Part shown: positions 1 to 63,520 of the stretch, one piece after another
Numbering within the stretch: position 1 is the first letter of the stretch
How the letters are laid out: each line of letters begins with the position of its first letter
Assembly (NCBI GenBank): GCA_003142185.1
Contig: PLOR01000097.1
Coordinates: forward strand, 1 to 63,520
From: Bryobacterales bacterium
GTDB lineage: Bacteria > Acidobacteriota > Terriglobia > Bryobacterales > Bryobacteraceae
Direction: 5' to 3'
Length of the DNA: 63,520 nucleotides
Position numbers and translations under genes: made by a program
The notes under the pieces: generated by a model
Told to the model about the DNA's origin: nothing
The model's database searches: none
What the model saw: the letters and a program-made list of their open reading frames with translations, nothing else

Positions 1-347
1 TTTCTGAGGCTCCCGCGTCTGGAACGTCGCGCTAGCGACGACAAGCGCTGACGTGGGAGTTCAACTCGGAAGGGACTGTCGCGGCTCGCGCAACCGCCCT
101 GGCTACCTCCCCCGAGATTTGCCAGGATGGCTGCGCTTGCCGCCTGATGGGTCTTATTGTTTGTATCGCGAGCGGCGCCTGCCGCGCTAGCGGGAATTGG
201 GCGCGGGAAGTCCTTTTCAACAAGTTTCTTGGGCAAGCGGATGTTGCAGTTACCCGGCGCGGCATGTGGCAAAGTTGTGTATAAAACGCGCCGTATCGAA
301 ATGTTTCTGCAAGCCGGACGAAGCGCACGCGCGGCGCGCGCGGCGTT
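1..347. other. No gene recognised at the window edge
   Basis: Downstream flank of the aminotransferase gene. Short open frames exist on both strands, but their translations are rich in Arg and Ala, resemble no family and lack ribosome binding sites. I see no RNA gene or clear terminator here. Confidence 0.5.
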
Positions 348-1484
348 TCAGGCCATCACTTTCAGGAAGGCAGCTTTGAATTTCGCCATTTCCTCGGCCG
401 TGCCCACCGTCACGCGCACGTGCGTGGGCCAGCTTGGCCAGACCCGCCCGATGTAGACTTTTTCTTTGCGCATCGCCATGACGATGTCCAAGCCCGGCTG
501 ACCGACATCGACCATGAAACAGTTGGAGACCGAAGGCACGAATGGGAACTTGTGCTGGGCGAGAAACGAGAAGACGTCGGAACGCACGTCGCCGATCTTC
601 TTGCGCCGCTCCGGCACGACAGTTTTGGATTCGAGGCTGGCCGAGGCCGCCACCATTCCGGTGATCGGCATCATCCCGGCGCTGAACCCCGCCAGCTTTT
701 CGATCAGGTCCGGCCGCGCCAGCGCCGCGCCGGCGCGCAAACCAGCCATGCCGTAGATCTTGGAAAACGTGCGCAGCACGATCAAGTCTTTATCCGCCGC
801 CACCAGGTCCGTGTTGAACGGCGCGCCGGCGATGTGGGTATACGCTTCATCGACCATCACCACGGCGCCACTCGGCTTGTTCGCGACCAGCCACTCGATG
901 TCCGCCTTCGGCGTCAGCGTTCCGGTCGGATTATTGGGATTGCAGACGTAGATGAGGCCGGCATCGGCGACCGCCGCCATGGCCTTCACGTCGTGCGCAT
1001 AGTCCTTGGTCAGCGGAACGCGCGCCACCTTGGCGCCGATGAAATGGGCCGCGCGTTCGCCGGCTTCGTAACCAGGATCCGCGGTGACGAACGCTTTGTT
1101 TGGCGAGGTGAACGCGAGCACGGCCTGGTGCAGGGGCGCGCTCGATCCGGCGTAGATCCGCACGTAGCTCGGCTTCAGTTGTTCCTGTTGGGCGAGAATT
1201 GCCGCCAGCCGATCGGTTTCGCCGTATAAATAACGGCCGCCTTGCGAGATGATGTTGGCTACCGCCTCGCGGGCTTCCGGGCAAGGGCCGAGAGGATTCT
1301 CGTTGGCGTTGATCATCACCGCATCCGTCGGCGCGTTCTCGATTTTGGAGAACTGCGCCAGCGCCGGTTCGTTATAGAACGGAAGGCTGGACCCGGCTGC
1401 CAACAGAGTGGCCAGGCGCCCAAAACTCCGGCGCGAAAACCCGCGCTCCTCAAATTGCCTTTTTTCGAGTTTGGTCAGTTGCAC
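348..1484 (-). CDS. Tat-exported class I/II aminotransferase, histidinol-phosphate aminotransferase-like
   Basis: PLP-dependent aminotransferase of fold type I, about 378 residues. Visible hallmarks: NANENPLGP near residues 59-67, NPNNPTG at 182-188, DEAY at 212-215, and SKIYGMAGLR with the PLP lysine at about 242, all typical of HisC-like enzymes. The N-terminus carries a twin-arginine signal (SRRSFGRLA, residues 17-25, hydrophobic stretch, then ALAQ), so the enzyme is predicted to be folded and exported. The start is taken as GTG at 1484 because AAGGAGG lies 6 nt upstream; an ATG 69 nt further upstream has no such site. No histidine-biosynthesis genes adjoin it, so a HisC role in histidine synthesis is doubtful; the substrate is unknown. 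Family assignment is secure, function is not. Confidence 0.85.
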   Translation of the reverse strand: MQLTKLEKRQFEERGFSRRSFGRLATLLAAGSSLPFYNEPALAQFSKIENAPTDAVMINANENPLGPCPEAREAVANIISQGGRYLYGETDRLAAILAQQEQLKPSYVRIYAGSSAPLHQAVLAFTSPNKAFVTADPGYEAGERAAHFIGAKVARVPLTKDYAHDVKAMAAVADAGLIYVCNPNNPTGTLTPKADIEWLVANKPSGAVVMVDEAYTHIAGAPFNTDLVAADKDLIVLRTFSKIYGMAGLRAGAALARPDLIEKLAGFSAGMMPITGMVAASASLESKTVVPERRKKIGDVRSDVFSFLAQHKFPFVPSVSNCFMVDVGQPGLDIVMAMRKEKVYIGRVWPSWPTHVRVTVGTAEEMAKFKAAFLKVMA

Positions 1485-2051
1485 GTCGGACCTCCTTTTT
1501 GCGAGATGGCCGGGGCCAGGAAAGTTTGAGACGCAGCCAAGCGGCAAGTCCACCGCCGCCCCCGGTGGCCCAGCAGCTCCCGTGGCGAACGAGATGTTTT
1601 GTTATGATACCGCGCCGCGACCGTCCGGCGTCATTGTAAAAGAGGTGCGAACCGGCAGGCAACGCGCTCGAAAACAATAGCGCGAGAAGGAGGAGGTTCC
1701 AGCGGAGTGCGCAGAAAAGGAATGAGGGCGGTCACGCGCGAAGCATGAAACTGGGAAATCGCTGATGCCGGTCATCATTATGCGCTTCTGGCGCTGCGCC
1801 GAAAACCATCTGGCTCGGCTTGTTCCGACCGTTCAGAACTTCCCGCACTACCGTTCATGCACCGCGAATGAGGCCGCCCTCACCGTAGTCCGGTTCTATT
1901 ATTGGCACCTCCCGCCAGCCCGCGAGGGCTGACTCCCTAGACGGCGTCGAAATCAACAAACCGGCGTGATTCCATCTACATAATCACTCCAGTTGGTATT
2001 CTTGTCAATAGCTATCGCGGTACTGCGCGTTTGGAATTTACACCTAGCCCG
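1485..2051. other. 567-bp intergenic region, no convincing gene
   Basis: Upstream flank of the leftward aminotransferase gene and of the rightward gene at 2052. Open frames here are short and look like none of the families known to me. TTGTCA at 2002-2007 could be a -35 box for the rightward gene, but I cannot place a matching -10. No tRNA or riboswitch-like structure was recognised. Confidence 0.4.
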
Positions 2052-2456
2052 ATGTGGCGAATAGGACTATTTTCGAAAAAGCCGGCGCCTCTCCATGGTG
2101 TGCCCGCGACGCGGCGCGTGAAGCGCTACGCAGCCGACAGCGGCTACGTGTACGAATACTTCTATGAAGGCCACCGCCAGTGGTGCGACGGGCAGAGCCG
2201 CGGTCTGGAGTTCGAGTTTCGCGTGTCGTCGGGCCGCGCGCAATGGCTGCCGGCGGCGGTGGTGATAGCCGACGACGCGTTGGCAGCCTGGCAAGCGGCC
2301 CACGGCTTTGCGCTGACTTCCACCGAGCGATACGCCATCGCAAAGCTGGCGCTGTTCCAAACTTTCGACGGCCTGGCCGCGCCGCCGGAGAGAGCCGTGG
2401 AGGTTCGCGTATCCACCGCCGACGCCGAAGCGTTCGCCGATCGATTGGACCTGTAG
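2052..2456 (+). CDS. Conserved-looking hypothetical protein, 134 aa
   Basis: Not recognised as a named family. The translation begins MWRIGLFSKKPAPLHGVP and is acidic and balanced in composition, with a YVYEYFYEGHRQW segment near residue 35 and no signal peptide or membrane segment. It looks cytosolic. An in-frame TTG at 2031 would add seven residues; ATG at 2052 is preferred because conserved-looking sequence begins there. It stands alone, 62 bp before the small RHH gene pair. Coding status is supported by length and amino-acid composition only. Confidence 0.55.
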   Translation: MWRIGLFSKKPAPLHGVPATRRVKRYAADSGYVYEYFYEGHRQWCDGQSRGLEFEFRVSSGRAQWLPAAVVIADDALAAWQAAHGFALTSTERYAIAKLALFQTFDGLAAPPERAVEVRVSTADAEAFADRLDL

Positions 2457-2518
2457 CCGCGCGCAGTCCTACTGACCCACACTGCACCACACTGGTGGAC
2501 GGCGCGTACAATGGGAAT

Positions 2519-2827
2519 ATGACGACACGAACGAAGACGGCGCGCGCCCTCAAGCCGAAGAGCGTGCGCCAAAGCGTCACCATCCCCGCACCGCTGGCCG
2601 CTGCAGTGCGCCGCGTGGCGAAACAGCGTCACCTCACCATGAGCCGCGCTCTGGTATCCCTGGCCGAACGTGGCGCCCGCGCCGAGCTCGATGCCAAAGA
2701 GAATCTCAAGGCCGCCTACAAGCGGTTCATGGACGAGGAGGAGCCCGCTCGCAAGAATGAGGCCGGGAAGGATCTTGTTCGCGCGGTCTTTGGGAAGGAC
2801 GCGATTGCCGAAAATACGGTTTTCTGA
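2519..2827 (+). CDS. Ribbon-helix-helix-type small protein, antitoxin-like
   Basis: A 102-residue basic-then-acidic protein. Residues 16-48 (VRQSVTIPAPLAAAVRRVAK and following) fit the strand-helix-helix pattern of RHH DNA-binding domains, with a tail rich in Lys, Glu and Arg that resembles the toxin-binding tails of RHH antitoxins. The next gene overlaps its 3' end by 23 nt in another frame, the usual layout of a type II toxin-antitoxin pair. ATG at 2519 is chosen over longer in-frame openings because those run antiparallel through the preceding gene. The role as an autoregulating antitoxin is inferred from fold and layout, not from a named family. Confidence 0.6.
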   Translation: MTTRTKTARALKPKSVRQSVTIPAPLAAAVRRVAKQRHLTMSRALVSLAERGARAELDAKENLKAAYKRFMDEEEPARKNEAGKDLVRAVFGKDAIAENTVF

Positions 2828-3050
2828 CCTCCCTCACGGTCTCTGGCAACATCTGCTCGATCGGGTCCAGGAGCGCGAGATCACGCTCGGCGATCTGAAA
2901 CGGCTGCAAGAGTGGGTCAAGTCCGAACCGTTCGCGCCTGATGGCGACTGGCACAAGGACTTCGGCTCGTTCAAACTGTGCGGCTCAGGCGAGTATCCGA
3001 AAACGACCCTCACGAAGGGCATGGCAGCGTTCGGGAAACGGGTCGAGTAG
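2805..3050 (+). CDS. Small basic protein, putative partner (toxin candidate) of the RHH protein
   Basis: An 81-residue protein beginning at TTG 2805, with GGAAGGA five nt upstream inside the preceding gene. The sequence contains an LPHGLWQHLLDRVQERE helix, an APDGDWHKDFGSFKLC stretch and GEYPKTTL. I recall similar short proteins paired with RHH antitoxins (motif Pro-Asp-Gly-x-Trp-x-Lys-Asp-Phe-Gly-Ser-Phe), but cannot attach a family name. The overlap with the upstream gene suggests translational coupling. It may be a ribonuclease-like toxin or simply a partner subunit; no catalytic motif is certain. Confidence 0.55.
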   Translation: MPKIRFSDLPHGLWQHLLDRVQEREITLGDLKRLQEWVKSEPFAPDGDWHKDFGSFKLCGSGEYPKTTLTKGMAAFGKRVE

Positions 3051-3103
3051 CGGCGCGATCCGCCGGTGCGGCACCAACGCCGGGCGCTCCGGCCTCCTCA
3101 CGG

Positions 3104-3109
3104 TATAAT
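3104..3109 (+). promoter_or_regulatory. -10 box of the tRNA-Leu promoter
   Basis: Perfect TATAAT, ending 14 nt before the mature tRNA 5' end. The -35 region (around 3081-3086) is a poor match. Confidence 0.6.
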
Positions 3110-3123
3110 TGCAGCTAGCTTCC

Positions 3124-3210
3124 GCGGATGTGGCGAAATTGGCAGACGCGCTGGATTTAGGTTCCAGTTCCCGCAAGGGAGTGTAGGTTCAAGTCCTATC
3201 ATCCGCACCA
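3124..3210 (+). tRNA. tRNA-Leu (anticodon UAG)
   Basis: An 87-nt tRNA with encoded CCA. The acceptor stem pairs GCGGATG (3124-3130) with CATCCGC (3200-3206). The anticodon arm CTGGA-TTTAGGT-TCCAG gives anticodon UAG, and the T arm contains GGTTCAAGTCC. A long variable arm (CCCGCAAGGG type) identifies a class II tRNA, as expected for leucine. It is preceded by a consensus -10 box. tRNA genes are common integration sites; I saw no second copy of its 3' end in the window. Confidence 0.97.
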
Positions 3211-3239
3211 CGAGAATCGCGAGTATTACCACACCCAAA

Positions 3240-3707
3240 TTGATCGGGGCCTTCGGCCTCCTGGTTTCCGCGACGCTGTGCCAGGTTCCGGCGACGTTGG
3301 TTGTTCACGGCGTCGGCGGCACCAGCGCGACGCTCTCCGTTGCCGACCTTTCGAAGATGCCGCAGCAGACCGTGAAGGTCGCGGATCACGGAACCCCGGC
3401 CACGTTTGAGGGCGTCGTGCTAACGGACGTGCTTGCCAAAGTCGATCTGCCGACGGGCGAGAAGTTTCACCGCACAGCGGCGTCCTACTACCTGCTGGTG
3501 GAAGCCAAGGACGGCTACCGCGCGACATTCGCATGGCCGGAACTGGATGCGATCTTCATGGACAAATCGGTGTATGTGGTCACCATGCGGGACGGCAAGC
3601 CGCTTTCGGAGATGGAAGGACCGTTTCGTTTGGTGGCGCCGGGTGAGAAGAGGGCCGCCAGGTGGGTCCGGCAGGTGACGGCGCTCAGCATCCGGCAAGC
3701 GAATTGA
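3240..3707 (+). CDS. Exported molybdopterin-binding-like domain protein without the Mo-ligating cysteine
   Basis: About 155 residues: a hydrophobic N-terminus (GAFGLLVSATLC) followed by a compact domain of the sulfite-oxidase molybdopterin-binding type (VHGVGGTSATLSVADLSKMP; EGVVLTDVLAKV; GKPLSEMEGPFRLVAPGEKRAARWVRQV). The only cysteine lies in the signal region, so the cysteine that ligates molybdenum in true sulfite oxidases is missing and catalysis is unlikely. The start is uncertain: TTG at 3240 is the first usual start codon after the tRNA and has no ribosome binding site. It could be co-transcribed with the tRNA or could have lost its original start. Confidence 0.6.
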   Translation: MIGAFGLLVSATLCQVPATLVVHGVGGTSATLSVADLSKMPQQTVKVADHGTPATFEGVVLTDVLAKVDLPTGEKFHRTAASYYLLVEAKDGYRATFAWPELDAIFMDKSVYVVTMRDGKPLSEMEGPFRLVAPGEKRAARWVRQVTALSIRQAN

Positions 3708-3762
3708 GGCGCTCTCAACCCGAAATGTCTCTCCCGCGAGTGCAGAGGCATACTCGAAGGGC

Positions 3763-3768
3763 TATGAT
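3763..3768 (+). promoter_or_regulatory. -10-like box just before the first MNT gene
   Basis: TATGAT, 8 nt before the ATG at 3777. Transcription would begin at or within a base or two of the start codon, i.e. a leaderless message. No strong -35 box and no Shine-Dalgarno sequence are seen. Confidence 0.4.
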
Positions 3769-3776
3769 GAGATCGA

Positions 3777-4097
3777 ATGGGCCTCGATGACACATTGCTC
3801 GGGGAAATCGTACGTCGCGTTCTGAGCGTTGCGCGACCCGATACAATCATTCTGTTCGGCTCCGCAGCTACCGGGCAGATGACGAAAGACAGCGATATCG
3901 ACCTGTTGATCGTTGAGCCATCGCCGGATAATACCCATGAGCGAAGCGTTCAGATTCGGCGAGCGCTCGGGGACATTGGTTACCCGATCGACGTGCTGGT
4001 GATGCGCACGGAGCGGTTCGAGCGAACCAAAGGCATTGTCGGCGGCATTGCCTATCCTGCAGCCAAGTACGGCCGTGTGCTTTATGCAGCCGCCTGA
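3777..4097 (+). CDS. MNT-type nucleotidyltransferase, antitoxin of a HEPN/MNT pair (MntA-like)
   Basis: 106 residues of the minimal nucleotidyltransferase fold. The motif GSAATGQ followed by DSDIDLL (Gly-Ser...Asp-x-Asp) provides the nucleotide- and metal-binding residues. In characterised HEPN/MNT systems the MNT protein inactivates the HEPN ribonuclease, by AMPylation in MntA-HepT. The following HEPN gene overlaps by 14 nt, so the two are coupled. The pair is apparently intact. Antitoxin role follows from family knowledge; AMPylating activity here is inferred. Confidence 0.85.
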   Translation: MGLDDTLLGEIVRRVLSVARPDTIILFGSAATGQMTKDSDIDLLIVEPSPDNTHERSVQIRRALGDIGYPIDVLVMRTERFERTKGIVGGIAYPAAKYGRVLYAAA

Positions 4098-4509
4098 TCC
4101 GGACACCTTATTGGTGTTGCGCGAGTGGATCGAGAGAGCCGACGCCGATTTGCACGTTGCAGAGCAGTTAGCAGCCGAGGCTGCGCGCGATCTCAGGGTT
4201 CGCGAAATCGTCGGATTCCATTGTCAGCAGGCCGCTGAAAAGTATCTCAAAGCTCTCCTCACCCGCTACCAGATCGAGTTTCCGAAAACCCACGACCTCC
4301 GGGTTCTGCTCGACCTCACAGATGGGATCGATCCGCGCTGGGCGGTTGCGATGCGTGAGGCGGATTGGCTGAGCCCATTCGGCGTCAAAGTCCGCTATCC
4401 GGGCGACACGCCTGAAATGCTCCTGGGAGACGAGCAGAAGGCCCTCGATCTCGCGCGCACGGTTAAGCGCGGTGTGTCCTCAATTCTCGACGCTTCCTTT
4501 GGGCCGTAA
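4084..4509 (+). CDS. HEPN-domain protein, putative ribonuclease toxin of the first HEPN/MNT pair
   Basis: 141 residues starting at ATG 4084 inside the end of the MNT gene. An all-helical HEPN domain is recognised by REIVGFHCQQAAEKYLKALL, which holds the Arg-x(5)-His (R-x4-6-H) catalytic motif and the family-typical QQAAEKYLKA, then KTHDLRVLLDL. This is the longer HEPN type (PF05168-like), different from the DUF86/HepT type of the second pair nearby. Such proteins usually act as metal-independent RNases on tRNA or mRNA. The extended tail (SPFGVKVRYPGD) is also family-typical. Confidence 0.85.
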   Translation: MQPPDPDTLLVLREWIERADADLHVAEQLAAEAARDLRVREIVGFHCQQAAEKYLKALLTRYQIEFPKTHDLRVLLDLTDGIDPRWAVAMREADWLSPFGVKVRYPGDTPEMLLGDEQKALDLARTVKRGVSSILDASFGP

Positions 4510-4620
4510 ATGACATGACTTGCGAGCGCCGAACTGCCGGCTGCCATAGGTGCGAACTCGCCGAATCTCAGGATTCGGAAGATCGCTGGCTTCATCGATT
4601 CCATTCTGCTGGCCGGACGA

Positions 4621-4626
4621 TACAAT
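4621..4626 (+). promoter_or_regulatory. -10-like box just before the second MNT gene
   Basis: TACAAT, ending 9 nt before the ATG at 4636, again leaving almost no room for a leader. A weak TTCCAT around 4599-4604 lies 16 nt upstream. Confidence 0.4.
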
Positions 4627-4635
4627 AGTGGATGA

Positions 4636-4926
4636 ATGAGCGCCAGTCAGCGCATAAGGGAGCATCGCGACGAAATCCTGCGGGTGGCCGCGCGGCACGG
4701 CGCGGGCAATGTCCGGCTTTTCGGCTCGGTGGCTCGCGGGGAGGACACGCCCGAAAGCGATGTGGATCTCCTCGTCGACGTGACCGGCGATACAACACCG
4801 TGGTTTCCGGGTAGCCTGGTCGCCGACCTCGAAGAACTTCTGGGACAGCCAGTGCAGGTGGTAATTCGCCGCTCGCTGAGCCCCTTAATCCGCGACGCCG
4901 TTCTTCGGGAAGCCGTGCCGTTGTGA
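4636..4926 (+). CDS. MNT-type nucleotidyltransferase, antitoxin of the second HEPN/MNT pair (MntA-like)
   Basis: 96 residues with a textbook MntA core: LFGSVARGEDTPESDVDLLV, containing Gly-Ser-x-Ala-Arg-Gly and Asp-Val-Asp. The C-terminal part (LEELLGQPVQVVIRRSLSPL) matches the usual end of these proteins. The next gene begins with GTG overlapping the stop codon by 4 nt. The ATG at 4636 is preferred; an ATG at 4632 is in a different frame. The antitoxin is intact although its partner is broken, which could mean it is now free-standing or acts on another HEPN protein, such as the one at 4084. Confidence 0.88.
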   Translation: MSASQRIREHRDEILRVAARHGAGNVRLFGSVARGEDTPESDVDLLVDVTGDTTPWFPGSLVADLEELLGQPVQVVIRRSLSPLIRDAVLREAVPL

Positions 4927-5268
4927 AAGCCCAGCGCGCGTATGTCGAGCATGTCATCGAGTGCATTCGCAGAATCAGGGAGGATTCCGGACAGGGCCGG
5001 GACGCTGTCTTTCTCTCGCATACGCTTCAGGACGCAATTGTTCGCAACCTTCAGGTTCTTTGCGAGTCGACGCAGCGGATTGACTCCGCGCACAAGGAGA
5101 GGCATCCCCGAGATCAATTGGATGTCAATAGCTGGCATGCGAAATGTTCTGGTCCACGACTACTTTGAAGTGGACTTTGAGACGGTCTGGCTAGTCGTCG
5201 CCCGCGATCTCCCACCGCTCGAGACGGCGATGCGCGCGATCCTGGTGGCTTTGGATCAACTGGGTTGA
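4923..5268 (+). pseudogene. Frameshifted HepT-like (DUF86) HEPN toxin gene
   Basis: Two frames together make one HepT protein. The first frame (GTG 4923 on) gives YVEHVIECIRRIREDSG and HTLQDAIVRNLQVLCEST, then runs into unrelated residues and stops at 5168. The second gives EINWMSIAGMRNVLVHDYF and VARDLPPLETAMRAIL up to 5268. The switch is best placed in the CCCC run at 5106-5109: removing one C restores HPEINWMSIAGMRN. The catalytic Arg-x4-His (RNVLVH) and following Tyr are downstream of the lesion, so the toxin is dead unless the shift is a sequencing error or is recoded. Start overlap with the MNT gene (GTGA) shows the ancestral operon. Confidence 0.85.
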
Positions 5269-5352
5269 GCGCAATGCTGGTCGCTTTAATGGTGCCCAGA
5301 AAAAGCCGAGATGACTCTCGGCTCAGCAGGCCGGACGGCCCGCGCCACGACG

Positions 5353-5580
5353 CTATTCCTGCATCGGCATCTGGTGCTCGATGTCGCGCCAGGCGCTGAT
5401 TTTGAGACGGCGGCAAACCCAACACAGCGGCTCGTCGGAGCCATCGGCGGTCTCAGCCCCGCAGACGGAGCATTTCCCGGCCAGCTTCTTCAGGCTGTCC
5501 ACGGATACGGCTTGGCGGGCCAGCTCCAGCAATTCCGCGGGAACCACCTGGTCGGATTTTGGGGTCACTTTACGTCGCAT
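5353..5580 (-). CDS. Small zinc-ribbon protein, 75 aa
   Basis: Not a named family. The middle contains CSVC (about residues 37-40) and, 14 residues on, CWVC, a four-cysteine arrangement expected to bind one zinc. The N-terminal 30 residues are helical and basic (ELLELARQAVSVDSLKKL). No signal peptide, so presumably cytosolic. No strong ribosome binding site precedes the ATG. It lies on the opposite strand to its left neighbours and 96 bp from another small zinc-ribbon gene in the same direction. Confidence 0.5.
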   Translation of the reverse strand: MRRKVTPKSDQVVPAELLELARQAVSVDSLKKLAGKCSVCGAETADGSDEPLCWVCRRLKISAWRDIEHQMPMQE

Positions 5581-5676
5581 GGCGTCCCCGTGCTGATCCC
5601 ACTATGGCAGAAACCGCCCAGAGGGACAAGCTGATTCTCGGCTAGCTCGTACTAAGCGGCCTAATAGCCAATCTTT

Positions 5677-5859
5677 TCAAGCAGCTTCCGGAATCTGCAC
5701 AATCACCGCAACCTCCAGCGAAGATTGGCAACGCGGGCAGCGCTCGCCCGCCACGACCCGGGCGCGTTTGCCTCGCAAATCAAGCTCAGCCGGAACCGTA
5801 TGGGTGCAAATCGGGCAGAAGACCTGCCCTGACGTGTGGCTTTCAACAAGTGCTTTCAT
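5677..5859 (-). CDS. Small zinc-ribbon protein, 60 aa
   Basis: A 60-residue protein with CPIC near residues 15-18 and CPRC near 41-44 separated by a beta-rich stretch, a classic zinc ribbon. Start ATG 5859 has GAGGGG eight nt upstream. It diverges from the DUF3467 gene, with a 110-bp shared upstream region. Function unknown; many such proteins are nucleic-acid or protein-binding adaptors. Confidence 0.55.
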   Translation of the reverse strand: MKALVESHTSGQVFCPICTHTVPAELDLRGKRARVVAGERCPRCQSSLEVAVIVQIPEAA

Positions 5860-5969
5860 GACGAATTCCCCTCAATCCATCGGACGCACCGGACGGGCCG
5901 AAGGTTCGGAAACATTCGTTAAGATTCTTAAATCCCCTCCCGCAGGACGAGTGCTACGCTGAAAAGACG

Positions 5970-6260
5970 ATGACTCCAGCGCCTCCTAAGATTCAATTGA
6001 TTCAGTCGCCCGAATACCGCGAGAACTACGCCAACAGTGTCCAGGTACGGGTGAACCTGTGGGACTTTTTTCTGCTGTTCGGCCGCGTCAGCCAAACGTC
6101 GCCGGACAACGTGGCCATACACAATTTTCAAGGCATCTACGTCAGCCCGCAGCAGGCCAAGGCGGTGCTCAATGTCCTGCAGCAGAACGTCACCCAGTAT
6201 GAAAGCGCGTTCGGTGAAATCAAGCTCGAGCCGCAGGCTGGCGCCGGCGTGGTGCAGTAG
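5970..6260 (+). CDS. DUF3467 family protein
   Basis: 96 residues matching the DUF3467 pattern: YRENYANSVQVRVNLWDFFLLFG, then a hydrophobic IYVSPQQAKAVLNVLQQNV and a YESAFGEIKL end. This family is a small cytosolic protein of unknown function found in many bacteria. Downstream, 23 bp away in the same direction, is an uncharacterised 178-residue gene. A TACGCT at 5955-5960 is 9 nt before the start and could be a -10 box. Confidence 0.8.
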   Translation: MTPAPPKIQLIQSPEYRENYANSVQVRVNLWDFFLLFGRVSQTSPDNVAIHNFQGIYVSPQQAKAVLNVLQQNVTQYESAFGEIKLEPQAGAGVVQ

Positions 6261-6283
6261 CGCATCTGAGGCGGCTTGTTGAA

Positions 6284-6820
6284 GTGAGTTCCGAACGCGA
6301 CATCCTCGAATCACTGGACCAGGCGGCGCGCGCGCCGCGGGCGGCGACGTTCTTGTCCGCCTTGGTGGAAGACGTCGCCTCCGTCCTCAAGCGCGATCCC
6401 GCCACACGGCTGGCATGGCGCACCGTGCCGCTAGATATCTACGCACCGCTTCCCGCTGGCATCGCTTCCAGTTGGGTCTTCGTCCTCCGCGCCCGTAGTT
6501 CCTCAGGCGCCGAACGGCATCCCAATAGCATTCAGCGCGTCATGTCATACCAGGGCTGGGCAGACATGCGGACGTGGAGCGGCGAACGCTGGGTTTCAAA
6601 CCACTTGCGCAGCGATCCCGACGAGAAAGTGGAAAATCGATGGCTATCGATTCCGGCCAATAGGTGGCACCGGCCGGCGATGGCGGATGCGGATTGGGCC
6701 GTAGTCTCCTTTCATACCGCATCAGACGCCGAGTTGATCGAGGAACTGCCGCTCGACGATGAGCACCCGGACCGAGGCTGCCGCGCCGCCGAAGTCTATG
6801 CCGGCCGTCAGGCGCGCTAG
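6284..6820 (+). CDS. Hypothetical protein, 178 aa, cupin-like stress protein candidate
   Basis: Starts at GTG 6284. The protein has a helical N-terminus (DILESLDQAARAPRAATFL), a central beta-rich part with SSWVFVLRA, ERHPNSIQRVMSYQG and RWVSNHLRSD, then WHRPAMADADWAVVSFHTA and an acidic end. The histidines and beta pattern (ERHPN..., WHRP..., VVSFHT) suggest a cupin fold, but I do not recognise a named family. No signal peptide. It probably forms a unit with the DUF3467 gene, 23 bp upstream. Confidence 0.6.
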   Translation: MSSERDILESLDQAARAPRAATFLSALVEDVASVLKRDPATRLAWRTVPLDIYAPLPAGIASSWVFVLRARSSSGAERHPNSIQRVMSYQGWADMRTWSGERWVSNHLRSDPDEKVENRWLSIPANRWHRPAMADADWAVVSFHTASDAELIEELPLDDEHPDRGCRAAEVYAGRQAR

Positions 6821-6931
6821 CCCCGGGGTGCCGCGGCCGCGGCCCTTCAGAAATCCTAAACGGAATGTTTAACACCTTAATCGGTCTGCTTATCCGTAAT
6901 CTTGATACCATGTTGCTTCCGGAGAAGTGTA

Positions 6932-9313
6932 GTGTTTGTCATCACCCATAGGAAACAATTCGGCCCAGCGACATTTTTGTGGGAAGTAGCGGCCCCCGAC
7001 GTGGCGCGGGCGGCGCGGCCGGGCCACTTCATCATGGCCCGCATCGACCAGCACGGTGAGCGTATCCCATTGACGGTAGCGGACTTCGATGCCGCGCGCG
7101 GCACCGTCACGGTGGTCATCCAGGCGGTCGGCAAGACCACCTTTGAGATGATGACGCTGCGCGAGGGAGACACGATTCTGGATTTCATCGGGCCGCTCGG
7201 GCTGCCCAGCCAGATCCGCAAACTGCCGGGCACGGTGGTGCTGGTGGGCGGCGGCCTGGGCGTAGCGCCGGTTTATCCGCAACTGCGCGCGTACAAGCAG
7301 ATGGGCAACCGCACGGTCTCCATCGTGGGGTTCCGCAACCGCGACCTGGTGTTTTGGGAAGACGAGTTCCGCGCGGTGAGCGATGAGCTGATCGTCACCA
7401 CCGACGACGGCAGCTATGGGCGCAAGGGCTTCGTCACCCACGCGTTGGCCGACGTGCTGTCGCGCGTGACGGATGCGAGCGAAGTGGTGGCCATCGGCCC
7501 GATTCCGATGATGAAGGCCTGCTCGGAGACCACGCGGCCGTTCGGCGTGCCCACCATAGTCAGCCTGAATTCGATCATGGTGGATGGCACCGGGATGTGC
7601 GGATCGTGCCGCGTGACGGTGGGCGGCAAAATGAAATTCGCCTGCGTGGACGGCGCCGATTTCGACGGCCATCTGGTGAATTTCGACGAGCTGTCGCTGC
7701 GCCAGAAGCGTTTCGAGCGCGAGGAGAAGGCCGCGCTGGAACGGTTCCGCGGCGAATCCGCCAAGCTGGCCAGCCTGCGCGCGCATGTCGAAACGGTCGG
7801 CGCGGTGGTTTCGACTTGCGAGCTGCCGGAACCCGAAGCCGCTCCGCCGGTGCCGCTGGGGCCGAAGAACCTCAAGACCATTCCGCACGAGCGGGCGCCC
7901 ATGCCGCACCAGCCGGCCGAACTCCGCATCCTCAATTTCGACGAAGTGGCGCTGGGGCTATCGCTCGAAGGCGCGTTGCACGAAGCCGAGCGCTGTCTGC
8001 GCTGCAAGAAACCGCGTTGCGTGCCGGGCTGCCCCGTGGGTATCGATATTCCAGGCTTCATCGCGGCGCTGCAACGCAAGGACATCAAGCGTTCTTACCA
8101 GATTCTGAAGGCGTCCAACACGCTGCCGGCGGTGTGCGGGCGCGTCTGCCCGCAGGAATCGCAGTGCGAGGTGACCTGCGTGGTGGGCGCCAAGTTCCAA
8201 CCGGTAGCGATCGGGCGGCTGGAGCGGTTCGTCGCCGATATGGCGATGGGGCGCGGCTGGGACGAGCCGCCGTTGCAGATCTCTACCGGAACCGCGCAGA
8301 AGCGCGCGGCGATTGTCGGATCGGGACCTGCCGGCCTGGCGTGCGCCGGCGACCTGGCGCGCCACGGCGTCGCGGTCACCGTCTTCGAAGCGCTGCACGT
8401 AGCCGGCGGCGTGCTGAAATACGGCATCCCCGAATTCCGCCTGCCGGACGTGATCATCGACGCCGAAATCGAAAACATGAAGAAGATGGGGGTCGAAATC
8501 CGGCTCGACACCATCATCGGCAAGCTGTTCACCATCCCGCAGCTTCTCGGCGAGATGGGCTACGATTGCGCGTTCGTCGGCACCGGCGCGGGTTCGCCCA
8601 AATTCGCCGGGATACCGGGCGAGGCGCTCAACGGCGTGTTCTCCGCCAACGAATTCCTGACGCGCGTCAACCTGATGCGCGGCCACAAGCAGCCGCTCTA
8701 CGATACGCCGGTCGGGTTGGGCCAGCGCGTCGCGGTGGTGGGCGCGGGCAACACGGCGATGGATGCGTTGCGCGTCTCGAAACGGATGGGCGCTCAAAGC
8801 GTGACGTGCGTTTACCGGCGGTCTCGCCGCGAATCGCCGGCGCGCGTGGAGGAGCTCGAGCACGCCATGGAAGAGGGCATCGACTTCCTGTGGCTGACGG
8901 CGCCGGTCGAAATCGTCGGCAATGCGGCCGGGTGGGTCACCGGCATGCGCTGCCAGAAGATGGAACTGGGCGAGCCGGATGCTTCCGGCCGGCGCTCGCC
9001 GATTCCGGTGGCCGGGTCGGAATTCCTGCTCGATGTGGACACGGTAATCTACGCGCTGGGAACCAGCGCCAACCCGATCATCGCCCAGACCTCACCGGGC
9101 CTCAAGGTCAACAAGTGGGGATACATTCAGGTGGACGAGCGCACCGCGATGACCTCGATTCCGGGGCTGTTCGCGGGCGGCGACATCGTCACCGGAGCGG
9201 CCACCGTGATTCTGGCGATGGGCGCCGGCCGGCGCGCCGCGCAGGGCATGCTGGAATACATGGGCCTGGCCGAGCCGCGCGCGGCCGAACCGGCGCCGGC
9301 GGAGGTTCACTAA
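6932..9313 (+). CDS. Fused NfnA-NfnB / GltA-type flavoprotein (ferredoxin-NADP oxidoreductase-like)
   Basis: 793 residues joining two proteins normally encoded separately. Residues 1-250 are a ferredoxin-NADP reductase-like NfnA/SudB subunit: an FAD-binding barrel, a GGGLGVAPVYP nucleotide site near 106-116 and a [2Fe-2S] site CGSC with a later Cys (about 223, 226, 238). Residues 330-793 are a GltA/NfnB subunit: two [4Fe-4S] cysteine groups (about 355, 358, 363, 367 and 402, 406, 412, 416), FAD motif GSGPAG at 463-468, a second Rossmann motif (VVGAGNTAMDA) and a C-terminal GLFAGGD. The family couples NADPH, NADH and ferredoxin or reduces sulfur/glutamate. Start GTG 6932 has GGAG 8 nt upstream. 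A rubrerythrin-like gene follows after one base, so the two probably work together. Confidence 0.85.
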   Translation: MFVITHRKQFGPATFLWEVAAPDVARAARPGHFIMARIDQHGERIPLTVADFDAARGTVTVVIQAVGKTTFEMMTLREGDTILDFIGPLGLPSQIRKLPGTVVLVGGGLGVAPVYPQLRAYKQMGNRTVSIVGFRNRDLVFWEDEFRAVSDELIVTTDDGSYGRKGFVTHALADVLSRVTDASEVVAIGPIPMMKACSETTRPFGVPTIVSLNSIMVDGTGMCGSCRVTVGGKMKFACVDGADFDGHLVNFDELSLRQKRFEREEKAALERFRGESAKLASLRAHVETVGAVVSTCELPEPEAAPPVPLGPKNLKTIPHERAPMPHQPAELRILNFDEVALGLSLEGALHEAERCLRCKKPRCVPGCPVGIDIPGFIAALQRKDIKRSYQILKASNTLPAVCGRVCPQESQCEVTCVVGAKFQPVAIGRLERFVADMAMGRGWDEPPLQISTGTAQKRAAIVGSGPAGLACAGDLARHGVAVTVFEALHVAGGVLKYGIPEFRLPDVIIDAEIENMKKMGVEIRLDTIIGKLFTIPQLLGEMGYDCAFVGTGAGSPKFAGIPGEALNGVFSANEFLTRVNLMRGHKQPLYDTPVGLGQRVAVVGAGNTAMDALRVSKRMGAQSVTCVYRRSRRESPARVEELEHAMEEGIDFLWLTAPVEIVGNAAGWVTGMRCQKMELGEPDASGRRSPIPVAGSEFLLDVDTVIYALGTSANPIIAQTSPGLKVNKWGYIQVDERTAMTSIPGLFAGGDIVTGAATVILAMGAGRRAAQGMLEYMGLAEPRAAEPAPAEVH

Positions 9314-9314
9314 C

Positions 9315-9941
9315 ATGCCATCTTCCTGTCCGAAGTGCCACCGCGTTCTCGATGAGGACGAAATCTGCTGCGCGCAGGTGCGCTACACCTGGCGCTGCAA
9401 GAGCTGCCTGAAACTGACCACGGGATTCGCCGTGCCGTATGGAAAATGTTTTATGTGCGGCGGCCCGCTGGAGGTGATCGAAGGGCGCGAGCTGGGCGAT
9501 TCGATGCGCTTCCGCGCCATTCGCGAGGCGGTCGAGTTTGAGCTGAACTCGTTCCACTTTTATAAGCTGGCGCGCGAGCGGGCCCAATCGCCCGAGCAGC
9601 GCGCGGTGCTCGAGCGGCTCTACGAAGCCGAGCTCGATCATCTGCATGAGCTCGAAGAGAAATACCACGCGCACCTCGACCGGGAGACCGTGGAACTCTC
9701 CGCCGACCAGGACAAGCTGCTAGCGAACTGGCTGTTTCACGGGCTAGTGCTCGACCAGGAGACGGGCGTGAAGGATTTGTACGAGGTTGCGCTCGAAATG
9801 GAGCGCCGCACCCGCGATCACTTCCGCAAGCTGGCCGGCGATTTGCCCGCCGGTCTCGAGAAAGATCTCTGCGGCGAGCTGGCCGCCGAAGAAGAAGAGC
9901 ACGTGGCGCTGCTCGAAGGCGAGCTGGAAGGGTTGGGGTAG
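9315..9941 (+). CDS. Rubrerythrin/ferritin-like diiron protein with N-terminal double zinc ribbon
   Basis: 208 residues. The first 50 hold eight cysteines in four pairs (C5/C8, C18/C19, C28/C31, C45/C48), a double rubredoxin- or zinc-ribbon-like knob. Residues 65-208 form a four-helix bundle with Glu and ExxH-type ligands: REAVEFELNSFHFY, YEAELDHLHELEEKY, EVALEMERRTRDHF and LAAEEEEHVALLE. This fits the rubrerythrin/ferritin-like superfamily, which reduces peroxide, but with the metal-ribbon at the N-terminus instead of the C-terminus. GGAGG at 9301-9305 inside the previous gene serves as ribosome binding site. The preceding NAD(P)H flavoprotein is a plausible electron donor. Its 3' end is 3 bp from convergent glpF. 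Confidence 0.8.
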   Translation: MPSSCPKCHRVLDEDEICCAQVRYTWRCKSCLKLTTGFAVPYGKCFMCGGPLEVIEGRELGDSMRFRAIREAVEFELNSFHFYKLARERAQSPEQRAVLERLYEAELDHLHELEEKYHAHLDRETVELSADQDKLLANWLFHGLVLDQETGVKDLYEVALEMERRTRDHFRKLAGDLPAGLEKDLCGELAAEEEEHVALLEGELEGLG

Positions 9942-9944
9942 CCT

Positions 9945-10672
9945 TCAAAACCCCACGGCGCGGACCAGCCATCCGGCCAGCGCGGCGCCGGCCAGCGGGC
10001 CGAGAATCGGGACCGGCGCGTAGCTCCAATTGGAACCGCCTTTGCCGGCGATGGGCAGCAGGGCGTGCGCCAGGCGCGGGCCCAGGTCGCGCGCTGGGTT
10101 AATGGCGTAACCGGTGGTGCCGCCGAGCGACAGTCCGATCGCCCACACCAGGCAGCCCACCAGGTACGGGCCGAGGCCCGGCGCGGTCCCGGTCGCGGAC
10201 ACGGCTTTCGAGCCCAGCGCCGCCGCCACCAGCACCAGCACGAAGGTGCCGATTGCCTCGCTCGCCAGATTGGCCGCGCGGTTCGGGATAGCCGGCGACG
10301 TGGCAAAGACGCCCAGCTTCGTCTCCGGATCTTCGGTTACTTTCCAATGCGGAAAGAAGTGCAGCCACACCAGCGCCGCGCCGGTGAACGCGCCCAGCAA
10401 CTGCGCGCTGGCGTAAGGCAGGAGCTTGGCGAAATCGCCGGTTTTGATTGCCACAGCCAGCGTGATGGCGGGGCTCAGATGCGCGTCGCGCGAACCGCAG
10501 GCGATGGCGGTGAAGACGCCGGCGAAGACAGCCAGTCCCCAGCCGGTGGCGACCACCATCCAGCCCGCGCCTTCGGCTTTCGACCGCTTCAGCAGCACGT
10601 TGGCGCAAACGCCATTGCCCAAGAGAATGAGGATGAGCGTCCCCATGAACTCGCCGAACCACGGTGACGGCA

Positions 10673-10673
<1 letters not shown>
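9945..10673 (-). CDS. glpF: Glycerol uptake facilitator (aquaglyceroporin)
   Basis: 242-residue MIP-family channel with six membrane segments. The two half-helix signature loops are HLSPAIT (first, with Ser replacing the usual Asn of NPA) and NPARD (second, the Arg/Asp after NPA typical of glycerol-conducting members). It starts at ATG 10673, sharing one base with the glpK stop (TGATG), so it is translated after glycerol kinase. Function: passive glycerol entry through the inner membrane, trapped by GlpK phosphorylation. The SPA variant occurs in some bacterial members and may alter selectivity. No glpD is seen nearby. Confidence 0.9.
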
Positions 10674-12187
<1,514 letters not shown>

Positions 12188-12264
12188 GGGCGCGCCCCCA
12201 AGTACTCTGTGCTAACACAAAAGCGAAGTCGGGTGGTGGCGGGATGAGGCTTGGGAGGCGTTAC

Positions 12265-12960
12265 CTACTTGGCTGGCGGCACGGTCATCCTGGCCTGGGC
12301 GGTTTCGCCGAACCACGCCAAGTGGAAACCGTCTTTGCGGGAGTGCCCGGAGGGTTTGGGGAAGTAGAGATAACCCGCAACCGGCTGCGTGATCCGACCC
12401 GTGGGCAGTCGCTTGGCGGCGAGCGAGCGCTCGATTTGATCGCGCGTGAGGTCCTTGGAGGCGGTATTTGGCGGCGGCTGCGGCGATTGGTCCGGATAGT
12501 TGCTGACGGCGACTCCCTGGGTGGTGTAGACGCCGCCCTGCCGGCCGTATCCGCCCGATGCATACCCGATGTCGGTTTCAGTGCTGACGTGCACCTTGCC
12601 GGGCGCGTCAGGTAGGTGGATGGCCGGATAGGGAACCACGGCGGCTGCCACCACGTCCGGCTCGGCCGCGCGCATGGAGCTGCCGTCCGCACCCAGGCTG
12701 AGCGTGAAGTCGCCCAACGACACGGTGATTTCGCTGCCCGGTTCCGGATACAGCGCCACTTCGAATACCAGGTACCCGGCTTGATCGATTCCGGCGCCGA
12801 GTATCTTTTTCGCCTGATCCGCTGAAATGGCGGCAGCCGCAACCGTGAGTTGTCCCGCGTTTGCGTGCGCAGGGTAGTCCGACGGGCCGCCGCGCGGCGT
12901 AAGCCCACTGCCGGCCATTGCCAGTGCCGCCACCAGAGACGTCGACAGAATCCGCTTCAT
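12265..12960 (-). CDS. Exported protein of unknown function, 231 aa
   Basis: Not recognised. Starts at ATG 12960 with GGAGG seven nt upstream; a longer in-frame opening to 12999 lacks this. Residues 1-20 (MKRILSTSLVAALAMAGS) form a signal peptide. The mature part has a Gly/Ser-rich beta-type middle (GDFTLSLGADGSS), a Pro-rich stretch (DQSPQPPPN) and an end containing GYLYFPKPSGHSRKDGFHLAWFG. The final segment resembles parts of periplasmic or surface proteins with a beta-sandwich. No neighbours in operon. Its promoter region lies between it and the pectinesterase 3' repeat. Confidence 0.6.
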   Translation of the reverse strand: MKRILSTSLVAALAMAGSGLTPRGGPSDYPAHANAGQLTVAAAAISADQAKKILGAGIDQAGYLVFEVALYPEPGSEITVSLGDFTLSLGADGSSMRAAEPDVVAAAVVPYPAIHLPDAPGKVHVSTETDIGYASGGYGRQGGVYTTQGVAVSNYPDQSPQPPPNTASKDLTRDQIERSLAAKRLPTGRITQPVAGYLYFPKPSGHSRKDGFHLAWFGETAQARMTVPPAK

Positions 12961-13045
12961 CGTTCGGCCTCCGCTCTTCGAGTCTCTCGAATTCAGCAAC
13001 CGAAAGCAAACGCCATTGCCGCTTGATTACAAGCCGAAAAATAAT

Positions 13046-13087
13046 CGCCCGCAAGCGGGCGTTGGCAAGCTAAAAGCGTGCCCCACC
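13046..13087. repeat. Palindromic intergenic repeat, copy 1
   Basis: Begins with the perfect hairpin CGCCCGC-AA-GCGGGCG (13046-13061), followed by GTTGGCAAGCT, a short loop and AGCGTGCCCCACC. It sits at the 3' end of the pectinesterase gene; a related double copy lies beyond that gene's 5' end. Confidence 0.75.
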
Positions 13088-13096
13088 AAGGCGTGG

Positions 13097-14053
13097 TTAC
13101 CGCGCATCCGCCGGATTCCAGCCGTCGGCGCCGCGGAGGAAAACCTCGGGGCGGAACTCGCGGGCTTCGGCGGCGGTGAGGGGCTTCGCCCACTTCACGC
13201 GGGCGGCCGCGTTGGCGCCGGGACCATCGGAGGCGTATTCGGCAAACCACGAACTCTGTTCGGCGGCTTCTTTGTTCCAGTTGTTCCAACCCTCGGGGCG
13301 GATGTGGTCGCCCATCCAGCATTCCAGATACACCACGCGCGAATAGTTGCGCCAGGGGCGGCCCAGGAATACGTCGTGCACGCCGGCATCGGCCGTCAGC
13401 CGGCAGTGGGTGAACACGAAGCCCTGCGCGCCATCGGCCATGGTGCGGCTTTCGGCGGCCACGTAGCCCGTGCCGCGGCTGTGGATCTGGCAATGATCGA
13501 ACACCGCGGCGGCGTTGCCGAAAATGAAATCGACGTGGCCGGCGATGTAGCTATCGACGTAATATTGGCGGCCGCTCGCGGCGTAGAGCGTGTCCTGCAT
13601 TCCCAGAAACCGGCAGTTGCGGAACACGGCGCGGTCGGAGTGTACAGAAATCGCCACCGCCTGCGTGCCGGTGCCGTAGGAGTTTTCGAAGGTGATGTTT
13701 TGCGCCTCGAACTCGTCGGCGTTGATGTCGACGGTTGCGCTGAAGAAGGTGCCGCCGAAGTCCTTGGCGCCCACGCCATAAGTGATGATGGTCGATTGCG
13801 CATCCTGGCCGAGGAAAGTGACGCCCGGCCGGTCGTGCGGCACGCGCACACGCTCGTGATAGATGCCGGGGCGGATCTCGATGATCAGCCGCGCCGTGGT
13901 CGGAGCCAGCACCCGGTCGAAGGCGTGGTCCACGGCGTTCTGCACGGTGGGGTAATCGCCGCTGCCATCCTTTGCCACTACTACGCGGATGGGCGCCGGC
14001 GCTGCGGCATGGAGACAAGCCAGGGCGGCGAGGGTCAGAACCGAGATCTTCAT
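13097..14053 (-). CDS. Secreted pectinesterase (CE8)
   Basis: 318 residues starting at ATG 14053, with an 18-20-residue signal peptide (MKISVLTLAALACLHAAA). It is a right-handed beta-helix pectin methylesterase: GSGDYPTVQNAV at 30-41, GTGTQAVA (Gln131), MQDTLY (Gln153, Asp154 acid/base), VDFIFGNAAAVF (Asp175 nucleophile) and FLGRPW (Arg232), all catalytic landmarks of family CE8. It removes methyl groups from homogalacturonan outside the cytoplasm. No other pectin genes adjoin it. It is bracketed by palindromic repeats of the same family in the same orientation. Confidence 0.95.
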   Translation of the reverse strand: MKISVLTLAALACLHAAAPAPIRVVVAKDGSGDYPTVQNAVDHAFDRVLAPTTARLIIEIRPGIYHERVRVPHDRPGVTFLGQDAQSTIITYGVGAKDFGGTFFSATVDINADEFEAQNITFENSYGTGTQAVAISVHSDRAVFRNCRFLGMQDTLYAASGRQYYVDSYIAGHVDFIFGNAAAVFDHCQIHSRGTGYVAAESRTMADGAQGFVFTHCRLTADAGVHDVFLGRPWRNYSRVVYLECWMGDHIRPEGWNNWNKEAAEQSSWFAEYASDGPGANAAARVKWAKPLTAAEAREFRPEVFLRGADGWNPADAR

Positions 14054-14118
14054 AGAGATTGGGCCTCGTTGGGATTCAGCGTACCAGCCGGCGGCCCGAG
14101 GCGGGCGAAAAAAGAACT

Positions 14119-14189
14119 CGCCCGCAAGCGGGCGTTGGCAGGTTGAAACCTGCCCCACCTGGCGTTGGCAAGCTAAAGCATGCCCTACC
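14119..14189. repeat. Palindromic intergenic repeat, tandem copies 2 and 3
   Basis: 14119-14158 repeats the CGCCCGCAAGCGGGCG hairpin, then GGCAGGTT-GA-AACCTGCC (a perfect 8-bp stem) and CCACC. A second unit, 14161-14189, lacks the first hairpin and reads GGCGTTGGCAAGCT then AAAGCATGCCCTACC. Same family as the copy at 13046. Confidence 0.75.
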
Positions 14190-14256
14190 TGCTTATTATC
14201 GCGCGCCTCGCGAAATTGCTTGTAAGAACCCCCCGCCAGCAGCGACTATCTGAAGT

Positions 14257-14781
14257 GTGGGAGATCCGAGCCAGGACGAACGATATCACCAGGCGGCGGC
14301 CGAGTATGGCGCGGCGCTGGAACGGCTGGCGCGCGCGTACGAGTTCGATACGGACCGCCGGCGCGATTTGTTGCAGGAGATCCACCTGGCCCTTTGGCGC
14401 AGCTTCGCGCTGTTTGACGGCCGCTGCTCGCCGCGCACCTGGGTCTACCGGGTGGCGCACAATACGGCGGTGAGCTACGGAATCGGCCGGCGGCGCTCCG
14501 GCGACCGCAACCTGGTCAGCCTGGAAGAAGTCGAGCTCACGCTGGGCGACCGCGATGGCGATCGGGCGGCAGGACGCCGCCAGGTGCTGGCGCGACTGAC
14601 GGAGATGATTCAAAGTTTGAAGCCGCTCGACCGGCAGGTGATTCTCTCTTACTTGGAGGGAATGGACGCCGCCGCCATCGGCGAAATCACCGGACTCGCC
14701 GCGGGCAACGTGGCCACCAAGATTCATCGCATCAAAACCGTGCTGGCGAGGCGGTTCTCTCAGGGGGTGCAGCATGCCTAA
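14257..14781 (+). CDS. ECF-type RNA polymerase sigma factor
   Basis: 174 residues. Region 2 is seen in RRRDLLQEIHLALWRSFALFDGRCSPRTWVYRVAHNTAVSY (residues 31-72) and region 4 in LKPLDRQVILSYLEGMDAAAIGEITGLAAGNVATKIHRIK (125-162). It lacks region 3, as ECF factors do. Start is taken as GTG 14257; no good ribosome binding site is visible. The next gene overlaps by 8 nt and encodes a membrane protein that is a likely regulator, though it lacks a known anti-sigma motif. A serine hydrolase follows. Target promoters are unknown, but autoregulation of the operon is usual for this class. Confidence 0.9.
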   Translation: MGDPSQDERYHQAAAEYGAALERLARAYEFDTDRRRDLLQEIHLALWRSFALFDGRCSPRTWVYRVAHNTAVSYGIGRRRSGDRNLVSLEEVELTLGDRDGDRAAGRRQVLARLTEMIQSLKPLDRQVILSYLEGMDAAAIGEITGLAAGNVATKIHRIKTVLARRFSQGVQHA

Positions 14782-15376
14782 TCAACTTCCTCCGAATGAA
14801 CTTCCGCAGGACGAACTTTGTAATGCCTGGCAAAAGCAGCCAGTGGAGAATATCACTATGCCGCTCGAAGAAATCCGGCGCAGAGCCGGCAAGTTTCAAC
14901 ACCGCATCTGGTGGCGCAACGCGCGCGAATACGCAGCCATCGTGGTTGTGGTTATCGTGTTCGGGTATTACTTCAAGTTGGTTCCCGGCCTCGTTGCCCG
15001 CGCGGGCGCGGTGATGACCATCGCCGGGGCGCTGTTTGTGGCGTACCAGCTCCACCGGCGCGCTTCGTCTGAGACTGCGCCCGCCGCAACCGAATTCGAG
15101 CAATGCCTGGGATTCCATCGCCGCGGGCTGGAACGCCAGCGCGACGCTCTGGAAAACGTCTGGAGCTGGTACCTGGGCCCGCTGATTCCCGGCCTCGCAG
15201 TGTTTATCGCCGGAACGGCGATCACGGTACCCATCCCGATCCGCTATCGCGTTCTCACGGCCGCCCTTTCGTTCGCCTTCGTTGGCGGTGTCTTCTGGCT
15301 CGTGGCGAAATTGAACCAAATTGGGGCGCGCAGTCTGCAAACCAAGATCGACGAGTTGAAAGCACTGGAGCAATAA
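14774..15376 (+). CDS. Multi-pass membrane protein, possible anti-sigma factor
   Basis: 200 residues, beginning at ATG 14774 inside the sigma gene. A cytosolic N-terminus of about 50 residues (with NELPQDELCNAWQKQPVEN and MPLEEIRRRAGKF) precedes two close membrane segments (YAAIVVVVIVFGYYFKLVPG and AGAVMTIAGALFVAYQL), a cytosolic helical loop, then two more (YLGPLIPGLAVFIAGTAI and VLTAALSFAFVGGVFWLV). There is no zinc-binding His-x3-Cys-x2-Cys motif, so if it is an anti-sigma factor it is of an unusual class. Its coupling to the sigma gene supports a regulatory role. Confidence 0.7.
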   Translation: MPNQLPPNELPQDELCNAWQKQPVENITMPLEEIRRRAGKFQHRIWWRNAREYAAIVVVVIVFGYYFKLVPGLVARAGAVMTIAGALFVAYQLHRRASSETAPAATEFEQCLGFHRRGLERQRDALENVWSWYLGPLIPGLAVFIAGTAITVPIPIRYRVLTAALSFAFVGGVFWLVAKLNQIGARSLQTKIDELKALEQ

Positions 15377-15378
15377 GT

Positions 15379-16764
15379 ATGTTCTGGCGAATCGCTCTAC
15401 CGCTGTTGTTAGCGGCCGCCGCCGCGCGGGCCCAATCCCCCGTTCCGCCGGATGCCGAGATCCGCCGCATCCTGGCCGAACGCGTGGACCAGCGTCACAA
15501 CGCGGTGGGAACGGTAGTTGCGGTCATCGAGCCCTCGGGCACGCGAATCGTTGTGTATGGCAAGCCAGCCAAGGACGATGCGCGGCCGCTCAACGGCGAC
15601 ACCGTTTTCGAGATTGGTTCCATTACCAAGGTATTCACCGCGCTGCTGCTGGCCGATATGGCGCAGCACGGCGAGGTGAAACTGGACGACCCAATTGCGA
15701 AGTACCTGCCCGAAGGCGTGAAGGCGCCGCAGCGGAACGGCAAGGAGATCACGCTCGAGGAACTCGCCACTCACACTTCCGGCCTGCCGCGGCTGCCCAA
15801 CAACCTGTCGCCGAAGGATGCCGCGAACCCTTATGCGGACTATTCGGCGGACAAGCTCTACGCGTTTCTCAATAGCTACCAACTATCGCGCGATCCCGGC
15901 GAGAAATGGGAATACTCGAACCTGGCAACCGGCCTGCTGGGCCATCTCCTTTCACTGCGGGCGGGTAAGGACTACGAGACGCTGGTGGTTTCCCGCATTG
16001 CCACGCCGCTCGGCATGGAGAGCACGCGTATCACGCTCACGCCGGAAATGAAGGAGCGGATGGCGGCGGGCTACAACGCCTCGCTGGAGCCGGCGCGACT
16101 CTGGGATTTTCAGGTGCTGGCGGGCGCCGGAGCGCTGCGTTCCACTGCCAACGACCTCATCACGTTCCTGGCCGCCAACCTGGGCTACAAGAAATCGCCG
16201 CTCCAACCGGCCATGGCGGCGATGCTGGAAGTGCGTCTTCCGGGCCCGGCGCTCAATTTCCAACAGGTGCTCGGCTGGCACATCCTGCAACGTAACGGCC
16301 GCGATCTGTTTTGGAAGGATGGCGGCACTTACGGCTTCGCCAGCTTCATCAGCTTCGATGCAAAAGCCAAAGTGGGAGTCGTGGTTCTGGCAAACTCGTT
16401 CTCCCTGACGAGCGGCGTCGCCGACGAAGTCGGGCTGCACCTGCTCGATCCATCAATCCCTCTCGCCGGCGCACCCGTCAAGGAACGCACGGCAATCGCG
16501 GTCGATCCCAAGATCCTGGAACGCTACGTAGGCCGGTACCAACTTGCGCCCACGTTCTTCATCGCCATCACCAGTGAAGACGACCGGCTCTACGAGCAAG
16601 TCACCGGCCAGTCGAAGGTACAGATCTTCGCCGAGAGCGAAAAGGAGTTTTTCCTGAAAGTGGTGGAGGCGCAGATCACGTTCAAGACCGATGCGCAAGG
16701 CCGCGCCACCGAGCTCATCCTGCATCAAAACGGCCTGGACCAGCGCGCGGCGCGGATGGAATAG
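15379..16764 (+). CDS. Exported serine hydrolase, beta-lactamase class C / esterase family
   Basis: 461 residues with a signal peptide ending near ARAQ (residue 19). The catalytic SxxK motif is GSITK (Ser81, Lys84), the second motif is Tyr179-Ser-Asn181 (EYSNLATGLLG) and the third region reads WKDGGTYGFAS. A C-terminal 100-residue lipocalin-like extension (from LERYVGRYQL) is shared with many members called beta-lactamase-related serine hydrolases. Substrates in this family include D-amino peptides, esters and beta-lactams. It starts 2 nt after the membrane protein gene, in an operon with an ECF sigma factor. Activity on beta-lactams cannot be told from sequence. Confidence 0.9.
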   Translation: MFWRIALPLLLAAAAARAQSPVPPDAEIRRILAERVDQRHNAVGTVVAVIEPSGTRIVVYGKPAKDDARPLNGDTVFEIGSITKVFTALLLADMAQHGEVKLDDPIAKYLPEGVKAPQRNGKEITLEELATHTSGLPRLPNNLSPKDAANPYADYSADKLYAFLNSYQLSRDPGEKWEYSNLATGLLGHLLSLRAGKDYETLVVSRIATPLGMESTRITLTPEMKERMAAGYNASLEPARLWDFQVLAGAGALRSTANDLITFLAANLGYKKSPLQPAMAAMLEVRLPGPALNFQQVLGWHILQRNGRDLFWKDGGTYGFASFISFDAKAKVGVVVLANSFSLTSGVADEVGLHLLDPSIPLAGAPVKERTAIAVDPKILERYVGRYQLAPTFFIAITSEDDRLYEQVTGQSKVQIFAESEKEFFLKVVEAQITFKTDAQGRATELILHQNGLDQRAARME

Positions 16765-16770
16765 ACCCAA

Positions 16771-16789
16771 GGCAGGTCGGGGACCTGCC
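16771..16789. repeat. Palindromic intergenic repeat, short copy 4
   Basis: Perfect hairpin GGCAGGTC-GGG-GACCTGCC followed by CCACCCC, matching the second half of the repeats at 14119. It lies 7 bp after the serine hydrolase stop and may act as a transcription terminator, although no T run follows. Confidence 0.6.
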
Positions 16790-16930
16790 CCACCCCGCCA
16801 ATAGCTCAAAAGGGCTATCCCAAGGACCCTCCGCGGAGGCTTCCCAGTGGCGCGAAATCGTTTAAAATACTAGGTATATCATCCAACTTTGGCGCCGTAG
16901 CGCGCCGCGTACTGGAAGCCTGCAGCTCTC

Positions 16931-19900
16931 ATGTGGATCGTAAGACTCGCTCTTAAACGTCCGTACACTTTCGTGGTGATGTCGATCCTGATCGCCATCC
17001 TCGGCGTATCCGCCATCATCACCATGCCGGTGGATATTTTCCCCTACATCGACATTCCGGTGGTCAGCATTGTGTGGAGCTACACCGGCCTTCCTCCGCA
17101 GGAAATGGAAAAGCGCATGGTGCTGATCTTCGAGCGCTCCATGACGACCACCGTCAACGACATCGAGCACATCGAATCGCAATCCTACTCCGGTGTTTCC
17201 GTCACGCGCGTGTATTTCCAGCCCAACGCCAAAGTGGAGGTGGCGCTCTCGCAGGTGACGGCCATTGCGCAGACGCTGCTGAGGATCTTTCCGCCCGGCA
17301 CCACGCCGCCCAGTATCATTAAATACGACGCTTCGAGCGTGCCCATCCTGCAACTGGGGCTGGAGAGCAAAACGCTGAGCGAGCAGGATCTGTTTGACCT
17401 GGGCTCGAACTTCATTCGCACTCAGCTTGCCACGATTCCGGGAGCCGCCGTGCCGCTGCCGTATGGCGGCAAGTATCGCGAGGTGATGGTGGACCTGATT
17501 CCGGAGCAGATGTTCGCCAAGAACCTGTCGCCCGCCGAGGTGTCCACCGCCTTGGGCAACCAGAATCTGATTCTGCCGGCGGGCGATATCAAGATCGGCG
17601 ACAAGGATTACCAGGTCAAGCTCAATTCCAGCCCACGCATCCTGAGCGAGATGAACGCGTTGCCGCTGAAGGTGGTGAATGGAGCCACGATCAGGCTGGG
17701 CGATGTGGCCCAGGTGCGCGACGGGTACGCCGTGCAAACCAACATCGTGCGCGCCAACGGCACGCGCGGGGCGCTGCTCACCGTGATGCGCAATGGCAAG
17801 GCTTCCACTCTGGCGGTGGTGAACAACGTCAAGGCGGCGCTGCCGAAAATTCTGGCCGGGCTGAATCCGGCGCTCCACGTGAGGCAGTTGTTCGACCAGT
17901 CGGTGTTCGTGCGCGCGGCCATCAACGGCGTGGTGCGCGAAGCCGTCACTGCCGCGTTCCTCACCGGCCTGATGATCCTGGTGTTTCTGGGAAGCTGGCG
18001 CAGCACGGTGATCGTCTGTATATCGATTCCGCTTTCGATTCTGGTTTCGCTGATCGTGCTCAACGCGCTGGGCCACACTATCAACGTGATGACGCTGGGC
18101 GGCATGGCGCTGGCGGTGGGCATCCTGGTGGACGACGCCACGGTGGAAATCGAAAACACGCATCGCAACATGGCCATGAAGAAGCCGCTGGTGCGCGCGG
18201 TGCTCGATGGGGCGCAGCAGATCGCCGCGCCGGCCTTCGTTTCCACGCTTTCCATCTGCATCGTTTTCGTGCCCGTGCTGCTCCTCACCGGCGCGGCCAA
18301 GTACCTGTTCACCCCGCTCGCCATGGCGGTGGTTTTCGCCATGCTGGCCTCTTACCTGCTTTCCCGCACCCTGATTCCGAACATGGTGCATTACATGCTC
18401 CGGCCGGAAACCAAGCTCTACGCGCAGGGATCTCACGGCGAAACCGCCGGCGGCACGGGCCCCATCTGGAAAACGCACTACGTGTTCAACCGGCGTTTTG
18501 AGCGAATGCGCAGTTCCTACCGGGCGCTGCTCGATTGGTGCCTGGAGCATCGCTCCCCGGTGCTGGCGGGCTTTGCCGTCTTCATCGTTGCGTCGCTGCT
18601 GCTGGCTCCGCTGATTGGCCGCGATTTCTTCCCGACCGTGGACTCGGGGCAGATGCGGCTGCACGCCCGCGCGCCCTCGGGAACGCGCATCGAGCGGACC
18701 GAGGCCATCTTCGCCTCCATCGAACGCGAGATCCGCCGGGAGATTCCGGCGCGCGAGATCGACACCATCATCGATAACATCGGCCTTCCCAACAGCGGCT
18801 TCAACCTGGCCTTTAGCGACAATCCCACCCTCGGCGTGGCCGATGGCGACATCCTGATTTCGCTCAAGCCCGAGGACCACGGCCCCACCGAGGAATACGT
18901 GGGCCGCTTGCGCAGCCGCTTGCACGACAAGTTTCCCGACATGGTGTTCTTCTTCGAAGCCGCCAACATCACCAACCAGATTTTGAATTTCGGGCTGCCG
19001 GCTCCCATCGACGTGCAAGTGGTGGGACGCAACGCGGACGCCAATTATAAGATCGCGCAAAACCTGGAAACCGCCATCGCCCGTATACCAGGCGTGGCGG
19101 ACCCGCACATTCACCAGGTGGTGGACTGGCCCGAAATCGATATCAATGTGGACCGCGATAAGGCTGGTCTGGTGGGCCTCACCCAGGCCGACGTCGGCAA
19201 CAGCATGCTGATATCTCTGGCTTCGAGCAGTCAGATCGCGCCCACCCAGTGGCTCGACTGGCGCAACGGCGTGAGCTACTTCGTGGCCATGCAGACGCCC
19301 CAATACCGCATGAACAGCATGTCCGCGCTGATGAACACCCCCATCGCGCCGCTGGCGTCGGCCTTCAACTCCAACACGCCGAATTCTATGGCCGGCACCG
19401 CTAATGGGAACAACTCGGCCACCGGCGCCAGTCCCAGCCAGAACTCGACCGCCTACGGCAACCCGGGCGCCACCGCCGGCGGCCCGCAACTGCTCTCCAA
19501 CCTGGCCGGCGTGACGCGCGGCGTGGCTCCGGAAATCGTCAACCATTACAACGTGACGCCGGTGTTCGACATTTACGCCAACGTCTACCGCCAGGATTTG
19601 GGCTCGGTGGGATCGGCCGTGGACCGGATTGTGGACAAAGCGTCCGCCCATCTGCCGCGCGGCACCAGCATCGACGTGCGCGGCCAGTATTCCATGATGC
19701 AAAGCTCGTTCTATCGCCTCGGGCTGGGCATGGCGTTCGCGGTGGTGCTGGTCTACCTGCTGATGGCGGTCAACTTCCAGTCGTGGCTGGACCCGTTCAT
19801 CATTCTGATGGCGCTGCCCGGCGCACTGGCCGGAATTGTGTGGATCCTGTTTCTCACGCAAACCACTTTCAGCGTGCCCTCGTTGATGGGGTCCATCATG

Positions 19901-20278
19901 TGCATCGGCGTGGCCACCTCGAATAGCATCCTGATGGTGGTGTTCGCGAACGATCAGCGCGAGGAAGACATGGACGCCCGTTCCGCCGCGCTCTCCGCCG
20001 GCCACACGCGCATACGCCCGGTCATCATGACGGCGGCCGCGATGATCATCGGTATGCTGCCGATGGCGCTGGGGATGGGCGAAGGCGGCGAGCAGAACGC
20101 GCCGCTCGGCCGTGCCGTGATTGGCGGCCTCATCCTGGCCACCATCACCACGCTGTTTGTGGTTCCATTAATGTACAGCCTGCTGCGGACCAAACCGCCG
20201 GTGGATCACGAACGCCTCATTGTCGAGGAAGAACATCAATACTTGGACGAAATGACGCTCCGTGAGGGTGCCGAATGA
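16931..20278 (+). CDS. RND multidrug-type efflux pump, inner membrane subunit
   Basis: 1115 residues of the AcrB/MdtBC-like resistance-nodulation-division family. It starts MWIVRLALKRPYTFVVM and contains the duplicated layout of 12 membrane helices. Helix 4 reads GGMALAVGILVDDATVEIENTHRN, with the two aspartates needed for proton transfer. The porter domain holds the usual sub-domains, plus an Asn/Ser/Thr/Gly-rich insertion around residues 812-855 that is unusual. It is the first gene of an operon; the adaptor overlaps by 4 nt (ATGA) and an outer membrane channel follows. Substrates are probably drugs or solvents, but could be metabolites; the sequence does not say. Confidence 0.93.
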   Translation: MWIVRLALKRPYTFVVMSILIAILGVSAIITMPVDIFPYIDIPVVSIVWSYTGLPPQEMEKRMVLIFERSMTTTVNDIEHIESQSYSGVSVTRVYFQPNAKVEVALSQVTAIAQTLLRIFPPGTTPPSIIKYDASSVPILQLGLESKTLSEQDLFDLGSNFIRTQLATIPGAAVPLPYGGKYREVMVDLIPEQMFAKNLSPAEVSTALGNQNLILPAGDIKIGDKDYQVKLNSSPRILSEMNALPLKVVNGATIRLGDVAQVRDGYAVQTNIVRANGTRGALLTVMRNGKASTLAVVNNVKAALPKILAGLNPALHVRQLFDQSVFVRAAINGVVREAVTAAFLTGLMILVFLGSWRSTVIVCISIPLSILVSLIVLNALGHTINVMTLGGMALAVGILVDDATVEIENTHRNMAMKKPLVRAVLDGAQQIAAPAFVSTLSICIVFVPVLLLTGAAKYLFTPLAMAVVFAMLASYLLSRTLIPNMVHYMLRPETKLYAQGSHGETAGGTGPIWKTHYVFNRRFERMRSSYRALLDWCLEHRSPVLAGFAVFIVASLLLAPLIGRDFFPTVDSGQMRLHARAPSGTRIERTEAIFASIEREIRREIPAREIDTIIDNIGLPNSGFNLAFSDNPTLGVADGDILISLKPEDHGPTEEYVGRLRSRLHDKFPDMVFFFEAANITNQILNFGLPAPIDVQVVGRNADANYKIAQNLETAIARIPGVADPHIHQVVDWPEIDINVDRDKAGLVGLTQADVGNSMLISLASSSQIAPTQWLDWRNGVSYFVAMQTPQYRMNSMSALMNTPIAPLASAFNSNTPNSMAGTANGNNSATGASPSQNSTAYGNPGATAGGPQLLSNLAGVTRGVAPEIVNHYNVTPVFDIYANVYRQDLGSVGSAVDRIVDKASAHLPRGTSIDVRGQYSMMQSSFYRLGLGMAFAVVLVYLLMAVNFQSWLDPFIILMALPGALAGIVWILFLTQTTFSVPSLMGSIMCIGVATSNSILMVVFANDQREEDMDARSAALSAGHTRIRPVIMTAAAMIIGMLPMALGMGEGGEQNAPLGRAVIGGLILATITTLFVVPLMYSLLRTKPPVDHERLIVEEEHQYLDEMTLREGAE

Positions 20279-21615
20279 ACCAACTCAATACCAGCGAAGA
20301 ACAGTTGCGCGCCGAGGTCGAAGATCTCAAGCGGCAGTTGGAACAGCAGAAACAAGAGCTGGCGGAGGGCCGCGGCGGGGCTGCCGCCGGACCTTCCGGG
20401 CGGACGCTGATGGTCGTCGTGCTCCTGTTGGTGGCGCTGGCGGTGGCCGGATACTTCCTCGGGTATGCGCCGCGCCAGCACCGCGAACAAGTGTTGGCGG
20501 CCGAATCGCGCACCTCATCCCAGAGCCTGCTCGAGGTGAACGTCGCGGAGGTCAAGCGCTCCGGCTTGCAGACCAGCCTGGTGCTGCCCGGCAGCATCGA
20601 GGCCGTCACCGAGGCTCCCGTGCTGGCGCGCGCCTCCGGCTACATTCGCAAACGTCTGGTCGATATCGGCGACCGCGTTGCCGCCGGCCAGGTGCTGGCG
20701 GAAATCGAGGCGCCGGAAATCGAGCAACAGATCGTCCAGGCCAAGGCCCAGGACGACCAGGCCGCTTCCGCCATCCAGCAGGCGCAGGCCAACCTGGTGC
20801 AGGGCCAGGCCAACCTGCAACTGGCCGAAGTCACCAAAGACCGCTGGCAAAAGCTGTTCGACAAAGGCGTGGTCTCGCGCCAGGAAAACGACACCTACCG
20901 GGCCCAATGGGCCGCCCAGCAAGCCAACGTGGACGCGCTCGAAAAAGCGATTGCCGCGGCGCGCAGCAATCTGGGCGCGGCCCAGGCCAACCTGGCGCGC
21001 TTGAACGATCTTCAGAATTACCAGACCGTGCGCGCCCCCTTTGCCGGCGTCATCACGTTGCGTAACGTGGATACCGGGGTTCTGGTCACCGAGGGCGCGA
21101 CGCTGCTCTTCCGCATCGCCCAGACCGGCCGGCTGCGCATTTACTTGAACGTGCCGCAAGCCGACGCCGATTCGGTGCGGCCCGGCCAGAAGGCCACGCT
21201 GGTGATTCCGGATCTCGCCGGCCGGAAATTCCCCGCCGTCGTCACCCGCTCCGCCAATGCGCTCGACCCATCCAGCCGCACGCTGCTGGTCGAGGTTCAG
21301 GCCTCGAACTCGGACGGCCTGCTGATGCCCGGAATGTACGCCCAGGTAGACCTGGCCGTCCCCCGCAAGGAGCCGCCGCTGATGATTCCCGGCGATACCC
21401 TGGTGGTGCGCGACAATGTCACGCAGGTAGCTGTGGTCTCCGCCGACGGCACGGTTCACTTTGCGCGTATCCAGTTGGGACGCGATCTCGGCGACCGGCT
21501 GGAAGTGCTCTCCGGACTCGAACAAGGCCAGTGGCTGACGGTCAACCCCAGCGATTCGGTTCGCGAAGGCGTGAGGGTGAAACCGCTGCGCGCCGAGAAG
21601 TCCGCAGCCCCGTAG
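20275..21615 (+). CDS. RND periplasmic adaptor (membrane fusion protein) with cytosolic coiled coil
   Basis: 446 residues. Residues 1-35 form a charged coiled coil (SEEQLRAEVEDLKRQLEQQ), followed by one membrane segment (TLMVVVLLLVALAVAGYFLG, about 44-64). The rest is a typical adaptor: lipoyl half (LARASGYIRKRLVDIGDRVAAGQVLAEIEAPE), an alpha-hairpin rich in Gln/Ala, second lipoyl half (VRAPFAGVITLRNVDTG) and beta-barrel. The N-terminal cytosolic coiled coil is not part of the standard architecture. Operon partner of the pump before it and the channel after it. Confidence 0.92.
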   Translation: MNQLNTSEEQLRAEVEDLKRQLEQQKQELAEGRGGAAAGPSGRTLMVVVLLLVALAVAGYFLGYAPRQHREQVLAAESRTSSQSLLEVNVAEVKRSGLQTSLVLPGSIEAVTEAPVLARASGYIRKRLVDIGDRVAAGQVLAEIEAPEIEQQIVQAKAQDDQAASAIQQAQANLVQGQANLQLAEVTKDRWQKLFDKGVVSRQENDTYRAQWAAQQANVDALEKAIAAARSNLGAAQANLARLNDLQNYQTVRAPFAGVITLRNVDTGVLVTEGATLLFRIAQTGRLRIYLNVPQADADSVRPGQKATLVIPDLAGRKFPAVVTRSANALDPSSRTLLVEVQASNSDGLLMPGMYAQVDLAVPRKEPPLMIPGDTLVVRDNVTQVAVVSADGTVHFARIQLGRDLGDRLEVLSGLEQGQWLTVNPSDSVREGVRVKPLRAEKSAAP

Positions 21616-21651
21616 GGGCCGGGCCTGCCCGGACAAGTGCTGGAATCGCCC

Positions 21652-23547
21652 ATGCATGAAACTCCCATGATGTTGAAACCATTTCTCAGCCTTTTGCTCT
21701 CCTTCCTGTTGTGCGCCGGCCTTGGCTCCGGTGCGCCCCAGCCTCCCGCGCAGGACCAGCCGCCCGCCCCGCAACTGCCCGGCTTGGGCCGCCCGGTGAG
21801 CTTCGACGATTCACTGCGCATCCACGACCTGGTCCGCGCCGGCAGTTTGTATCTGGGGCTCCAGGATGCGCTCGCGCTGGCCATCGAAAACAATCTGGAC
21901 GTGGAGCTCGAGCGCTTCTCCATTCCGCAGGGCGATACCGAACTGCGGCGCGCCCAGGGCGGTGGCACCAACCGCGGCCTCACTTACACGTTGCAGGAAG
22001 CGCCGGTGGGCGTGGGTGGTCCACTCAGCCCGCTGGTGGTCGCGCCGGCTTCGACCAACGGCCCCAACGGAACGTCGGTTCCCACCAACGCGCTCGAACT
22101 CGGCGTGCTCGGCGAACCCGTCGATAACTACTCCATGCAGGGCGGCGTCGCGCAATCCTCCGGCACTCCGGTTCCCACTTACGATCCCTCCGTGTTCGGC
22201 CAGTTGAACTGGTCGCATCAATCCACGCTTGAAACCGATCCCGCTGCTTACGGCACCAGCAACCTGGTGCAACAGGGGTTCATCGCCAACGCGGGCATCC
22301 AGCAGGGATTTTCCACCGGCGCGCAGGCGGCATTCAATTTCGATAATCTTCACCAGTCGTCGAACGCGCTCAACAACGCCTACAATCCCATCAGCGGCAC
22401 AAGCCTTGGTTTCACCATTACGCAGCCGCTGCTGCGCGGCTTTGGCCGCGGCCTCAACCGCCGCTTCATCCGCATCGCCGGCAATGAGCGCAAGATCACC
22501 AGCTTGCTCTTTCAACAGCAGCTCATCCTCACGGTCTACGGCGTGATCCGGCTGTACACCGACTTCGTCGCGTTGTATGAAGATGTCAAGGTGAAGGAGG
22601 AAACTCTGCGCTACGCCAGCAAGCTGCTGGCCGATACCCAGGTGCAGGTGGATGAAGGCACGCTGGCGCCGGTGGAACTGACCCGCTCCAAGGCGCAGGT
22701 GTTCTCCACCGAACAGGACTTGATCAACGCGCGCGGCCTGCTTGAAGAACAGGAAATCATTCTGAAAAGCGTGCTGACTCGCAATGCCGGCGCCGGGTTG
22801 CGCGGCATCCGCATCGTACCCACCGACACGCTGGCCATACCGGACAAAGACGAGGTACGGCCGTTGCAGGACCAGGTGGCCGAAGCGGTCGCCCGCCGCC
22901 CCGATCTGGGGCAAGCGCGGCTGCAAGTGGAAAACTCGATGATTGGCCTTGAAGGCGCCCGCAACGCCACCAAGCCGGAAGTCGACTTAGTCGGAACCAT
23001 GCAGAACAATGGGCTCGCCGGGGCCGCTACCGCTTATTCCGCCGGCACAACGAATCTGCCACTTATCGGCGGTTATGGCAGCGCGCTCGGCCAGGCGCTG
23101 GCTCGCGACTACCCGACTTATGGCATCGGCCTGCAAGTTACTCTGCCCATCCGTAACCGCATCGCCGAGGCCGACCTGGCGCGCGACGAGTTACAGGTCA
23201 AGCAATCCCAGATTCGCGTGCAGCAGTTACAGAACCAGGCCAGCCTCGAAGTGGAGGATGCGCTGATCGCCATGCGCCGCTCGCGCGCTTCCTGGGAAGC
23301 CGCCGTCCAGGCGCGCAAGTTCCAGCAGGAATCGCTCGAAGCCGAGCAAACCCGCTTCGAGGTTGGCGCCTCCACCGCTTTCTTCGTCATCCAGTACGAA
23401 AGCCTGCTGGCGCAGGCGCGTTCCACCGAGGTCGCCGCCAAGAGCTCCTACGTCAAGGCCCGCGCCGCCCTGGATCGCGCGACTGGCTCCATTCTCGAAG
23501 CCCACAACATCTCCGTCGACGCCGCGGTCAAGGGGCAAGCCAGATAA
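21652..23547 (+). CDS. TolC-family outer membrane efflux protein with long N-terminal extension
   Basis: About 631 residues. A signal peptide (MMLKPFLSLLLSFLLCAGLG) is followed by LQDALALAIENNLDVELER, the usual first TolC helix motif. The central and C-terminal parts carry GTLAPVELTRSKAQVFSTEQ, VKQSQIRVQQLQNQASLEVEDAL and RFEVGASTAFFVIQYESLLAQA, matching the duplicated OEP domain. The protein is about 150 residues longer than common TolC proteins because of a Gly/Asn/Thr-rich stretch near residues 100-210. Start ATG 21652 has GGAA 6 nt upstream; ATG 21667 or GTG 21637 are alternatives. Closes the tripartite efflux operon. Confidence 0.9.
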   Translation: MHETPMMLKPFLSLLLSFLLCAGLGSGAPQPPAQDQPPAPQLPGLGRPVSFDDSLRIHDLVRAGSLYLGLQDALALAIENNLDVELERFSIPQGDTELRRAQGGGTNRGLTYTLQEAPVGVGGPLSPLVVAPASTNGPNGTSVPTNALELGVLGEPVDNYSMQGGVAQSSGTPVPTYDPSVFGQLNWSHQSTLETDPAAYGTSNLVQQGFIANAGIQQGFSTGAQAAFNFDNLHQSSNALNNAYNPISGTSLGFTITQPLLRGFGRGLNRRFIRIAGNERKITSLLFQQQLILTVYGVIRLYTDFVALYEDVKVKEETLRYASKLLADTQVQVDEGTLAPVELTRSKAQVFSTEQDLINARGLLEEQEIILKSVLTRNAGAGLRGIRIVPTDTLAIPDKDEVRPLQDQVAEAVARRPDLGQARLQVENSMIGLEGARNATKPEVDLVGTMQNNGLAGAATAYSAGTTNLPLIGGYGSALGQALARDYPTYGIGLQVTLPIRNRIAEADLARDELQVKQSQIRVQQLQNQASLEVEDALIAMRRSRASWEAAVQARKFQQESLEAEQTRFEVGASTAFFVIQYESLLAQARSTEVAAKSSYVKARAALDRATGSILEAHNISVDAAVKGQAR

Positions 23548-23559
23548 GGCCGGTCACTT

Positions 23560-23681
23560 GGCGCACGCACTCGTGCGCCGCACTCGTGCGTGCCGTGTCG
23601 AGACTCTACCCGATACCGTTGGCGCATGGAGAGCCGGGCGTCGGCACGAGTGCCGACGCGGCACGCATGAGTGCGTGCGCC
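23560..23681. repeat. Long inverted repeat with nested hairpins between convergent genes
   Basis: The arms GGCGCACGCACTC (23560-23572) and GAGTGCGTGCGCC (23669-23681) are perfect complements. Nested inside are GGCGCACG-cact-CGTGCGCC (23560-23579) and GTCGGCAC-ga-GTGCCGAC (23640-23657). It separates the efflux operon from the convergent M48 gene and may terminate transcription from both sides or belong to a REP-like family. Confidence 0.65.
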
Positions 23682-23745
23682 ACATCGGGACGTCAAGGTT
23701 ATTTCCTAACGAGCCCTAAGATCGATGACTCCGGTCCCGCGCCAC

Positions 23746-24705
23746 TCACTTCCCGTTTTTCGCGGGTCCGGGTGCGGTGTTGTCGGGTGGGGCGTCAATC
23801 GTCGTCGAGTTGCCGCTGAGCCGCCGGTGCAGCACGGGGCCGTCCCCTTGGCCCCTGGGTATTTCAAGATCTTCCAGCCGCGCCAGGCGGCTGCGGATAT
23901 TCTCGAATTCGGAAGTGTCCACCACGTACTCGGGTCGCGGCTCCAGCCGGCGTTGGATCATTCGCTGCGCGGCCCTGATGCGGCCGGCGGTCATGGGATG
24001 CGTCGAAAACACGCGGGCGACTAAGCCGGGCCTGGCTTTTTCGAGTGTCGCGACGCGCTCGAAAAAGTCGACGAACGCCAGCGGATCGTAACCCGACCGG
24101 TAGAGGTATTCCAGGCCGAGCGCATCCGCCTGCTTCTCCATGCCGCGTGTAAACTGCATGAACCCCATCGGCACGGCGATACCCACCAATTGGCGAACGG
24201 CGTAACCCACCCAGCCGCCGGCAAACACCAGCGGCATGCTGAGATAGTTGGCCACCTCCTGGCGCGTGGCCTGCTTGGTGGCGTGCCGGGCGGCCACGTG
24301 AGCGATCTCATGCGCCAGCACGCCGGCGAGTTCGGCCTCGCTCTGGGTGCGCAGGAGCAGGCCGGCGTTGACGAACAGAAAACCTCCCGGCAGCGCGAAG
24401 GCGTTCACCTCATTCGAATCGATCACTTTGACCGTGAAGGGCACCCGCGCGTCCGAGTTGCGCACCAGGTTTTGCGACAGGCGGTTCACGTATTCCGCCA
24501 CCACCGGGTCGTCGAGCATCCGCGCCTGCCGCTCGACCTCGGTCGCCATCTGCCGGCCCAGTTCAACTTCCCGCTGGAGAGAGTAGATGTTGACGCCCCT
24601 GCCGGGATTGTCATCGTCGCCCGAGGCGTGAGCTTGCGGGTCCTTCGCCGCCGCGGCGCAAGCCAGCAACACTCCGGCCGCCAAAATAACCCACGCGCGT
24701 TTCAC
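23746..24705 (-). CDS. M48-family zinc metalloprotease, likely exported
   Basis: 319 residues. A signal peptide leads into a possible lipobox (GVLLAC, Cys16). The catalytic motif is HEIAH with AGVLAHEIAHVAARHA; the third zinc ligand is in the downstream QADALGLEYL. The family includes BepA and HtpX-like peptidases that clean up misfolded envelope proteins; a BepA-like periplasmic location fits here. The start is GTG 24705 with AGGT upstream. It follows the SpoIID-like gene by 61 bp on the same strand and may be the last gene of the 24-40 kb operon, or have its own promoter. Confidence 0.9.
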   Translation of the reverse strand: MKRAWVILAAGVLLACAAAAKDPQAHASGDDDNPGRGVNIYSLQREVELGRQMATEVERQARMLDDPVVAEYVNRLSQNLVRNSDARVPFTVKVIDSNEVNAFALPGGFLFVNAGLLLRTQSEAELAGVLAHEIAHVAARHATKQATRQEVANYLSMPLVFAGGWVGYAVRQLVGIAVPMGFMQFTRGMEKQADALGLEYLYRSGYDPLAFVDFFERVATLEKARPGLVARVFSTHPMTAGRIRAAQRMIQRRLEPRPEYVVDTSEFENIRSRLARLEDLEIPRGQGDGPVLHRRLSGNSTTIDAPPDNTAPGPAKNGK

Positions 24706-24766
24706 GGGACACCTATCTGGTTCCAGGTTACACCGTTCGGCGGCGGATGCCTATGGGCCAGGCGGA

Positions 24767-25795
24767 TTACTCTCTGTATCCGATCGCCGTATTCGGGTAA
24801 TAGTAATTCAGAATCACCCGATGATTGGCGCCGGAAGCCGCCATCGCGCCGGCGCCGCGTTGGCAGAGACCGATGCCATGCCCTGCGCCACGGCCGTGCA
24901 CCACGATGTGGCCGTCCTCGCGCCTTACCTGGTAGTTGTATCCCGGGATCACATTCCAACCGAGAACCCGCCCCAATTCGATCCGATTGGCCTCGGAACG
25001 GTTCTCGAGTAGCGTGGCGTAGTTCGCGGGAAACGAGCTCTCCCAGTCCGGCGCGCTGGTCTGGCAGGATGGGCACTCGATCGAGTAGTACGGGTATCCT
25101 TGCACTGCCATACCCGCTTCGGCCAGGGTTCGGGTCCGGCCGCCGCAACTGGCGGAATAGAGCGCCGCCAACACAGCGCCCGCGTGGACCAGCACCAAGC
25201 CCTTGGTCTCGGCAGCGGCTACGCTCGCCGCGCCGGTTTGCTCCGGCGGTTCTCTTAGGAATTGGCAGTGGGTGGTATCGCAGAACTGAAAATCCCGATG
25301 CCGTGCGGGAGATGCCAGGTAGAAAGAGCGGGCTGCGATGGCCTGGGCCTCGATCGCTTCGAGAGGCGCGCCGGGAACGCTCTCAGCGGCAACCGCCGAC
25401 GCGACCGCCGTCTCGAGATCGGTGATGACAATCGGAACCAATTCGCCGCCGCGGACCCGCACCTCGAGAGATGCCACGAACCGCCGCTCGATCTTCCCTG
25501 GCACACTCAGGAAGAATTCCGTCCTGCCGCGCGAACCGGTTGCCAGAACCACCGCGGAACTGCCCGCGCGGTTCCCGGCCGTGCACAGAACACCCGAGCG
25601 GCCCACGCGCAAGCGGGCCGTTCGCGAGCCCTCCAGATTCCACACGGCCCCCGCCACGTCGACCCGCAGCGCACGGCCGGACGCCGCCCGCAAGATCAGT
25701 TCAGACGGATGAAACAGACCGAAGACACCGATGCGAAGGTCTTTGCCGCTCGCGGCTGCGTGCAGCGCCAACAGCAGGAGTACGATCCGGCTCAT
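24767..25795 (-). CDS. SpoIID/LytB-domain protein, putative peptidoglycan-acting enzyme
   Basis: 342 residues with a signal peptide (MSRIVLLLLALHAAASG). The SpoIID domain is recognised in the segment VASAVAAESVPGAPLEAIEA followed by QAIAARSFYL, holding the conserved catalytic Glu, then ALYSASCGGRT and HGRGAGHGIGLCQRGA near the C-terminus. SpoIID is a lytic transglycosylase that cuts glycan strands lacking stem peptides; homologues in Gram-negative bacteria act in the periplasm. ATG 25795 lies 1 nt after the stop of the transpeptidase-like gene, so they are translated together. A Cys-x-x-Cys (IECPSC) may bind zinc, as reported for clostridial SpoIID. Confidence 0.9.
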   Translation of the reverse strand: MSRIVLLLLALHAAASGKDLRIGVFGLFHPSELILRAASGRALRVDVAGAVWNLEGSRTARLRVGRSGVLCTAGNRAGSSAVVLATGSRGRTEFFLSVPGKIERRFVASLEVRVRGGELVPIVITDLETAVASAVAAESVPGAPLEAIEAQAIAARSFYLASPARHRDFQFCDTTHCQFLREPPEQTGAASVAAAETKGLVLVHAGAVLAALYSASCGGRTRTLAEAGMAVQGYPYYSIECPSCQTSAPDWESSFPANYATLLENRSEANRIELGRVLGWNVIPGYNYQVRREDGHIVVHGRGAGHGIGLCQRGAGAMAASGANHRVILNYYYPNTAIGYRE

Positions 25796-25796
25796 G

Positions 25797-26546
25797 TTAC
25801 CGCGCTCCCACAAGAACGGGCAGGAGGCGCGCCGCGGTTTCTGCCGCCTGTCTGCCGACCACTCCGTGCACCTGCACGAGGAGAACGTAGCGCGGACTGT
25901 CGCCGGGGTACACCACCACGGCGTAGCCATCGCCCGCCGCTCGTGGCGAATGGGAGCAGGGAGCGGTGCCCGTTTTGGCCAGCGCCGGACCAGGCAGCGC
26001 CGATCGAAGCGCGGCGGCCGTACCGACGCTGGCGCTCAGCCGCATTCCCTCGATCACCTCTGCGACCCCAGGCTCGGCCCTGCGCGAGGCCAATTCGGCA
26101 TACGCGCGCGCGACCTCCAGCGGAGACAGGCGCCAAGCGCTTCCCATACCGAATAACGTATCCCTGTCGCAATCCGCCGACGGCCCGCGCAGGCCGAACC
26201 GGTCCACCACTGCCCAGACGTCCGCGGGAGACACGTCCGCGGCGAGTTGACGGAAGTAGGAATTGCAGGAGTGCGCAATGGCGGCGGCCAGTCCGATGCG
26301 CCCGTGGCCCGTTTTCAGCCAGCAGTTTTCGCCAGTACACTCGTAAACGGGAAAGCGCATGCGGTGCCGCTGGCCGTAAGTAATCGCAGTAAATGGTTTG
26401 ACCAGCGAACCGACCGGAACGGGCACGTCTGGCGCGCGCCAGTCGATCGCGATCACGGTTTTGCGAGTTGCGTCCAACAGAAGATAGGACGTCTGGGCGT
26501 TTGCTGCGAAAACGGCTACGGCGCAGACGACCGCGAACCGAGTCAT
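25797..26546 (-). CDS. Minimal penicillin-binding-protein transpeptidase domain
   Basis: 249 residues including a signal peptide (MTRFAVVCAVAVFAANAQ). All three serine-acyltransferase motifs are present: Ser47-Leu-Val-Lys50 (VGSLVKPFTA), Ser93-Cys-Asn95 (HSCNSYF) and Lys191-Thr-Gly193 (LAKTGTA). The GMGSAWRLSPLEVARAYAEL segment matches class B PBPs. At this size it lacks the pedestal domain and is even shorter than a usual transpeptidase domain, so it may be a specialised cross-linking enzyme or a sensor that binds beta-lactams or stem peptides. It overlaps the upstream gene by ATGA and is followed at once by a SpoIID-type gene. Confidence 0.85.
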   Translation of the reverse strand: MTRFAVVCAVAVFAANAQTSYLLLDATRKTVIAIDWRAPDVPVPVGSLVKPFTAITYGQRHRMRFPVYECTGENCWLKTGHGRIGLAAAIAHSCNSYFRQLAADVSPADVWAVVDRFGLRGPSADCDRDTLFGMGSAWRLSPLEVARAYAELASRRAEPGVAEVIEGMRLSASVGTAAALRSALPGPALAKTGTAPCSHSPRAAGDGYAVVVYPGDSPRYVLLVQVHGVVGRQAAETAARLLPVLVGAR

Positions 26547-28252
26547 CGCGCGAGCTCATAGGTGACGGTCTGCTTCATCGTCTCGCCCTGTTCGGTTGCC
26601 GTGATCGTCGCCGATCTGACCTGCGGGAGCGTATCGCTCAAGCTGACGAGGTTCTGCGAAAGAAATTGCGGCGGCGCGGCAGCGGACGGATTCACCGGCG
26701 CGCGGACGTTATCGAGCTGCCGCATCCAGACGCCGAAATTGCGGCCCTCGCGGTCGTGCCGAAAGCCAGCCGCATAGATGCCGATGTTCGGTGGAAGCGG
26801 CGCGTTGGTCCGCAACAGCATGCGCTCAATCAATGGCTGCGAGTTGGCCACGATCAACCGGTTCCCCTCGACCGCGACTGCCAGCGGGACAAGGCCGTCC
26901 AGCAGGAAGTATCGCAGGCCTTCGCGATTCACTTCGGTCCATTCGACGCCGAGGCGCATGGTGGTCAACATGCCTTCGATGGCCGAAGCGATGGCCTCCC
27001 GGACCGCTGCCGCATCCCAGGCCGATTGACGGACGACGACCAGCGCCCGGTTGGTGCCGATGAAGACGGCGTCCGCTGCCGGGCGCGTCTCTTCCACCTG
27101 GACGGCTGCCGTCAGCTTGTCGGCGTTCAGCAGATGCTGGAGAGCCTCCGGAAGAAGTTGGCCGCTATCATCAGGAAACTCCGGCTCATCGATGCGGATA
27201 TCCAGATCCGCCTCGCTGCCAGCGGCAGTGGCACCACTCGGGGCGGACGGCGCCAGATCGGGCGAGCGTTCGGCGCGCGCTACGGCGGGATTGAGCAGCT
27301 TGGCCGTCAACAGGGCCAACGTTTCGCCCGGTTCGGGGCCAGCCCATCCCCGGTAGAAACCGGCGTCATCGGGAACCAGCCGCAGGGCTTCGGCCAGCGG
27401 CTGGCTATCCGCGGAAGATTCCGTGGAGGGGGCAGCCGCGTGGAAGAGCAGCCGTTCTTCCCGAATCGCCCCGGCGCTCAGGAATAAATCCGAAATACCG
27501 GATGTGTACTGCCGGACCAGCGAGACGTTGCGCTGAATCCAATGCGAGCGGAAATGCGGGCTTCTTCCGAGCGCCGCGAAGTCCATCACCAGCCGCAGGT
27601 CGCCCGCGCCGCCAGCCGCCCGGCTGGGCCGGGCGAACCAGCCTTCATCGCTCATCTTGTTGCGCGCTCCGTGCGCCATCAGCTCCAGCGCGCCGGCGAT
27701 CAGATCTTCACGCGTGGCGAGCAGTAACACGTCATCGGTTGAAGCGAAGGCCACCACGCGGCCCGAAGCATCCGTGCGAACGTAGAAGTCCACACCGCCG
27801 GCCTTGCGAGGCGTGAAGTTCGCTCGCGAGCGCCACAGCACGGTCTCCACCGCTTTGGCCGAGGGCAGGCGAGTCATGTATAGAAACTCGAGCTTGCCGA
27901 TGTCGTAGAGCGCCAACGCGGACTCGGAGCCCGCGATGCTCTGAAGCATCGAAGTGTCCGGTGCGAAGCCGGCCGCGCCGGCGTAGTCCTTGTAGACCTC
28001 GTCGAGCCGCATGAAGAGATGCGACTGCGAGAAAGCGCTATAGTCGGCGCTCGAGAGCCAGTGCTCGCGAACCTGCGAAGCGCGCCAGTTCGACAGAAGC
28101 GACGCGAAGTCCTTGGCCTCGAGGTATAGCACAGGCCCAGCCGGCACAAACTCGCTGAGCTTTGGCGGCGCCGGCTGGCCGACCTGGGAGAGGAGGACCG
28201 CTACGCATACGCCTCCCAGGCCGATTCCGGCTCGCAGCAGATTCTTCTTCAT
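26543..28252 (-). CDS. Exported DUF3352-like protein, 569 aa
   Basis: A signal anchor (GIGLGGVCVAVLLSQVG) precedes a large domain beginning LSEFVPAGPVLYLEAKDFAS. That phrase, the repeated pattern of about 300 residues (YDIGKLEFLYMTRLPSAKAV ... FASTDDVLLLATREDLIAGA; then VVVRQSAWDAAAVREAI ... VAVEGNRLIVANSQPLIERM) resembles DUF3352 proteins, which are exported and of unknown function. Two halves look like a duplication of one beta-alpha domain. It starts ATG 28252, overlapping the end of the giant TPR gene by 4 nt, and its stop overlaps the start of the transpeptidase gene by 4 nt. It is thus central to a coupled operon. Confidence 0.75.
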   Translation of the reverse strand: MKKNLLRAGIGLGGVCVAVLLSQVGQPAPPKLSEFVPAGPVLYLEAKDFASLLSNWRASQVREHWLSSADYSAFSQSHLFMRLDEVYKDYAGAAGFAPDTSMLQSIAGSESALALYDIGKLEFLYMTRLPSAKAVETVLWRSRANFTPRKAGGVDFYVRTDASGRVVAFASTDDVLLLATREDLIAGALELMAHGARNKMSDEGWFARPSRAAGGAGDLRLVMDFAALGRSPHFRSHWIQRNVSLVRQYTSGISDLFLSAGAIREERLLFHAAAPSTESSADSQPLAEALRLVPDDAGFYRGWAGPEPGETLALLTAKLLNPAVARAERSPDLAPSAPSGATAAGSEADLDIRIDEPEFPDDSGQLLPEALQHLLNADKLTAAVQVEETRPAADAVFIGTNRALVVVRQSAWDAAAVREAIASAIEGMLTTMRLGVEWTEVNREGLRYFLLDGLVPLAVAVEGNRLIVANSQPLIERMLLRTNAPLPPNIGIYAAGFRHDREGRNFGVWMRQLDNVRAPVNPSAAAPPQFLSQNLVSLSDTLPQVRSATITATEQGETMKQTVTYELAR

Positions 28253-31200
28253 AAAGTCCCCCGTTTCCCAGCAGCCAGCATCGGCCGGACGATCGCCGGT
28301 TGTTCCACATTCAAACCGACCACGGGTCGCCGCAGCGTGTTTTCGCGGCGGCGGCCGATCTCCGCGTTCACCTCGGCCAGTCGCGCATCGAGGCGCGGAC
28401 TTGGGTCGATTTCCCTGGCGACCCGAAGCAGATGCCCAGCCATCGTCAGGTCTCCCGCGCGCACGAATGCATCGGCCAGCCGTTGCGCGACAGCGGTACG
28501 TTCCGCTTTGGCGAGCCCCTCCGCAGAGAGGAACGATCGGGCCGCCGCCAGCGCCCACCGCCCTTGCTCGCTTTCAAATTCTTCATTGCGGCCCCACCAG
28601 CGTGGAAGAATCGAATCTGCGGCGGCAATCGCGGTTCGGTCGCGGCCGGCATCGAGCGCGGCTCGCACCAGGGCCACACGCACCGCCTCCGGTGCCGGAT
28701 CGATCGCCACCGCTCCCAGAAGCAGCCGCAGGCGGGTGGCGGGATCTTTGGCGGCGGTGGCCGCGCGAACGCGCGCTTCGAAATAGAGCGGCTTTTCGGC
28801 GGCGGTTGGATCGACGCTGCCGGCGGCCAGCAGGTTGAGCTCTCCGCTGCCGATCTGGACGACCGGCCGCACCGCCGACAGCGCGTCAGCGGCCCGGACC
28901 CGCATTTCGTAAGAAGCCTCCGCATCGGCGGACACCGCGGCCAGCGTTTCCGTGCTGTGCCGAATCGCGGCCAGGCGCAGACGAGCGCCTTCATCCCATG
29001 GCGCAGCGCGTTCGCGCGTCGCCAGGAATTCCACCGCCTCGGACTGGTGCCCGGTTCTTTCCAACAGGTCCGCCGCGGCCATCAGATTCTCGAACGGCTC
29101 GACTGAGACCAGGTTCATGCGGCGCAGCAATGCCATCGCGGCGTCGACATCACCGGTTTCAAGCCGTATGCCGGCCAATCCCAGGAAATTGGTTGGGCTC
29201 AAATCGCGATCGTCCAACGCGCGCGTGTACAGGTAATCCAAAACCGCTCGCGCCGATATACGATCGCCCTGGTTGGTTAACTGAGTAGCGGCGCTTTGCA
29301 GGGATTCCGTGGTTGGCGCCTTGGCTCGATCCTGGCGATAGCGATCGAGCCGCGCGGCCAACTCGCCGGATTGCGCGGCGATCACGATTTCAAGATCTCC
29401 CGGCGGATTCTGGATAAGGGCCAGCAACGCGCGGGCGCCTTCGGTGCGGCGGTGCTGGACCAGGTACTGCAACAGCTCAATGCGGCGCTGATTCAGCTCC
29501 GACTGCGCGAAAGTGCGGGCCTCGCCGGCGGCCTGAGCCATCTGGGCGTCCGCGAGTTCGACTATCCGGCGAAGGACCGGCTCTCGCTGCTCCTCGGGGA
29601 TTGCGGAAGATACGATTTGCGCCAGGAAGTTGGCGGAATCGGCGGGCGTCCGCGCTGCGCGCGAAAGATCGAGAATCCAGCTCACGCCGGCTTCCGGTCT
29701 GCCGGCCGCGGCCATCACGCCTCGCAACAACGGTTCCACCTGATAGGCGCCGTTCATGCGGATGTAATCATGAAGAAGCCGGTCGGCTTGGGCTCGCACA
29801 TCGGGGAGAATCTTGTGCTGCCAGGGGAGAGTATTGCGCTGCCCGATGGCAGTGAGAGTGTGCTCCGCCTGGTGCCAGAATTCGGGCGGCACGCGGCCGG
29901 AGTTCTCCTGGCGCCGGAACGCTTCGAGCGCCAGCTTCGTTTGCGCGATGGCGTCATCCTGTTTGCCCTGCTTCCATAGAATATCTGCGATGGCCTGGCG
30001 CGCATTTCCGGCGTTGGGATCGAACTGAAGACCGTCTTCGTACTCCGCAATCGCGCGGTCGTGCCGCCCCAGTTCTTCGTAAGATTGCGCGAGCGCGAAG
30101 TAACCGGCGGCTTGCGCGGGCGCCGCTTCCAGCGTGGCTGGCAGGTAGTCTTCCGAACCGTCACGGTTGGTTAGCCCCAGGTATTCGCCATAGCGCGAGC
30201 CAAAATAGAACCACATCGCGCCGGCCAACTGCTGGTTGCGATCCACCGGCTTGCCGAGGCGCTCTCCGATAGTGCCGCCGCCGAGCAATCCGGCGAATGC
30301 CTGATTCACTTCGGGGGCAGGATCTCGGTAATACAGCCCAACCAGGCTCAGGTAAGCCCGCGCCCACACCGGCGTCTCCGTGTTCCCGCCCCGCGATACC
30401 GCGGCTCGCGCGAATGCACCGTCGCCGGCCTCGATGGCGATTTGCAATCCAGCGTGGCTGCTGGCCGCCAGCTTCAGCCGGCGATCCGGATCGCGCGTGC
30501 GCAACAGTTCCAAGTAGCGTTGAAGATCGATGCCGCCCTCGTCCTGCGACAACACGCGGAACTCGCTTTCGGCGTCCCCCGCGATGGCGTAGGCCTGCGC
30601 TGCCTGGCCGAGCACCTGCTGACTGAAGCCGGGCGGTCGGTCGCGTTTCGCACGCCAGTACCGCTCCAGCAGAGAACCGAGCTCGGCGAATTGCATCCTG
30701 GACTTCTGCAACTCGACGATCCGCGATAGGTGCGCCTGGGCGGACGGCGCATCCGGCTCCGCCAGCAGCAGGTCGCTTCGCCAGCGAACCTCGCGCTCTT
30801 TCAGCCCCGCGAACTGCGCCAGTTGCAGCAGGCTGTCATTCCAGGTTGTCGTGTTGCTCGCAGTCGCCCTCGCCTTTTCGAGGAATGCGGCCAGGGAGAC
30901 CTTTTCTTCGGGGGTGAAGTAAGTGTTGGCGGTCTGACCGATCTGACGCAGCGCGAGATCGGCTAACTGCGGAACGGCTTCGCGCTGCGGCAACTGCATG
31001 CCGGCCTGCTGAGCGGCGTAGAGGCGCCGATAAGCCTCTTCGTGCTTGCGCAGCCGCGTCATCACCCGCGCGTATAGTTCAGCGCCTTCGCCCTGGTCAA
31101 TCAGCAGCCGTGGGCCGGCGAGATCGCAACCGCGGCCGGCGAATGTCGCGGCCTCCTGCAATAAGCCCCACTTCTCCAGGGTCGCCGCCGCGTTGAAGAA

Positions 31201-34200
31201 CAGATCGGGTTTCGCGGGCCGGCCTTCGATCATCGCGGCTTCGACGGCTTTCACCGCTTCCGCGGGCCGCCGCTCGCGCGCCAGAAGCTCGGCGACTTTC
31301 AGCAGCCATTGCGGATCGCGATAACTCAGCGCGTAAAGATTCTTGTACGCTTCGATCGCCTGATCGAAGCGCGTCAGTTTCTCTTCCAACTGTGCCTGCG
31401 CGATCCGCAGGTCCAGCCGATCCGGACGAACCGCAATGGCGCGATCATAAGCCGAAACGGCCGCCGGGTAATCCTCGAACTGCGTTTCGAGGCGCGCCAG
31501 CGCGATGTGCAGCCGCACGTCTTTGGGAGATTCGGCGGATGCCTTGGTGTAATAACCGGCCAGCCTCGGCTGAAGCCCGTGCCGTGCCGCGAACAGAGCC
31601 GCATCTTTGACCAGATCCTCATCTTCCGGGTATCGGTTGACGATTTCGATATACTGATCGACCGCCGCGGCATACTCCTTCAGTTGCTCCAGCGCCGGGA
31701 TGATGCCGCGCCGCAAACCGGCCACGCGCTCGTTGCGCTCGACGATAGGAATGGCCGCGTGGCTCATGTCCGCAATCTTGGCAGCATAGAAATCGCGGAG
31801 CTGCTGATACTCGCCTGCGCGCGCATACGTATCCGCCATGGCTGCCAGGTAATCCGCGTTGAACGGTTCGCCCGCCAATAATTCGGCAAGCAGGTCTCGC
31901 GCACGGCCGTACTTGGCCGACTCGGCGGCTTTTTGGGCAGCTTCGAAAGTGAACTGTTTCTTGAAAACCGCATTCGACGAGCGCGCCGCAGCCGCAAGCG
32001 TATCCACCGCCTGCTCGGGCAGATGGTTGCGCCAATAGAAGTCCGTGGCGGCGCGCACCACGCCGAGGATGGCGGGGTTCGCGCGCAGTACGTCTTCGAT
32101 GACCGTGCGGGCCGCCGCGACATCCGGCTTGCTCTCGTAATAACGGGCCAGCGCCAGCCGAAGGCGTATGCGCTCCACATCGTCGGTCGCGAGCGCGATC
32201 TGCCGCTCGAGCACCGATTCGCGCACGTTCTCGAAACCGAGGCGGGCGGCTGCAGCGCCCAGATCCTCCAGCAACTCCGGCGAACTGGTGCTGCGCGTCA
32301 AGGAAAGTAGGAACGCGGCCGCATCGTCTCTGCGGTTCTGCTGCTCGAGGATTGCCAACCGCAGCGCCACAGCAGCGCGATTTGGATTGCCGCTCGTTAC
32401 AAGCGCGACTGTCCGAGTTTCGATCATCGGCCGCAACGCAGGCCGGCGGGCGAGTTGGAGCAGGCGCGAGCGCGCGGGAGAAGCGCCTTCGGTTCCAGCC
32501 CCGCCGGTTTCGAGCGCGCCCTTGATGTACTCCTCGACTGCGCGATCATCGTCGCCCTTGTTCTCATAAATCGCGCCAGCCTGATAGGCATAAAGGGTGG
32601 GATCGGAGAGTTTCTGGCGTCCCTCCGCCAGCAAGCGGAGCGCGTCGTCAAACTGGAAGTAGTCCCAAAACACGGTGGCGGCTTCGAGATACCCGTCCGC
32701 ATTTCCCGGTTCGATTTGGGGGATGCGGTTCCAAAACGGGCGCGCCTGCGAAAAGCGTTCCCGATCCGCGTAGATCTCGCCGGCCTCGGTCAGCGCCGCG
32801 CGGTCGCCGGGAGCGTACTTTACGACGTTCTCGACCAGAGCTACCGCTTTCGCCGCGTACTCCGGCCGATACGCCGCCAACGAGCGATCGACCGCCGCGG
32901 CGCGCAGGACGATCGATCGATCGCCGGGATACTGCGCGGCCAGCGCGTCGAAGACCGGTGCGGCTTCTTCGAAATGCGATTTCCAGGCCGCCATCTCGGC
33001 AACCAGCTTCGCTCCCCAGGGGTTGGCGGAGGCTAATTTCGACGTATCGCCCGCCTGCGCGCGAAGCGCATCGGCCTCCCGCTGTTCTTCGTCTCCATAG
33101 GTGGAAAGGAATAACTGCCGGAGGTGATCGTCATAGAACCAATACTGGCGGAGTAGCTCACGGTAGGCGCGACGATCGAGGGTCTCTTTGCGTGAGTACG
33201 CGTCGAGTAAGTTGCGGACAAACTGCAAGTTGTTCGGGAAGCGCTGATGAGCGTATAGGTTGACCTGCCGGTAGGCGGCTGGGCCGACTGCGGAGGAATT
33301 GACCAATTCATGGAAGTACATTTCCAGGTCGGTGCCGGAGAATATTTTGACCACGTCGACTGTGAGCTTCTCAAACTCCGCGCGGCGCTGGCGGCGCAGA
33401 TACCAGCGAGCCAGTTTGTGCGTCCAGGAGGCGTCTGGGAAGCGTTCCATAGCTTTGCGATAAACGGCTTCCACTTGCCCGCCCAGCTTGTTCTCATCCA
33501 GAAATGCGGCCAGGCGTTCATAGAGTCCCGGATCGTCCGGATTGCGGTCAATCTCGCCGCGGCAGACCGCCAGCGCATCCATCACCCGGTCCAGCGAAAC
33601 CAGGCGCGAGATATAGCGGTCCAGCACGCGTGCATACTCGGGCGAGCGTGCGCCGCTGGCGGTGTCGGTTTTTTGCGCGGCCTGGCCGGCTTGCTCGCCG
33701 TCGGCTGCCACCGGCACCGCGTAGACTTGTCCGCCCCCCGTGAACTCCCCGAACTGGGATCGCGCCCCCTCCGCGGGCACCGGCGCTGACGGCACGGCTG
33801 CCCCGCCCAGCGGCACGCCGTCCGCCTTGGCGGCCAACTCCTTCAATAATGCGTCGTAGAGGGCGAACTCTTCGCGCGGCTGCGCCTTGCGCGCATACGC
33901 GTCCGCCATATCCAAGGCCACCGTCGCGCGCTGCGGAGCGGACGGAAATGCAGTCAGAAAGTCACGGCCATGGCGAATCACGCCGTCGCTCTCGCCATAA
34001 ATGGCGTAGGCTTCTATCAAGCGCGCATGCAACGCGGGCCGCTCCGCCGACTGCGGAAACTGGCGGTCGATCATGCCGATTAACTCGAAAGCGCGCGCGC
34101 GATGGAAATAAGCCGTCGCACCCTTTTCCTGATCGGCCAGGCTGGTGCGCGGCGATTCTGAATTCAGCAGCAGCGAGAGGATCCCGTTGAGGTACCCCGG

Positions 34201-35445
34201 ATAAGGGTCTATGGTGGCGATGTCGCGATACAACGAAAGGTCGCCAGACCCGAAGCGAATGGGCTCTTCGGGCGACGTCAGCAGCACATTCGCGATTCCG
34301 GCGAGGGCCTGCTCGCGCGATGCCGCGGGTGCGCCCGGCAGGCTGTACAGCGCGTAGTAATGACGGATGGATTCGTTCGGGTCCTGCGCCTGGTCGAACA
34401 GAAGAGCGAGGGTGGTGAGCTCGTCGGCGGTCCACGTTTGGTGGCGAGCTTCCTTATTCAGCCGGAATTCGACCAGGGCGCGCCGCGCGGCAGGCTGGTT
34501 GCCCAGTTTGCGCAGGCCAAAAAACAGCTTGGCGACCGCTCGCAGATCCTGGGGATTTTTCTGGACCGTGGCGCGGGATTCGGCGAGAAACAGGCGAAGC
34601 CGCCCCGCTTTTTCGAGCATGTCGAGATACGACTCGATAAGGCTGGACGGCCAGAGAGGTTGGAATTCGCGCTCATAGAGCGCGAGCGCCTGGGCCGCGT
34701 TTCCGCGACGCAATTCCAAGTCGGCTCGGGCGGTGAACGGGTAGATCCGGTCATCCGGAAACGCTTTCTGGTAAGCGGCGATCTGCCGCTCTGCGGCGTC
34801 GAACTGGCGGTGGTCGCGCAGGTAATCGAAATACCGAGTGTACGGCTCCGTTTCCTGCGGGTAGCGCGCCATCCAGTCGCGGTAAGTTTGGTCGACTAAG
34901 TCGGCCGGCAACTGCTGGGTCCGAATTAACTCGATCATTTGCCCGAAGGTGCGCCAGCTACGCTGCCTGGCGGCGGGAGTAAGCCTTTCCGCCGGCGCGG
35001 ACGGGGCCAGCGCAGCGGCCCGCAGGGCCTTCATCTCATCGGCAGGCTGCAAGCGCCGGTGATAGAACTGCGCCAGCGCAAGCTGCCCTTCGGCCGAATC
35101 CGGCACGGTCTGCGCGTACTCCTGCCAATCGGCCTCGGCAGCCGCGAAATCCAATTGCAATTCCGCTTCACCCGCGCGCAGACGGTATAACTCGGCGTTG
35201 GCAGGCGATGCGGCAATCAAGTTAGTCAAGGCGGGCCGCGTCTCGCTCGGCGGCCTGCGCACGCGAACCGCGCCGTTGGGCCACGCAACACTGCGGAAGA
35301 AAGCGTCCTGGATCGAATTGGCTTCGAGATACTTCAGCCAGTCGCTCATCTCCGCGCGCAACTGCGGATTGGCAACGGCCAGGATAACCGCTCCGCCGAA
35401 CAGCCCGGAGCAAACCAGCAGGCGGGAACTATGGCACCACTTCAA
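28249..35445 (-). CDS. Giant exported TPR protein, 2398 aa
   Basis: The largest protein in the window. Start TTG 35445 has GAGGAGG 6 nt upstream. The first 30 residues are a signal or membrane anchor (LLVCSGLFGGAVILAVANP). From about residue 60 to the C-terminus it is a string of helix-turn-helix units of the tetratricopeptide type (for example ALARLETQFEDYPAAVSAYD, AIAEYEDGLQFDPNAGNARQ, AEADWQEYAQTVPDSAEGQ), tens of repeats in all, with no catalytic domain visible. Such solenoids form scaffolds for protein complexes. It overlaps the VIT/VWA gene by 17 nt and the next gene by 4 nt. An extended periplasmic or surface scaffold is inferred. Confidence 0.9.
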   Translation of the reverse strand: MKWCHSSRLLVCSGLFGGAVILAVANPQLRAEMSDWLKYLEANSIQDAFFRSVAWPNGAVRVRRPPSETRPALTNLIAASPANAELYRLRAGEAELQLDFAAAEADWQEYAQTVPDSAEGQLALAQFYHRRLQPADEMKALRAAALAPSAPAERLTPAARQRSWRTFGQMIELIRTQQLPADLVDQTYRDWMARYPQETEPYTRYFDYLRDHRQFDAAERQIAAYQKAFPDDRIYPFTARADLELRRGNAAQALALYEREFQPLWPSSLIESYLDMLEKAGRLRLFLAESRATVQKNPQDLRAVAKLFFGLRKLGNQPAARRALVEFRLNKEARHQTWTADELTTLALLFDQAQDPNESIRHYYALYSLPGAPAASREQALAGIANVLLTSPEEPIRFGSGDLSLYRDIATIDPYPGYLNGILSLLLNSESPRTSLADQEKGATAYFHRARAFELIGMIDRQFPQSAERPALHARLIEAYAIYGESDGVIRHGRDFLTAFPSAPQRATVALDMADAYARKAQPREEFALYDALLKELAAKADGVPLGGAAVPSAPVPAEGARSQFGEFTGGGQVYAVPVAADGEQAGQAAQKTDTASGARSPEYARVLDRYISRLVSLDRVMDALAVCRGEIDRNPDDPGLYERLAAFLDENKLGGQVEAVYRKAMERFPDASWTHKLARWYLRRQRRAEFEKLTVDVVKIFSGTDLEMYFHELVNSSAVGPAAYRQVNLYAHQRFPNNLQFVRNLLDAYSRKETLDRRAYRELLRQYWFYDDHLRQLFLSTYGDEEQREADALRAQAGDTSKLASANPWGAKLVAEMAAWKSHFEEAAPVFDALAAQYPGDRSIVLRAAAVDRSLAAYRPEYAAKAVALVENVVKYAPGDRAALTEAGEIYADRERFSQARPFWNRIPQIEPGNADGYLEAATVFWDYFQFDDALRLLAEGRQKLSDPTLYAYQAGAIYENKGDDDRAVEEYIKGALETGGAGTEGASPARSRLLQLARRPALRPMIETRTVALVTSGNPNRAAVALRLAILEQQNRRDDAAAFLLSLTRSTSSPELLEDLGAAAARLGFENVRESVLERQIALATDDVERIRLRLALARYYESKPDVAAARTVIEDVLRANPAILGVVRAATDFYWRNHLPEQAVDTLAAAARSSNAVFKKQFTFEAAQKAAESAKYGRARDLLAELLAGEPFNADYLAAMADTYARAGEYQQLRDFYAAKIADMSHAAIPIVERNERVAGLRRGIIPALEQLKEYAAAVDQYIEIVNRYPEDEDLVKDAALFAARHGLQPRLAGYYTKASAESPKDVRLHIALARLETQFEDYPAAVSAYDRAIAVRPDRLDLRIAQAQLEEKLTRFDQAIEAYKNLYALSYRDPQWLLKVAELLARERRPAEAVKAVEAAMIEGRPAKPDLFFNAAATLEKWGLLQEAATFAGRGCDLAGPRLLIDQGEGAELYARVMTRLRKHEEAYRRLYAAQQAGMQLPQREAVPQLADLALRQIGQTANTYFTPEEKVSLAAFLEKARATASNTTTWNDSLLQLAQFAGLKEREVRWRSDLLLAEPDAPSAQAHLSRIVELQKSRMQFAELGSLLERYWRAKRDRPPGFSQQVLGQAAQAYAIAGDAESEFRVLSQDEGGIDLQRYLELLRTRDPDRRLKLAASSHAGLQIAIEAGDGAFARAAVSRGGNTETPVWARAYLSLVGLYYRDPAPEVNQAFAGLLGGGTIGERLGKPVDRNQQLAGAMWFYFGSRYGEYLGLTNRDGSEDYLPATLEAAPAQAAGYFALAQSYEELGRHDRAIAEYEDGLQFDPNAGNARQAIADILWKQGKQDDAIAQTKLALEAFRRQENSGRVPPEFWHQAEHTLTAIGQRNTLPWQHKILPDVRAQADRLLHDYIRMNGAYQVEPLLRGVMAAAGRPEAGVSWILDLSRAARTPADSANFLAQIVSSAIPEEQREPVLRRIVELADAQMAQAAGEARTFAQSELNQRRIELLQYLVQHRRTEGARALLALIQNPPGDLEIVIAAQSGELAARLDRYRQDRAKAPTTESLQSAATQLTNQGDRISARAVLDYLYTRALDDRDLSPTNFLGLAGIRLETGDVDAAMALLRRMNLVSVEPFENLMAAADLLERTGHQSEAVEFLATRERAAPWDEGARLRLAAIRHSTETLAAVSADAEASYEMRVRAADALSAVRPVVQIGSGELNLLAAGSVDPTAAEKPLYFEARVRAATAAKDPATRLRLLLGAVAIDPAPEAVRVALVRAALDAGRDRTAIAAADSILPRWWGRNEEFESEQGRWALAAARSFLSAEGLAKAERTAVAQRLADAFVRAGDLTMAGHLLRVAREIDPSPRLDARLAEVNAEIGRRRENTLRRPVVGLNVEQPAIVRPMLAAGKRGTL

Positions 35446-37810
35446 GGGGCACCTCCTCGGTTCCGATGTTGTGCGCGAAATCTTCCGCCGTCACAGTTAG
35501 GTTGTACTTACCGGCTGGTAGAAACGATGGGACCACGATCTTACCCGTGTTAGTCTCCTCACCGGGATTCCAATAAAGGTGAACCGGAGCTGCGCCATAC
35601 AAACGCGCCATCACGGTGCGCGTGGCGCGGGACGCACTTACGCGCATCTCGACGGTTTCCCCAGGCCGGTAACGTGCCCTGGCTAGGTTGACGCGCACCA
35701 CCGGCGGTTTGCTCGCGATCACGAACGTCTTCGCCTCGCGATAGATGTGGCCGTCGCGGTCGCGCAGAACCAGTCTCACCTGGTAAGAGCCATCGGACAT
35801 GTCGGCCGGCGCGAGAAAGCGCGTCTGCCAGATATCCTCTTCCTTCAAGAACCGCAGCTCCTTGACCAAGCCGAACGGAAACAGCGCGACCACGGAGACA
35901 ATGTCGGGATCGGTCTTCACGCGCAGCACCGGATCGCCGGGGCGGATTACGCGAGGCCTCAACAGGGATCGCGGCGCGGCCAGGAACGACGTGTAGGGCG
36001 TGACGAACTTGTATTGGCGCGCCAGGCGGATGATTTCGTCGACGCTGGCGCGGTCCTCGCCGTCGCGCTCGATCTTGGCGAGCAGCGCGTCCACGCGCGC
36101 CTTGGCCCACGTGCGCGGCAGGTCCGCATGCTCCAGGCTCTGTTCCGGCAGATCGGTCGTGACGCTCATGCGAAGAGGCCTGCCCTGATCGAATCCCGCG
36201 GCGGAGAACACGGCGCGCCGTGCAGGCTTTTGATACTCGCCGACCCACGAGGCCAGTGCGCCTCCGAACCAGCTCTCTTCGAGAGGGTAGACGAAGTCGA
36301 GGTTTGCCTTCGGCTCGGCAGCCAGCCGCAGGCCCTCCACCGGACGCCTCCCCAGCTTGGAGAGGAATGCGCCAAGCTTGAACTCGATCGGCTCGGTGGA
36401 ACGCACCAGTTCCCAAACGCCATCGTTGCTCGCCAGCATTTTGAGAAGCGGCATATTGGCGTCGTCGCCAATGCCAAGCACGAAAGTGCGAGGCCGCTGG
36501 CGCTCGGGAATCTTTTTCCAGGCGGCTGCATAAATCGCCGCCAGCTTTCCGTTTTGCAGGGCGCCACGCGTGGCGCCGCCATCCGACAGCAGGACCAGGT
36601 ACGACTCTCGTTGCGCCGGTGCGGCGGCGACGTGGACGCCCTGCGCCAGGCCGGCCTTCAGCGCCTCCTCAAGGTTGGTCGCGCCGCGCAACGAGCTCTG
36701 GCGAACGAATGCGAGCGCCTTCTCGACGGCGTCGGGGCTGGCAGCCACCGGGGCCGGAGCGAACGAGACAGTCTGAGTGTTGAAGAGGAGCACGTTGAAC
36801 GAGTCCGCCGGTTTGAGCGCGTGCAGCAAGCCTTCGAGCGCCTGAAACTCACGATCCAGCTTCTCCCACTGCATGGAAAGCGACGCGTCGAAGAGCGCGA
36901 TCACAGTCTTGGGTCTACTCGAGGCCTCGGAAGCGGCGGCTGCGGGGGCCAGCAGCGCCGACGCCTGGAAAAAACCGGGCTGAGGGCCGGCGGCGCGCGC
37001 GGTGGCATCCGCGGGGGATGGCGAGGGCGGCGCGGGATTCCGGTAGGTGATGACTGCGAGCGTGTTGGTGCGGCTGCTATCGAGAGCGTAGTCGACCGCA
37101 AAGTCCTGGTCCATTTTGAGATTGGCGGCGGTGAAGCTGCCGCGTACCAGGTGCGCGGTGCGCTCGGCAATATGCAGCGGGTAGAGCTTACCGGCGATTT
37201 GAAAGTCTTTCAGCGCATGCTGCGATTTCAGTTCGAACGAGATCTTGAGCTTGCCCGCCTGCTGGGCCTCGTACGCATCCGGACGCAGCGGGATGGCGAA
37301 ATGAGACGTCAGATTTTCGACCGGGATGCGCTCGTGGTATTCGATTTCGAGCCGCTTGGTCCCGTTCGGGGGAATCGGTACGATGCGGGCGCGGAATTCG
37401 GTAGCGCGGCGCGCCTCGTCGGCGCCTCCGTCTCCGACCTGCAGGAGGCCGGGATCGATCGCCTGCCACTTCAGATCGTTATAGACGTCGCCGGCACGGC
37501 GCCGCTCCATGATCACACCGGGAATGCGCGTGACGTCATCCCAAACGGCGAAATCGGAGACGATCGCGCGCACCGGCAGCGCGAAAACATAAGTCCCCTC
37601 GGAAATCAGAGGCGTGTGGTTGGCGAAGATCTGCCGGATGCTGACGCGGGCGTCGCCGTTATCGATGCGAACGTCGATCTCCATCTCCGCCAGCGAGAGA
37701 ACCTTACTGTCGGGCCGGTCCTTCCCGCCCGCAATCAGCACGCCGGCATCGCCTCGCGCCAGCGCGCAAGCCGTCATCAGTGGCACGCACAGCTTCAAAA
37801 GGGCTCTCAT
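35429..37810 (-). CDS. VIT and von Willebrand factor A domain protein, exported
   Basis: 793 residues. A signal peptide (MRALLKLCVPLMTACALARG) is followed by a VIT domain at about 35-165 (VSIRQIFANHTPLISEGTYVF ... FRARIVPIPPNGTKRLEIEY). A Pro/Ala-rich linker leads to a VWA domain from residue 300: the MIDAS metal site is complete with Asp308-x-Ser310-x-Ser312, Thr378 (GATNLEEAL) and Asp410 (LLSDGGAT). The last 100 residues form an Ig-like beta domain (VNLARARYRPGETVEMRVS). The VIT-VWA pairing is known from inter-alpha-trypsin inhibitors and many bacterial surface proteins. ATG 37810 overlaps the propeller stop by 4 nt and has GGAG upstream. Likely binds another protein or ligand via the metal site. 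Confidence 0.9.
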   Translation of the reverse strand: MRALLKLCVPLMTACALARGDAGVLIAGGKDRPDSKVLSLAEMEIDVRIDNGDARVSIRQIFANHTPLISEGTYVFALPVRAIVSDFAVWDDVTRIPGVIMERRRAGDVYNDLKWQAIDPGLLQVGDGGADEARRATEFRARIVPIPPNGTKRLEIEYHERIPVENLTSHFAIPLRPDAYEAQQAGKLKISFELKSQHALKDFQIAGKLYPLHIAERTAHLVRGSFTAANLKMDQDFAVDYALDSSRTNTLAVITYRNPAPPSPSPADATARAAGPQPGFFQASALLAPAAAASEASSRPKTVIALFDASLSMQWEKLDREFQALEGLLHALKPADSFNVLLFNTQTVSFAPAPVAASPDAVEKALAFVRQSSLRGATNLEEALKAGLAQGVHVAAAPAQRESYLVLLSDGGATRGALQNGKLAAIYAAAWKKIPERQRPRTFVLGIGDDANMPLLKMLASNDGVWELVRSTEPIEFKLGAFLSKLGRRPVEGLRLAAEPKANLDFVYPLEESWFGGALASWVGEYQKPARRAVFSAAGFDQGRPLRMSVTTDLPEQSLEHADLPRTWAKARVDALLAKIERDGEDRASVDEIIRLARQYKFVTPYTSFLAAPRSLLRPRVIRPGDPVLRVKTDPDIVSVVALFPFGLVKELRFLKEEDIWQTRFLAPADMSDGSYQVRLVLRDRDGHIYREAKTFVIASKPPVVRVNLARARYRPGETVEMRVSASRATRTVMARLYGAAPVHLYWNPGEETNTGKIVVPSFLPAGKYNLTVTAEDFAHNIGTEEVPLEVVP

Positions 37811-39750
37811 CGGTTCTCCAGATTCTGTTCCAAAATGCGCACCAGGCCGTTATCGGTACCTATATATATGTAGCCGCCGCGCGCGGCAAGCGCCGTTACG
37901 TTGCGGGAGGGCAAACCGGCGGTGATGGCCGTCCACCGGCCTATGCGGCGATCATAGGCGTAGAGGCCGCGGTCGAGCGTTCCGGCGTAGACGCGGCTTT
38001 CGGTGACCAGCATGGCGTTGGGGTTGACGACGAACGCATCGCTCGCTTCCGGGAAGCTGCGCCATTGTCCCATCCCGTCCAGCCGCAGCACGCCGGCGCC
38101 GTATGTGCCGGCGAACCAATCGTCGCCAACCCGGCCGAGCGCGGTGATCCAGTGGTGCTTCAGCCGCGAATTGGAAGTGGTGTAGGAAGCTTTGACCACG
38201 CCGTCTTCGAGAACCGACAGACCGCCGAGCGTGCCCGCTAGAATCGTCCGCCCCTCGGATGCGATGGCGTACACGTGGTTGTTGACCAGTCCGTGAAACG
38301 CGTTCAGGCTGCGGGTTCCGGCGGCATCGACAATGGTGAGCCCGGCTGGTGTGGCGATCAGCATGCCATCCGCCTGGAGTTCCACGTCGGTAACATGGTT
38401 GGCAATCAGGCCATCCTGGCGCGTCAGCGTCTGGCGCTGCCGGGCCGCCGAATCGAACATGACCAGACCGTTGGCGGTGGCGACAGCGGTGCGCCGCCCA
38501 TGGGGATCGACCGCGATCCGGTTGACGCAAAAGACGGCGTCGTTCTCGATATGAGTGGCTCGGGCGAAACCGGAATCGATCACATCGAGTCCCCTATCGA
38601 AGTAGCCGACCCACAACCTTCCGGCGGCATCTGCCGCCAGTGCGGAAATGTGACCGTCGGCCAAAAGGGCGGCTTCCGATTGCAGAATGGATTGCCACGA
38701 GTTTCCATCCGAGCCAAGTGAGTAAACGCCATCGCGCGCGACGGCGTATAGATTCGCGTCCATCCGGAAGATATGTTCGATCCGCGCTGCCGGCATCTGT
38801 GGCTGGCGGACCAACGGGCGCGCGGCCGCAGTCCGCAAGGGAACCGGCACCACGCCCTGCTCCAAAGTGCCGATCAGGAGCGTGTCGCTATGAACGAACA
38901 GGGCGCGGGCGAAAGTGCCGGGCGCCAAGGTTCGCGCGAACTTTCCGCCATCGAACTCAGCCACGCCGGCGGGAGTGCCGGCGAAGGCGCGATCGGCATC
39001 CACCGCGATGGAGAGCACTTGGGGATCGGGCAGCCCCTCGCTGGTTCCGAAACTGTCCACCTGGCCGGCATGAAAGTGTAGCAGCCCCCGATCGATGGTG
39101 CCCACCCAGAGGTTCGCGTAATCGCCGGCCAGCGAAGTGACGCTCAATTTCGCGAGCGACGGATGGAATGCTTTGATCTGCTTGCCGTCGTAGACGATTA
39201 CGCCGTCCTTCTCGGTGCCCAGCAGCACCTGGCCGGTGGAGAGCGGCAAAACGGAGGTGAGCTTTCGGTATGCGGGCTCAACCGGCCGGATCTGACGGAA
39301 CCCGCCATCGCCGAGGATGACCAGCCCTTCGCCTGCGGTTGTGATATACAACTCCGGCTGGCCGCCGGCGGTGCCCACCGCCAGAGTCCCCAACGGCGCG
39401 GCAGGCAGTTCCAAGCCCGGCCGGAAGCGGCGCTTGAGGATGCCCTGTGAATCGTATTCGAAGAGCCCGGCCGGACCGCAGAGGTACAGCCGGTCGTGAA
39501 AGGAAACCGCGTCGGCGAACACGGCAGGAGCCGAGAACCACTCGAAACCGCCGTCCGGTGGATGATCGAGCCGCGCCGTGGTGAATCGGATTTCCGAAGC
39601 CGCCTGCAGCTCGCGGGCAGATTCGGTGGTGGCGCGCGACGCCCGCCACAAGACGCCGGCCGAGTATGCCGCAATTGCCAGCACGCCAACCGCGCCGCCA
39701 ATCAGAAGAATTCTGTTCCTTCCGGGCCTCATAATCTGAAGACTCTCCAT
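37807..39750 (-). CDS. Membrane-anchored beta-propeller (two-component-regulator-propeller type)
   Basis: 647 residues. One N-terminal membrane segment (ILLIGGAVGVLAIAAYSAGV) anchors a long periplasmic domain built of repeats resembling the reg_prop/Y_Y_Y sensor blades: GNSWQSILQSEAALLADGHI, ISALAADAAGRLWVGYFDRG, VYAIASEGRTILAGTLGGLS, VTALAARGGYIYIGTDNGLV. These blades normally sense ligands outside hybrid histidine kinases; here no kinase or output domain is fused. The start ATG 39750 is chosen for GAGG upstream; ATG 39783 is also in frame. It is the first gene of the coupled operon, so it may be the sensing component. Confidence 0.85.
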   Translation of the reverse strand: MESLQIMRPGRNRILLIGGAVGVLAIAAYSAGVLWRASRATTESARELQAASEIRFTTARLDHPPDGGFEWFSAPAVFADAVSFHDRLYLCGPAGLFEYDSQGILKRRFRPGLELPAAPLGTLAVGTAGGQPELYITTAGEGLVILGDGGFRQIRPVEPAYRKLTSVLPLSTGQVLLGTEKDGVIVYDGKQIKAFHPSLAKLSVTSLAGDYANLWVGTIDRGLLHFHAGQVDSFGTSEGLPDPQVLSIAVDADRAFAGTPAGVAEFDGGKFARTLAPGTFARALFVHSDTLLIGTLEQGVVPVPLRTAAARPLVRQPQMPAARIEHIFRMDANLYAVARDGVYSLGSDGNSWQSILQSEAALLADGHISALAADAAGRLWVGYFDRGLDVIDSGFARATHIENDAVFCVNRIAVDPHGRRTAVATANGLVMFDSAARQRQTLTRQDGLIANHVTDVELQADGMLIATPAGLTIVDAAGTRSLNAFHGLVNNHVYAIASEGRTILAGTLGGLSVLEDGVVKASYTTSNSRLKHHWITALGRVGDDWFAGTYGAGVLRLDGMGQWRSFPEASDAFVVNPNAMLVTESRVYAGTLDRGLYAYDRRIGRWTAITAGLPSRNVTALAARGGYIYIGTDNGLVRILEQNLENR

Positions 39751-39796
39751 TATCCTCAAAACAGAGTGCGGCGGGTCGCTCATGCCGTTACCGCTG

Positions 39797-39820
39797 GTAG
39801 GGCATGCTTTGGCTTGCCCC
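39797..39820. repeat. Palindromic intergenic repeat, copy 5 (opposite orientation)
   Basis: On the minus strand it reads GGGGCAAGCCAAAGCATGCCC then TACC, almost identical to the unit at 14161-14189. It lies upstream of the propeller operon, in the divergent gap. Confidence 0.6.
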
Positions 39821-40043
39821 TTGTTTTCCCGAGCCTGCGCTACTCAGAGGCGATACAGCAAGTGGCGCGCCACACCGGAATCAGCCTTTTTTCTTGGGTT
39901 CGGTCGAGCGCGGGAGTGTCAGCCGAGACACCCGTATCGTGCGCGACACAAGGCGGCACCGTCCAGCGCTTCGGCTCCTCAAGTCACTCGAAAATCAGTT
40001 AGTGTAGAAGTTGGCCGTCAACGTGAAGACGGCCCTAAATTCT

Positions 40044-40394
40044 ATGCCGACAAAACTTAGCAACGAAATCATCACCGCCGCCATTGAAGGCTTCGAGTCC
40101 CAAAAGGCGCAAATAGACGCTCAGATCGCCGAGCTTCGTCAGATGCTCTCCGGCCGCCCGGCCGAGACCGCCGTCGCACCGGAACCCGCAAAACGCAAAC
40201 GGCGCGGCATGAGTGCGGCTGGCCGTGCCCGGATCGCCGAGGCACAGCGAAAAAGGTGGGCTGAATCGAAGAAACCGCAAGCCGCACCGGCGGCGGCAAA
40301 GCCGAAACGGAAGCTTTCGGCGGCCGGCAGGCGGGCAATCGTTGCCGCCGCCAAGAAGCGCTGGGCTGCGAAGCGAGCGGAAGCCACGAAATAA
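40044..40394 (+). CDS. Small Lys/Ala-rich protein with two NUMOD-like basic repeats
   Basis: 116 residues. The N-terminal 45 are a helix (NEIITAAIEGFESQKAQIDA), then two copies of the motif Ser-Ala-Ala-Gly-Arg-x-x-Ile-x-x-Ala-x-x-Lys-Arg-Trp-Ala: MSAAGRARIAEAQRKRWAE and LSAAGRRAIVAAAKKRWAA, joined by a Lys/Pro/Ala linker. These resemble the DNA-binding NUMOD3-type motif or histone-like tails, so a nucleic-acid-binding protein is likely. ATG 40044 is taken as start; TTG 40011 is also possible. It lies 49 bp after the propeller-operon promoter region and 64 bp before the glycosidase gene. No named family. Confidence 0.6.
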   Translation: MPTKLSNEIITAAIEGFESQKAQIDAQIAELRQMLSGRPAETAVAPEPAKRKRRGMSAAGRARIAEAQRKRWAESKKPQAAPAAAKPKRKLSAAGRRAIVAAAKKRWAAKRAEATK

Positions 40395-40458
40395 ACGGGT
40401 GCTCGATCATAATTGAAAGTTTCGCGGCACAGAGCATGCCACGAAAGGAACCACAACA

Positions 40459-43299
40459 ATGAAACTCCCTACCCCTGCTTGGCGGGCAATGGCACTGTGC
40501 TTCGTCCTCTGCCTGAGCGCGTTGCCGGCTGTTTGCCAGACGCCACGAATCGAACGCATCCGCAACGGCGTTCAACTGACCTCCGGCGATTTGAACGTTA
40601 GGGTGCAGTTCTATTCGGAGGGTACGGTTCGCGTGGTGAAATGGCCGGCCGGCGGCACGTCCGAAAAGGTCAGCCTCTCGGTGATTCAGAAGGATGTGCC
40701 CGAGCTGAGCGTACAGTTTGAGGAGAGCGCCGCGGCCATCACACTGAGTTCGGGACAGGTCAAAGTTCAGTTGAGCAAGAGCGATGGGGCGATTCAGTAT
40801 CTCGACAATGACAACCACTCACTTCTGAAAGAGCAAGGGCGGCCCGTCTTCACTCCCTGTCAGATCGAGAAGGAAAAGGCCGCGTTCAGCGTTCAGCAGA
40901 ACTTCACTCTGACCCCGGATGAAGGCGTGTACGGCCTTGGGCAGCATCAGTCCGGTTACATGAACTATCGGGGACGGACTGTGAAGCTGGTGCAATCCAA
41001 CACCGATGCGGTCACACCCATGCTGGTTTCCACCGCGGGATACGGGATTCTCTGGGACAACTATTCCAAGACGATCTTCGCCGACAATCTCGGTGCGACG
41101 TCCTTCTGGTCAGAGGTGGCGGATAACATCGACTACTACTTCTTTGTCGGCCCGACCATCGACCAGGCCATCGCCGGATACCGGCAGCTCACGGGCCAGG
41201 CTCCGATGTACGGTAAGTGGGCTTATGGCTACTGGCAGAGCAAGGAGCACTACGCGACCCGCGACGAACTGCTTGGCATCGCGCAGGAATACCGCAAGCG
41301 GCGGATTCCCATCGATAACATCGTGCAGGACTGGAACTACTGGGGCGGAAACGACACGTGGGGCGGTATGTACTTCGACGAAACCAAGTACCCACGGCCG
41401 AAGGAAATGATCGATCTGCTGCACCAGCAGAATTTCCACCTGATGATTTCCATCTGGGGCGGGCTCGGACCTGCGTCGCCAATCTACAAGGACATGGAAC
41501 GCCACGGCTATCTATACTCGCCGGTGGGCTGGGCCGGCTTCCGGTACTTCGATGCGTACAATCCGGCGGCCAACGATTTGTACTGGAAATACGCGAGCAA
41601 TGGACTCTTTTCCAAAGGAGTCGACGCCTGGTGGATGGACTCGACCGAACCCGACATCGTCAACGCGCTCACCAAGGAGTCGGAAGAGTATGAGATGAAG
41701 AGAGTCGAGAACAATCATCTCGGCTCATTCGCCCGGTATCTCAATCCTTATTCACTCGTCATCACGGAAGGCGTCTACCAGAACCAGCGGAAGGAGACGG
41801 ACCAGAAGCGCGTTTACATTCTCACGCGGTCGACATTCGCCGGCCAGCAAAGGGCCGCGGCAACCACCTGGTCGGGAGACATCGGCGCGAACTGGGACGT
41901 TTACCGGAAACAGATCTCGGCCGGGATCAATCACAGCATGGCCGGCATTCCTTACTGGACCTTCGATATCGGCGCGTACTCGCTCGGGTGCCAGGGGGGA
42001 GTATTTTCGAACGGCGGCAAGGACCCTGCGTATCAGGAGCTCTATGCACGCATGTTTCAGTTGGGGGCTTTCTCGCCCATCTTCCGGTCGCACGGCTCGG
42101 AGACTCCACGCGAGATATGGGAGTTTGGCGATTACACCGACTCACTCGTCAAGTTCGACAACCTGCGATACCGGCTGCTGCCTTATATCTATTCGCTGGG
42201 CTGGCGGGTCACCCACGACGGTTATTCCATCATGCGCGGCCTGCCGATGGACTTCGCGCAAGACCGGAAGACCTATTCGATCGACGACCAGTTTATGTTC
42301 GGCCCCGCCATCATGGTCTCTCCGGTGACCGAGTACATGGACCATCGCCCGCCCGAGCAGACCGTTCCCATGCCGCCCGAGGTCTTTAAAACGAAGGACG
42401 GCAAACCGGGCCTGACCGCCAGATACTATTGCGATGCGGACTTTAAGAAGCTGTGTCACGAAGCCGTGGAGCCAGGGGTCGATTTGTATTGGTACACGGG
42501 CTGGCCGAGCTTCATAAAAGACCCCAGATTCTCGATGCGCTGGGAAGGCAAGCTGGTCCCCACCGAAACCGGGAAATACCGGTTCAACATGAAGAGTTTC
42601 GGGCCGAAGCGAGTGTATCTGGATGGCAAGGAGGTGGCGCATAACTACGACTCCATGGAGTCCCACACCGTGCCTGTCGAGTTAGTGGCTGGAAAGGAAT
42701 ATGACTTTGCGTTCGAGACCTCGAACGCGGTGCTCGGCGCGTTCCGTGCCCAGATGTTCTGGAAGACTCCGGAGATTTTCGCTCGTGAGGCGAAGCCGGC
42801 CGAGCCAAGACAGAAGACACGGACCGTTTATCTGCCGGCTGGGAATCAGTGGATCGATTTCTGGACGGGAGAGGTGCTGGCCGGTGGCAAGAGCGTGGCT
42901 GCGGATGCTCCCATTGACAAGATTCCGCTGATGGTCAGGTCAGGGTCCATCATACCGATGGGTCCATTCGTTCAATACTCCACGGAAAAGCCGGCCGACC
43001 CCATTGAGTTACGCATCTATCCCGGAGCCAACGGCAGCTTCACGCTGTATGAGGACGAAAACGATAACTATAACTACGAAAAAGGCGTCTATTCGACGAT
43101 TGATTTCAACTGGGATGACGCGCAGCACCAGCTCAGGATCGATGCCAGGAAGGGAAGTTTCCCGGGCATGTTGAACACGCGGACTTTCCATGTTGTCGTC
43201 GTGCGGAAGGGCCATGGCACAGGGGTGGAGGTTACAGGCACACCGGACAAGGTGATTGCGTACCAGGGAGAGCAAGAAACCGTTCCAATACGCTTCTGA
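40459..43299 (+). CDS. Secreted GH31 glycosidase with PA14 domain (alpha-xylosidase/alpha-glucosidase type)
   Basis: 946 residues with a signal peptide (ALCFVLCLSALPAVCQ). The GH31 barrel shows both active-site Asp residues: nucleophile Asp394 in WWMDSTEPD and acid/base Asp474 in TTWSGDIGANWD. A PA14-like carbohydrate-binding domain (PGLTARYYCDADF ... KYRFNMKSFGPKRVYLDGKE, roughly 650-770) is inserted after the catalytic barrel, as in Cellvibrio Xyl31A, a xyloglucan-active alpha-xylosidase. Function is thus most likely removal of alpha-linked xylose or glucose from plant polysaccharides, outside the cytoplasm. AAGGA lies 9 nt before ATG 40459; CATAAT at 40409-40414 may be the -10 box. Confidence 0.9.
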   Translation: MKLPTPAWRAMALCFVLCLSALPAVCQTPRIERIRNGVQLTSGDLNVRVQFYSEGTVRVVKWPAGGTSEKVSLSVIQKDVPELSVQFEESAAAITLSSGQVKVQLSKSDGAIQYLDNDNHSLLKEQGRPVFTPCQIEKEKAAFSVQQNFTLTPDEGVYGLGQHQSGYMNYRGRTVKLVQSNTDAVTPMLVSTAGYGILWDNYSKTIFADNLGATSFWSEVADNIDYYFFVGPTIDQAIAGYRQLTGQAPMYGKWAYGYWQSKEHYATRDELLGIAQEYRKRRIPIDNIVQDWNYWGGNDTWGGMYFDETKYPRPKEMIDLLHQQNFHLMISIWGGLGPASPIYKDMERHGYLYSPVGWAGFRYFDAYNPAANDLYWKYASNGLFSKGVDAWWMDSTEPDIVNALTKESEEYEMKRVENNHLGSFARYLNPYSLVITEGVYQNQRKETDQKRVYILTRSTFAGQQRAAATTWSGDIGANWDVYRKQISAGINHSMAGIPYWTFDIGAYSLGCQGGVFSNGGKDPAYQELYARMFQLGAFSPIFRSHGSETPREIWEFGDYTDSLVKFDNLRYRLLPYIYSLGWRVTHDGYSIMRGLPMDFAQDRKTYSIDDQFMFGPAIMVSPVTEYMDHRPPEQTVPMPPEVFKTKDGKPGLTARYYCDADFKKLCHEAVEPGVDLYWYTGWPSFIKDPRFSMRWEGKLVPTETGKYRFNMKSFGPKRVYLDGKEVAHNYDSMESHTVPVELVAGKEYDFAFETSNAVLGAFRAQMFWKTPEIFAREAKPAEPRQKTRTVYLPAGNQWIDFWTGEVLAGGKSVAADAPIDKIPLMVRSGSIIPMGPFVQYSTEKPADPIELRIYPGANGSFTLYEDENDNYNYEKGVYSTIDFNWDDAQHQLRIDARKGSFPGMLNTRTFHVVVVRKGHGTGVEVTGTPDKVIAYQGEQETVPIRF

Positions 43300-43693
43300 C
43301 CGCCTGACCTGCAGCTCAGCCCACCACCGGGGTGCGGACTGTCAACCCTGGCTTGACAGCCTGCGCCACGACTGAGATGAACAGTATTCGGCCTAGGCCC
43401 AAGTGGAACAAATCGGTGCCAGGCGGGATGTTCCGGGGCTGCGTGCGCTCGGATGGTTCTACGTTACGCTTGGTCTTGAACGGCAACCAACGCCCGCGAG
43501 CGGGGGCTGCGGATTATCGGACCCCGCCTCCTCGAGCGGGCCGTTCACGATGGGCTGGCAGTGCGAGTTGAACGATCCGTGCCACGCGGCGGACACGACG
43601 GTGGAGCGGACGGTGCGGCGGCTGATCGAACCGCCGCGTAGCGGCCGGCTTGCGCCCGGGTTGGCCGGTCGGGGGCCGGTCCCACGGATGGCC
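43300..43693. other. Intergenic region with GC-rich hairpins
   Basis: No convincing gene. TTGACA at 43353-43358 stands without a matching -10. GCCCGCGAGCGGGGGC near 43492-43507 and CCGGTCGGGGGCCGG near 43665-43679 form hairpins that resemble the palindromic repeat family elsewhere in the window. Translations of the short open frames are not recognisable. Confidence 0.4.
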
Positions 43694-43699
43694 TAAAAT
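43694..43699 (+). promoter_or_regulatory. -10-like box directly before the homoserine dehydrogenase gene
   Basis: TAAAAT, 6 nt before the TTG start at 43706; a leaderless arrangement. No clear -35. Confidence 0.35.
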
Positions 43700-43705
43700 C
43701 GAAGC

Positions 43706-44686
43706 TTGAAGCTGGCACTCATCGGGTACGGGAACGTGGGGCGGGCGCTCGGGCGGCTGATCGCGAACCAGCGACGCGAGTTCCCTTTCAGCATCACGGG
43801 CATCCACACGCTGCGGCATGGAACGGCGGCGGACCCGAACGGGCTCGGCAGCGAGCCTGAGTTTGGACCGCGTGCCGGCTCCATCGAAGAATTTCTGGAT
43901 GCGGCCGGGGCGGAGGTTGCGGTGGAGCTGACCACGCTCGATCCCACCAGCGGAGAGCCGGCCATTTCGCACATCCGCGCGGCGTTCGCCCGTGGCATGC
44001 ACGTGGTCACCGCCAACAAAGGGCCGATCACCCACGCGTACGCCGATTTGCGGGACGTGGCGGCGCGCGCCGGGGTTGTCTTTCGATTCGAATCGGCGGT
44101 GATGGATGGCGCGCCGGTCTTCAACTTGTGGCGCCACACGATGCCGGGAGTTAGGGTGCTGGGGTTCGTGGGCGCGCTCAATTCGACGTCTAAAGTGGTG
44201 GTGGAAACGATGGAGCGGGGTGGGTCGTTCGAAGACGGCCTGGCGGCGGCGCGCGCGATGGGGATCACCGAAGCCGGCGGCGCCTTCGACGTGGAGGGAT
44301 GGGACTCCGCCGCCAAGACCGCGGCGCTGGCCAACGTGCTTTTGGACGCGCGCACCACGCCGCAGCAGGTTTCGACGCGCGGGATCGCGCGGCTGACGCC
44401 GGAGCGGCTGGCGGCGATCAACCGCCAGGGCAAGACGGTGCGGTTGATCAGCCGCGCGCGGCGCACCGGCTCGGGCGTCTCCGCGCGCGTACGCGCCGAA
44501 GTGCTGGACCGCGCCGACATTTTGGCGGCGCCGCAGGGCACCTCCAACATTCTGCTGTTCCACACCGACCTGATGGGCACATTCGGCACGGTTTCGATCG
44601 ATCCCGGCGTGGAGCAGACCGCCTATGGCGTGTTCAGCGACCTGGTGAGCTGTGGGGCTGACGGCGACGCCGCTACGCCAGGTTGA
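43706..44686 (+). CDS. hom: Homoserine dehydrogenase
   Basis: 326 residues. NAD(P)-binding motif [12 protein letters not shown] is at the very N-terminus. The catalytic region includes [43 protein letters not shown] and the signature [14 protein letters not shown] with the catalytic Lys. It reduces aspartate semialdehyde to homoserine in threonine and methionine synthesis. It lacks the C-terminal ACT regulatory domain, so it may escape feedback by threonine. TTG 43706 is the start by alignment with the family. No thr genes adjoin it; the 3' end overlaps convergent nuoB by 14 nt. Confidence 0.9.
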
Positions 44687-45227
44687 GAACTTGTTTTACC
44701 GTACCGCTCTGGTCCTGGATCTTTTTCTGCAACATGAGCAGCGCGTAAATCAACTGCTCCGGACGCGGCGGGCATCCGGGCACGAAAACGTCGATTGGGA
44801 TCACCTGGTTGACCGGGATCAGGGCGTAGTTGTGGAACACCCCGGTGGAAGTGGCGCAAGCGCCCATCGAGATGGCCCATTTCGGCTCCGGCATCTGTTG
44901 ATACAAATGGCGGATCACCGGCGCCATCTTGTTCGAGACCCGGCCGGCAATGATCATCAGGTCGGATTGCCGCGGCGAGCCGCGAAACACCTCCGCGCCG
45001 AAGCGGGCGATGTCGAAGCGCGAGGCGCTCATCGACATCATCTCGATGGCGCAGCATGCCAGGCCGAACGACATGGGCCAGATGGAGTTCTTGCGCGCCC
45101 AGTTCACTGCCTTGTCGAGCGAGGTGAGGAGGATGCCCTCGGAGGCCGCGGCGGCGCTATTCGAGAATGTGTAGTCGTCGAGCCGCGCGAACAGGTCCGC
45201 GGGGCCGCTGGCTAAGGGCTTTTCCAT
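44673..45227 (-). CDS. nuoB: NADH-quinone oxidoreductase subunit B, solitary
   Basis: 184 residues, standard NuoB length. The four cysteine ligands of cluster N2 are all present: Cys58-Cys59 ([10 protein letters not shown]), Cys124 (GACATSTG) and Cys152 (GCPPRPEQ). [22 protein letters not shown] is also typical. In complex I it receives electrons last and passes them to quinone. Here it stands alone, with no other nuo gene, between homoserine dehydrogenase and malQ. Start ATG 45227 has GGAGG close upstream (only one base apart). Its tail overlaps the tail of hom. Confidence 0.93.
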
Positions 45228-45283
45228 GCCTCCATTTTCGCATGGCCGGCGGCGCTCTTGTAGAATCGAAGGGTACCCTCCCG

Positions 45284-47509
45284 ATGCCGTCTGAAACCTT
45301 CGAACAACTGCTGGACCGAGCCGCATCCCTGTATGGTGTCGAACCGTACTTTTGGGATATTTGGGGCCACAAGCACGAAATCACGCTGGAAGCCAAGCAG
45401 GCCCTGCTGCGCGCGCGGGGCGTCGCCGCCGGCAGCGCGGCCGAATTAGAGCAATCGCTAGCCCGCCGCGCCCGTGCCGAATGGGAACGCCTGCTGCCGC
45501 CCGCCGTGGTAGTCACCGTCGCCGCTGAAACGGAGCTGCCGCTCAATGTTCCGGCCGATTGCCCGCACCCGGTGGCGCGCGTGGCCATCCATCGGGAAGA
45601 CGGTACCCAGTCAGTGTATGAGATCCAATTGGCGGACCTCCCCGTATCCGCTTCCATCGCAATCGATGGGCGAACCTGGGTCCGCAAGGTGGCGCACCTG
45701 CAGGTGGCGCTGCCGCTTGGTTACCACCGCGTCCAAGTGACCGTCGGCGCGGCCAGCGCCGAAGCCCGCTACATCGTGACCCCCGAACGCGCCTGGAACG
45801 ATCACCTGCCCACGCGCGGCCGGCGCGCGGCCGGAGTTGCCGTCAGCCTGTACGGCGTCCGCTCCGGACGCAACTGGGGATGCGGCGATTTCCGCGACCT
45901 GCTGGGCGTCATCGATTGGGTGGCGGACGATCTGGAAGCCAGCTTCGTCAGTCTCAACCCGCTGCACGCCATCCACAATCGCCGCCCCTTCAACACCAGC
46001 CCCTACCTGCCGAATTGCATCTTCTATCAGAATTTCATTTACCTCGATGTCGAAGGGATGGAGGATTTCCCACGCTCCGCCCGCGCCCGGCGGCTGCGCG
46101 CCTCCGCCCCGGTCGAAGCCGAAATTCGCCGGCTTCGCGAAACCCCGTTCGTCGAATACGAAGGGGTGGCCGCGCTCAAACTGCGGTTCCTCAAGCTCCT
46201 GTTCGTTCAGTTTCTGCGCGAATGGCGCGTCGGCTCGAAGCGCGCCGCGGCATTCCAGGAATTCCGCGAGCAGGAAGGCGATCTGCTCGAAAAATTCGCC
46301 CTCTACTGCGCCCTCGACGAGTGGCTGCACCGCCGCGATCCCAAGCTGTGGATCTGGCCCGATTGGCCGCCCGAATATCGCGACCCCGATTCGGCTGGCA
46401 CCCGCGCGTTCCGCCAAAAACACTGGCGCTCGGTCATGTTCTACCAGTACCTGCAATGGCAAATCGGACTGCAATTGCAGCGCGCGCAGCGGAGAGCGCG
46501 CGATCACAAGATGTCGATCGGCCTCTACCACGACCTGGCGCTCGCCACCGACCGCTTCGGCTCCGATCTGTGGGCCCACCGCCCCTTCTTCGTCGCCGGC
46601 TGCCGGGTCGGCTCGCCGCCCGACGATTTCGCCCTCGGGGGCCAGGACTGGGGCTTTCCGCCGCCCAACTCCGAAGTCCACCGCGCCGACGGTTACCGCC
46701 TTTTCGCCGAAACCATCCGCCGTAATGCGCGCTACGGCGGCGCGCTGCGCATGGATCACGTGATGCGGCTGTTTCGCCTGTACTGGATCCCCGATGGCTG
46801 CGACGCGGCGCACGGCGCCTACGTCAAGGAAGTCTCACTCGATTTCCTGCGCATTCTGGCGCTCGAGAGCGTGCGCAACCGCGTGGTCATCGTCGGCGAG
46901 GATCTGGGCACGGTGGAACAGGGTATCCGCGAAACGCTCGAGCAATTCGGCGTACTCAGCTACCGCCTGTTCTATTTCGAAAAGCGCGCCGGCGGCGAGT
47001 TTCGCCGGCACCGGGAATACCCGCGGCAGGCGCTGGTTTCTTCCACCACCCACGACTTGCCGACGCTGGCCGGCTTCTGGATCGGGGCCGACCTCTACGC
47101 CCGCCGCGCCGCCGGCATGTTGGACCAGGCCGGATTCGAAGCGCAATCCCGCGCGCGCCTCGACGAGAAGCAGAAGATGCTCGACATGCTCTTCGAACTC
47201 GAACTAATGCCGCCTTTCCTGTCCCGCCGCGCCCAGGACTACCCAGCGCTCTCGGGCGAATTGCATAACGCCATTGTCGGTTTCCTGGCGCTGACGCCAT
47301 CCCAACTGCTGGCCATCAACCAGGAGGATCTGACCAAGGAAACCGAGCAGCAAAACCTGCCGGGCACCACCTGGCAATACCCCAACTGGAGCCGCAAAAT
47401 GCGGTTCTCGATCGAGCAACTGCGCGACGATAACGAAGCCCGCGGCTACACCGCCATGTTCCGCAATTGGATCGTCAACTCCGGCCGCAAGAACGATCCG
47501 CCGGAATAA
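45284..47509 (+). CDS. malQ: 4-alpha-glucanotransferase (amylomaltase, GH77)
   Basis: 741 residues. An N-terminal beta domain of about 160 residues precedes the GH77 barrel: [49 protein letters not shown] (nucleophile Asp), [15 protein letters not shown] (acid/base Glu) and [14 protein letters not shown] (transition-state Asp). It transfers glucan chains between malto-oligosaccharides in the cytosol. Slightly longer than E. coli MalQ. ATG 45284 begins the family match; TAGAAT at 45261-45266 is a candidate -10. No glycogen genes adjoin it. Confidence 0.94.
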
Positions 47510-47599
47510 GCGCGGACGGCGCGAGGGTGCCGCCAGAACGCACACGAGGTCTCCGATGTCCGCGCGGGTTTGGCCGATGGGCTGATATCCTGACCGTTC

Positions 47600-48832
47600 A
47601 TGGTTTTTCAGAACATGAAGCTGTTGTTGCAATCGTTGGCGCAGCCGGCGGCGGCGATGAGCGGCATTTTGGATCGAGGCAGCCTGCTCTTCGCAAGCCT
47701 GGCGGTGCTGGCGGTATCGCTGCTGTTCGAGTTCACTGTGACCCCACCCGTTCCACAGGCGTCCGTCGTGGTCACACAGACGGGCCCGGAGCGGGGCGAA
47801 GCACCGGTACCCATGCACGTGCAGCCGCAGTGGTCGTTCAGCTTCTACACACCTCTTCTGGTTCTGGCGGCGATTTACGTTCCGGGAACGCTGCTCGTGA
47901 CCAATTGGATCGGCCGGCTCGGAACGCTGGGCATGGTTTTTCAGCGCGACTACTCGTCGCTGCTCACGTGCACTTCGATGGCCTGGACGGCGGCGCAGAT
48001 CCCGGTGCTGTTGGCGGGTTGGGTGGCGCCAACTCCGGCGCTGGGCGTGGTGGCGGCGCTGGCGTTTCTCTATTTTGCGGTGCTGATGTTCTTTGCGATC
48101 CGAACCGTGTTTGGGGTGGAAAACCGGGTCGCGGTCTGTGCGGTCTGCCTCTCGTGGGTTCCGGTTGCCGCCGCGGTGGTGTTCTGGGGACCGCTGCGAT
48201 TCCTTTTCGGGTGGCTGGCGTCCCCATTCTTTCTCTTCTTCGCGTTTTACTACCTGCGCAGCGAGTTTGCGAATGTGGGCGCGGGCCTGCGAAGCCGGCA
48301 GAACTTTCGCCGGATGCTGGAAGCGGCGGCAATCAATCCGCACGATGCCGAGGCGCAGTACCAGCTCGGGTTGATCTACCAACAGCGGCGGCAGACGACC
48401 GAGGCGATTCAGCGGTTTCAGAAAGCCGTTGCCATTGACCCGACAGAAACGGACGCTCATTTTCAGTTGGGACGCATCGCACGCGAGCAGGGCCGGCTCA
48501 AGGATGCGCTCTCGCACTTTCAAACGGTTGTGGATCAGGATGAAAAGTTCAACCTGAGCGAGATTCTCCGCGAACTGAGCGCGGTCTATCTGGCGAACCG
48601 GCAATACGACGACGCACGCAATGAGCTGGCCGTGTACGTGGAGCGGCGGCCGTACGACACAGAGGGTCTGTTCTACTACGGGCAGGCGCTGGAGGGAGTG
48701 GGAGACACTGGCGCGGCGCGCGAAATGTATGCGCGAGCGGTTGAATCCGCCAGAACGGCACCGAGGTATCGGCGACGGTACATCGCGAAGTGGAGCCGCC
48801 TCGCACAGAAGCAGTTGGGGAAACTCGGGTAG
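47600..48832 (+). CDS. Membrane protein with C-terminal TPR repeats, 410 aa
   Basis: N-terminal half contains about five membrane segments (LLFASLAVLAVSLLFEF, FYTPLLVLAAIYVPGTLLV, SMAWTAAQIPVLLAGWVAP, VVAALAFLYFAVLMFFAI, WVPVAAAVVFWGPLRFLFG), resembling Yip1-type proteins. The C-terminal half, about residues 235-400, has four TPR units (AEAQYQLGLIYQQRRQTTEA, AHFQLGRIAREQGRLKDAL, ILRELSAVYLANRQYDDARN, LFYYGQALEGVGDTGAARE) facing the cytosol. Not a named family; probably a membrane-anchored adaptor. It follows malQ by 90 bp on the same strand. Confidence 0.75.
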   Translation: MVFQNMKLLLQSLAQPAAAMSGILDRGSLLFASLAVLAVSLLFEFTVTPPVPQASVVVTQTGPERGEAPVPMHVQPQWSFSFYTPLLVLAAIYVPGTLLVTNWIGRLGTLGMVFQRDYSSLLTCTSMAWTAAQIPVLLAGWVAPTPALGVVAALAFLYFAVLMFFAIRTVFGVENRVAVCAVCLSWVPVAAAVVFWGPLRFLFGWLASPFFLFFAFYYLRSEFANVGAGLRSRQNFRRMLEAAAINPHDAEAQYQLGLIYQQRRQTTEAIQRFQKAVAIDPTETDAHFQLGRIAREQGRLKDALSHFQTVVDQDEKFNLSEILRELSAVYLANRQYDDARNELAVYVERRPYDTEGLFYYGQALEGVGDTGAAREMYARAVESARTAPRYRRRYIAKWSRLAQKQLGKLG

Positions 48833-48871
48833 AGCAGGGAGTCCAAAGGGAAGGGCTGATCGTTGCAAGCC

Positions 48872-49357
48872 TTATAGAACCGGACGGGTTCTAGGAAGGG
48901 CGCCGGTTTCGGCGGGCAAAGGCGCTCCCCATCGTTCCAAGGCACTGGTGGCGTTGGCCCGCTCGTAATTTCGGACATGCGCGGCCATCATGCGGTCCGT
49001 GAGGGTGATATGGTCCCGCAGCCATCCTTCCAGGAATTCCAAAAGGAGTTCCGCGGCCTCGTATTCGCCACTCTCGACGAGAGGAGCGAACAGCTTTAGG
49101 CGCCTTCGGGCAGTATTGTGTTGTTGTAAGTGCCAACCATAGGAGGAATACCGAACCGACTGCATCAGCCACTCTTCATGCGAAAAATGCTCTTCCGCAT
49201 GAGCAATGAAGGCGTGCAGGTGCTGCTTCACAGCGGTCGCAGCTTTGTCGGCGACGGCTTGCTGCAGTCCATCGGCAATCCGAAACAGCTCACGATGCTC
49301 TGCATCGATCTGGGCCAGGAAAACCTCGTTCTCCTCGCTCCATTTGAAATGCCGCAT
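48872..49357 (-). CDS. Bacteriohemerythrin
   Basis: 161 residues. The diiron-site ligands of hemerythrin are in order: His21 (DAEHRELF), His57 and Glu61 (HAEEHFSHEEWLM), His76 and His80 (WHLQQHN), His116 and Asp121 (DHITLTD). A 35-residue tail follows the domain. Bacteriohemerythrins bind oxygen reversibly in the cytosol, serving as oxygen stores or sensors. It convergently faces the TPR membrane protein gene. Confidence 0.92.
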   Translation of the reverse strand: MRHFKWSEENEVFLAQIDAEHRELFRIADGLQQAVADKAATAVKQHLHAFIAHAEEHFSHEEWLMQSVRYSSYGWHLQQHNTARRRLKLFAPLVESGEYEAAELLLEFLEGWLRDHITLTDRMMAAHVRNYERANATSALERWGAPLPAETGALPRTRPVL

Positions 49358-49362
49358 ATCGC

Positions 49363-49368
49363 ATTTTA
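49363..49368 (-). promoter_or_regulatory. -10-like box of the bacteriohemerythrin gene
   Basis: TAAAAT on the minus strand, only 5 nt before ATG 49357. AT-rich upstream sequence is unusual for this GC-rich window. No ribosome binding site; a leaderless message is likely. Confidence 0.45.
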
Positions 49369-49580
49369 GCGTATTTTAAGACTTTAAATACTGTTTTGTA
49401 AGATTTCGAAATACCGGATGGCCGTCGCTGCGCCGAAGTCGCGCTCTCGACCGCCCTCGCCGTGGCGGCCCGGCACAGCGATTCCCAGCGTCCGTCCAGG
49501 TCCCTCGTATGTAATTTACGTGACCCAAAGTGTTGTCTGCGGCTATAATCCTTGGAGCGACGCAAATATCCGGTGACTCT

Positions 49581-50159
49581 ATGTTTCCGCTGATCCTCGC
49601 AGTTGTGGCGAAGGGCGACGGCGAGCTTATGGTCCGCCTGCAACGGCGCGATCCACAGGCCTTGGCAGAGCTCTACGACCGCTATGGCCAAGTGGTGTTC
49701 CGGCTGATTCTGCGCATGGTCCGGGACACCGGCGTTGCCGAAGATCTGGTGCAGGAGACTTTCCTGCGCGTCTGGAACCGCGTCGGCGGCTTCGATTCCG
49801 ATCGCGGTGCGGTAGGCCCATGGCTGCTCGCGGTGGCGCGCAACCGCGCCATCGATCATCTCCGCTCGCGGGGCCACCGAACCGAAAGCACCGTCGAACT
49901 CAATGAAACCGAACATCCGGAACTATTTGCGGACATTTCCACCGACGTGTTGAATTTCGATCTCATCCGGCAAGTGAAGCGAGCGCTCGATCAGCTCGAT
50001 TCCCAGCAGCGCCAAGCCATCGAGCTGGCCTATTTCGAGGGGATGTCGCAGACCGAGATCGCCGAACGCATGGGCCAGCCCTTGGGCACCATCAAAACCT
50101 GGACGCGCCGGGCCATTCAGCAGATGCGAACGGCGTTGGGAGGGGCGGTACCCGCATGA
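49581..50159 (+). CDS. ECF sigma factor, SigK-like
   Basis: 192 residues. Region 2 spans LAELYDRYGQVVFRLILRMV with GVAEDLVQETFLRVW (residues 28-65) and GPWLLAVARNRAIDHLRS (79-96); region 4 spans LDSQQRQAIELAYFEGMSQT and TIKTWTRRAIQQMR (139-183). ATG 49581 is chosen over a 49530 opening. TATAAT at 49544-49549 may be the -10 box. The next gene, an RskA-like anti-sigma factor, overlaps by 4 nt, the usual pairing. Targets are unknown but the DUF4331-TPR-TonB genes downstream are good candidates. Confidence 0.93.
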   Translation: MFPLILAVVAKGDGELMVRLQRRDPQALAELYDRYGQVVFRLILRMVRDTGVAEDLVQETFLRVWNRVGGFDSDRGAVGPWLLAVARNRAIDHLRSRGHRTESTVELNETEHPELFADISTDVLNFDLIRQVKRALDQLDSQQRQAIELAYFEGMSQTEIAERMGQPLGTIKTWTRRAIQQMRTALGGAVPA

Positions 50160-50887
50160 CTTGCGACGAACTGCGCCCCGATTATCTGCTCTATGCGCTG
50201 GGTGTGCTGGAGGAGCCCGAGCGAAGCGAGGTGCGCACTCACCTTGGGCGCGGCTGCGCAGCCTGCACGGCGGGCCTGCGCGAGGCGCGCGCCCTGGCGT
50301 TCGCCATGGGAACCTCTTTCGACGGCCCCAACCCTTCGCGTCAATTGCGTGGACGGATTCTGGCATCGGCCGGTGGAGTTCCGCAACCACGGTGGAACTG
50401 GTTCACCGCATGGGTAGCCGCGGCCGTCACGGCGCTGGCGGCCGCCGGTTTGATGCTCTACCAGACGCGCGGTTTTCGCGCGGAGCTGGCGGAGGCGCGG
50501 ATGGAAATCGAGCGCAGCGGCGCGGCGGCCGCCGCCATGCGCCAGGCTTTCGACCTCATCCAGGCCCCCGAAACGCGCGAGGTCACCTTCGGCCAGGGCC
50601 AGCCCGCGCCGCCTCGCGGAAGGGTGTTTTTCCATCCATCGGGTGTGCTGCTCATCGCTTCCCACCTGCCCGCGCCGCCGCCCGGCAAGACGTATGAAAT
50701 GTGGATTATTCGCGGCGGTAAGCCGGCGCCCGCCGGTCTGTTCAGCTCCAATCCGCGGGGCAACGCCATCCACCTCTATCGCCCATCCGCGCCACTAATG
50801 GAGAGCGATGTGGTAGCGGTCACACTCGAAGCTGCCGGCGGCGTCGACGCACCCACCTCCACGCCGATTATCGTCGCCCCGCTATAA
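50156..50887 (+). CDS. RskA-like anti-sigma factor
   Basis: 243 residues. The N-terminal anti-sigma domain has a His29-x4-Cys34-x2-Cys37 zinc-type motif (HLGRGCAAC). One membrane segment follows (WFTAWVAAAVTALAAAGLML, about 82-101), then a periplasmic RskA C-terminal domain (GRVFFHPSGVLLIASHLPA, KTYEMWIIRGGKPAPAGLF). It would hold the upstream sigma factor inactive until proteolysed. Overlaps the sigma gene by ATGA. Usual architecture for SigK-RskA pairs. Confidence 0.9.
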   Translation: MTCDELRPDYLLYALGVLEEPERSEVRTHLGRGCAACTAGLREARALAFAMGTSFDGPNPSRQLRGRILASAGGVPQPRWNWFTAWVAAAVTALAAAGLMLYQTRGFRAELAEARMEIERSGAAAAAMRQAFDLIQAPETREVTFGQGQPAPPRGRVFFHPSGVLLIASHLPAPPPGKTYEMWIIRGGKPAPAGLFSSNPRGNAIHLYRPSAPLMESDVVAVTLEAAGGVDAPTSTPIIVAPL

Positions 50888-50970
50888 TTCTCGTCCGCCG
50901 CGAATCCGATTCGATCTCCCGCCTCGTAGTTAAGCGAAGAAGCTCATTCCACTTGAGGGAGAGATACTCG

Positions 50971-52467
50971 ATGACAATTCGAAGAACATTTTTGCGCCCC
51001 GCGCTCACCGCGGCCCTGGCTGCCCTGCTGGCTCAAACGTCCGCCAGCTTCGCTGCCAGCCATCGGGAAGCGCCCATCACCGCCTTGGATCAAAAGGCCG
51101 ACATCACCGACTGGTTTGCTTTTGTGAGTCCGGAGCATCCGGACAAGGTGATCCTGATCCTCAACGTCGATCCATTCCTCGAGCCCTCGAACGGGCCGAA
51201 TTACTTCCCGTTCGATCCGGGCATCCTGTACGAAATGAAGATCGACAACAACCTCGACGGAATCCCCGACCTTACCTTTCAATTCCGTTTCAAGACGCAA
51301 TACACGAACCCCGGCGTGTTCACTGGCTATGTCGGCGGACTGCTCGGAATTCCGCCCATCACTGCGCTGACGGGCCCCGGCTCGCAGGGCTTGAACCTGA
51401 TTCAGACCTACGAGGTGACTATGATTACCGGCAGGCAGCGCGAAGATCTCAACAACGGCCAGACGCTCTACGCCGTTCCGACCAACGTGGGGCCGCGCAC
51501 CATGCCCAACTACGCACAACTGCGCCAACAGGGCGTTTACACGCTCTCCAACGGCATCCGGGTTTTCGCCGGCACCGTGGCCGATCCTTTCTTTGTGGAC
51601 CTCGGGGCCGCTTTCGATTCGCTGAACTTCCGGATGGCGGCCGGCGGCGGTGTGCTCAGCGCAGCCGTGGACGCCGACGACACGCATAACTACGCGCCCA
51701 ACTCTCTGGCGGGTTTCAACGTGAACTCCATGATTCTGGAGATCCCCATCAACATGCTCACTTCCGGTGGTCAAGCCTACGTCGCCAGCAACAAGCTGGC
51801 CGTCATCGGCACCTACGGCACCACCTCGCGGCAGAAGCTGAACGTTCTGCGAGACCACGCAAGCGAAGACAACTGGGCGCAAGTCCAGCGGCTCGGCAAT
51901 CCGCTCATCAACGAGCTGATCATCGGCACCGGGTCGAAGGACCGCTTCAGCATGGACGATCCCACCAACGATGTTCAGTTCGCCAGTTTCTTTCTCAATC
52001 CGCTGTTGGCCCAGATCTTTTCGAGCATCGGCATCCCCGTGCCGCCGGCGCCACGCACCGATCTGCTGCCGCTGGTGCAATACATGGCCCCGATATGCAC
52101 TGGGTGCGGCCCAGGCGACGCCGGCCCCATCGCCGACCTGCTGAGGCTCAACACCGGGATCCCGCCAACTCCATTCGGCTTTCAGAGGCGGCTGGGCCTC
52201 CTGGCCGGAGATGGCGCGGGCTGGCCCAACGGCCGCCGGCCGGTCGACGATGTCATCGATATCGCCGCGCGCGCGGTGGGAGGCATTCTGGCCGATAGCA
52301 CGAAGTACGGCACGCCGATTGGCGACGGCGTCAACACTTCCAGTTCCCAACTCACGGGGACGTTCCCATTCCTGGCTCCGGCTTATGACGGCAGGGACAG
52401 CGTTCACGCCGGTCCCGGCCAGGCGGGCTGCACCAACCAGCCGGGCGGAATCTGTCCCGTCAACTAG
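50971..52467 (+). CDS. Exported DUF4331 protein
   Basis: 498 residues. ATG 50971 is chosen for the GGGAGAGA upstream; an opening at 50953 lacks it. A signal peptide (LRPALTAALAALLAQTSASFAA) has two arginines before the hydrophobic core, possibly Tat. The mature protein starts SHREAPITALDQKADITDWFAF, hallmark of DUF4331, with later LNVDPFLEP, KTQYTNPGVF, NPLINELIIG and SKDRF. The family is widespread, periplasmic or extracellular and of unknown function. A TPR gene and a TonB-type receptor gene follow on the same strand, a recurring arrangement. Confidence 0.9.
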   Translation: MTIRRTFLRPALTAALAALLAQTSASFAASHREAPITALDQKADITDWFAFVSPEHPDKVILILNVDPFLEPSNGPNYFPFDPGILYEMKIDNNLDGIPDLTFQFRFKTQYTNPGVFTGYVGGLLGIPPITALTGPGSQGLNLIQTYEVTMITGRQREDLNNGQTLYAVPTNVGPRTMPNYAQLRQQGVYTLSNGIRVFAGTVADPFFVDLGAAFDSLNFRMAAGGGVLSAAVDADDTHNYAPNSLAGFNVNSMILEIPINMLTSGGQAYVASNKLAVIGTYGTTSRQKLNVLRDHASEDNWAQVQRLGNPLINELIIGTGSKDRFSMDDPTNDVQFASFFLNPLLAQIFSSIGIPVPPAPRTDLLPLVQYMAPICTGCGPGDAGPIADLLRLNTGIPPTPFGFQRRLGLLAGDGAGWPNGRRPVDDVIDIAARAVGGILADSTKYGTPIGDGVNTSSSQLTGTFPFLAPAYDGRDSVHAGPGQAGCTNQPGGICPVN

Positions 52468-52538
52468 AAACCAATGACGTTGGCGGGGCAGTCGCTGTTC
52501 GTCCGCCCCGCCAACTCGACTACATAAGGAGAACGAAT

Positions 52539-53702
52539 ATGAAAAAACGAGTGATTGCCGCCCTGTTTTCGATGCTGCCGGCCTTTGCCGCCACGCCGGC
52601 TGAAACCGCCATCCGTAAAGCGCAGGAAGAGGTTGCCAAACGGCCGGATTACGGCCCATCCTACAACGCTCTCGCGATGGCCTATGCGCGCCGCGCGCGC
52701 GAGACTTCCGACGTCGCGTTCTATGGCAAGGCGGAAGAGACGCTGAAACAATCCTTCGCCATGGCTCCCGACAACTACGAAGGTCTCAAGGTCCGGACGT
52801 GGCTGCTGCTGGGCCGCCACGAATTTGGCAAGGCCCGCGAGGTCGCAAGCAAGCTCAATCGCCAGACACCCGATGACGTCACCGTCTACGGCTACCTGGC
52901 TGACTCGAACGCCGAGCTCGGTAATTACCAGGAGGCCGTTGACGCGGTCCAGTGGATGCTCAATCTGCGCCCGGGCAACGTTCCGGGCCTTACCCGCGCC
53001 GCCTATCTGCGCGAACTGCACGGCGACATCGAAGGAGCCATCGACCTGATGCAGCGGGCATACGATTCCACTCCGTATCAGGAACTCGAAGACCGCGCCT
53101 GGCTTCTCACTCAGATGTCCCACTTGCACCTGGCCGCCGGCCGCCTTCCCGAAGCCGAGAAGTTTTCGACCGGCGCGCTGGGCGTTTTCGCCGATTACCA
53201 CTACGCGCTAGGCACGCTGGGCCAGATCCGTCTGGCGCAAAAGCGCTACGACGAGGCTGTTTCCCTGTTCCAGAAGCGCTACGCGGTTGCCCCACACGCG
53301 GAAAACCTCTTCGCGGTGGCCGAAGCGCTGGAGCGCGCCGGCCGGCACGAGGAATCTGCCCAAGCATTCGCGGATTTCGAGCGGCAGGCGTTGCAGGAAT
53401 CGGGTCAGGCCGACAACGCCAATCACGAGCTGGTGGCCTATTACACCGACTACGCCCATCAAGCCGAAAAGGGGCGCCGCATCGCGGAATCGGAAATCGC
53501 GCGCCGCCACGATGCTTTCACGCTGGACGCCTATGCCTGGTCCTTGGCCGCCGCCGGAGACTACCAGCGCGCCAACTCCGAAATGCAAAAGGCCCTTTCC
53601 TTCGGTCTCAAAGACCCCAAGGTGCTCGGTCACGCGCACATGATCGCGGAAAAGTGTGGGGTAGACTGCCAGACTGTGGCGGCGGCGCTTGGCCAGCGTT
53701 GA
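52539..53702 (+). CDS. Exported TPR-repeat protein, 387 aa
   Basis: A short signal peptide (MKKRVIAALFSMLPAFA) is followed by about seven TPR units, for example YGPSYNALAMAYARRA, VTVYGYLADSNAELGNYQEA, YALGTLGQIRLAQKRYDEAV and ENLFAVAEALERAGRHEESA. No catalytic motif. It begins 71 bp after the DUF4331 stop with AAGGAGAACGAAT before the ATG. Such periplasmic TPR proteins act as adaptors; its neighbours suggest it partners DUF4331. Confidence 0.85.
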   Translation: MKKRVIAALFSMLPAFAATPAETAIRKAQEEVAKRPDYGPSYNALAMAYARRARETSDVAFYGKAEETLKQSFAMAPDNYEGLKVRTWLLLGRHEFGKAREVASKLNRQTPDDVTVYGYLADSNAELGNYQEAVDAVQWMLNLRPGNVPGLTRAAYLRELHGDIEGAIDLMQRAYDSTPYQELEDRAWLLTQMSHLHLAAGRLPEAEKFSTGALGVFADYHYALGTLGQIRLAQKRYDEAVSLFQKRYAVAPHAENLFAVAEALERAGRHEESAQAFADFERQALQESGQADNANHELVAYYTDYAHQAEKGRRIAESEIARRHDAFTLDAYAWSLAAAGDYQRANSEMQKALSFGLKDPKVLGHAHMIAEKCGVDCQTVAAALGQR

Positions 53703-53790
53703 GTGAGCCACCGTTATCGCGCGGAACCGTGTTACCGTGCGGGGTACATACGAATTTAACATACGTGCTACGCGGGACCCCATCGCTGCC

Positions 53791-56043
53791 ATGATTACAC
53801 TTCGCTTCAACATGCGTTGCCTAGCGGCGATGGCGCTGCTCTTGCACACGGCGCTGCTCGCCGCCGACGGCAGCGTAGCGGGTCAGGTGACCGATCCGCA
53901 GGGCAACCTGGTTCCGGGCGCCACCCTGCGGCTGAGCGGCGGCGCCGGCACGGCGCAAATCAGCGCCACCAGTGACACCGATGGCAGGTTCGTTTTTCGC
54001 GAGTTGGCGCCGGGGATGTACACGCTCGGCGCCAGCGCCGGCAATTTCGAGCCTGCCACCCAGACCTTTCCCCTGGCCGAAGCCGAATCGCTTACCGTGG
54101 ACGTGCGGTTCGGCCGCATGGCTTCCCGTCACGACGCGATCACGGTCACCGCGGAGGCTGGCGAAGCAGACCTCGATCATCCCGACCCGTCGCAGAGCGT
54201 CAACGTTCACGACGAGATCCTCGACGCCAATCCCGGCCGCCCCGGAGCGCCGGTTTCCATCCCCGGCCTGCCGGTCGAATCCGCTTCCGGCGGCATCAAG
54301 GCGCCGCAGTACTTCGCCCCTGGCGTGGCGGGAGACCACGGCGAGCCGATCGCCCAATACCTCGCTGTCGGCAGCTTCCTGGTTTCCAACAATCTCAGCG
54401 CCAATGCGCACGGCAACGGCTACGCGGATCCCAACATCATGATCCCCGAGGTCATCGAAGCTGTCGTGACTGATGGCGGCGCGTTTAACGTCCGCGAAGG
54501 TAACCACTCCGTCGATATGGCTGCGGTATACGGCCTTCGCCCCCGGCTGGAGCCCTTTGCCACCGTCACTGGCGATTACCGGGATATCGACCTCGCTGCC
54601 GGTTGGAGCCCCGCCGATCCCGCCACCAAGGCGTGGCTCGCCATGCAGGCCTCTTACGGCAACGGATTCCTCGACAGGCTGGAACATCGCCAGCAGTACA
54701 AGTTCAATGGCGAACGCGTGTTCGACATCGGCCGTCACCAGGTCACGCTCTTCGGCATCGGATACTACGGCAGATCCATGGTGCCGGGATTGGTGCCCAT
54801 CGACGTGCCCAACCTCGGTGACACCATCGATCCGCGCCAGCGCGACCAAACCCACACCGCCGAAGCCGCGCTCAACGATGTATGGCGTCTGACGGAATCG
54901 AGCGAACTCCATCTCTCGGCCTTCTTTCGCACTTACAACCTGGCGCTCTTTTCCAATTTCGGCGACGGCCTCATCCGGCAGAGCGAATTTCGCACCGTGA
55001 CCGGCAGCAGCGCCCACTACGCGCATACGGTGAACCAATATCTCGCCATTCTGATCGGTACGGACTACCAGCGCGATGCCCCGCGCCGGGACGACCTGGA
55101 CCACTCCGATTCCGATAACCCCGCCGTGTACGGCCCGTTCGAAAAGGTCACCGCCAACAACGTGACGCTGGACGATCTGGCGCCTTACGTTGCAGTGGAT
55201 GGCAAGCTCGCCTCCTGGCTGCACTACGATGCCGGCTGGCGCCGCGACGAAATCGGTATCGCCAACACGGACCTGCTCGATCCCGCCAATTCCTACAGCA
55301 GATCGGTGGGCGTGAACTCGCCAAAAGCCACGTTAGGTCTCATCGCCCCGGAGCGGCTGCCGCTGCCCTCTGTGTCCTTCAGCTTCGGCCAGACCTTTTT
55401 CACCAACGATCCACGCATCGGCACCAGCACTACCCAGGGAACTCCGGTCAGCCGCGCGCACGCTTATCAGATGGTGGCGCACAAGGCCGCCGGCGCTACC
55501 GATTTTCGCGTGACGCTCGGCCGCATCACGCAGGAACAATCGCTGGCCAAGATCGACCCGGATACCGGCCTTCAGTTCGACGAGGGGCCCAGCCGCAATC
55601 GCTACATCACGGCCGCCGCGCGCCACTTCTTTCACGGCGGGTTCCTGGAGGCATCCGTGTCGAAGGCCGATGCGCGCGATCTCTCCGATGGCGCTCCGGT
55701 GCCCGAAGCGCCGCGCCTCATCGCCGATGTTCTGGGGACGCTCGATCGCCTGCCGTTCGGTCTGCGCGCCCGCGCCGAGTTCGAGACCGTGGGCCGCAAG
55801 CCGTTGGGCGATGGCTTTGTCAGCGTTCCGGTTCGCGAGTTTCGCGGCGCGCTTGCCCGCCAGTTCGGCAGCCGACTGGAAGCCGGCGTCAACTTCCTGA
55901 TTGCCAGTGGCTTCACCGGCCAAACCACGGAGGTCCTGGCCCTGCCGGACGAACCCGCCCCGTTCGAGCGGGTGGTGGGCGTCCGCCTGCCCTGCTACGC
56001 CACGCTTTCGCTCAGCTACCGCTTTGGCCGCATCCCGCGCTAA
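53791..56043 (+). CDS. TonB-dependent-receptor-like outer membrane protein with CarboxypepD domain
   Basis: About 750 residues. After a signal peptide (LAAMALLLHTALLAADG) comes a carboxypeptidase-regulatory-like domain (SVAGQVTDPQGNLVPGATLR ... TDGRFVFRELAPGMYTLGAS). A plug-like region follows (SQSVNVHDEILDANPG ... NIMIPEVIEAVVTDGGAFNV) and a long beta-barrel ending in an aromatic strand (YATLSLSYRFGRIPR). These are features of TonB-dependent receptors common in Acidobacteriota. No TonB box is obvious. ATG 53791 is preferred; ATG 53812 is possible. It follows the TPR gene by 88 bp and may import the ligand the other proteins handle. Confidence 0.85.
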   Translation: MITLRFNMRCLAAMALLLHTALLAADGSVAGQVTDPQGNLVPGATLRLSGGAGTAQISATSDTDGRFVFRELAPGMYTLGASAGNFEPATQTFPLAEAESLTVDVRFGRMASRHDAITVTAEAGEADLDHPDPSQSVNVHDEILDANPGRPGAPVSIPGLPVESASGGIKAPQYFAPGVAGDHGEPIAQYLAVGSFLVSNNLSANAHGNGYADPNIMIPEVIEAVVTDGGAFNVREGNHSVDMAAVYGLRPRLEPFATVTGDYRDIDLAAGWSPADPATKAWLAMQASYGNGFLDRLEHRQQYKFNGERVFDIGRHQVTLFGIGYYGRSMVPGLVPIDVPNLGDTIDPRQRDQTHTAEAALNDVWRLTESSELHLSAFFRTYNLALFSNFGDGLIRQSEFRTVTGSSAHYAHTVNQYLAILIGTDYQRDAPRRDDLDHSDSDNPAVYGPFEKVTANNVTLDDLAPYVAVDGKLASWLHYDAGWRRDEIGIANTDLLDPANSYSRSVGVNSPKATLGLIAPERLPLPSVSFSFGQTFFTNDPRIGTSTTQGTPVSRAHAYQMVAHKAAGATDFRVTLGRITQEQSLAKIDPDTGLQFDEGPSRNRYITAAARHFFHGGFLEASVSKADARDLSDGAPVPEAPRLIADVLGTLDRLPFGLRARAEFETVGRKPLGDGFVSVPVREFRGALARQFGSRLEAGVNFLIASGFTGQTTEVLALPDEPAPFERVVGVRLPCYATLSLSYRFGRIPR

Positions 56044-56209
56044 TGACCCAGCCAAAGCGGCCAGGCGCGCGCTCGTGTAATACTCAGTCCCATGGCGAGG
56101 TATCCACGCTTTCCCGGTTAGGATTTTCCGGACAGAGGTGTCGATACTGAGTTTGGCCGGGATCTCAAAATGGAAATCCCAGCTAAGACCACGGAGTCCG
56201 GAGGCGCTT

Positions 56210-59200
56210 GTGAGATGTTTGATCTTAGTTAGTCTGCTCATGACCACGGCATTCGCGCAGCAACACCCAGCCGATTACGGCAATCTAACCGAGGGCCAAA
56301 CCATCGGCGGCTTCAAAGCCGTGGCGGTTTACCTCGACGATTCGGACCGCGCCATCGGCGCGCGTTTCCAACACCTGCGCAGCGGGTTCACGCTCGACTT
56401 GCTACAGATTCAGACCGTGCCGCAAGCGTTCATCTGGGCCACCACCTATCCCACTTCCGACATGGGCGAACCGCACACGCAGGAGCACTTGCTGCTCGGC
56501 AAGGGAAACAAAGGACGGGAGCTGGCCAGTCTGGAGTCCATGTCGCTGATCAACTCCAGCGCGTTCACCATGCAGTGGCGAACCTGTTACTTCTTCTACG
56601 CGCCGGCCGGACCCGCGTCGTTTTTCCAGCACTTCGAACACACGCTCGACGCGCTACTGCACCCCGACTATTCCGACGACGAGATCCGCCGCGAGGTGCG
56701 CAACTGGGGCGTTAGCGCGAATCCCCAGGACGGTACGCTGCGCCTGGAGGAAAAGGGCACGGTGTACAACGAGATGGTCACCTCCATGGACCAGGCCGGC
56801 AGCCGGTTGTACCACGCGGCGGGGCTGACGGTCTACGGCCCGGATCATCCGCTCTCATTCAATTCCGGCGGATTGCCGGCGGCGCTGCGCATCCTCCAGC
56901 CGGCGGACATCCGGAAGTTCCACGCGGAGCACTACTTCCTGGGCAACATGGGAGCCATTTCCTCGCTGCCGAAGGACGTGGATCTGCCGGCTGCGCTGGC
57001 GCGCTTCGACGCCGAGCTCAACCGCTTGGAACCGCGCATGCCCAGTTACCCCGTGGTGACCGAAGCCAAGCTGCCGGCCTTTCGTCCGGCCTCGGCGGGG
57101 CGCATCGAGTACGTGGAATATCCGTTTCGCAACGAACAGCAGCCCGGTACAGTCATGCTGCCCTGGCCGGCTGACCGGAAGCTGACGAACCGCGAGCGCA
57201 CCTTGCTCTCGCTGTTTCTGGACAACGTGGCGGGCGGAGCCGACACGAATCTTTACAAGCGGTTCATCGATAGCCGAGGCCCGGACGCCGCCTTCGGCGC
57301 CAAGGGCGTGAACGCGTTCGTGGACGCCGATTTGGGCAATGCGGTCTATGTCACGTTCCGGGACGTGCCACCGGCGCATATGAACGACCATGATCTCGCC
57401 GGCCTGCGCGCCAAGACCTTGGACGAGTTCGCCAGAATTGCCGCCTACCCGGACGGATCGCCGGAGCTTAAGGAATTCAACCAGCGACTGAAGAGCCGGA
57501 TTCTGGAGGAACGGCGCGACCTTTCGAAATTCGTGAACTCGCCCCCGGGGTTCGGCTTCCGTAACACCAGCGCGGAATGGATGGAACACCTGCTCCAGCT
57601 CAACAAAGAACCCGGATTCCGGAAATCGCTCACCGAGAAGGAGGACCTGGCCGCGATCGAGACGCTGATTGCGAGCGATCGCAACATCTGGCGCGACTAT
57701 CTGACCGAGTGGAAGATCGCCGGTGTGACGCCTTACGTGGAGGCGTCCAAGCCGAACCCCGAGTTGATCCACCAAGAGCAGAAGGAGCGCGAGGAACGTG
57801 CGGCGGCCGAGACGGCCACGCTCCAGACGGCGTACCACGCGGCAACCGCCCAGGAGGCCTTACAGCGCTATCGCGACGAGTATGACGCCACCACGGCCGC
57901 GCTCGAGAAGTCCGCCGCGAGCATGGCGCCGCCCAAGTTCATCGACAACCCGCCGCTGACGCTCGACGACCAGCTCGATTTCAAAACCCGCACGTTGGCG
58001 GGCGGCGTTACGTTGGTGGAATCGACCTTCGATAGCATGACCAGCGCCACCACCGGAATCGCGCTGCGCCTAAATGGCGTGCCCGAAAACCAGCTTGTCT
58101 ACGTTTCTCTGCTGCCGCAACTGCTGACCCGCGTAGGCGTGATCGAAAACGGCAAGCCGGTCTCCTATGAGGAAATGACCGAGCGGCTGCGCAACGAGAT
58201 TCTCAGCCTGAACGCCAGCTTCAGCCTCAACCCCGCCACCGACCGCTACGAACTGGTGGTCCGCGGCGCCGGCAACAGCGTCGCGGAATCGCGGCGGGCC
58301 ATCGAGTGGATGAAGCTGGCGCTCTTCCATCCCGATTGGCGCGTCGAGAACCTGCCGCGTTTGCGGGACCTGGTGGACCAGGCTCTCGGCAGCCTCCGCG
58401 CCACCACGCAACGGAGCGAAGAGAGCTGGGTGAACGACCCGGCGCTGGCCTACCGCCGCCAGGATAATCCGCTGCTTCTCGCGACCGCCTCTTTTATGAC
58501 GCGGACCCACAGCCTGTTCCGGCTGCGGTGGATGTTGAAGGAAGGCAGCTCGGCCACGTTCACCGGCTTCCTGGCAGACCTCGGGAAAGCGGTCGGCTCG
58601 CGCGCCGAGAGGAAGGCGATACTGGCCGCCATCCGCGACGGCAAGTACGCCGGAATGGAGAAGCTGACGGCAGCGGAACGCGCGATGGCGGTGGACGCGG
58701 CCCGCGATCTGGACACGACTCTTGCCGACATCCCCGATTCGAGCCTGGCGGCGGACTGGAGCGCGCTGTGCTCCGAGATGGCGGTTGGCCTCCAGTTCGG
58801 GCCGGCCAACGCGCTGGCAGCTCTCGATCGCGTGCGGCGCTCGCTGCTGGTAACGGGCGGCGCGCGCATGTTCGCGATCGGATCGGCGGAATCGCAACAG
58901 GCGATCGAGCCTGGCATTCGGGACCTGGCCGCGTCGCTCGATAGTGCGCCCGCGCAGAAGGCTATTTACGCCGCCACGCGGCGCGTCGACCAAAGACTGC
59001 GCGGCCGCGAGCCGGCAGCCGTCAAGCCGGTGTTCGTGGGGCTGCTGAATGCCAATTCGCAGGGCGGCGTCTTCCTGAACTCCGCGCCCGGGACCGGCTA
59101 CCACGACACCAGCCGCGACAAGCTGTTGGATTATCTGGCGTCGAATCTCTACGCGGGCCACGGCGCGCACGGCATCTTCATGAAGACCTGGGCGGCGGGT

Positions 59201-59704
59201 CTGGCCTACAGCAACGGCATACGCCTAAGACTAGTGGACGGCCGGCTCAACTATTACGCCGAGCGCACGCCCGAGCTGCCCCAGACGCTCAAGTTCGTCA
59301 TCGGCGAACTGAACAAGGTGCAGCCCGACGCCGCGCTGACGGACTACGCCATCGCGGGCGCCTTCGACGGCACGCGTTCCGCCTCGCCCTACGAAGAGCG
59401 CGGCGAATCCATGGCCAACGACTTGGCCGACGGACTGACCCCCGGCGTGATCTCGCGTTTCCACCAGGCGATTCTCGATCTGCGCAAGGACGCGGACCTC
59501 GGCGCCGAGTTGTTTCGCCGCATGAACGCGGTGTACGGCACGGTGCTGCCGGGCATGAACGTCAAAGCCAAGGACGTGGAAGGCGGCGTTTACTTCGTCA
59601 TCGGACCGGAGCCGCAATTGGCGGCCTGGGAGGAGTATCTGAAGAAAGCCGATGCGCCCGACGCCCGCGTGTTCCGACTTTACCCAAGGGATTTCTGGAT
59701 GTAG
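56210..59704 (+). CDS. Exported M16C metalloprotease (presequence-protease-like)
   Basis: 1164 residues starting at GTG 56210 with GGAGG five nt upstream; a longer ORF opening at 56138 has no such site. Signal peptide: LILVSLLMTTAFA. The inverted zinc motif is HTQEH (His89, Glu92, His93) with the third ligand likely in EEKGTVYNEM. The size and layout (two M16 halves joined by a helical hairpin around 450-560) fit the PreP/Cym1 group that degrades peptides in organelles; bacterial, exported members are less studied. It stands alone. Substrates are presumably short unstructured peptides in the periplasm or medium. Confidence 0.88.
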   Translation: MRCLILVSLLMTTAFAQQHPADYGNLTEGQTIGGFKAVAVYLDDSDRAIGARFQHLRSGFTLDLLQIQTVPQAFIWATTYPTSDMGEPHTQEHLLLGKGNKGRELASLESMSLINSSAFTMQWRTCYFFYAPAGPASFFQHFEHTLDALLHPDYSDDEIRREVRNWGVSANPQDGTLRLEEKGTVYNEMVTSMDQAGSRLYHAAGLTVYGPDHPLSFNSGGLPAALRILQPADIRKFHAEHYFLGNMGAISSLPKDVDLPAALARFDAELNRLEPRMPSYPVVTEAKLPAFRPASAGRIEYVEYPFRNEQQPGTVMLPWPADRKLTNRERTLLSLFLDNVAGGADTNLYKRFIDSRGPDAAFGAKGVNAFVDADLGNAVYVTFRDVPPAHMNDHDLAGLRAKTLDEFARIAAYPDGSPELKEFNQRLKSRILEERRDLSKFVNSPPGFGFRNTSAEWMEHLLQLNKEPGFRKSLTEKEDLAAIETLIASDRNIWRDYLTEWKIAGVTPYVEASKPNPELIHQEQKEREERAAAETATLQTAYHAATAQEALQRYRDEYDATTAALEKSAASMAPPKFIDNPPLTLDDQLDFKTRTLAGGVTLVESTFDSMTSATTGIALRLNGVPENQLVYVSLLPQLLTRVGVIENGKPVSYEEMTERLRNEILSLNASFSLNPATDRYELVVRGAGNSVAESRRAIEWMKLALFHPDWRVENLPRLRDLVDQALGSLRATTQRSEESWVNDPALAYRRQDNPLLLATASFMTRTHSLFRLRWMLKEGSSATFTGFLADLGKAVGSRAERKAILAAIRDGKYAGMEKLTAAERAMAVDAARDLDTTLADIPDSSLAADWSALCSEMAVGLQFGPANALAALDRVRRSLLVTGGARMFAIGSAESQQAIEPGIRDLAASLDSAPAQKAIYAATRRVDQRLRGREPAAVKPVFVGLLNANSQGGVFLNSAPGTGYHDTSRDKLLDYLASNLYAGHGAHGIFMKTWAAGLAYSNGIRLRLVDGRLNYYAERTPELPQTLKFVIGELNKVQPDAALTDYAIAGAFDGTRSASPYEERGESMANDLADGLTPGVISRFHQAILDLRKDADLGAELFRRMNAVYGTVLPGMNVKAKDVEGGVYFVIGPEPQLAAWEEYLKKADAPDARVFRLYPRDFWM

Positions 59705-59899
59705 GGAAGCGGGCCGGGGAGGTACGAGCTACCAGGGGGTCGGGGCTTCGAGTCTCTGCGGGCGCGTGTGCCTCCGAACGGAGCCGCGACCATAGAGAGC
59801 GGTCCTGTCGATAGAACCGGATCTGCCGGTCGAAGACGTGAGAGAGCCACCCGGGCCAGGCAGGGCCGCAGTTAGTTAGCCAAGAGAAATACGGCTCGG

Positions 59900-60463
59900 T
59901 CAGAATGTTCTCAGAAACTGACGATACGCGCCGCTATTGAATGTGGTCCATGGTTCAAAGCCCCGCTCCGTGTAAAGCTGGTATGCGAAGTCGATGTTGG
60001 CTTTGCAGTCGAGCAGGCCTCGCAGATTGACTCCCGCGCGTTTCAAGTGCACCGTATTGATCTGGAAGTAGCCCCAATCGAGCGTGCCGTCGGAGTTGTA
60101 GTGATAGATCTCGCAGGCGCCGCGTGGGTTCTCGGCGCGCTGAACCGCCAACGCGATGCGGCATGCCGGCCCGAACTTGTTACAGGCGTATTGTTGATAT
60201 GCCGTCAACCGGGCGCCAAATTGATCGCTTCGGGCCGCGCTTGCTTCCGCCGCCCAATCTCTCGGAGCAATTACCAGGGGCCACTGAAATCGGGCGCGCA
60301 CTGGCGATTGTAGCGTGCATGTGTATTGAGACTGCACGACGACGGCGGCTACACCGATTCCCGCAGCCAAAAACAGAAGCAGTCCGACAAGCCTAGCTGA
60401 AATCCGTGGCGACTTCGATCGCCTGCTGCGTGCCCGCTTCGGAGCCGTCGGTTTCAGAGACAT
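59900..60463 (-). CDS. Membrane-anchored lysozyme-like (lytic transglycosylase fold) protein
   Basis: 187 residues. A basic N-terminus and a membrane segment (LVGLLLFLAAGIGVAAVVV) precede a domain with IALAVQRAENPRGACEIYHY, NSDGTLDWGYFQIN and FNSGAYRQFL, the pattern of the lysozyme/SLT superfamily (Glu in RAEN, then Asn-x-Asp-Gly-x-x-Asp-x-Gly-x-Phe-Gln-Ile-Asn). It would cut peptidoglycan strands in the periplasm. Several cysteines (YACNKFGPAC, ACEIYH, LDCKAN) may form disulphides. It lies 110 bp downstream of the DUF2277 gene, on the same strand. Confidence 0.8.
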   Translation of the reverse strand: MSLKPTAPKRARSRRSKSPRISARLVGLLLFLAAGIGVAAVVVQSQYTCTLQSPVRARFQWPLVIAPRDWAAEASAARSDQFGARLTAYQQYACNKFGPACRIALAVQRAENPRGACEIYHYNSDGTLDWGYFQINTVHLKRAGVNLRGLLDCKANIDFAYQLYTERGFEPWTTFNSGAYRQFLRTF

Positions 60464-60573
60464 CGGATGGCACCCGCAGGCCGGAGGCAGGCTGGGCCGG
60501 AGATGTTTCGGAAGGATTGTCGATTGGATCGCACCGGAGAAAGACCTCGCTGACGCATTCTCCGATCAGGTTA

Positions 60574-60861
60574 CTACGGTGCTTGGTGTCGCGGAGCTCC
60601 GAACCTCGCTCCGGCGCGGGCTTTTGCCTTCGCGGCCTCTTCTGCCCGATTCTTCGGCGGTGCATGCGCTTCAAGCGAACGGAGAAGACCGGCCGACACT
60701 CCTGCGATCTCATCGACTGCAGCGCGGAACGAGCCTTCGTTTGCCTTCGATGGTTTGTTGAATCCAGTGATCTTTCTCACGAACTGGAGTGAAGCCGCTC
60801 GAATTTCTTCGTCCGTGACGGGCGGATCGAAGTTGAAGAGGGTCTTGATATTCCTGCACAT
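60574..60861 (-). CDS. DUF2277 family protein
   Basis: 95 residues matching DUF2277 almost throughout: MCRNIKTLFNFDPPVTDEEI, QFVRKITGFNKPSKANE, RSLEAHAPPKNR. The family is small, cytosolic and of unknown function. AAGG lies 8 nt before ATG 60861. Its C-terminal tail is Ala/Lys/Arg-rich. Confidence 0.92.
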   Translation of the reverse strand: MCRNIKTLFNFDPPVTDEEIRAASLQFVRKITGFNKPSKANEGSFRAAVDEIAGVSAGLLRSLEAHAPPKNRAEEAAKAKARAGARFGAPRHQAP

Positions 60862-60997
60862 TCGATGCCTTCAAGGTATCAGAACACCCAAGGCGAGCGC
60901 TTGCAGAGTCGCTTCACAGTTGCGCGAGTGATCAGGTTGGATCGGTCTGCCGGGACGCCAGTCTCATCTCTCCGCCCCTGCCCTCGTTTCAGCATGC

Positions 60998-61003
60998 TAT
61001 AGT
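60998..61003 (+). promoter_or_regulatory. -10 box directly before the TIM-barrel gene
   Basis: TATAGT, 6 nt before ATG 61010; no ribosome binding site between. Leaderless transcription is likely. Confidence 0.5.
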
Positions 61004-61009
61004 CTGGCC

Positions 61010-61855
61010 ATGATACCGGATCATTCCTTTTCCCGCCGTTCTTTTCTCGCCGCTACGGGGGTCGCCGGCCTGGCGTTCGGCGCGCCGGGCGTGTCCATCC
61101 CGGTCGGCCTGGAACTCTATTCGGTTCGCGATGAGCTGGCCAAGAACCGGACGCTAACTCTGCGCGAAGTGGCGCGCGACGGTTACCAGGTCGTCGAATT
61201 CTACGCGCCCTACTATAGCTGGACCACTGACGACGCCAAGCTGGTGCGCAAGCAGATGGACGATCTTGGCATCCGCTGCAACTCCACGCACAATGGCGGC
61301 GATTCGCTGGCTCCCGAAGGCATCGGCAAAGCGATCGAGCTCAACCAGATTCTGGGCTCGAAATATATCGTCTGGGCCAGCGCCGGCAAGCCGGATGGCC
61401 TGGACGGATGGAAAGCCGTCGCCCAGAAGCTGAGTTCGGCCGCCGAGAAGTTGAAGCCGCTCGGCATGGGTACCGGCTACCACAACCATCAACTGGAGTT
61501 CATTCCCGTCGAGGGCAAGCGCCCCATCGAAGTCATCGCCGCCAATACGCCCGCCGAGGTCATGCTACAGCTCGATGTCGGCACGTGCATTGAAGCCGGC
61601 TCCGACCCGGTGGCCTGGATTCAGGCCAACCCCGGCCGCATACGGTGCATCCATTGCAAGGACTGGGCGCCCGGCGAAGGCAAGGGCTATCAGGTGCTAT
61701 TCGGCGAGGGCGTGGCGCCATGGCCCGCCATCTTCCAGGCGGCCGAAAACGGCGGCGGCGTCGAATACTATCTCATCGAGCAGGAAGGCAGCCGCTTCCC
61801 GGAGTTCGAAGGCGTCGAGCGCTGCATCGCCAATTGGAAGCACATCAAGGTGTGA
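61010..61855 (+). CDS. Tat-exported sugar phosphate isomerase/epimerase-like TIM-barrel protein
   Basis: 281 residues. A twin-arginine signal (FSRRSFLAATGVAGLAFGAP) leads to an AP-endonuclease-2/xylose-isomerase-like barrel: VGLELYSVRDELAKN, YQVVEFYAPYYSWT, GTGYHNHQLEF (metal-binding His), VMLQLDVGTC (Asp) and RIRCIHCKDW (His, Asp), YYLIEQEGS (Glu). The family isomerises or oxidises sugars and inositols. Export through Tat as a folded metalloenzyme is common for this group in Acidobacteriota and Planctomycetes. Substrate unknown. It stands alone. Confidence 0.88.
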   Translation: MIPDHSFSRRSFLAATGVAGLAFGAPGVSIPVGLELYSVRDELAKNRTLTLREVARDGYQVVEFYAPYYSWTTDDAKLVRKQMDDLGIRCNSTHNGGDSLAPEGIGKAIELNQILGSKYIVWASAGKPDGLDGWKAVAQKLSSAAEKLKPLGMGTGYHNHQLEFIPVEGKRPIEVIAANTPAEVMLQLDVGTCIEAGSDPVAWIQANPGRIRCIHCKDWAPGEGKGYQVLFGEGVAPWPAIFQAAENGGGVEYYLIEQEGSRFPEFEGVERCIANWKHIKV

Positions 61856-61933
61856 CGGGCAGTGGCGGTGCGTTTCCGATTTGGCGACTCTTCCTCCGAG
61901 TGGGTTCTCTCGCTACGCTAGGATAACAACTTC

Positions 61934-62761
61934 GTGAGCGATACTCCGACCATGATTCTACCGGAGCAACTCATCCGGATCGGCGATCCGGATCAACCTG
62001 TATACCGTATTTACCCGTTGTGGGGTTTGGAAGAAGCGCTGCGCCTACGACAGTTGGTCCTCGTTGCTCCGCGCCTCTGGGAAGACCCATTTGAAGTGAT
62101 CGGTAACGGCATTGCCGTCGACCGGCCAAGAGGCGACCGGATTGAACAGGTCATCATCAACCAGTCGCTGCCCCCAGCTTATGCCCAGTGCTGGTCTGCG
62201 ACTCCGGAGTCTGACACCCTGCTTCGCGCCTACTCGCGCGTGATCAAGGATCCGCATTTCGGACGGAATATCTGCCCACGCGACGAGGGTGTGCGGGTGC
62301 GAAGTACTCCGCGCAAGTTGCTTGAAGCGCTCCTGAAGGGGAAGCGAGCGGAGGATGGATCATGCTGCTTCATCGGATCAGTGCAGTACTTGGCAAGGAA
62401 CGCTCTGCTTCAGGAGGTCGCGAACGCTATCGGCGCAGTTGGGCTCGGTGTCTTCGAGCATCCAGCGAACAGAGCCAAGCTACTTCTTCTGAAAAGGGAA
62501 GCATTCGCTCATGAAGCGGAGGTCCGGCTCATTCAGGTGCGCCATGGACCGGACTCACCGGACGCCTTGCTTCGGGTTCAAATCGACCCGAATACGGTCT
62601 TTGACGAAATATCATTTGAGCCGCGTCTAGCAGTGTTCGAACGTAAGGAAAGGGAGGAAGCGGTTAGAGATCTTGGGTACACCGGCCCTTTTTGCGAATC
62701 TGGACTCTACGATCGGGTACTTCTCCAGGTTTCCCTGAGCAGGCCGCCGGCGGAGGACTGA
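61934..62761 (+). CDS. DUF2971 family protein
   Basis: 275 residues starting at GTG 61934. DUF2971 signs are VYRIYPLWGLEEALR near the start, WEDPFE, AQCWSATPESDTLLRAYSR, VRVRSTPRKLLEAL, and LLLKREAFAHEAEVRLIQV near the C-terminus. Family members occur beside mobile elements and defence genes but their function is unknown; some have been proposed to act in phage defence. A TAGGAT at 61919-61924 could be the -10 box. It lies between the TIM-barrel gene and a HigBA-type module facing it. Confidence 0.82.
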   Translation: MSDTPTMILPEQLIRIGDPDQPVYRIYPLWGLEEALRLRQLVLVAPRLWEDPFEVIGNGIAVDRPRGDRIEQVIINQSLPPAYAQCWSATPESDTLLRAYSRVIKDPHFGRNICPRDEGVRVRSTPRKLLEALLKGKRAEDGSCCFIGSVQYLARNALLQEVANAIGAVGLGVFEHPANRAKLLLLKREAFAHEAEVRLIQVRHGPDSPDALLRVQIDPNTVFDEISFEPRLAVFERKEREEAVRDLGYTGPFCESGLYDRVLLQVSLSRPPAED

Positions 62762-62831
62762 TTCCGGGGCCATTCGCCCGCGCGGCCCCACGAATCGAGG
62801 GCAGTGCTGTCTATCGTTCCAGTTGAGCGGG

Positions 62832-63182
62832 CTACGCTGCGGTCAGAGCCCGCCGCACCGCGGCCGGCTGGTTCTTGATGACCAGCATATAAGCGCGCAC
62901 GGCCGGTTCCGGTTTGCGTCTTCCCTGCTCCCATTCCTGAATGGCCCGCACTTGCAGCCCGTAGCGTTCCGCAAATTGTTCACGCGTGAGCCCTTGCCCT
63001 TCACGAATTGCACGTACATCCACATCCGGCACCACCCGCACCACCTTCATGGGTAGTTCGATTTCACTCCTCATGTGTTGCGCGATTTGTTTCGCCGATT
63101 CGACCAGTACGCGACCGAGCCTTGTGCTCCTGTTGTTTGATCGGCTTGAGGATTTTCGAAAGGGCTTGTTTTTCGGCGTCAC
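62832..63182 (-). CDS. HTH antitoxin of a HigBA-type module
   Basis: 116 residues. The C-terminal half is an HTH of the Xre/HigA type (VDVRAIREGQGLTREQFAER, LQVRAIQEWEQGRRKPEPAV). The N-terminal part (TRLGRVLVESAKQIAQHM) is the toxin-binding region. Start GTG 63182 is supported by AAGGAG seven nt upstream. It overlaps the toxin gene by 119 nt in a different frame, unusually long for such pairs. It would neutralise the toxin and repress the promoter at 63454-63482. The last residues (AAVRRALTAA) are family-typical. Confidence 0.85.
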   Translation of the reverse strand: MTPKNKPFRKSSSRSNNRSTRLGRVLVESAKQIAQHMRSEIELPMKVVRVVPDVDVRAIREGQGLTREQFAERYGLQVRAIQEWEQGRRKPEPAVRAYMLVIKNQPAAVRRALTAA

Positions 63183-63447
63183 TGAGATTCTCCTTCTCGT
63201 TCTTGGCATACACGGAGATGAAGTATACTGCCTCGGGCGCGGCAAAGTAGTAAATCACCCTTACACCACCGCGTTTCCCTGTCCCGCTCCGCGCCCACCG
63301 CGCCTTCCGCATGCCGCCTCCGCCCGCAATGCGCGGGTGACGTTCCGGGTCGTCGGCAATATGCCGCTCCATCTCGTCCTGGACCTTTGCATCGAGTAAC
63401 CTCGCCGCCTCACGTTGATAGCGCGGGAGCAGGAAGAGGCGGCGCAT
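63064..63447 (-). CDS. RelE/HigB-type toxin
   Basis: 127 residues starting at ATG 63447. Family features: RRLFLLPRYQREAARLL (start helix), IAGGGGMRKARWARSGTGKR (active-site strand with basic residues) and GVRVIYYFAAPEAVYFISVYAKNEKENLSDAEKQAL. HigB-type toxins cut mRNA at the ribosome. The last 35-40 residues are a basic tail encoded within the antitoxin overlap and may not be needed. The toxin-first order is that of higBA. An in-frame start at 63495 is upstream of the promoter and rejected. Confidence 0.87.
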   Translation of the reverse strand: MRRLFLLPRYQREAARLLDAKVQDEMERHIADDPERHPRIAGGGGMRKARWARSGTGKRGGVRVIYYFAAPEAVYFISVYAKNEKENLSDAEKQALSKILKPIKQQEHKARSRTGRIGETNRATHEE

Positions 63448-63453
63448 ATCTGG

Positions 63454-63482
63454 ATTGTACTGCGGCAATGCCGCAGTTGCAA
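63454..63482 (-). promoter_or_regulatory. Toxin-antitoxin promoter with palindromic operator filling its spacer
   Basis: Reading the minus strand: -35 TTGCAA (63482-63477), a 17-nt spacer (63476-63460) that is exactly the inverted repeat CTGCGGCA-T-TGCCGCAG, then -10 TACAAT (63459-63454), then 6 nt to ATG 63447. The operator position means a bound HTH dimer would block RNA polymerase. No Shine-Dalgarno sits between -10 and ATG, so the toxin message should be leaderless. Confidence 0.7.
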
Positions 63483-63520
63483 CCCGCCACGCCATGACTC
63501 GCGCCGTACCACAACTATTC

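Follow-up and report, generated by a model that had tools for sequence, protein, structure and literature searches.

A conserved six-gene operon of Acidobacteriota encodes predicted envelope proteins and a transpeptidase-SpoIID pair with sequence similarity to YfaQ

Results

Organization of the locus

The DNA analysed here comes from a Bryobacterales bacterium (GenBank assembly GCA_003142185.1, contig PLOR01000097.1), and by the window we mean the whole 63,520-nt stretch. We observed a six-gene operon on the minus strand (39783 to 24767), with the gene for an M48 protease lying 61 bp past the SpoIID gene on the same strand. In the order of transcription, the genes are:

37807..39783, minus strand: PROP, an anchored propeller protein and the conserved first gene (Reg_prop 43.4 bits, cut-off 20.4)
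35429..37810, minus strand: VWA, a VIT/VWA protein with a C-terminal Ig-like part (VIT 58.8 bits, VWA_3 50.9 bits)
28249..35445, minus strand: TPR, a giant TPR protein of 2398 aa with a TTG start (TPR_14 49.5 bits), whose 17-nt overlap with the VWA gene is conserved
26543..28252, minus strand: D3352, a protein with an N-terminal anchor and a TP0453-like predicted fold, without a Pfam family
25797..26546, minus strand: TP, a stand-alone class B-type PBP transpeptidase domain (PF00905 35 bits, cut-off 22.1)
24767..25795, minus strand: SpoIID, a protein of the SpoIID lytic-transglycosylase type (PF08486 51.8 bits, cut-off 23; TIGR02669 137.5 bits, cut-off 83.3)
23746..24705, minus strand: M48 protease, over the Pfam cut-off, a neighbour outside the conserved unit

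The successive junctions of the six operon genes are overlaps of 4, 17, 4 and 4 nt and one gap of 1 nt. PROP has two candidate ATG starts, at 39783 or 39750. The gene positions, the overlaps and the 1-nt and 61-bp gaps given in an earlier sequence-only reading of this DNA proved exact on re-check, and its claim of a signal peptide or anchor on each product agrees with the hydrophobic stretch that we found at the N-terminus of all seven window products. Its family labels also stood for the propeller (Reg_prop), VIT, VWA, TPR, transpeptidase, SpoIID and M48, which all passed the Pfam cut-offs. The label DUF3352-like had to be given up, as Pfam DUF3352 matched none of 54 members of the D3352 family, and the window protein itself has no Pfam or NCBIfam match.

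A promoter scan found 0 (2.9 expected), a terminator scan found 19 (14.4 expected), and a PADLOC run gave no match. On the plus strand, three genes at window 16931-23547 converge on the operon and resemble, by eye, an RND pump, a membrane fusion protein and an outer-membrane channel. A 946-aa exported protein encoded at 40459-43299 on the plus strand resembles, also by eye, a GH31-type glycoside hydrolase.

The M48 protease gene lies outside the conserved unit

The sequence-only reading had proposed a seven-gene unit that included the M48 protease. We observed that M48 was absent within 3 kb downstream in 12/12, 2/2 and 24/24 testable loci of three sets (38 in all, which include three loci with D3352 alone and one contig counted twice). 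M48 proteins are nevertheless encoded in 60 of 61 relatives regardless of whether these carry the operon, and in a genome of the same genus M48 lies on a contig other than that of the operon. Since M48 is not kept beside the operon, we rejected it as an operon member and take the conserved unit to be six genes. The window M48 protein scored 151.3 bits against the BepA protease model NF052400, below its cut-off of 570.

Gene order is conserved and the operon is patchily distributed in Acidobacteriota

D3352 was present in 14 of the 61 relatives (a count that includes the window genome), and strand and order were the same in 13/13 loci of the other relatives bearing it. A scan with a VWA profile, taking one genome per species, gave 117 relatives, of which 80 were listed; all 80 have Acidobacteriota names, and strand and order were kept for the genes present in 80/80 of these named loci. 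Across the phylum, D3352 was found in 29 of 396 genomes, with G419 giving a weak match. The 29 loci that we took come from 26 of the 28 genomes other than the window's; G156 and G183 (one genus) were left out. Two or more operon genes, always in order, occurred in 25 of the 29, three loci (L133, L134 and L136) held D3352 alone, and L150 (from G419) held nothing above threshold.

In total, strand and order were the same in all 118 loci with at least two operon genes, a number in which at least 10 contigs are counted twice. The sets overlap, with at least 9 of the 13 loci also among the 80, and with L123 identical to L034. Co-occurrence and order of these families in Acidobacteriota had been suggested as a check in the sequence-only reading; the order is thus kept, for six genes without M48.

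The first four genes (PROP, VWA, TPR and D3352) form a core, while TP and SpoIID are often absent, SpoIID sometimes lying elsewhere. The complete core was seen in 12/13, 54/80 and 21/29 loci, and many of the remaining loci are cut by ends. The junctions are similarly constant: the overlap is 4 nt for PROP/VWA in 59/68 loci, 17 nt for VWA/TPR in 44/72 (14 nt in 15 further loci), 4 nt for TPR/D3352 in 48/51 and 4 nt for D3352/TP in 37/47, all counted with the start that came closest to a 4-nt overlap, a choice that biases the counts towards 4. When flanking genes were compared as clusters, no family recurred in more than 10 loci, the downstream flanks being short; in the 80-locus set, only 2 loci extend 1.5 kb past the last operon gene, contig or locus ends having cut many.

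In a VWA tree of 37 rows, 15 family labels needed 14 changes, which is the minimum. Families f8, f3, f16, f23, f38 and f27 each lay on one side of a branch, the exceptions being f1 (4 changes) and f83 (3 changes). Because the tree fits the family labels, descent appears to have been mainly vertical with many losses, and the operon looks, from these sequences, like an Acidobacteriota envelope system that is inherited mainly vertically and frequently lost. The distances between sequences, taken pair by pair, were correlated among the six proteins (0.93-0.98 over all rows, 0.69-0.93 within nearer families), which shared descent would also give. A plasmid search returned three weak VWA matches.

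Some genomes hold further copies. The genomes of L133 and L136 have, at another place, a core that is complete or nearly so (L140 and L149), and their lone D3352 genes (L133:10292-13856 and L136:9876-13726) follow genes that by eye are NfeD-like and SPFH/stomatin-like. Two core copies on separate contigs were seen in G405 (L137 and L138).

The core proteins

VIT/VWA proteins bind ligands, and VIT plus VWA is the domain pair of the heavy chains of animal inter-alpha-inhibitor. In the operon VWA protein, the metal-site residues D-x-S-x-S, T and D were kept in 26 of 27 rows, with T changed to S in one. The protein matched TIGR03788 (E 5.2e-42, 144.1 bits), under the cut-off of 551.65. We also considered it as a macroglobulin relative and rejected this, the A2M match having a probability of 8.8%. 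The propeller gave weak matches, below cut-off, to models of PorZ and BamB.

The predicted structure of D3352 (pLDDT 84, pTM 0.80) resembled that of Treponema pallidum TP0453 (Z 12.0, 4.3 A over 216 residues). TP0453 is an outer-membrane-associated lipoprotein, so this predicted fold suggests that D3352 may be attached to a membrane. D3352 and DUF2138 (YfaA) are alike in length and anchor; against a two-sequence DUF2138 profile the probability was 1.8%, covering the N-terminal part only, and Pfam DUF2138 matched 0 of the 54 family members.

TP and SpoIID retain their active-site residues

TP is a protein of 249 aa that consists of the transpeptidase domain only, without the N-terminal non-catalytic domain of a full class B PBP. 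The class B signature is present in both motifs (SxxK, SxN and KTG) and fold. The residues S47, K50, S93, N95 and K191-T194 were invariant in 42/42 sequences near the window, and in three distant rows the last motif reads KTSS. The model (pLDDT 95, pTM 0.92) matched the transpeptidase domains of PBP2 and PBP3, including Helicobacter pylori PBP2 (Z 26.9, 243 residues, 2.8 A). Two other candidate assignments were rejected: TP as YfaT/DUF1175, on comparison, and the C-terminus of TP (window 25797-25905) as kin of TAL effectors, where the phmmer score was summed over near-identical repeats matching one short stretch.

In SpoIID, Glu138, H166, C172, H176 and C177 were invariant in 12/12 sequences, and L128 differs at the His/Cys positions. 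The Clostridioides difficile SpoIID is described as using E101 and as binding zinc through H134, C140, H145 and C146 (PMC6221140, in part). The operon gene is the one SpoIID match of the window genome. The active-site residues of both TP and SpoIID are thus intact near the window.

TP and SpoIID are an accessory pair of the four-protein core

Of the 14 relatives with D3352, 12 had a SpoIID of the type found in this operon (B-type, E < 1e-60), against 0 of the 47 lacking D3352 (Fisher 5e-11, relatedness not corrected). We further examined whole genomes for 26 of the 80 named loci. An operonic TP was found in 23, with SpoIID within 1 kb in 17 and matched strongly at another place in the genome (E 1e-89 or better) in 6. 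The three genomes without an operonic TP (G461, G468 and G478) had neither a SpoIID within 1 kb nor such a strong match. In 25 of the 26, a further match lay elsewhere in a frame of 600-760 aa, the size of a full PBP2. In two of the 12 relatives with both D3352 and B-type SpoIID (G044 and G053, from two genera), SpoIID lies away from the operon and overlaps a gene for a membrane-anchored, BamB-like (PQQ_2) propeller (L176:5376-7813 and L177:9564-12025).

Exceptions to the coupling were also seen. Among the phylum SpoIID matches listed, a B-type one (E 3.6e-61) belongs to G348, a genome in which D3352 was not matched; SpoIID was present with no TP found in L128 and L132, and neither was found in L023, L025 and L127. 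D3352 was the last operon gene in 17 of 24 testable phylum loci (three of the 17 being lone D3352 genes), a count in which diverged TP or SpoIID may have been missed. That wall cutting and cross-linking are the central function, as put forward earlier, is not supported, because PROP, VWA, TPR and D3352 are kept in many loci in which neither enzyme was found adjoining. TP and SpoIID are an accessory pair of the four-protein core.

Macroglobulin operons encode a related, YfaQ-type pair

A divergent SpoIID replaces the B-type in 15 of the 61 relatives, and in 10 of these it adjoins, or is fused to, a mini-TP. In four Bryobacterales relatives the two are fused into a single protein that carries an HExxH stretch in its C-terminal part, is laid out like E. 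coli YfaQ and has intact transpeptidase motifs:

L164:1652-3697, fused transpeptidase-SpoIID protein
L165:4090-6045, fused transpeptidase-SpoIID protein
L166:2704-4728, fused transpeptidase-SpoIID protein
L167:483-2651, fused transpeptidase-SpoIID protein

No A2M gene lies beside these four on the stretches examined, A2M matches being found elsewhere in their genomes; the large neighbour in L166 is not a macroglobulin. In other Bryobacterales, a TP-SpoIID pair stands beside a full alpha-2-macroglobulin gene in L168, L169, L171 and L173, and SpoIID alone does so in L174 and L175. All six adjoining macroglobulins contain the CTEQ thioester motif, and all six loci contain a DUF1175 gene (in L171 and L174 by coordinates). 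DUF1175 occurred in 13 of the 61 relatives, and divergent SpoIID was present in 12 of these 13 versus 3 of the 48 without DUF1175.

The operon proteins matched the fused proteins strongly (TP, E 9.7e-26; SpoIID, E 3.6e-39), and the fused proteins matched YfaQ (E 7.6e-7). YfaQ and its Citrobacter homologue were also matched directly by the operon TP (E 1.9e-7) and SpoIID (E 1.4e-5). YfaQ passes the Pfam SpoIID cut-off, and it has SCG and KTW in place of the second and third transpeptidase motifs. Together, these comparisons show by sequence similarity that the operon pair is kin of the YfaQ-type pair found in macroglobulin operons. PMC12282094 already reports a bipartite YfaQ, with a transpeptidase-like and a SpoIID-like part, together with an envelope phenotype; the link of YfaQ to this operon is new as far as the literature was searched. 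By gene order, MagE would be the YfaQ counterpart in the mag operon.

The window genome itself had 0 matches to A2M (PF00207) and 0 to DUF1175 (PF06672), and none of the seven window proteins matched A2M or DUF2135 (YfaP). A2M is also present in 3 of the 14 relatives with the operon. We considered mutual exclusion of the operon and DUF1175 and rejected it (relatives 1/14 vs 12/47, p 0.26; phylum 3/29 vs 51/367, p 0.78).

Discussion

Possible function of the operon

The gene set and order, the export-type N-termini, the intact active-site residues and the kinship of the pair were observed. The kinship to the YfaQ-type pair points to envelope guarding or repair. In the sources as available to us, P. 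aeruginosa magD guards against some peptidoglycan-targeting T6SS effectors and gives no protection against TseH or B. thailandensis (PMC12663445), and A2M with PBP1c has been proposed to act in periplasmic defence and wall repair (PMC5764988). We therefore tentatively favour, at somewhat less than even odds, a macroglobulin-free cousin of the mag/yfa envelope-guard systems, in which the VIT/VWA, TPR and propeller proteins carry the wall enzymes. The VIT/VWA and propeller proteins might act in the periplasm, binding proteins or glycans where damage or attack has occurred, the TPR protein might hold the assembly together and D3352 might tie it to a membrane. SpoIID would then trim peptide-stripped glycan strands and TP would re-join stem peptides, so that the whole operon would act like the guard systems without a macroglobulin. 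That the products form one complex, what they would bind and their role in guarding or repair are inferred. A stronger version, to which we give about half that weight, is a new macroglobulin-independent envelope immune machine in which VIT/VWA, TPR scaffold and propeller capture the attacking enzymes at the wall and a dedicated TP-SpoIID pair repairs the lesion.

Among the alternatives, a machine for growth or shape, in which a sensor and scaffold complex steers routine local cutting and cross-linking of the wall (the earlier model minus M48), would fit the intact residues of TP and SpoIID and the wider cells of the delta-yfaQ strain described in PMC12282094. The patchy occurrence of the operon (14/61 relatives, 29/396 phylum genomes), the cores without adjoining enzymes and the further PBP2-sized match in 25/26 named genomes argue against it, and we consider it improbable. 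We hold it equally improbable that the four core proteins put together an assembly for the surface or for secretion, with TP and SpoIID opening the wall for it and sealing it again; the enzymes are indeed the part that is lost, and are placed at the 3' end, and the propeller has its weak, below-cut-off matches to PorZ and BamB, but among the flanking genes every family is confined to at most 10 loci (with short downstream flanks).

Adhesion or matrix binding by the VIT/VWA and propeller proteins, unrelated to wall repair, is less probable still. It would agree with the ligand binding of VIT/VWA proteins and with the conserved metal site, but it leaves the coupled TP-SpoIID pair unexplained. 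The variable flanks are what one would expect of a chance neighbourhood of unrelated envelope genes; this reading is contradicted by the constant strand and order in the 118 loci (with at least 10 contigs counted twice), and the correlated protein distances (0.93-0.98) speak against it too, though shared descent alone would give the same. We consider it extremely unlikely.

That the YfaQ-type pair has kin in another large-protein system, unrelated to the first, separates it from the macroglobulin, and a common wall-repair module thereby becomes testable. The macroglobulin-free guard reading, which we prefer, also offers a first hypothesis for the conserved four-protein core.

Comparison with known systems

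No description of the six-gene operon was found in the literature searched (open-licence papers), and the earlier statement that no named system with this gene set is known holds for the same literature. Marine sortase-target proteins (TIGR03788) share VIT plus VWA with the operon, but its VWA protein falls far under their cut-off. The MoxR-vWA ternary conflict systems (PMC7159879, in part) combine vWA with other modules, in one class with propellers; they are centred on MoxR ATPases, whereas the operon products are exported. What was available of the main text of that paper makes no mention of VIT or of Acidobacteria.

Compared by motif, the SpoIID of C. difficile engulfment resembles ours in having a SpoIID domain, a catalytic Glu and a His/Cys zinc-type motif. 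However, C172 and H176 lie one residue closer together than C140 and H145, and no SpoIIP-type partner is among the Pfam matches of the operon. In type I A2M with PBP1c (PMC5764988, as available), a large exported protein likewise stands beside a penicillin-binding enzyme; the operon TP, in contrast, is a stand-alone class B-type domain, and the window genome has no A2M match.

The closest likeness is to the yfa/mag operons (E. coli yfaA-T-S-Q-P; P. aeruginosa magABCDEF), in which a single operon likewise holds a transpeptidase-like plus SpoIID-like pair and an exported partner of very large size. Unlike these, the present operon has no A2M, DUF1175 (YfaT) or DUF2135 (YfaP), and its pair is encoded by two genes with intact transpeptidase motifs, whereas YfaQ is one protein with SCG and KTW. 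By these three absent families the operon stands outside mag/yfa, but by analogy it may work like it.
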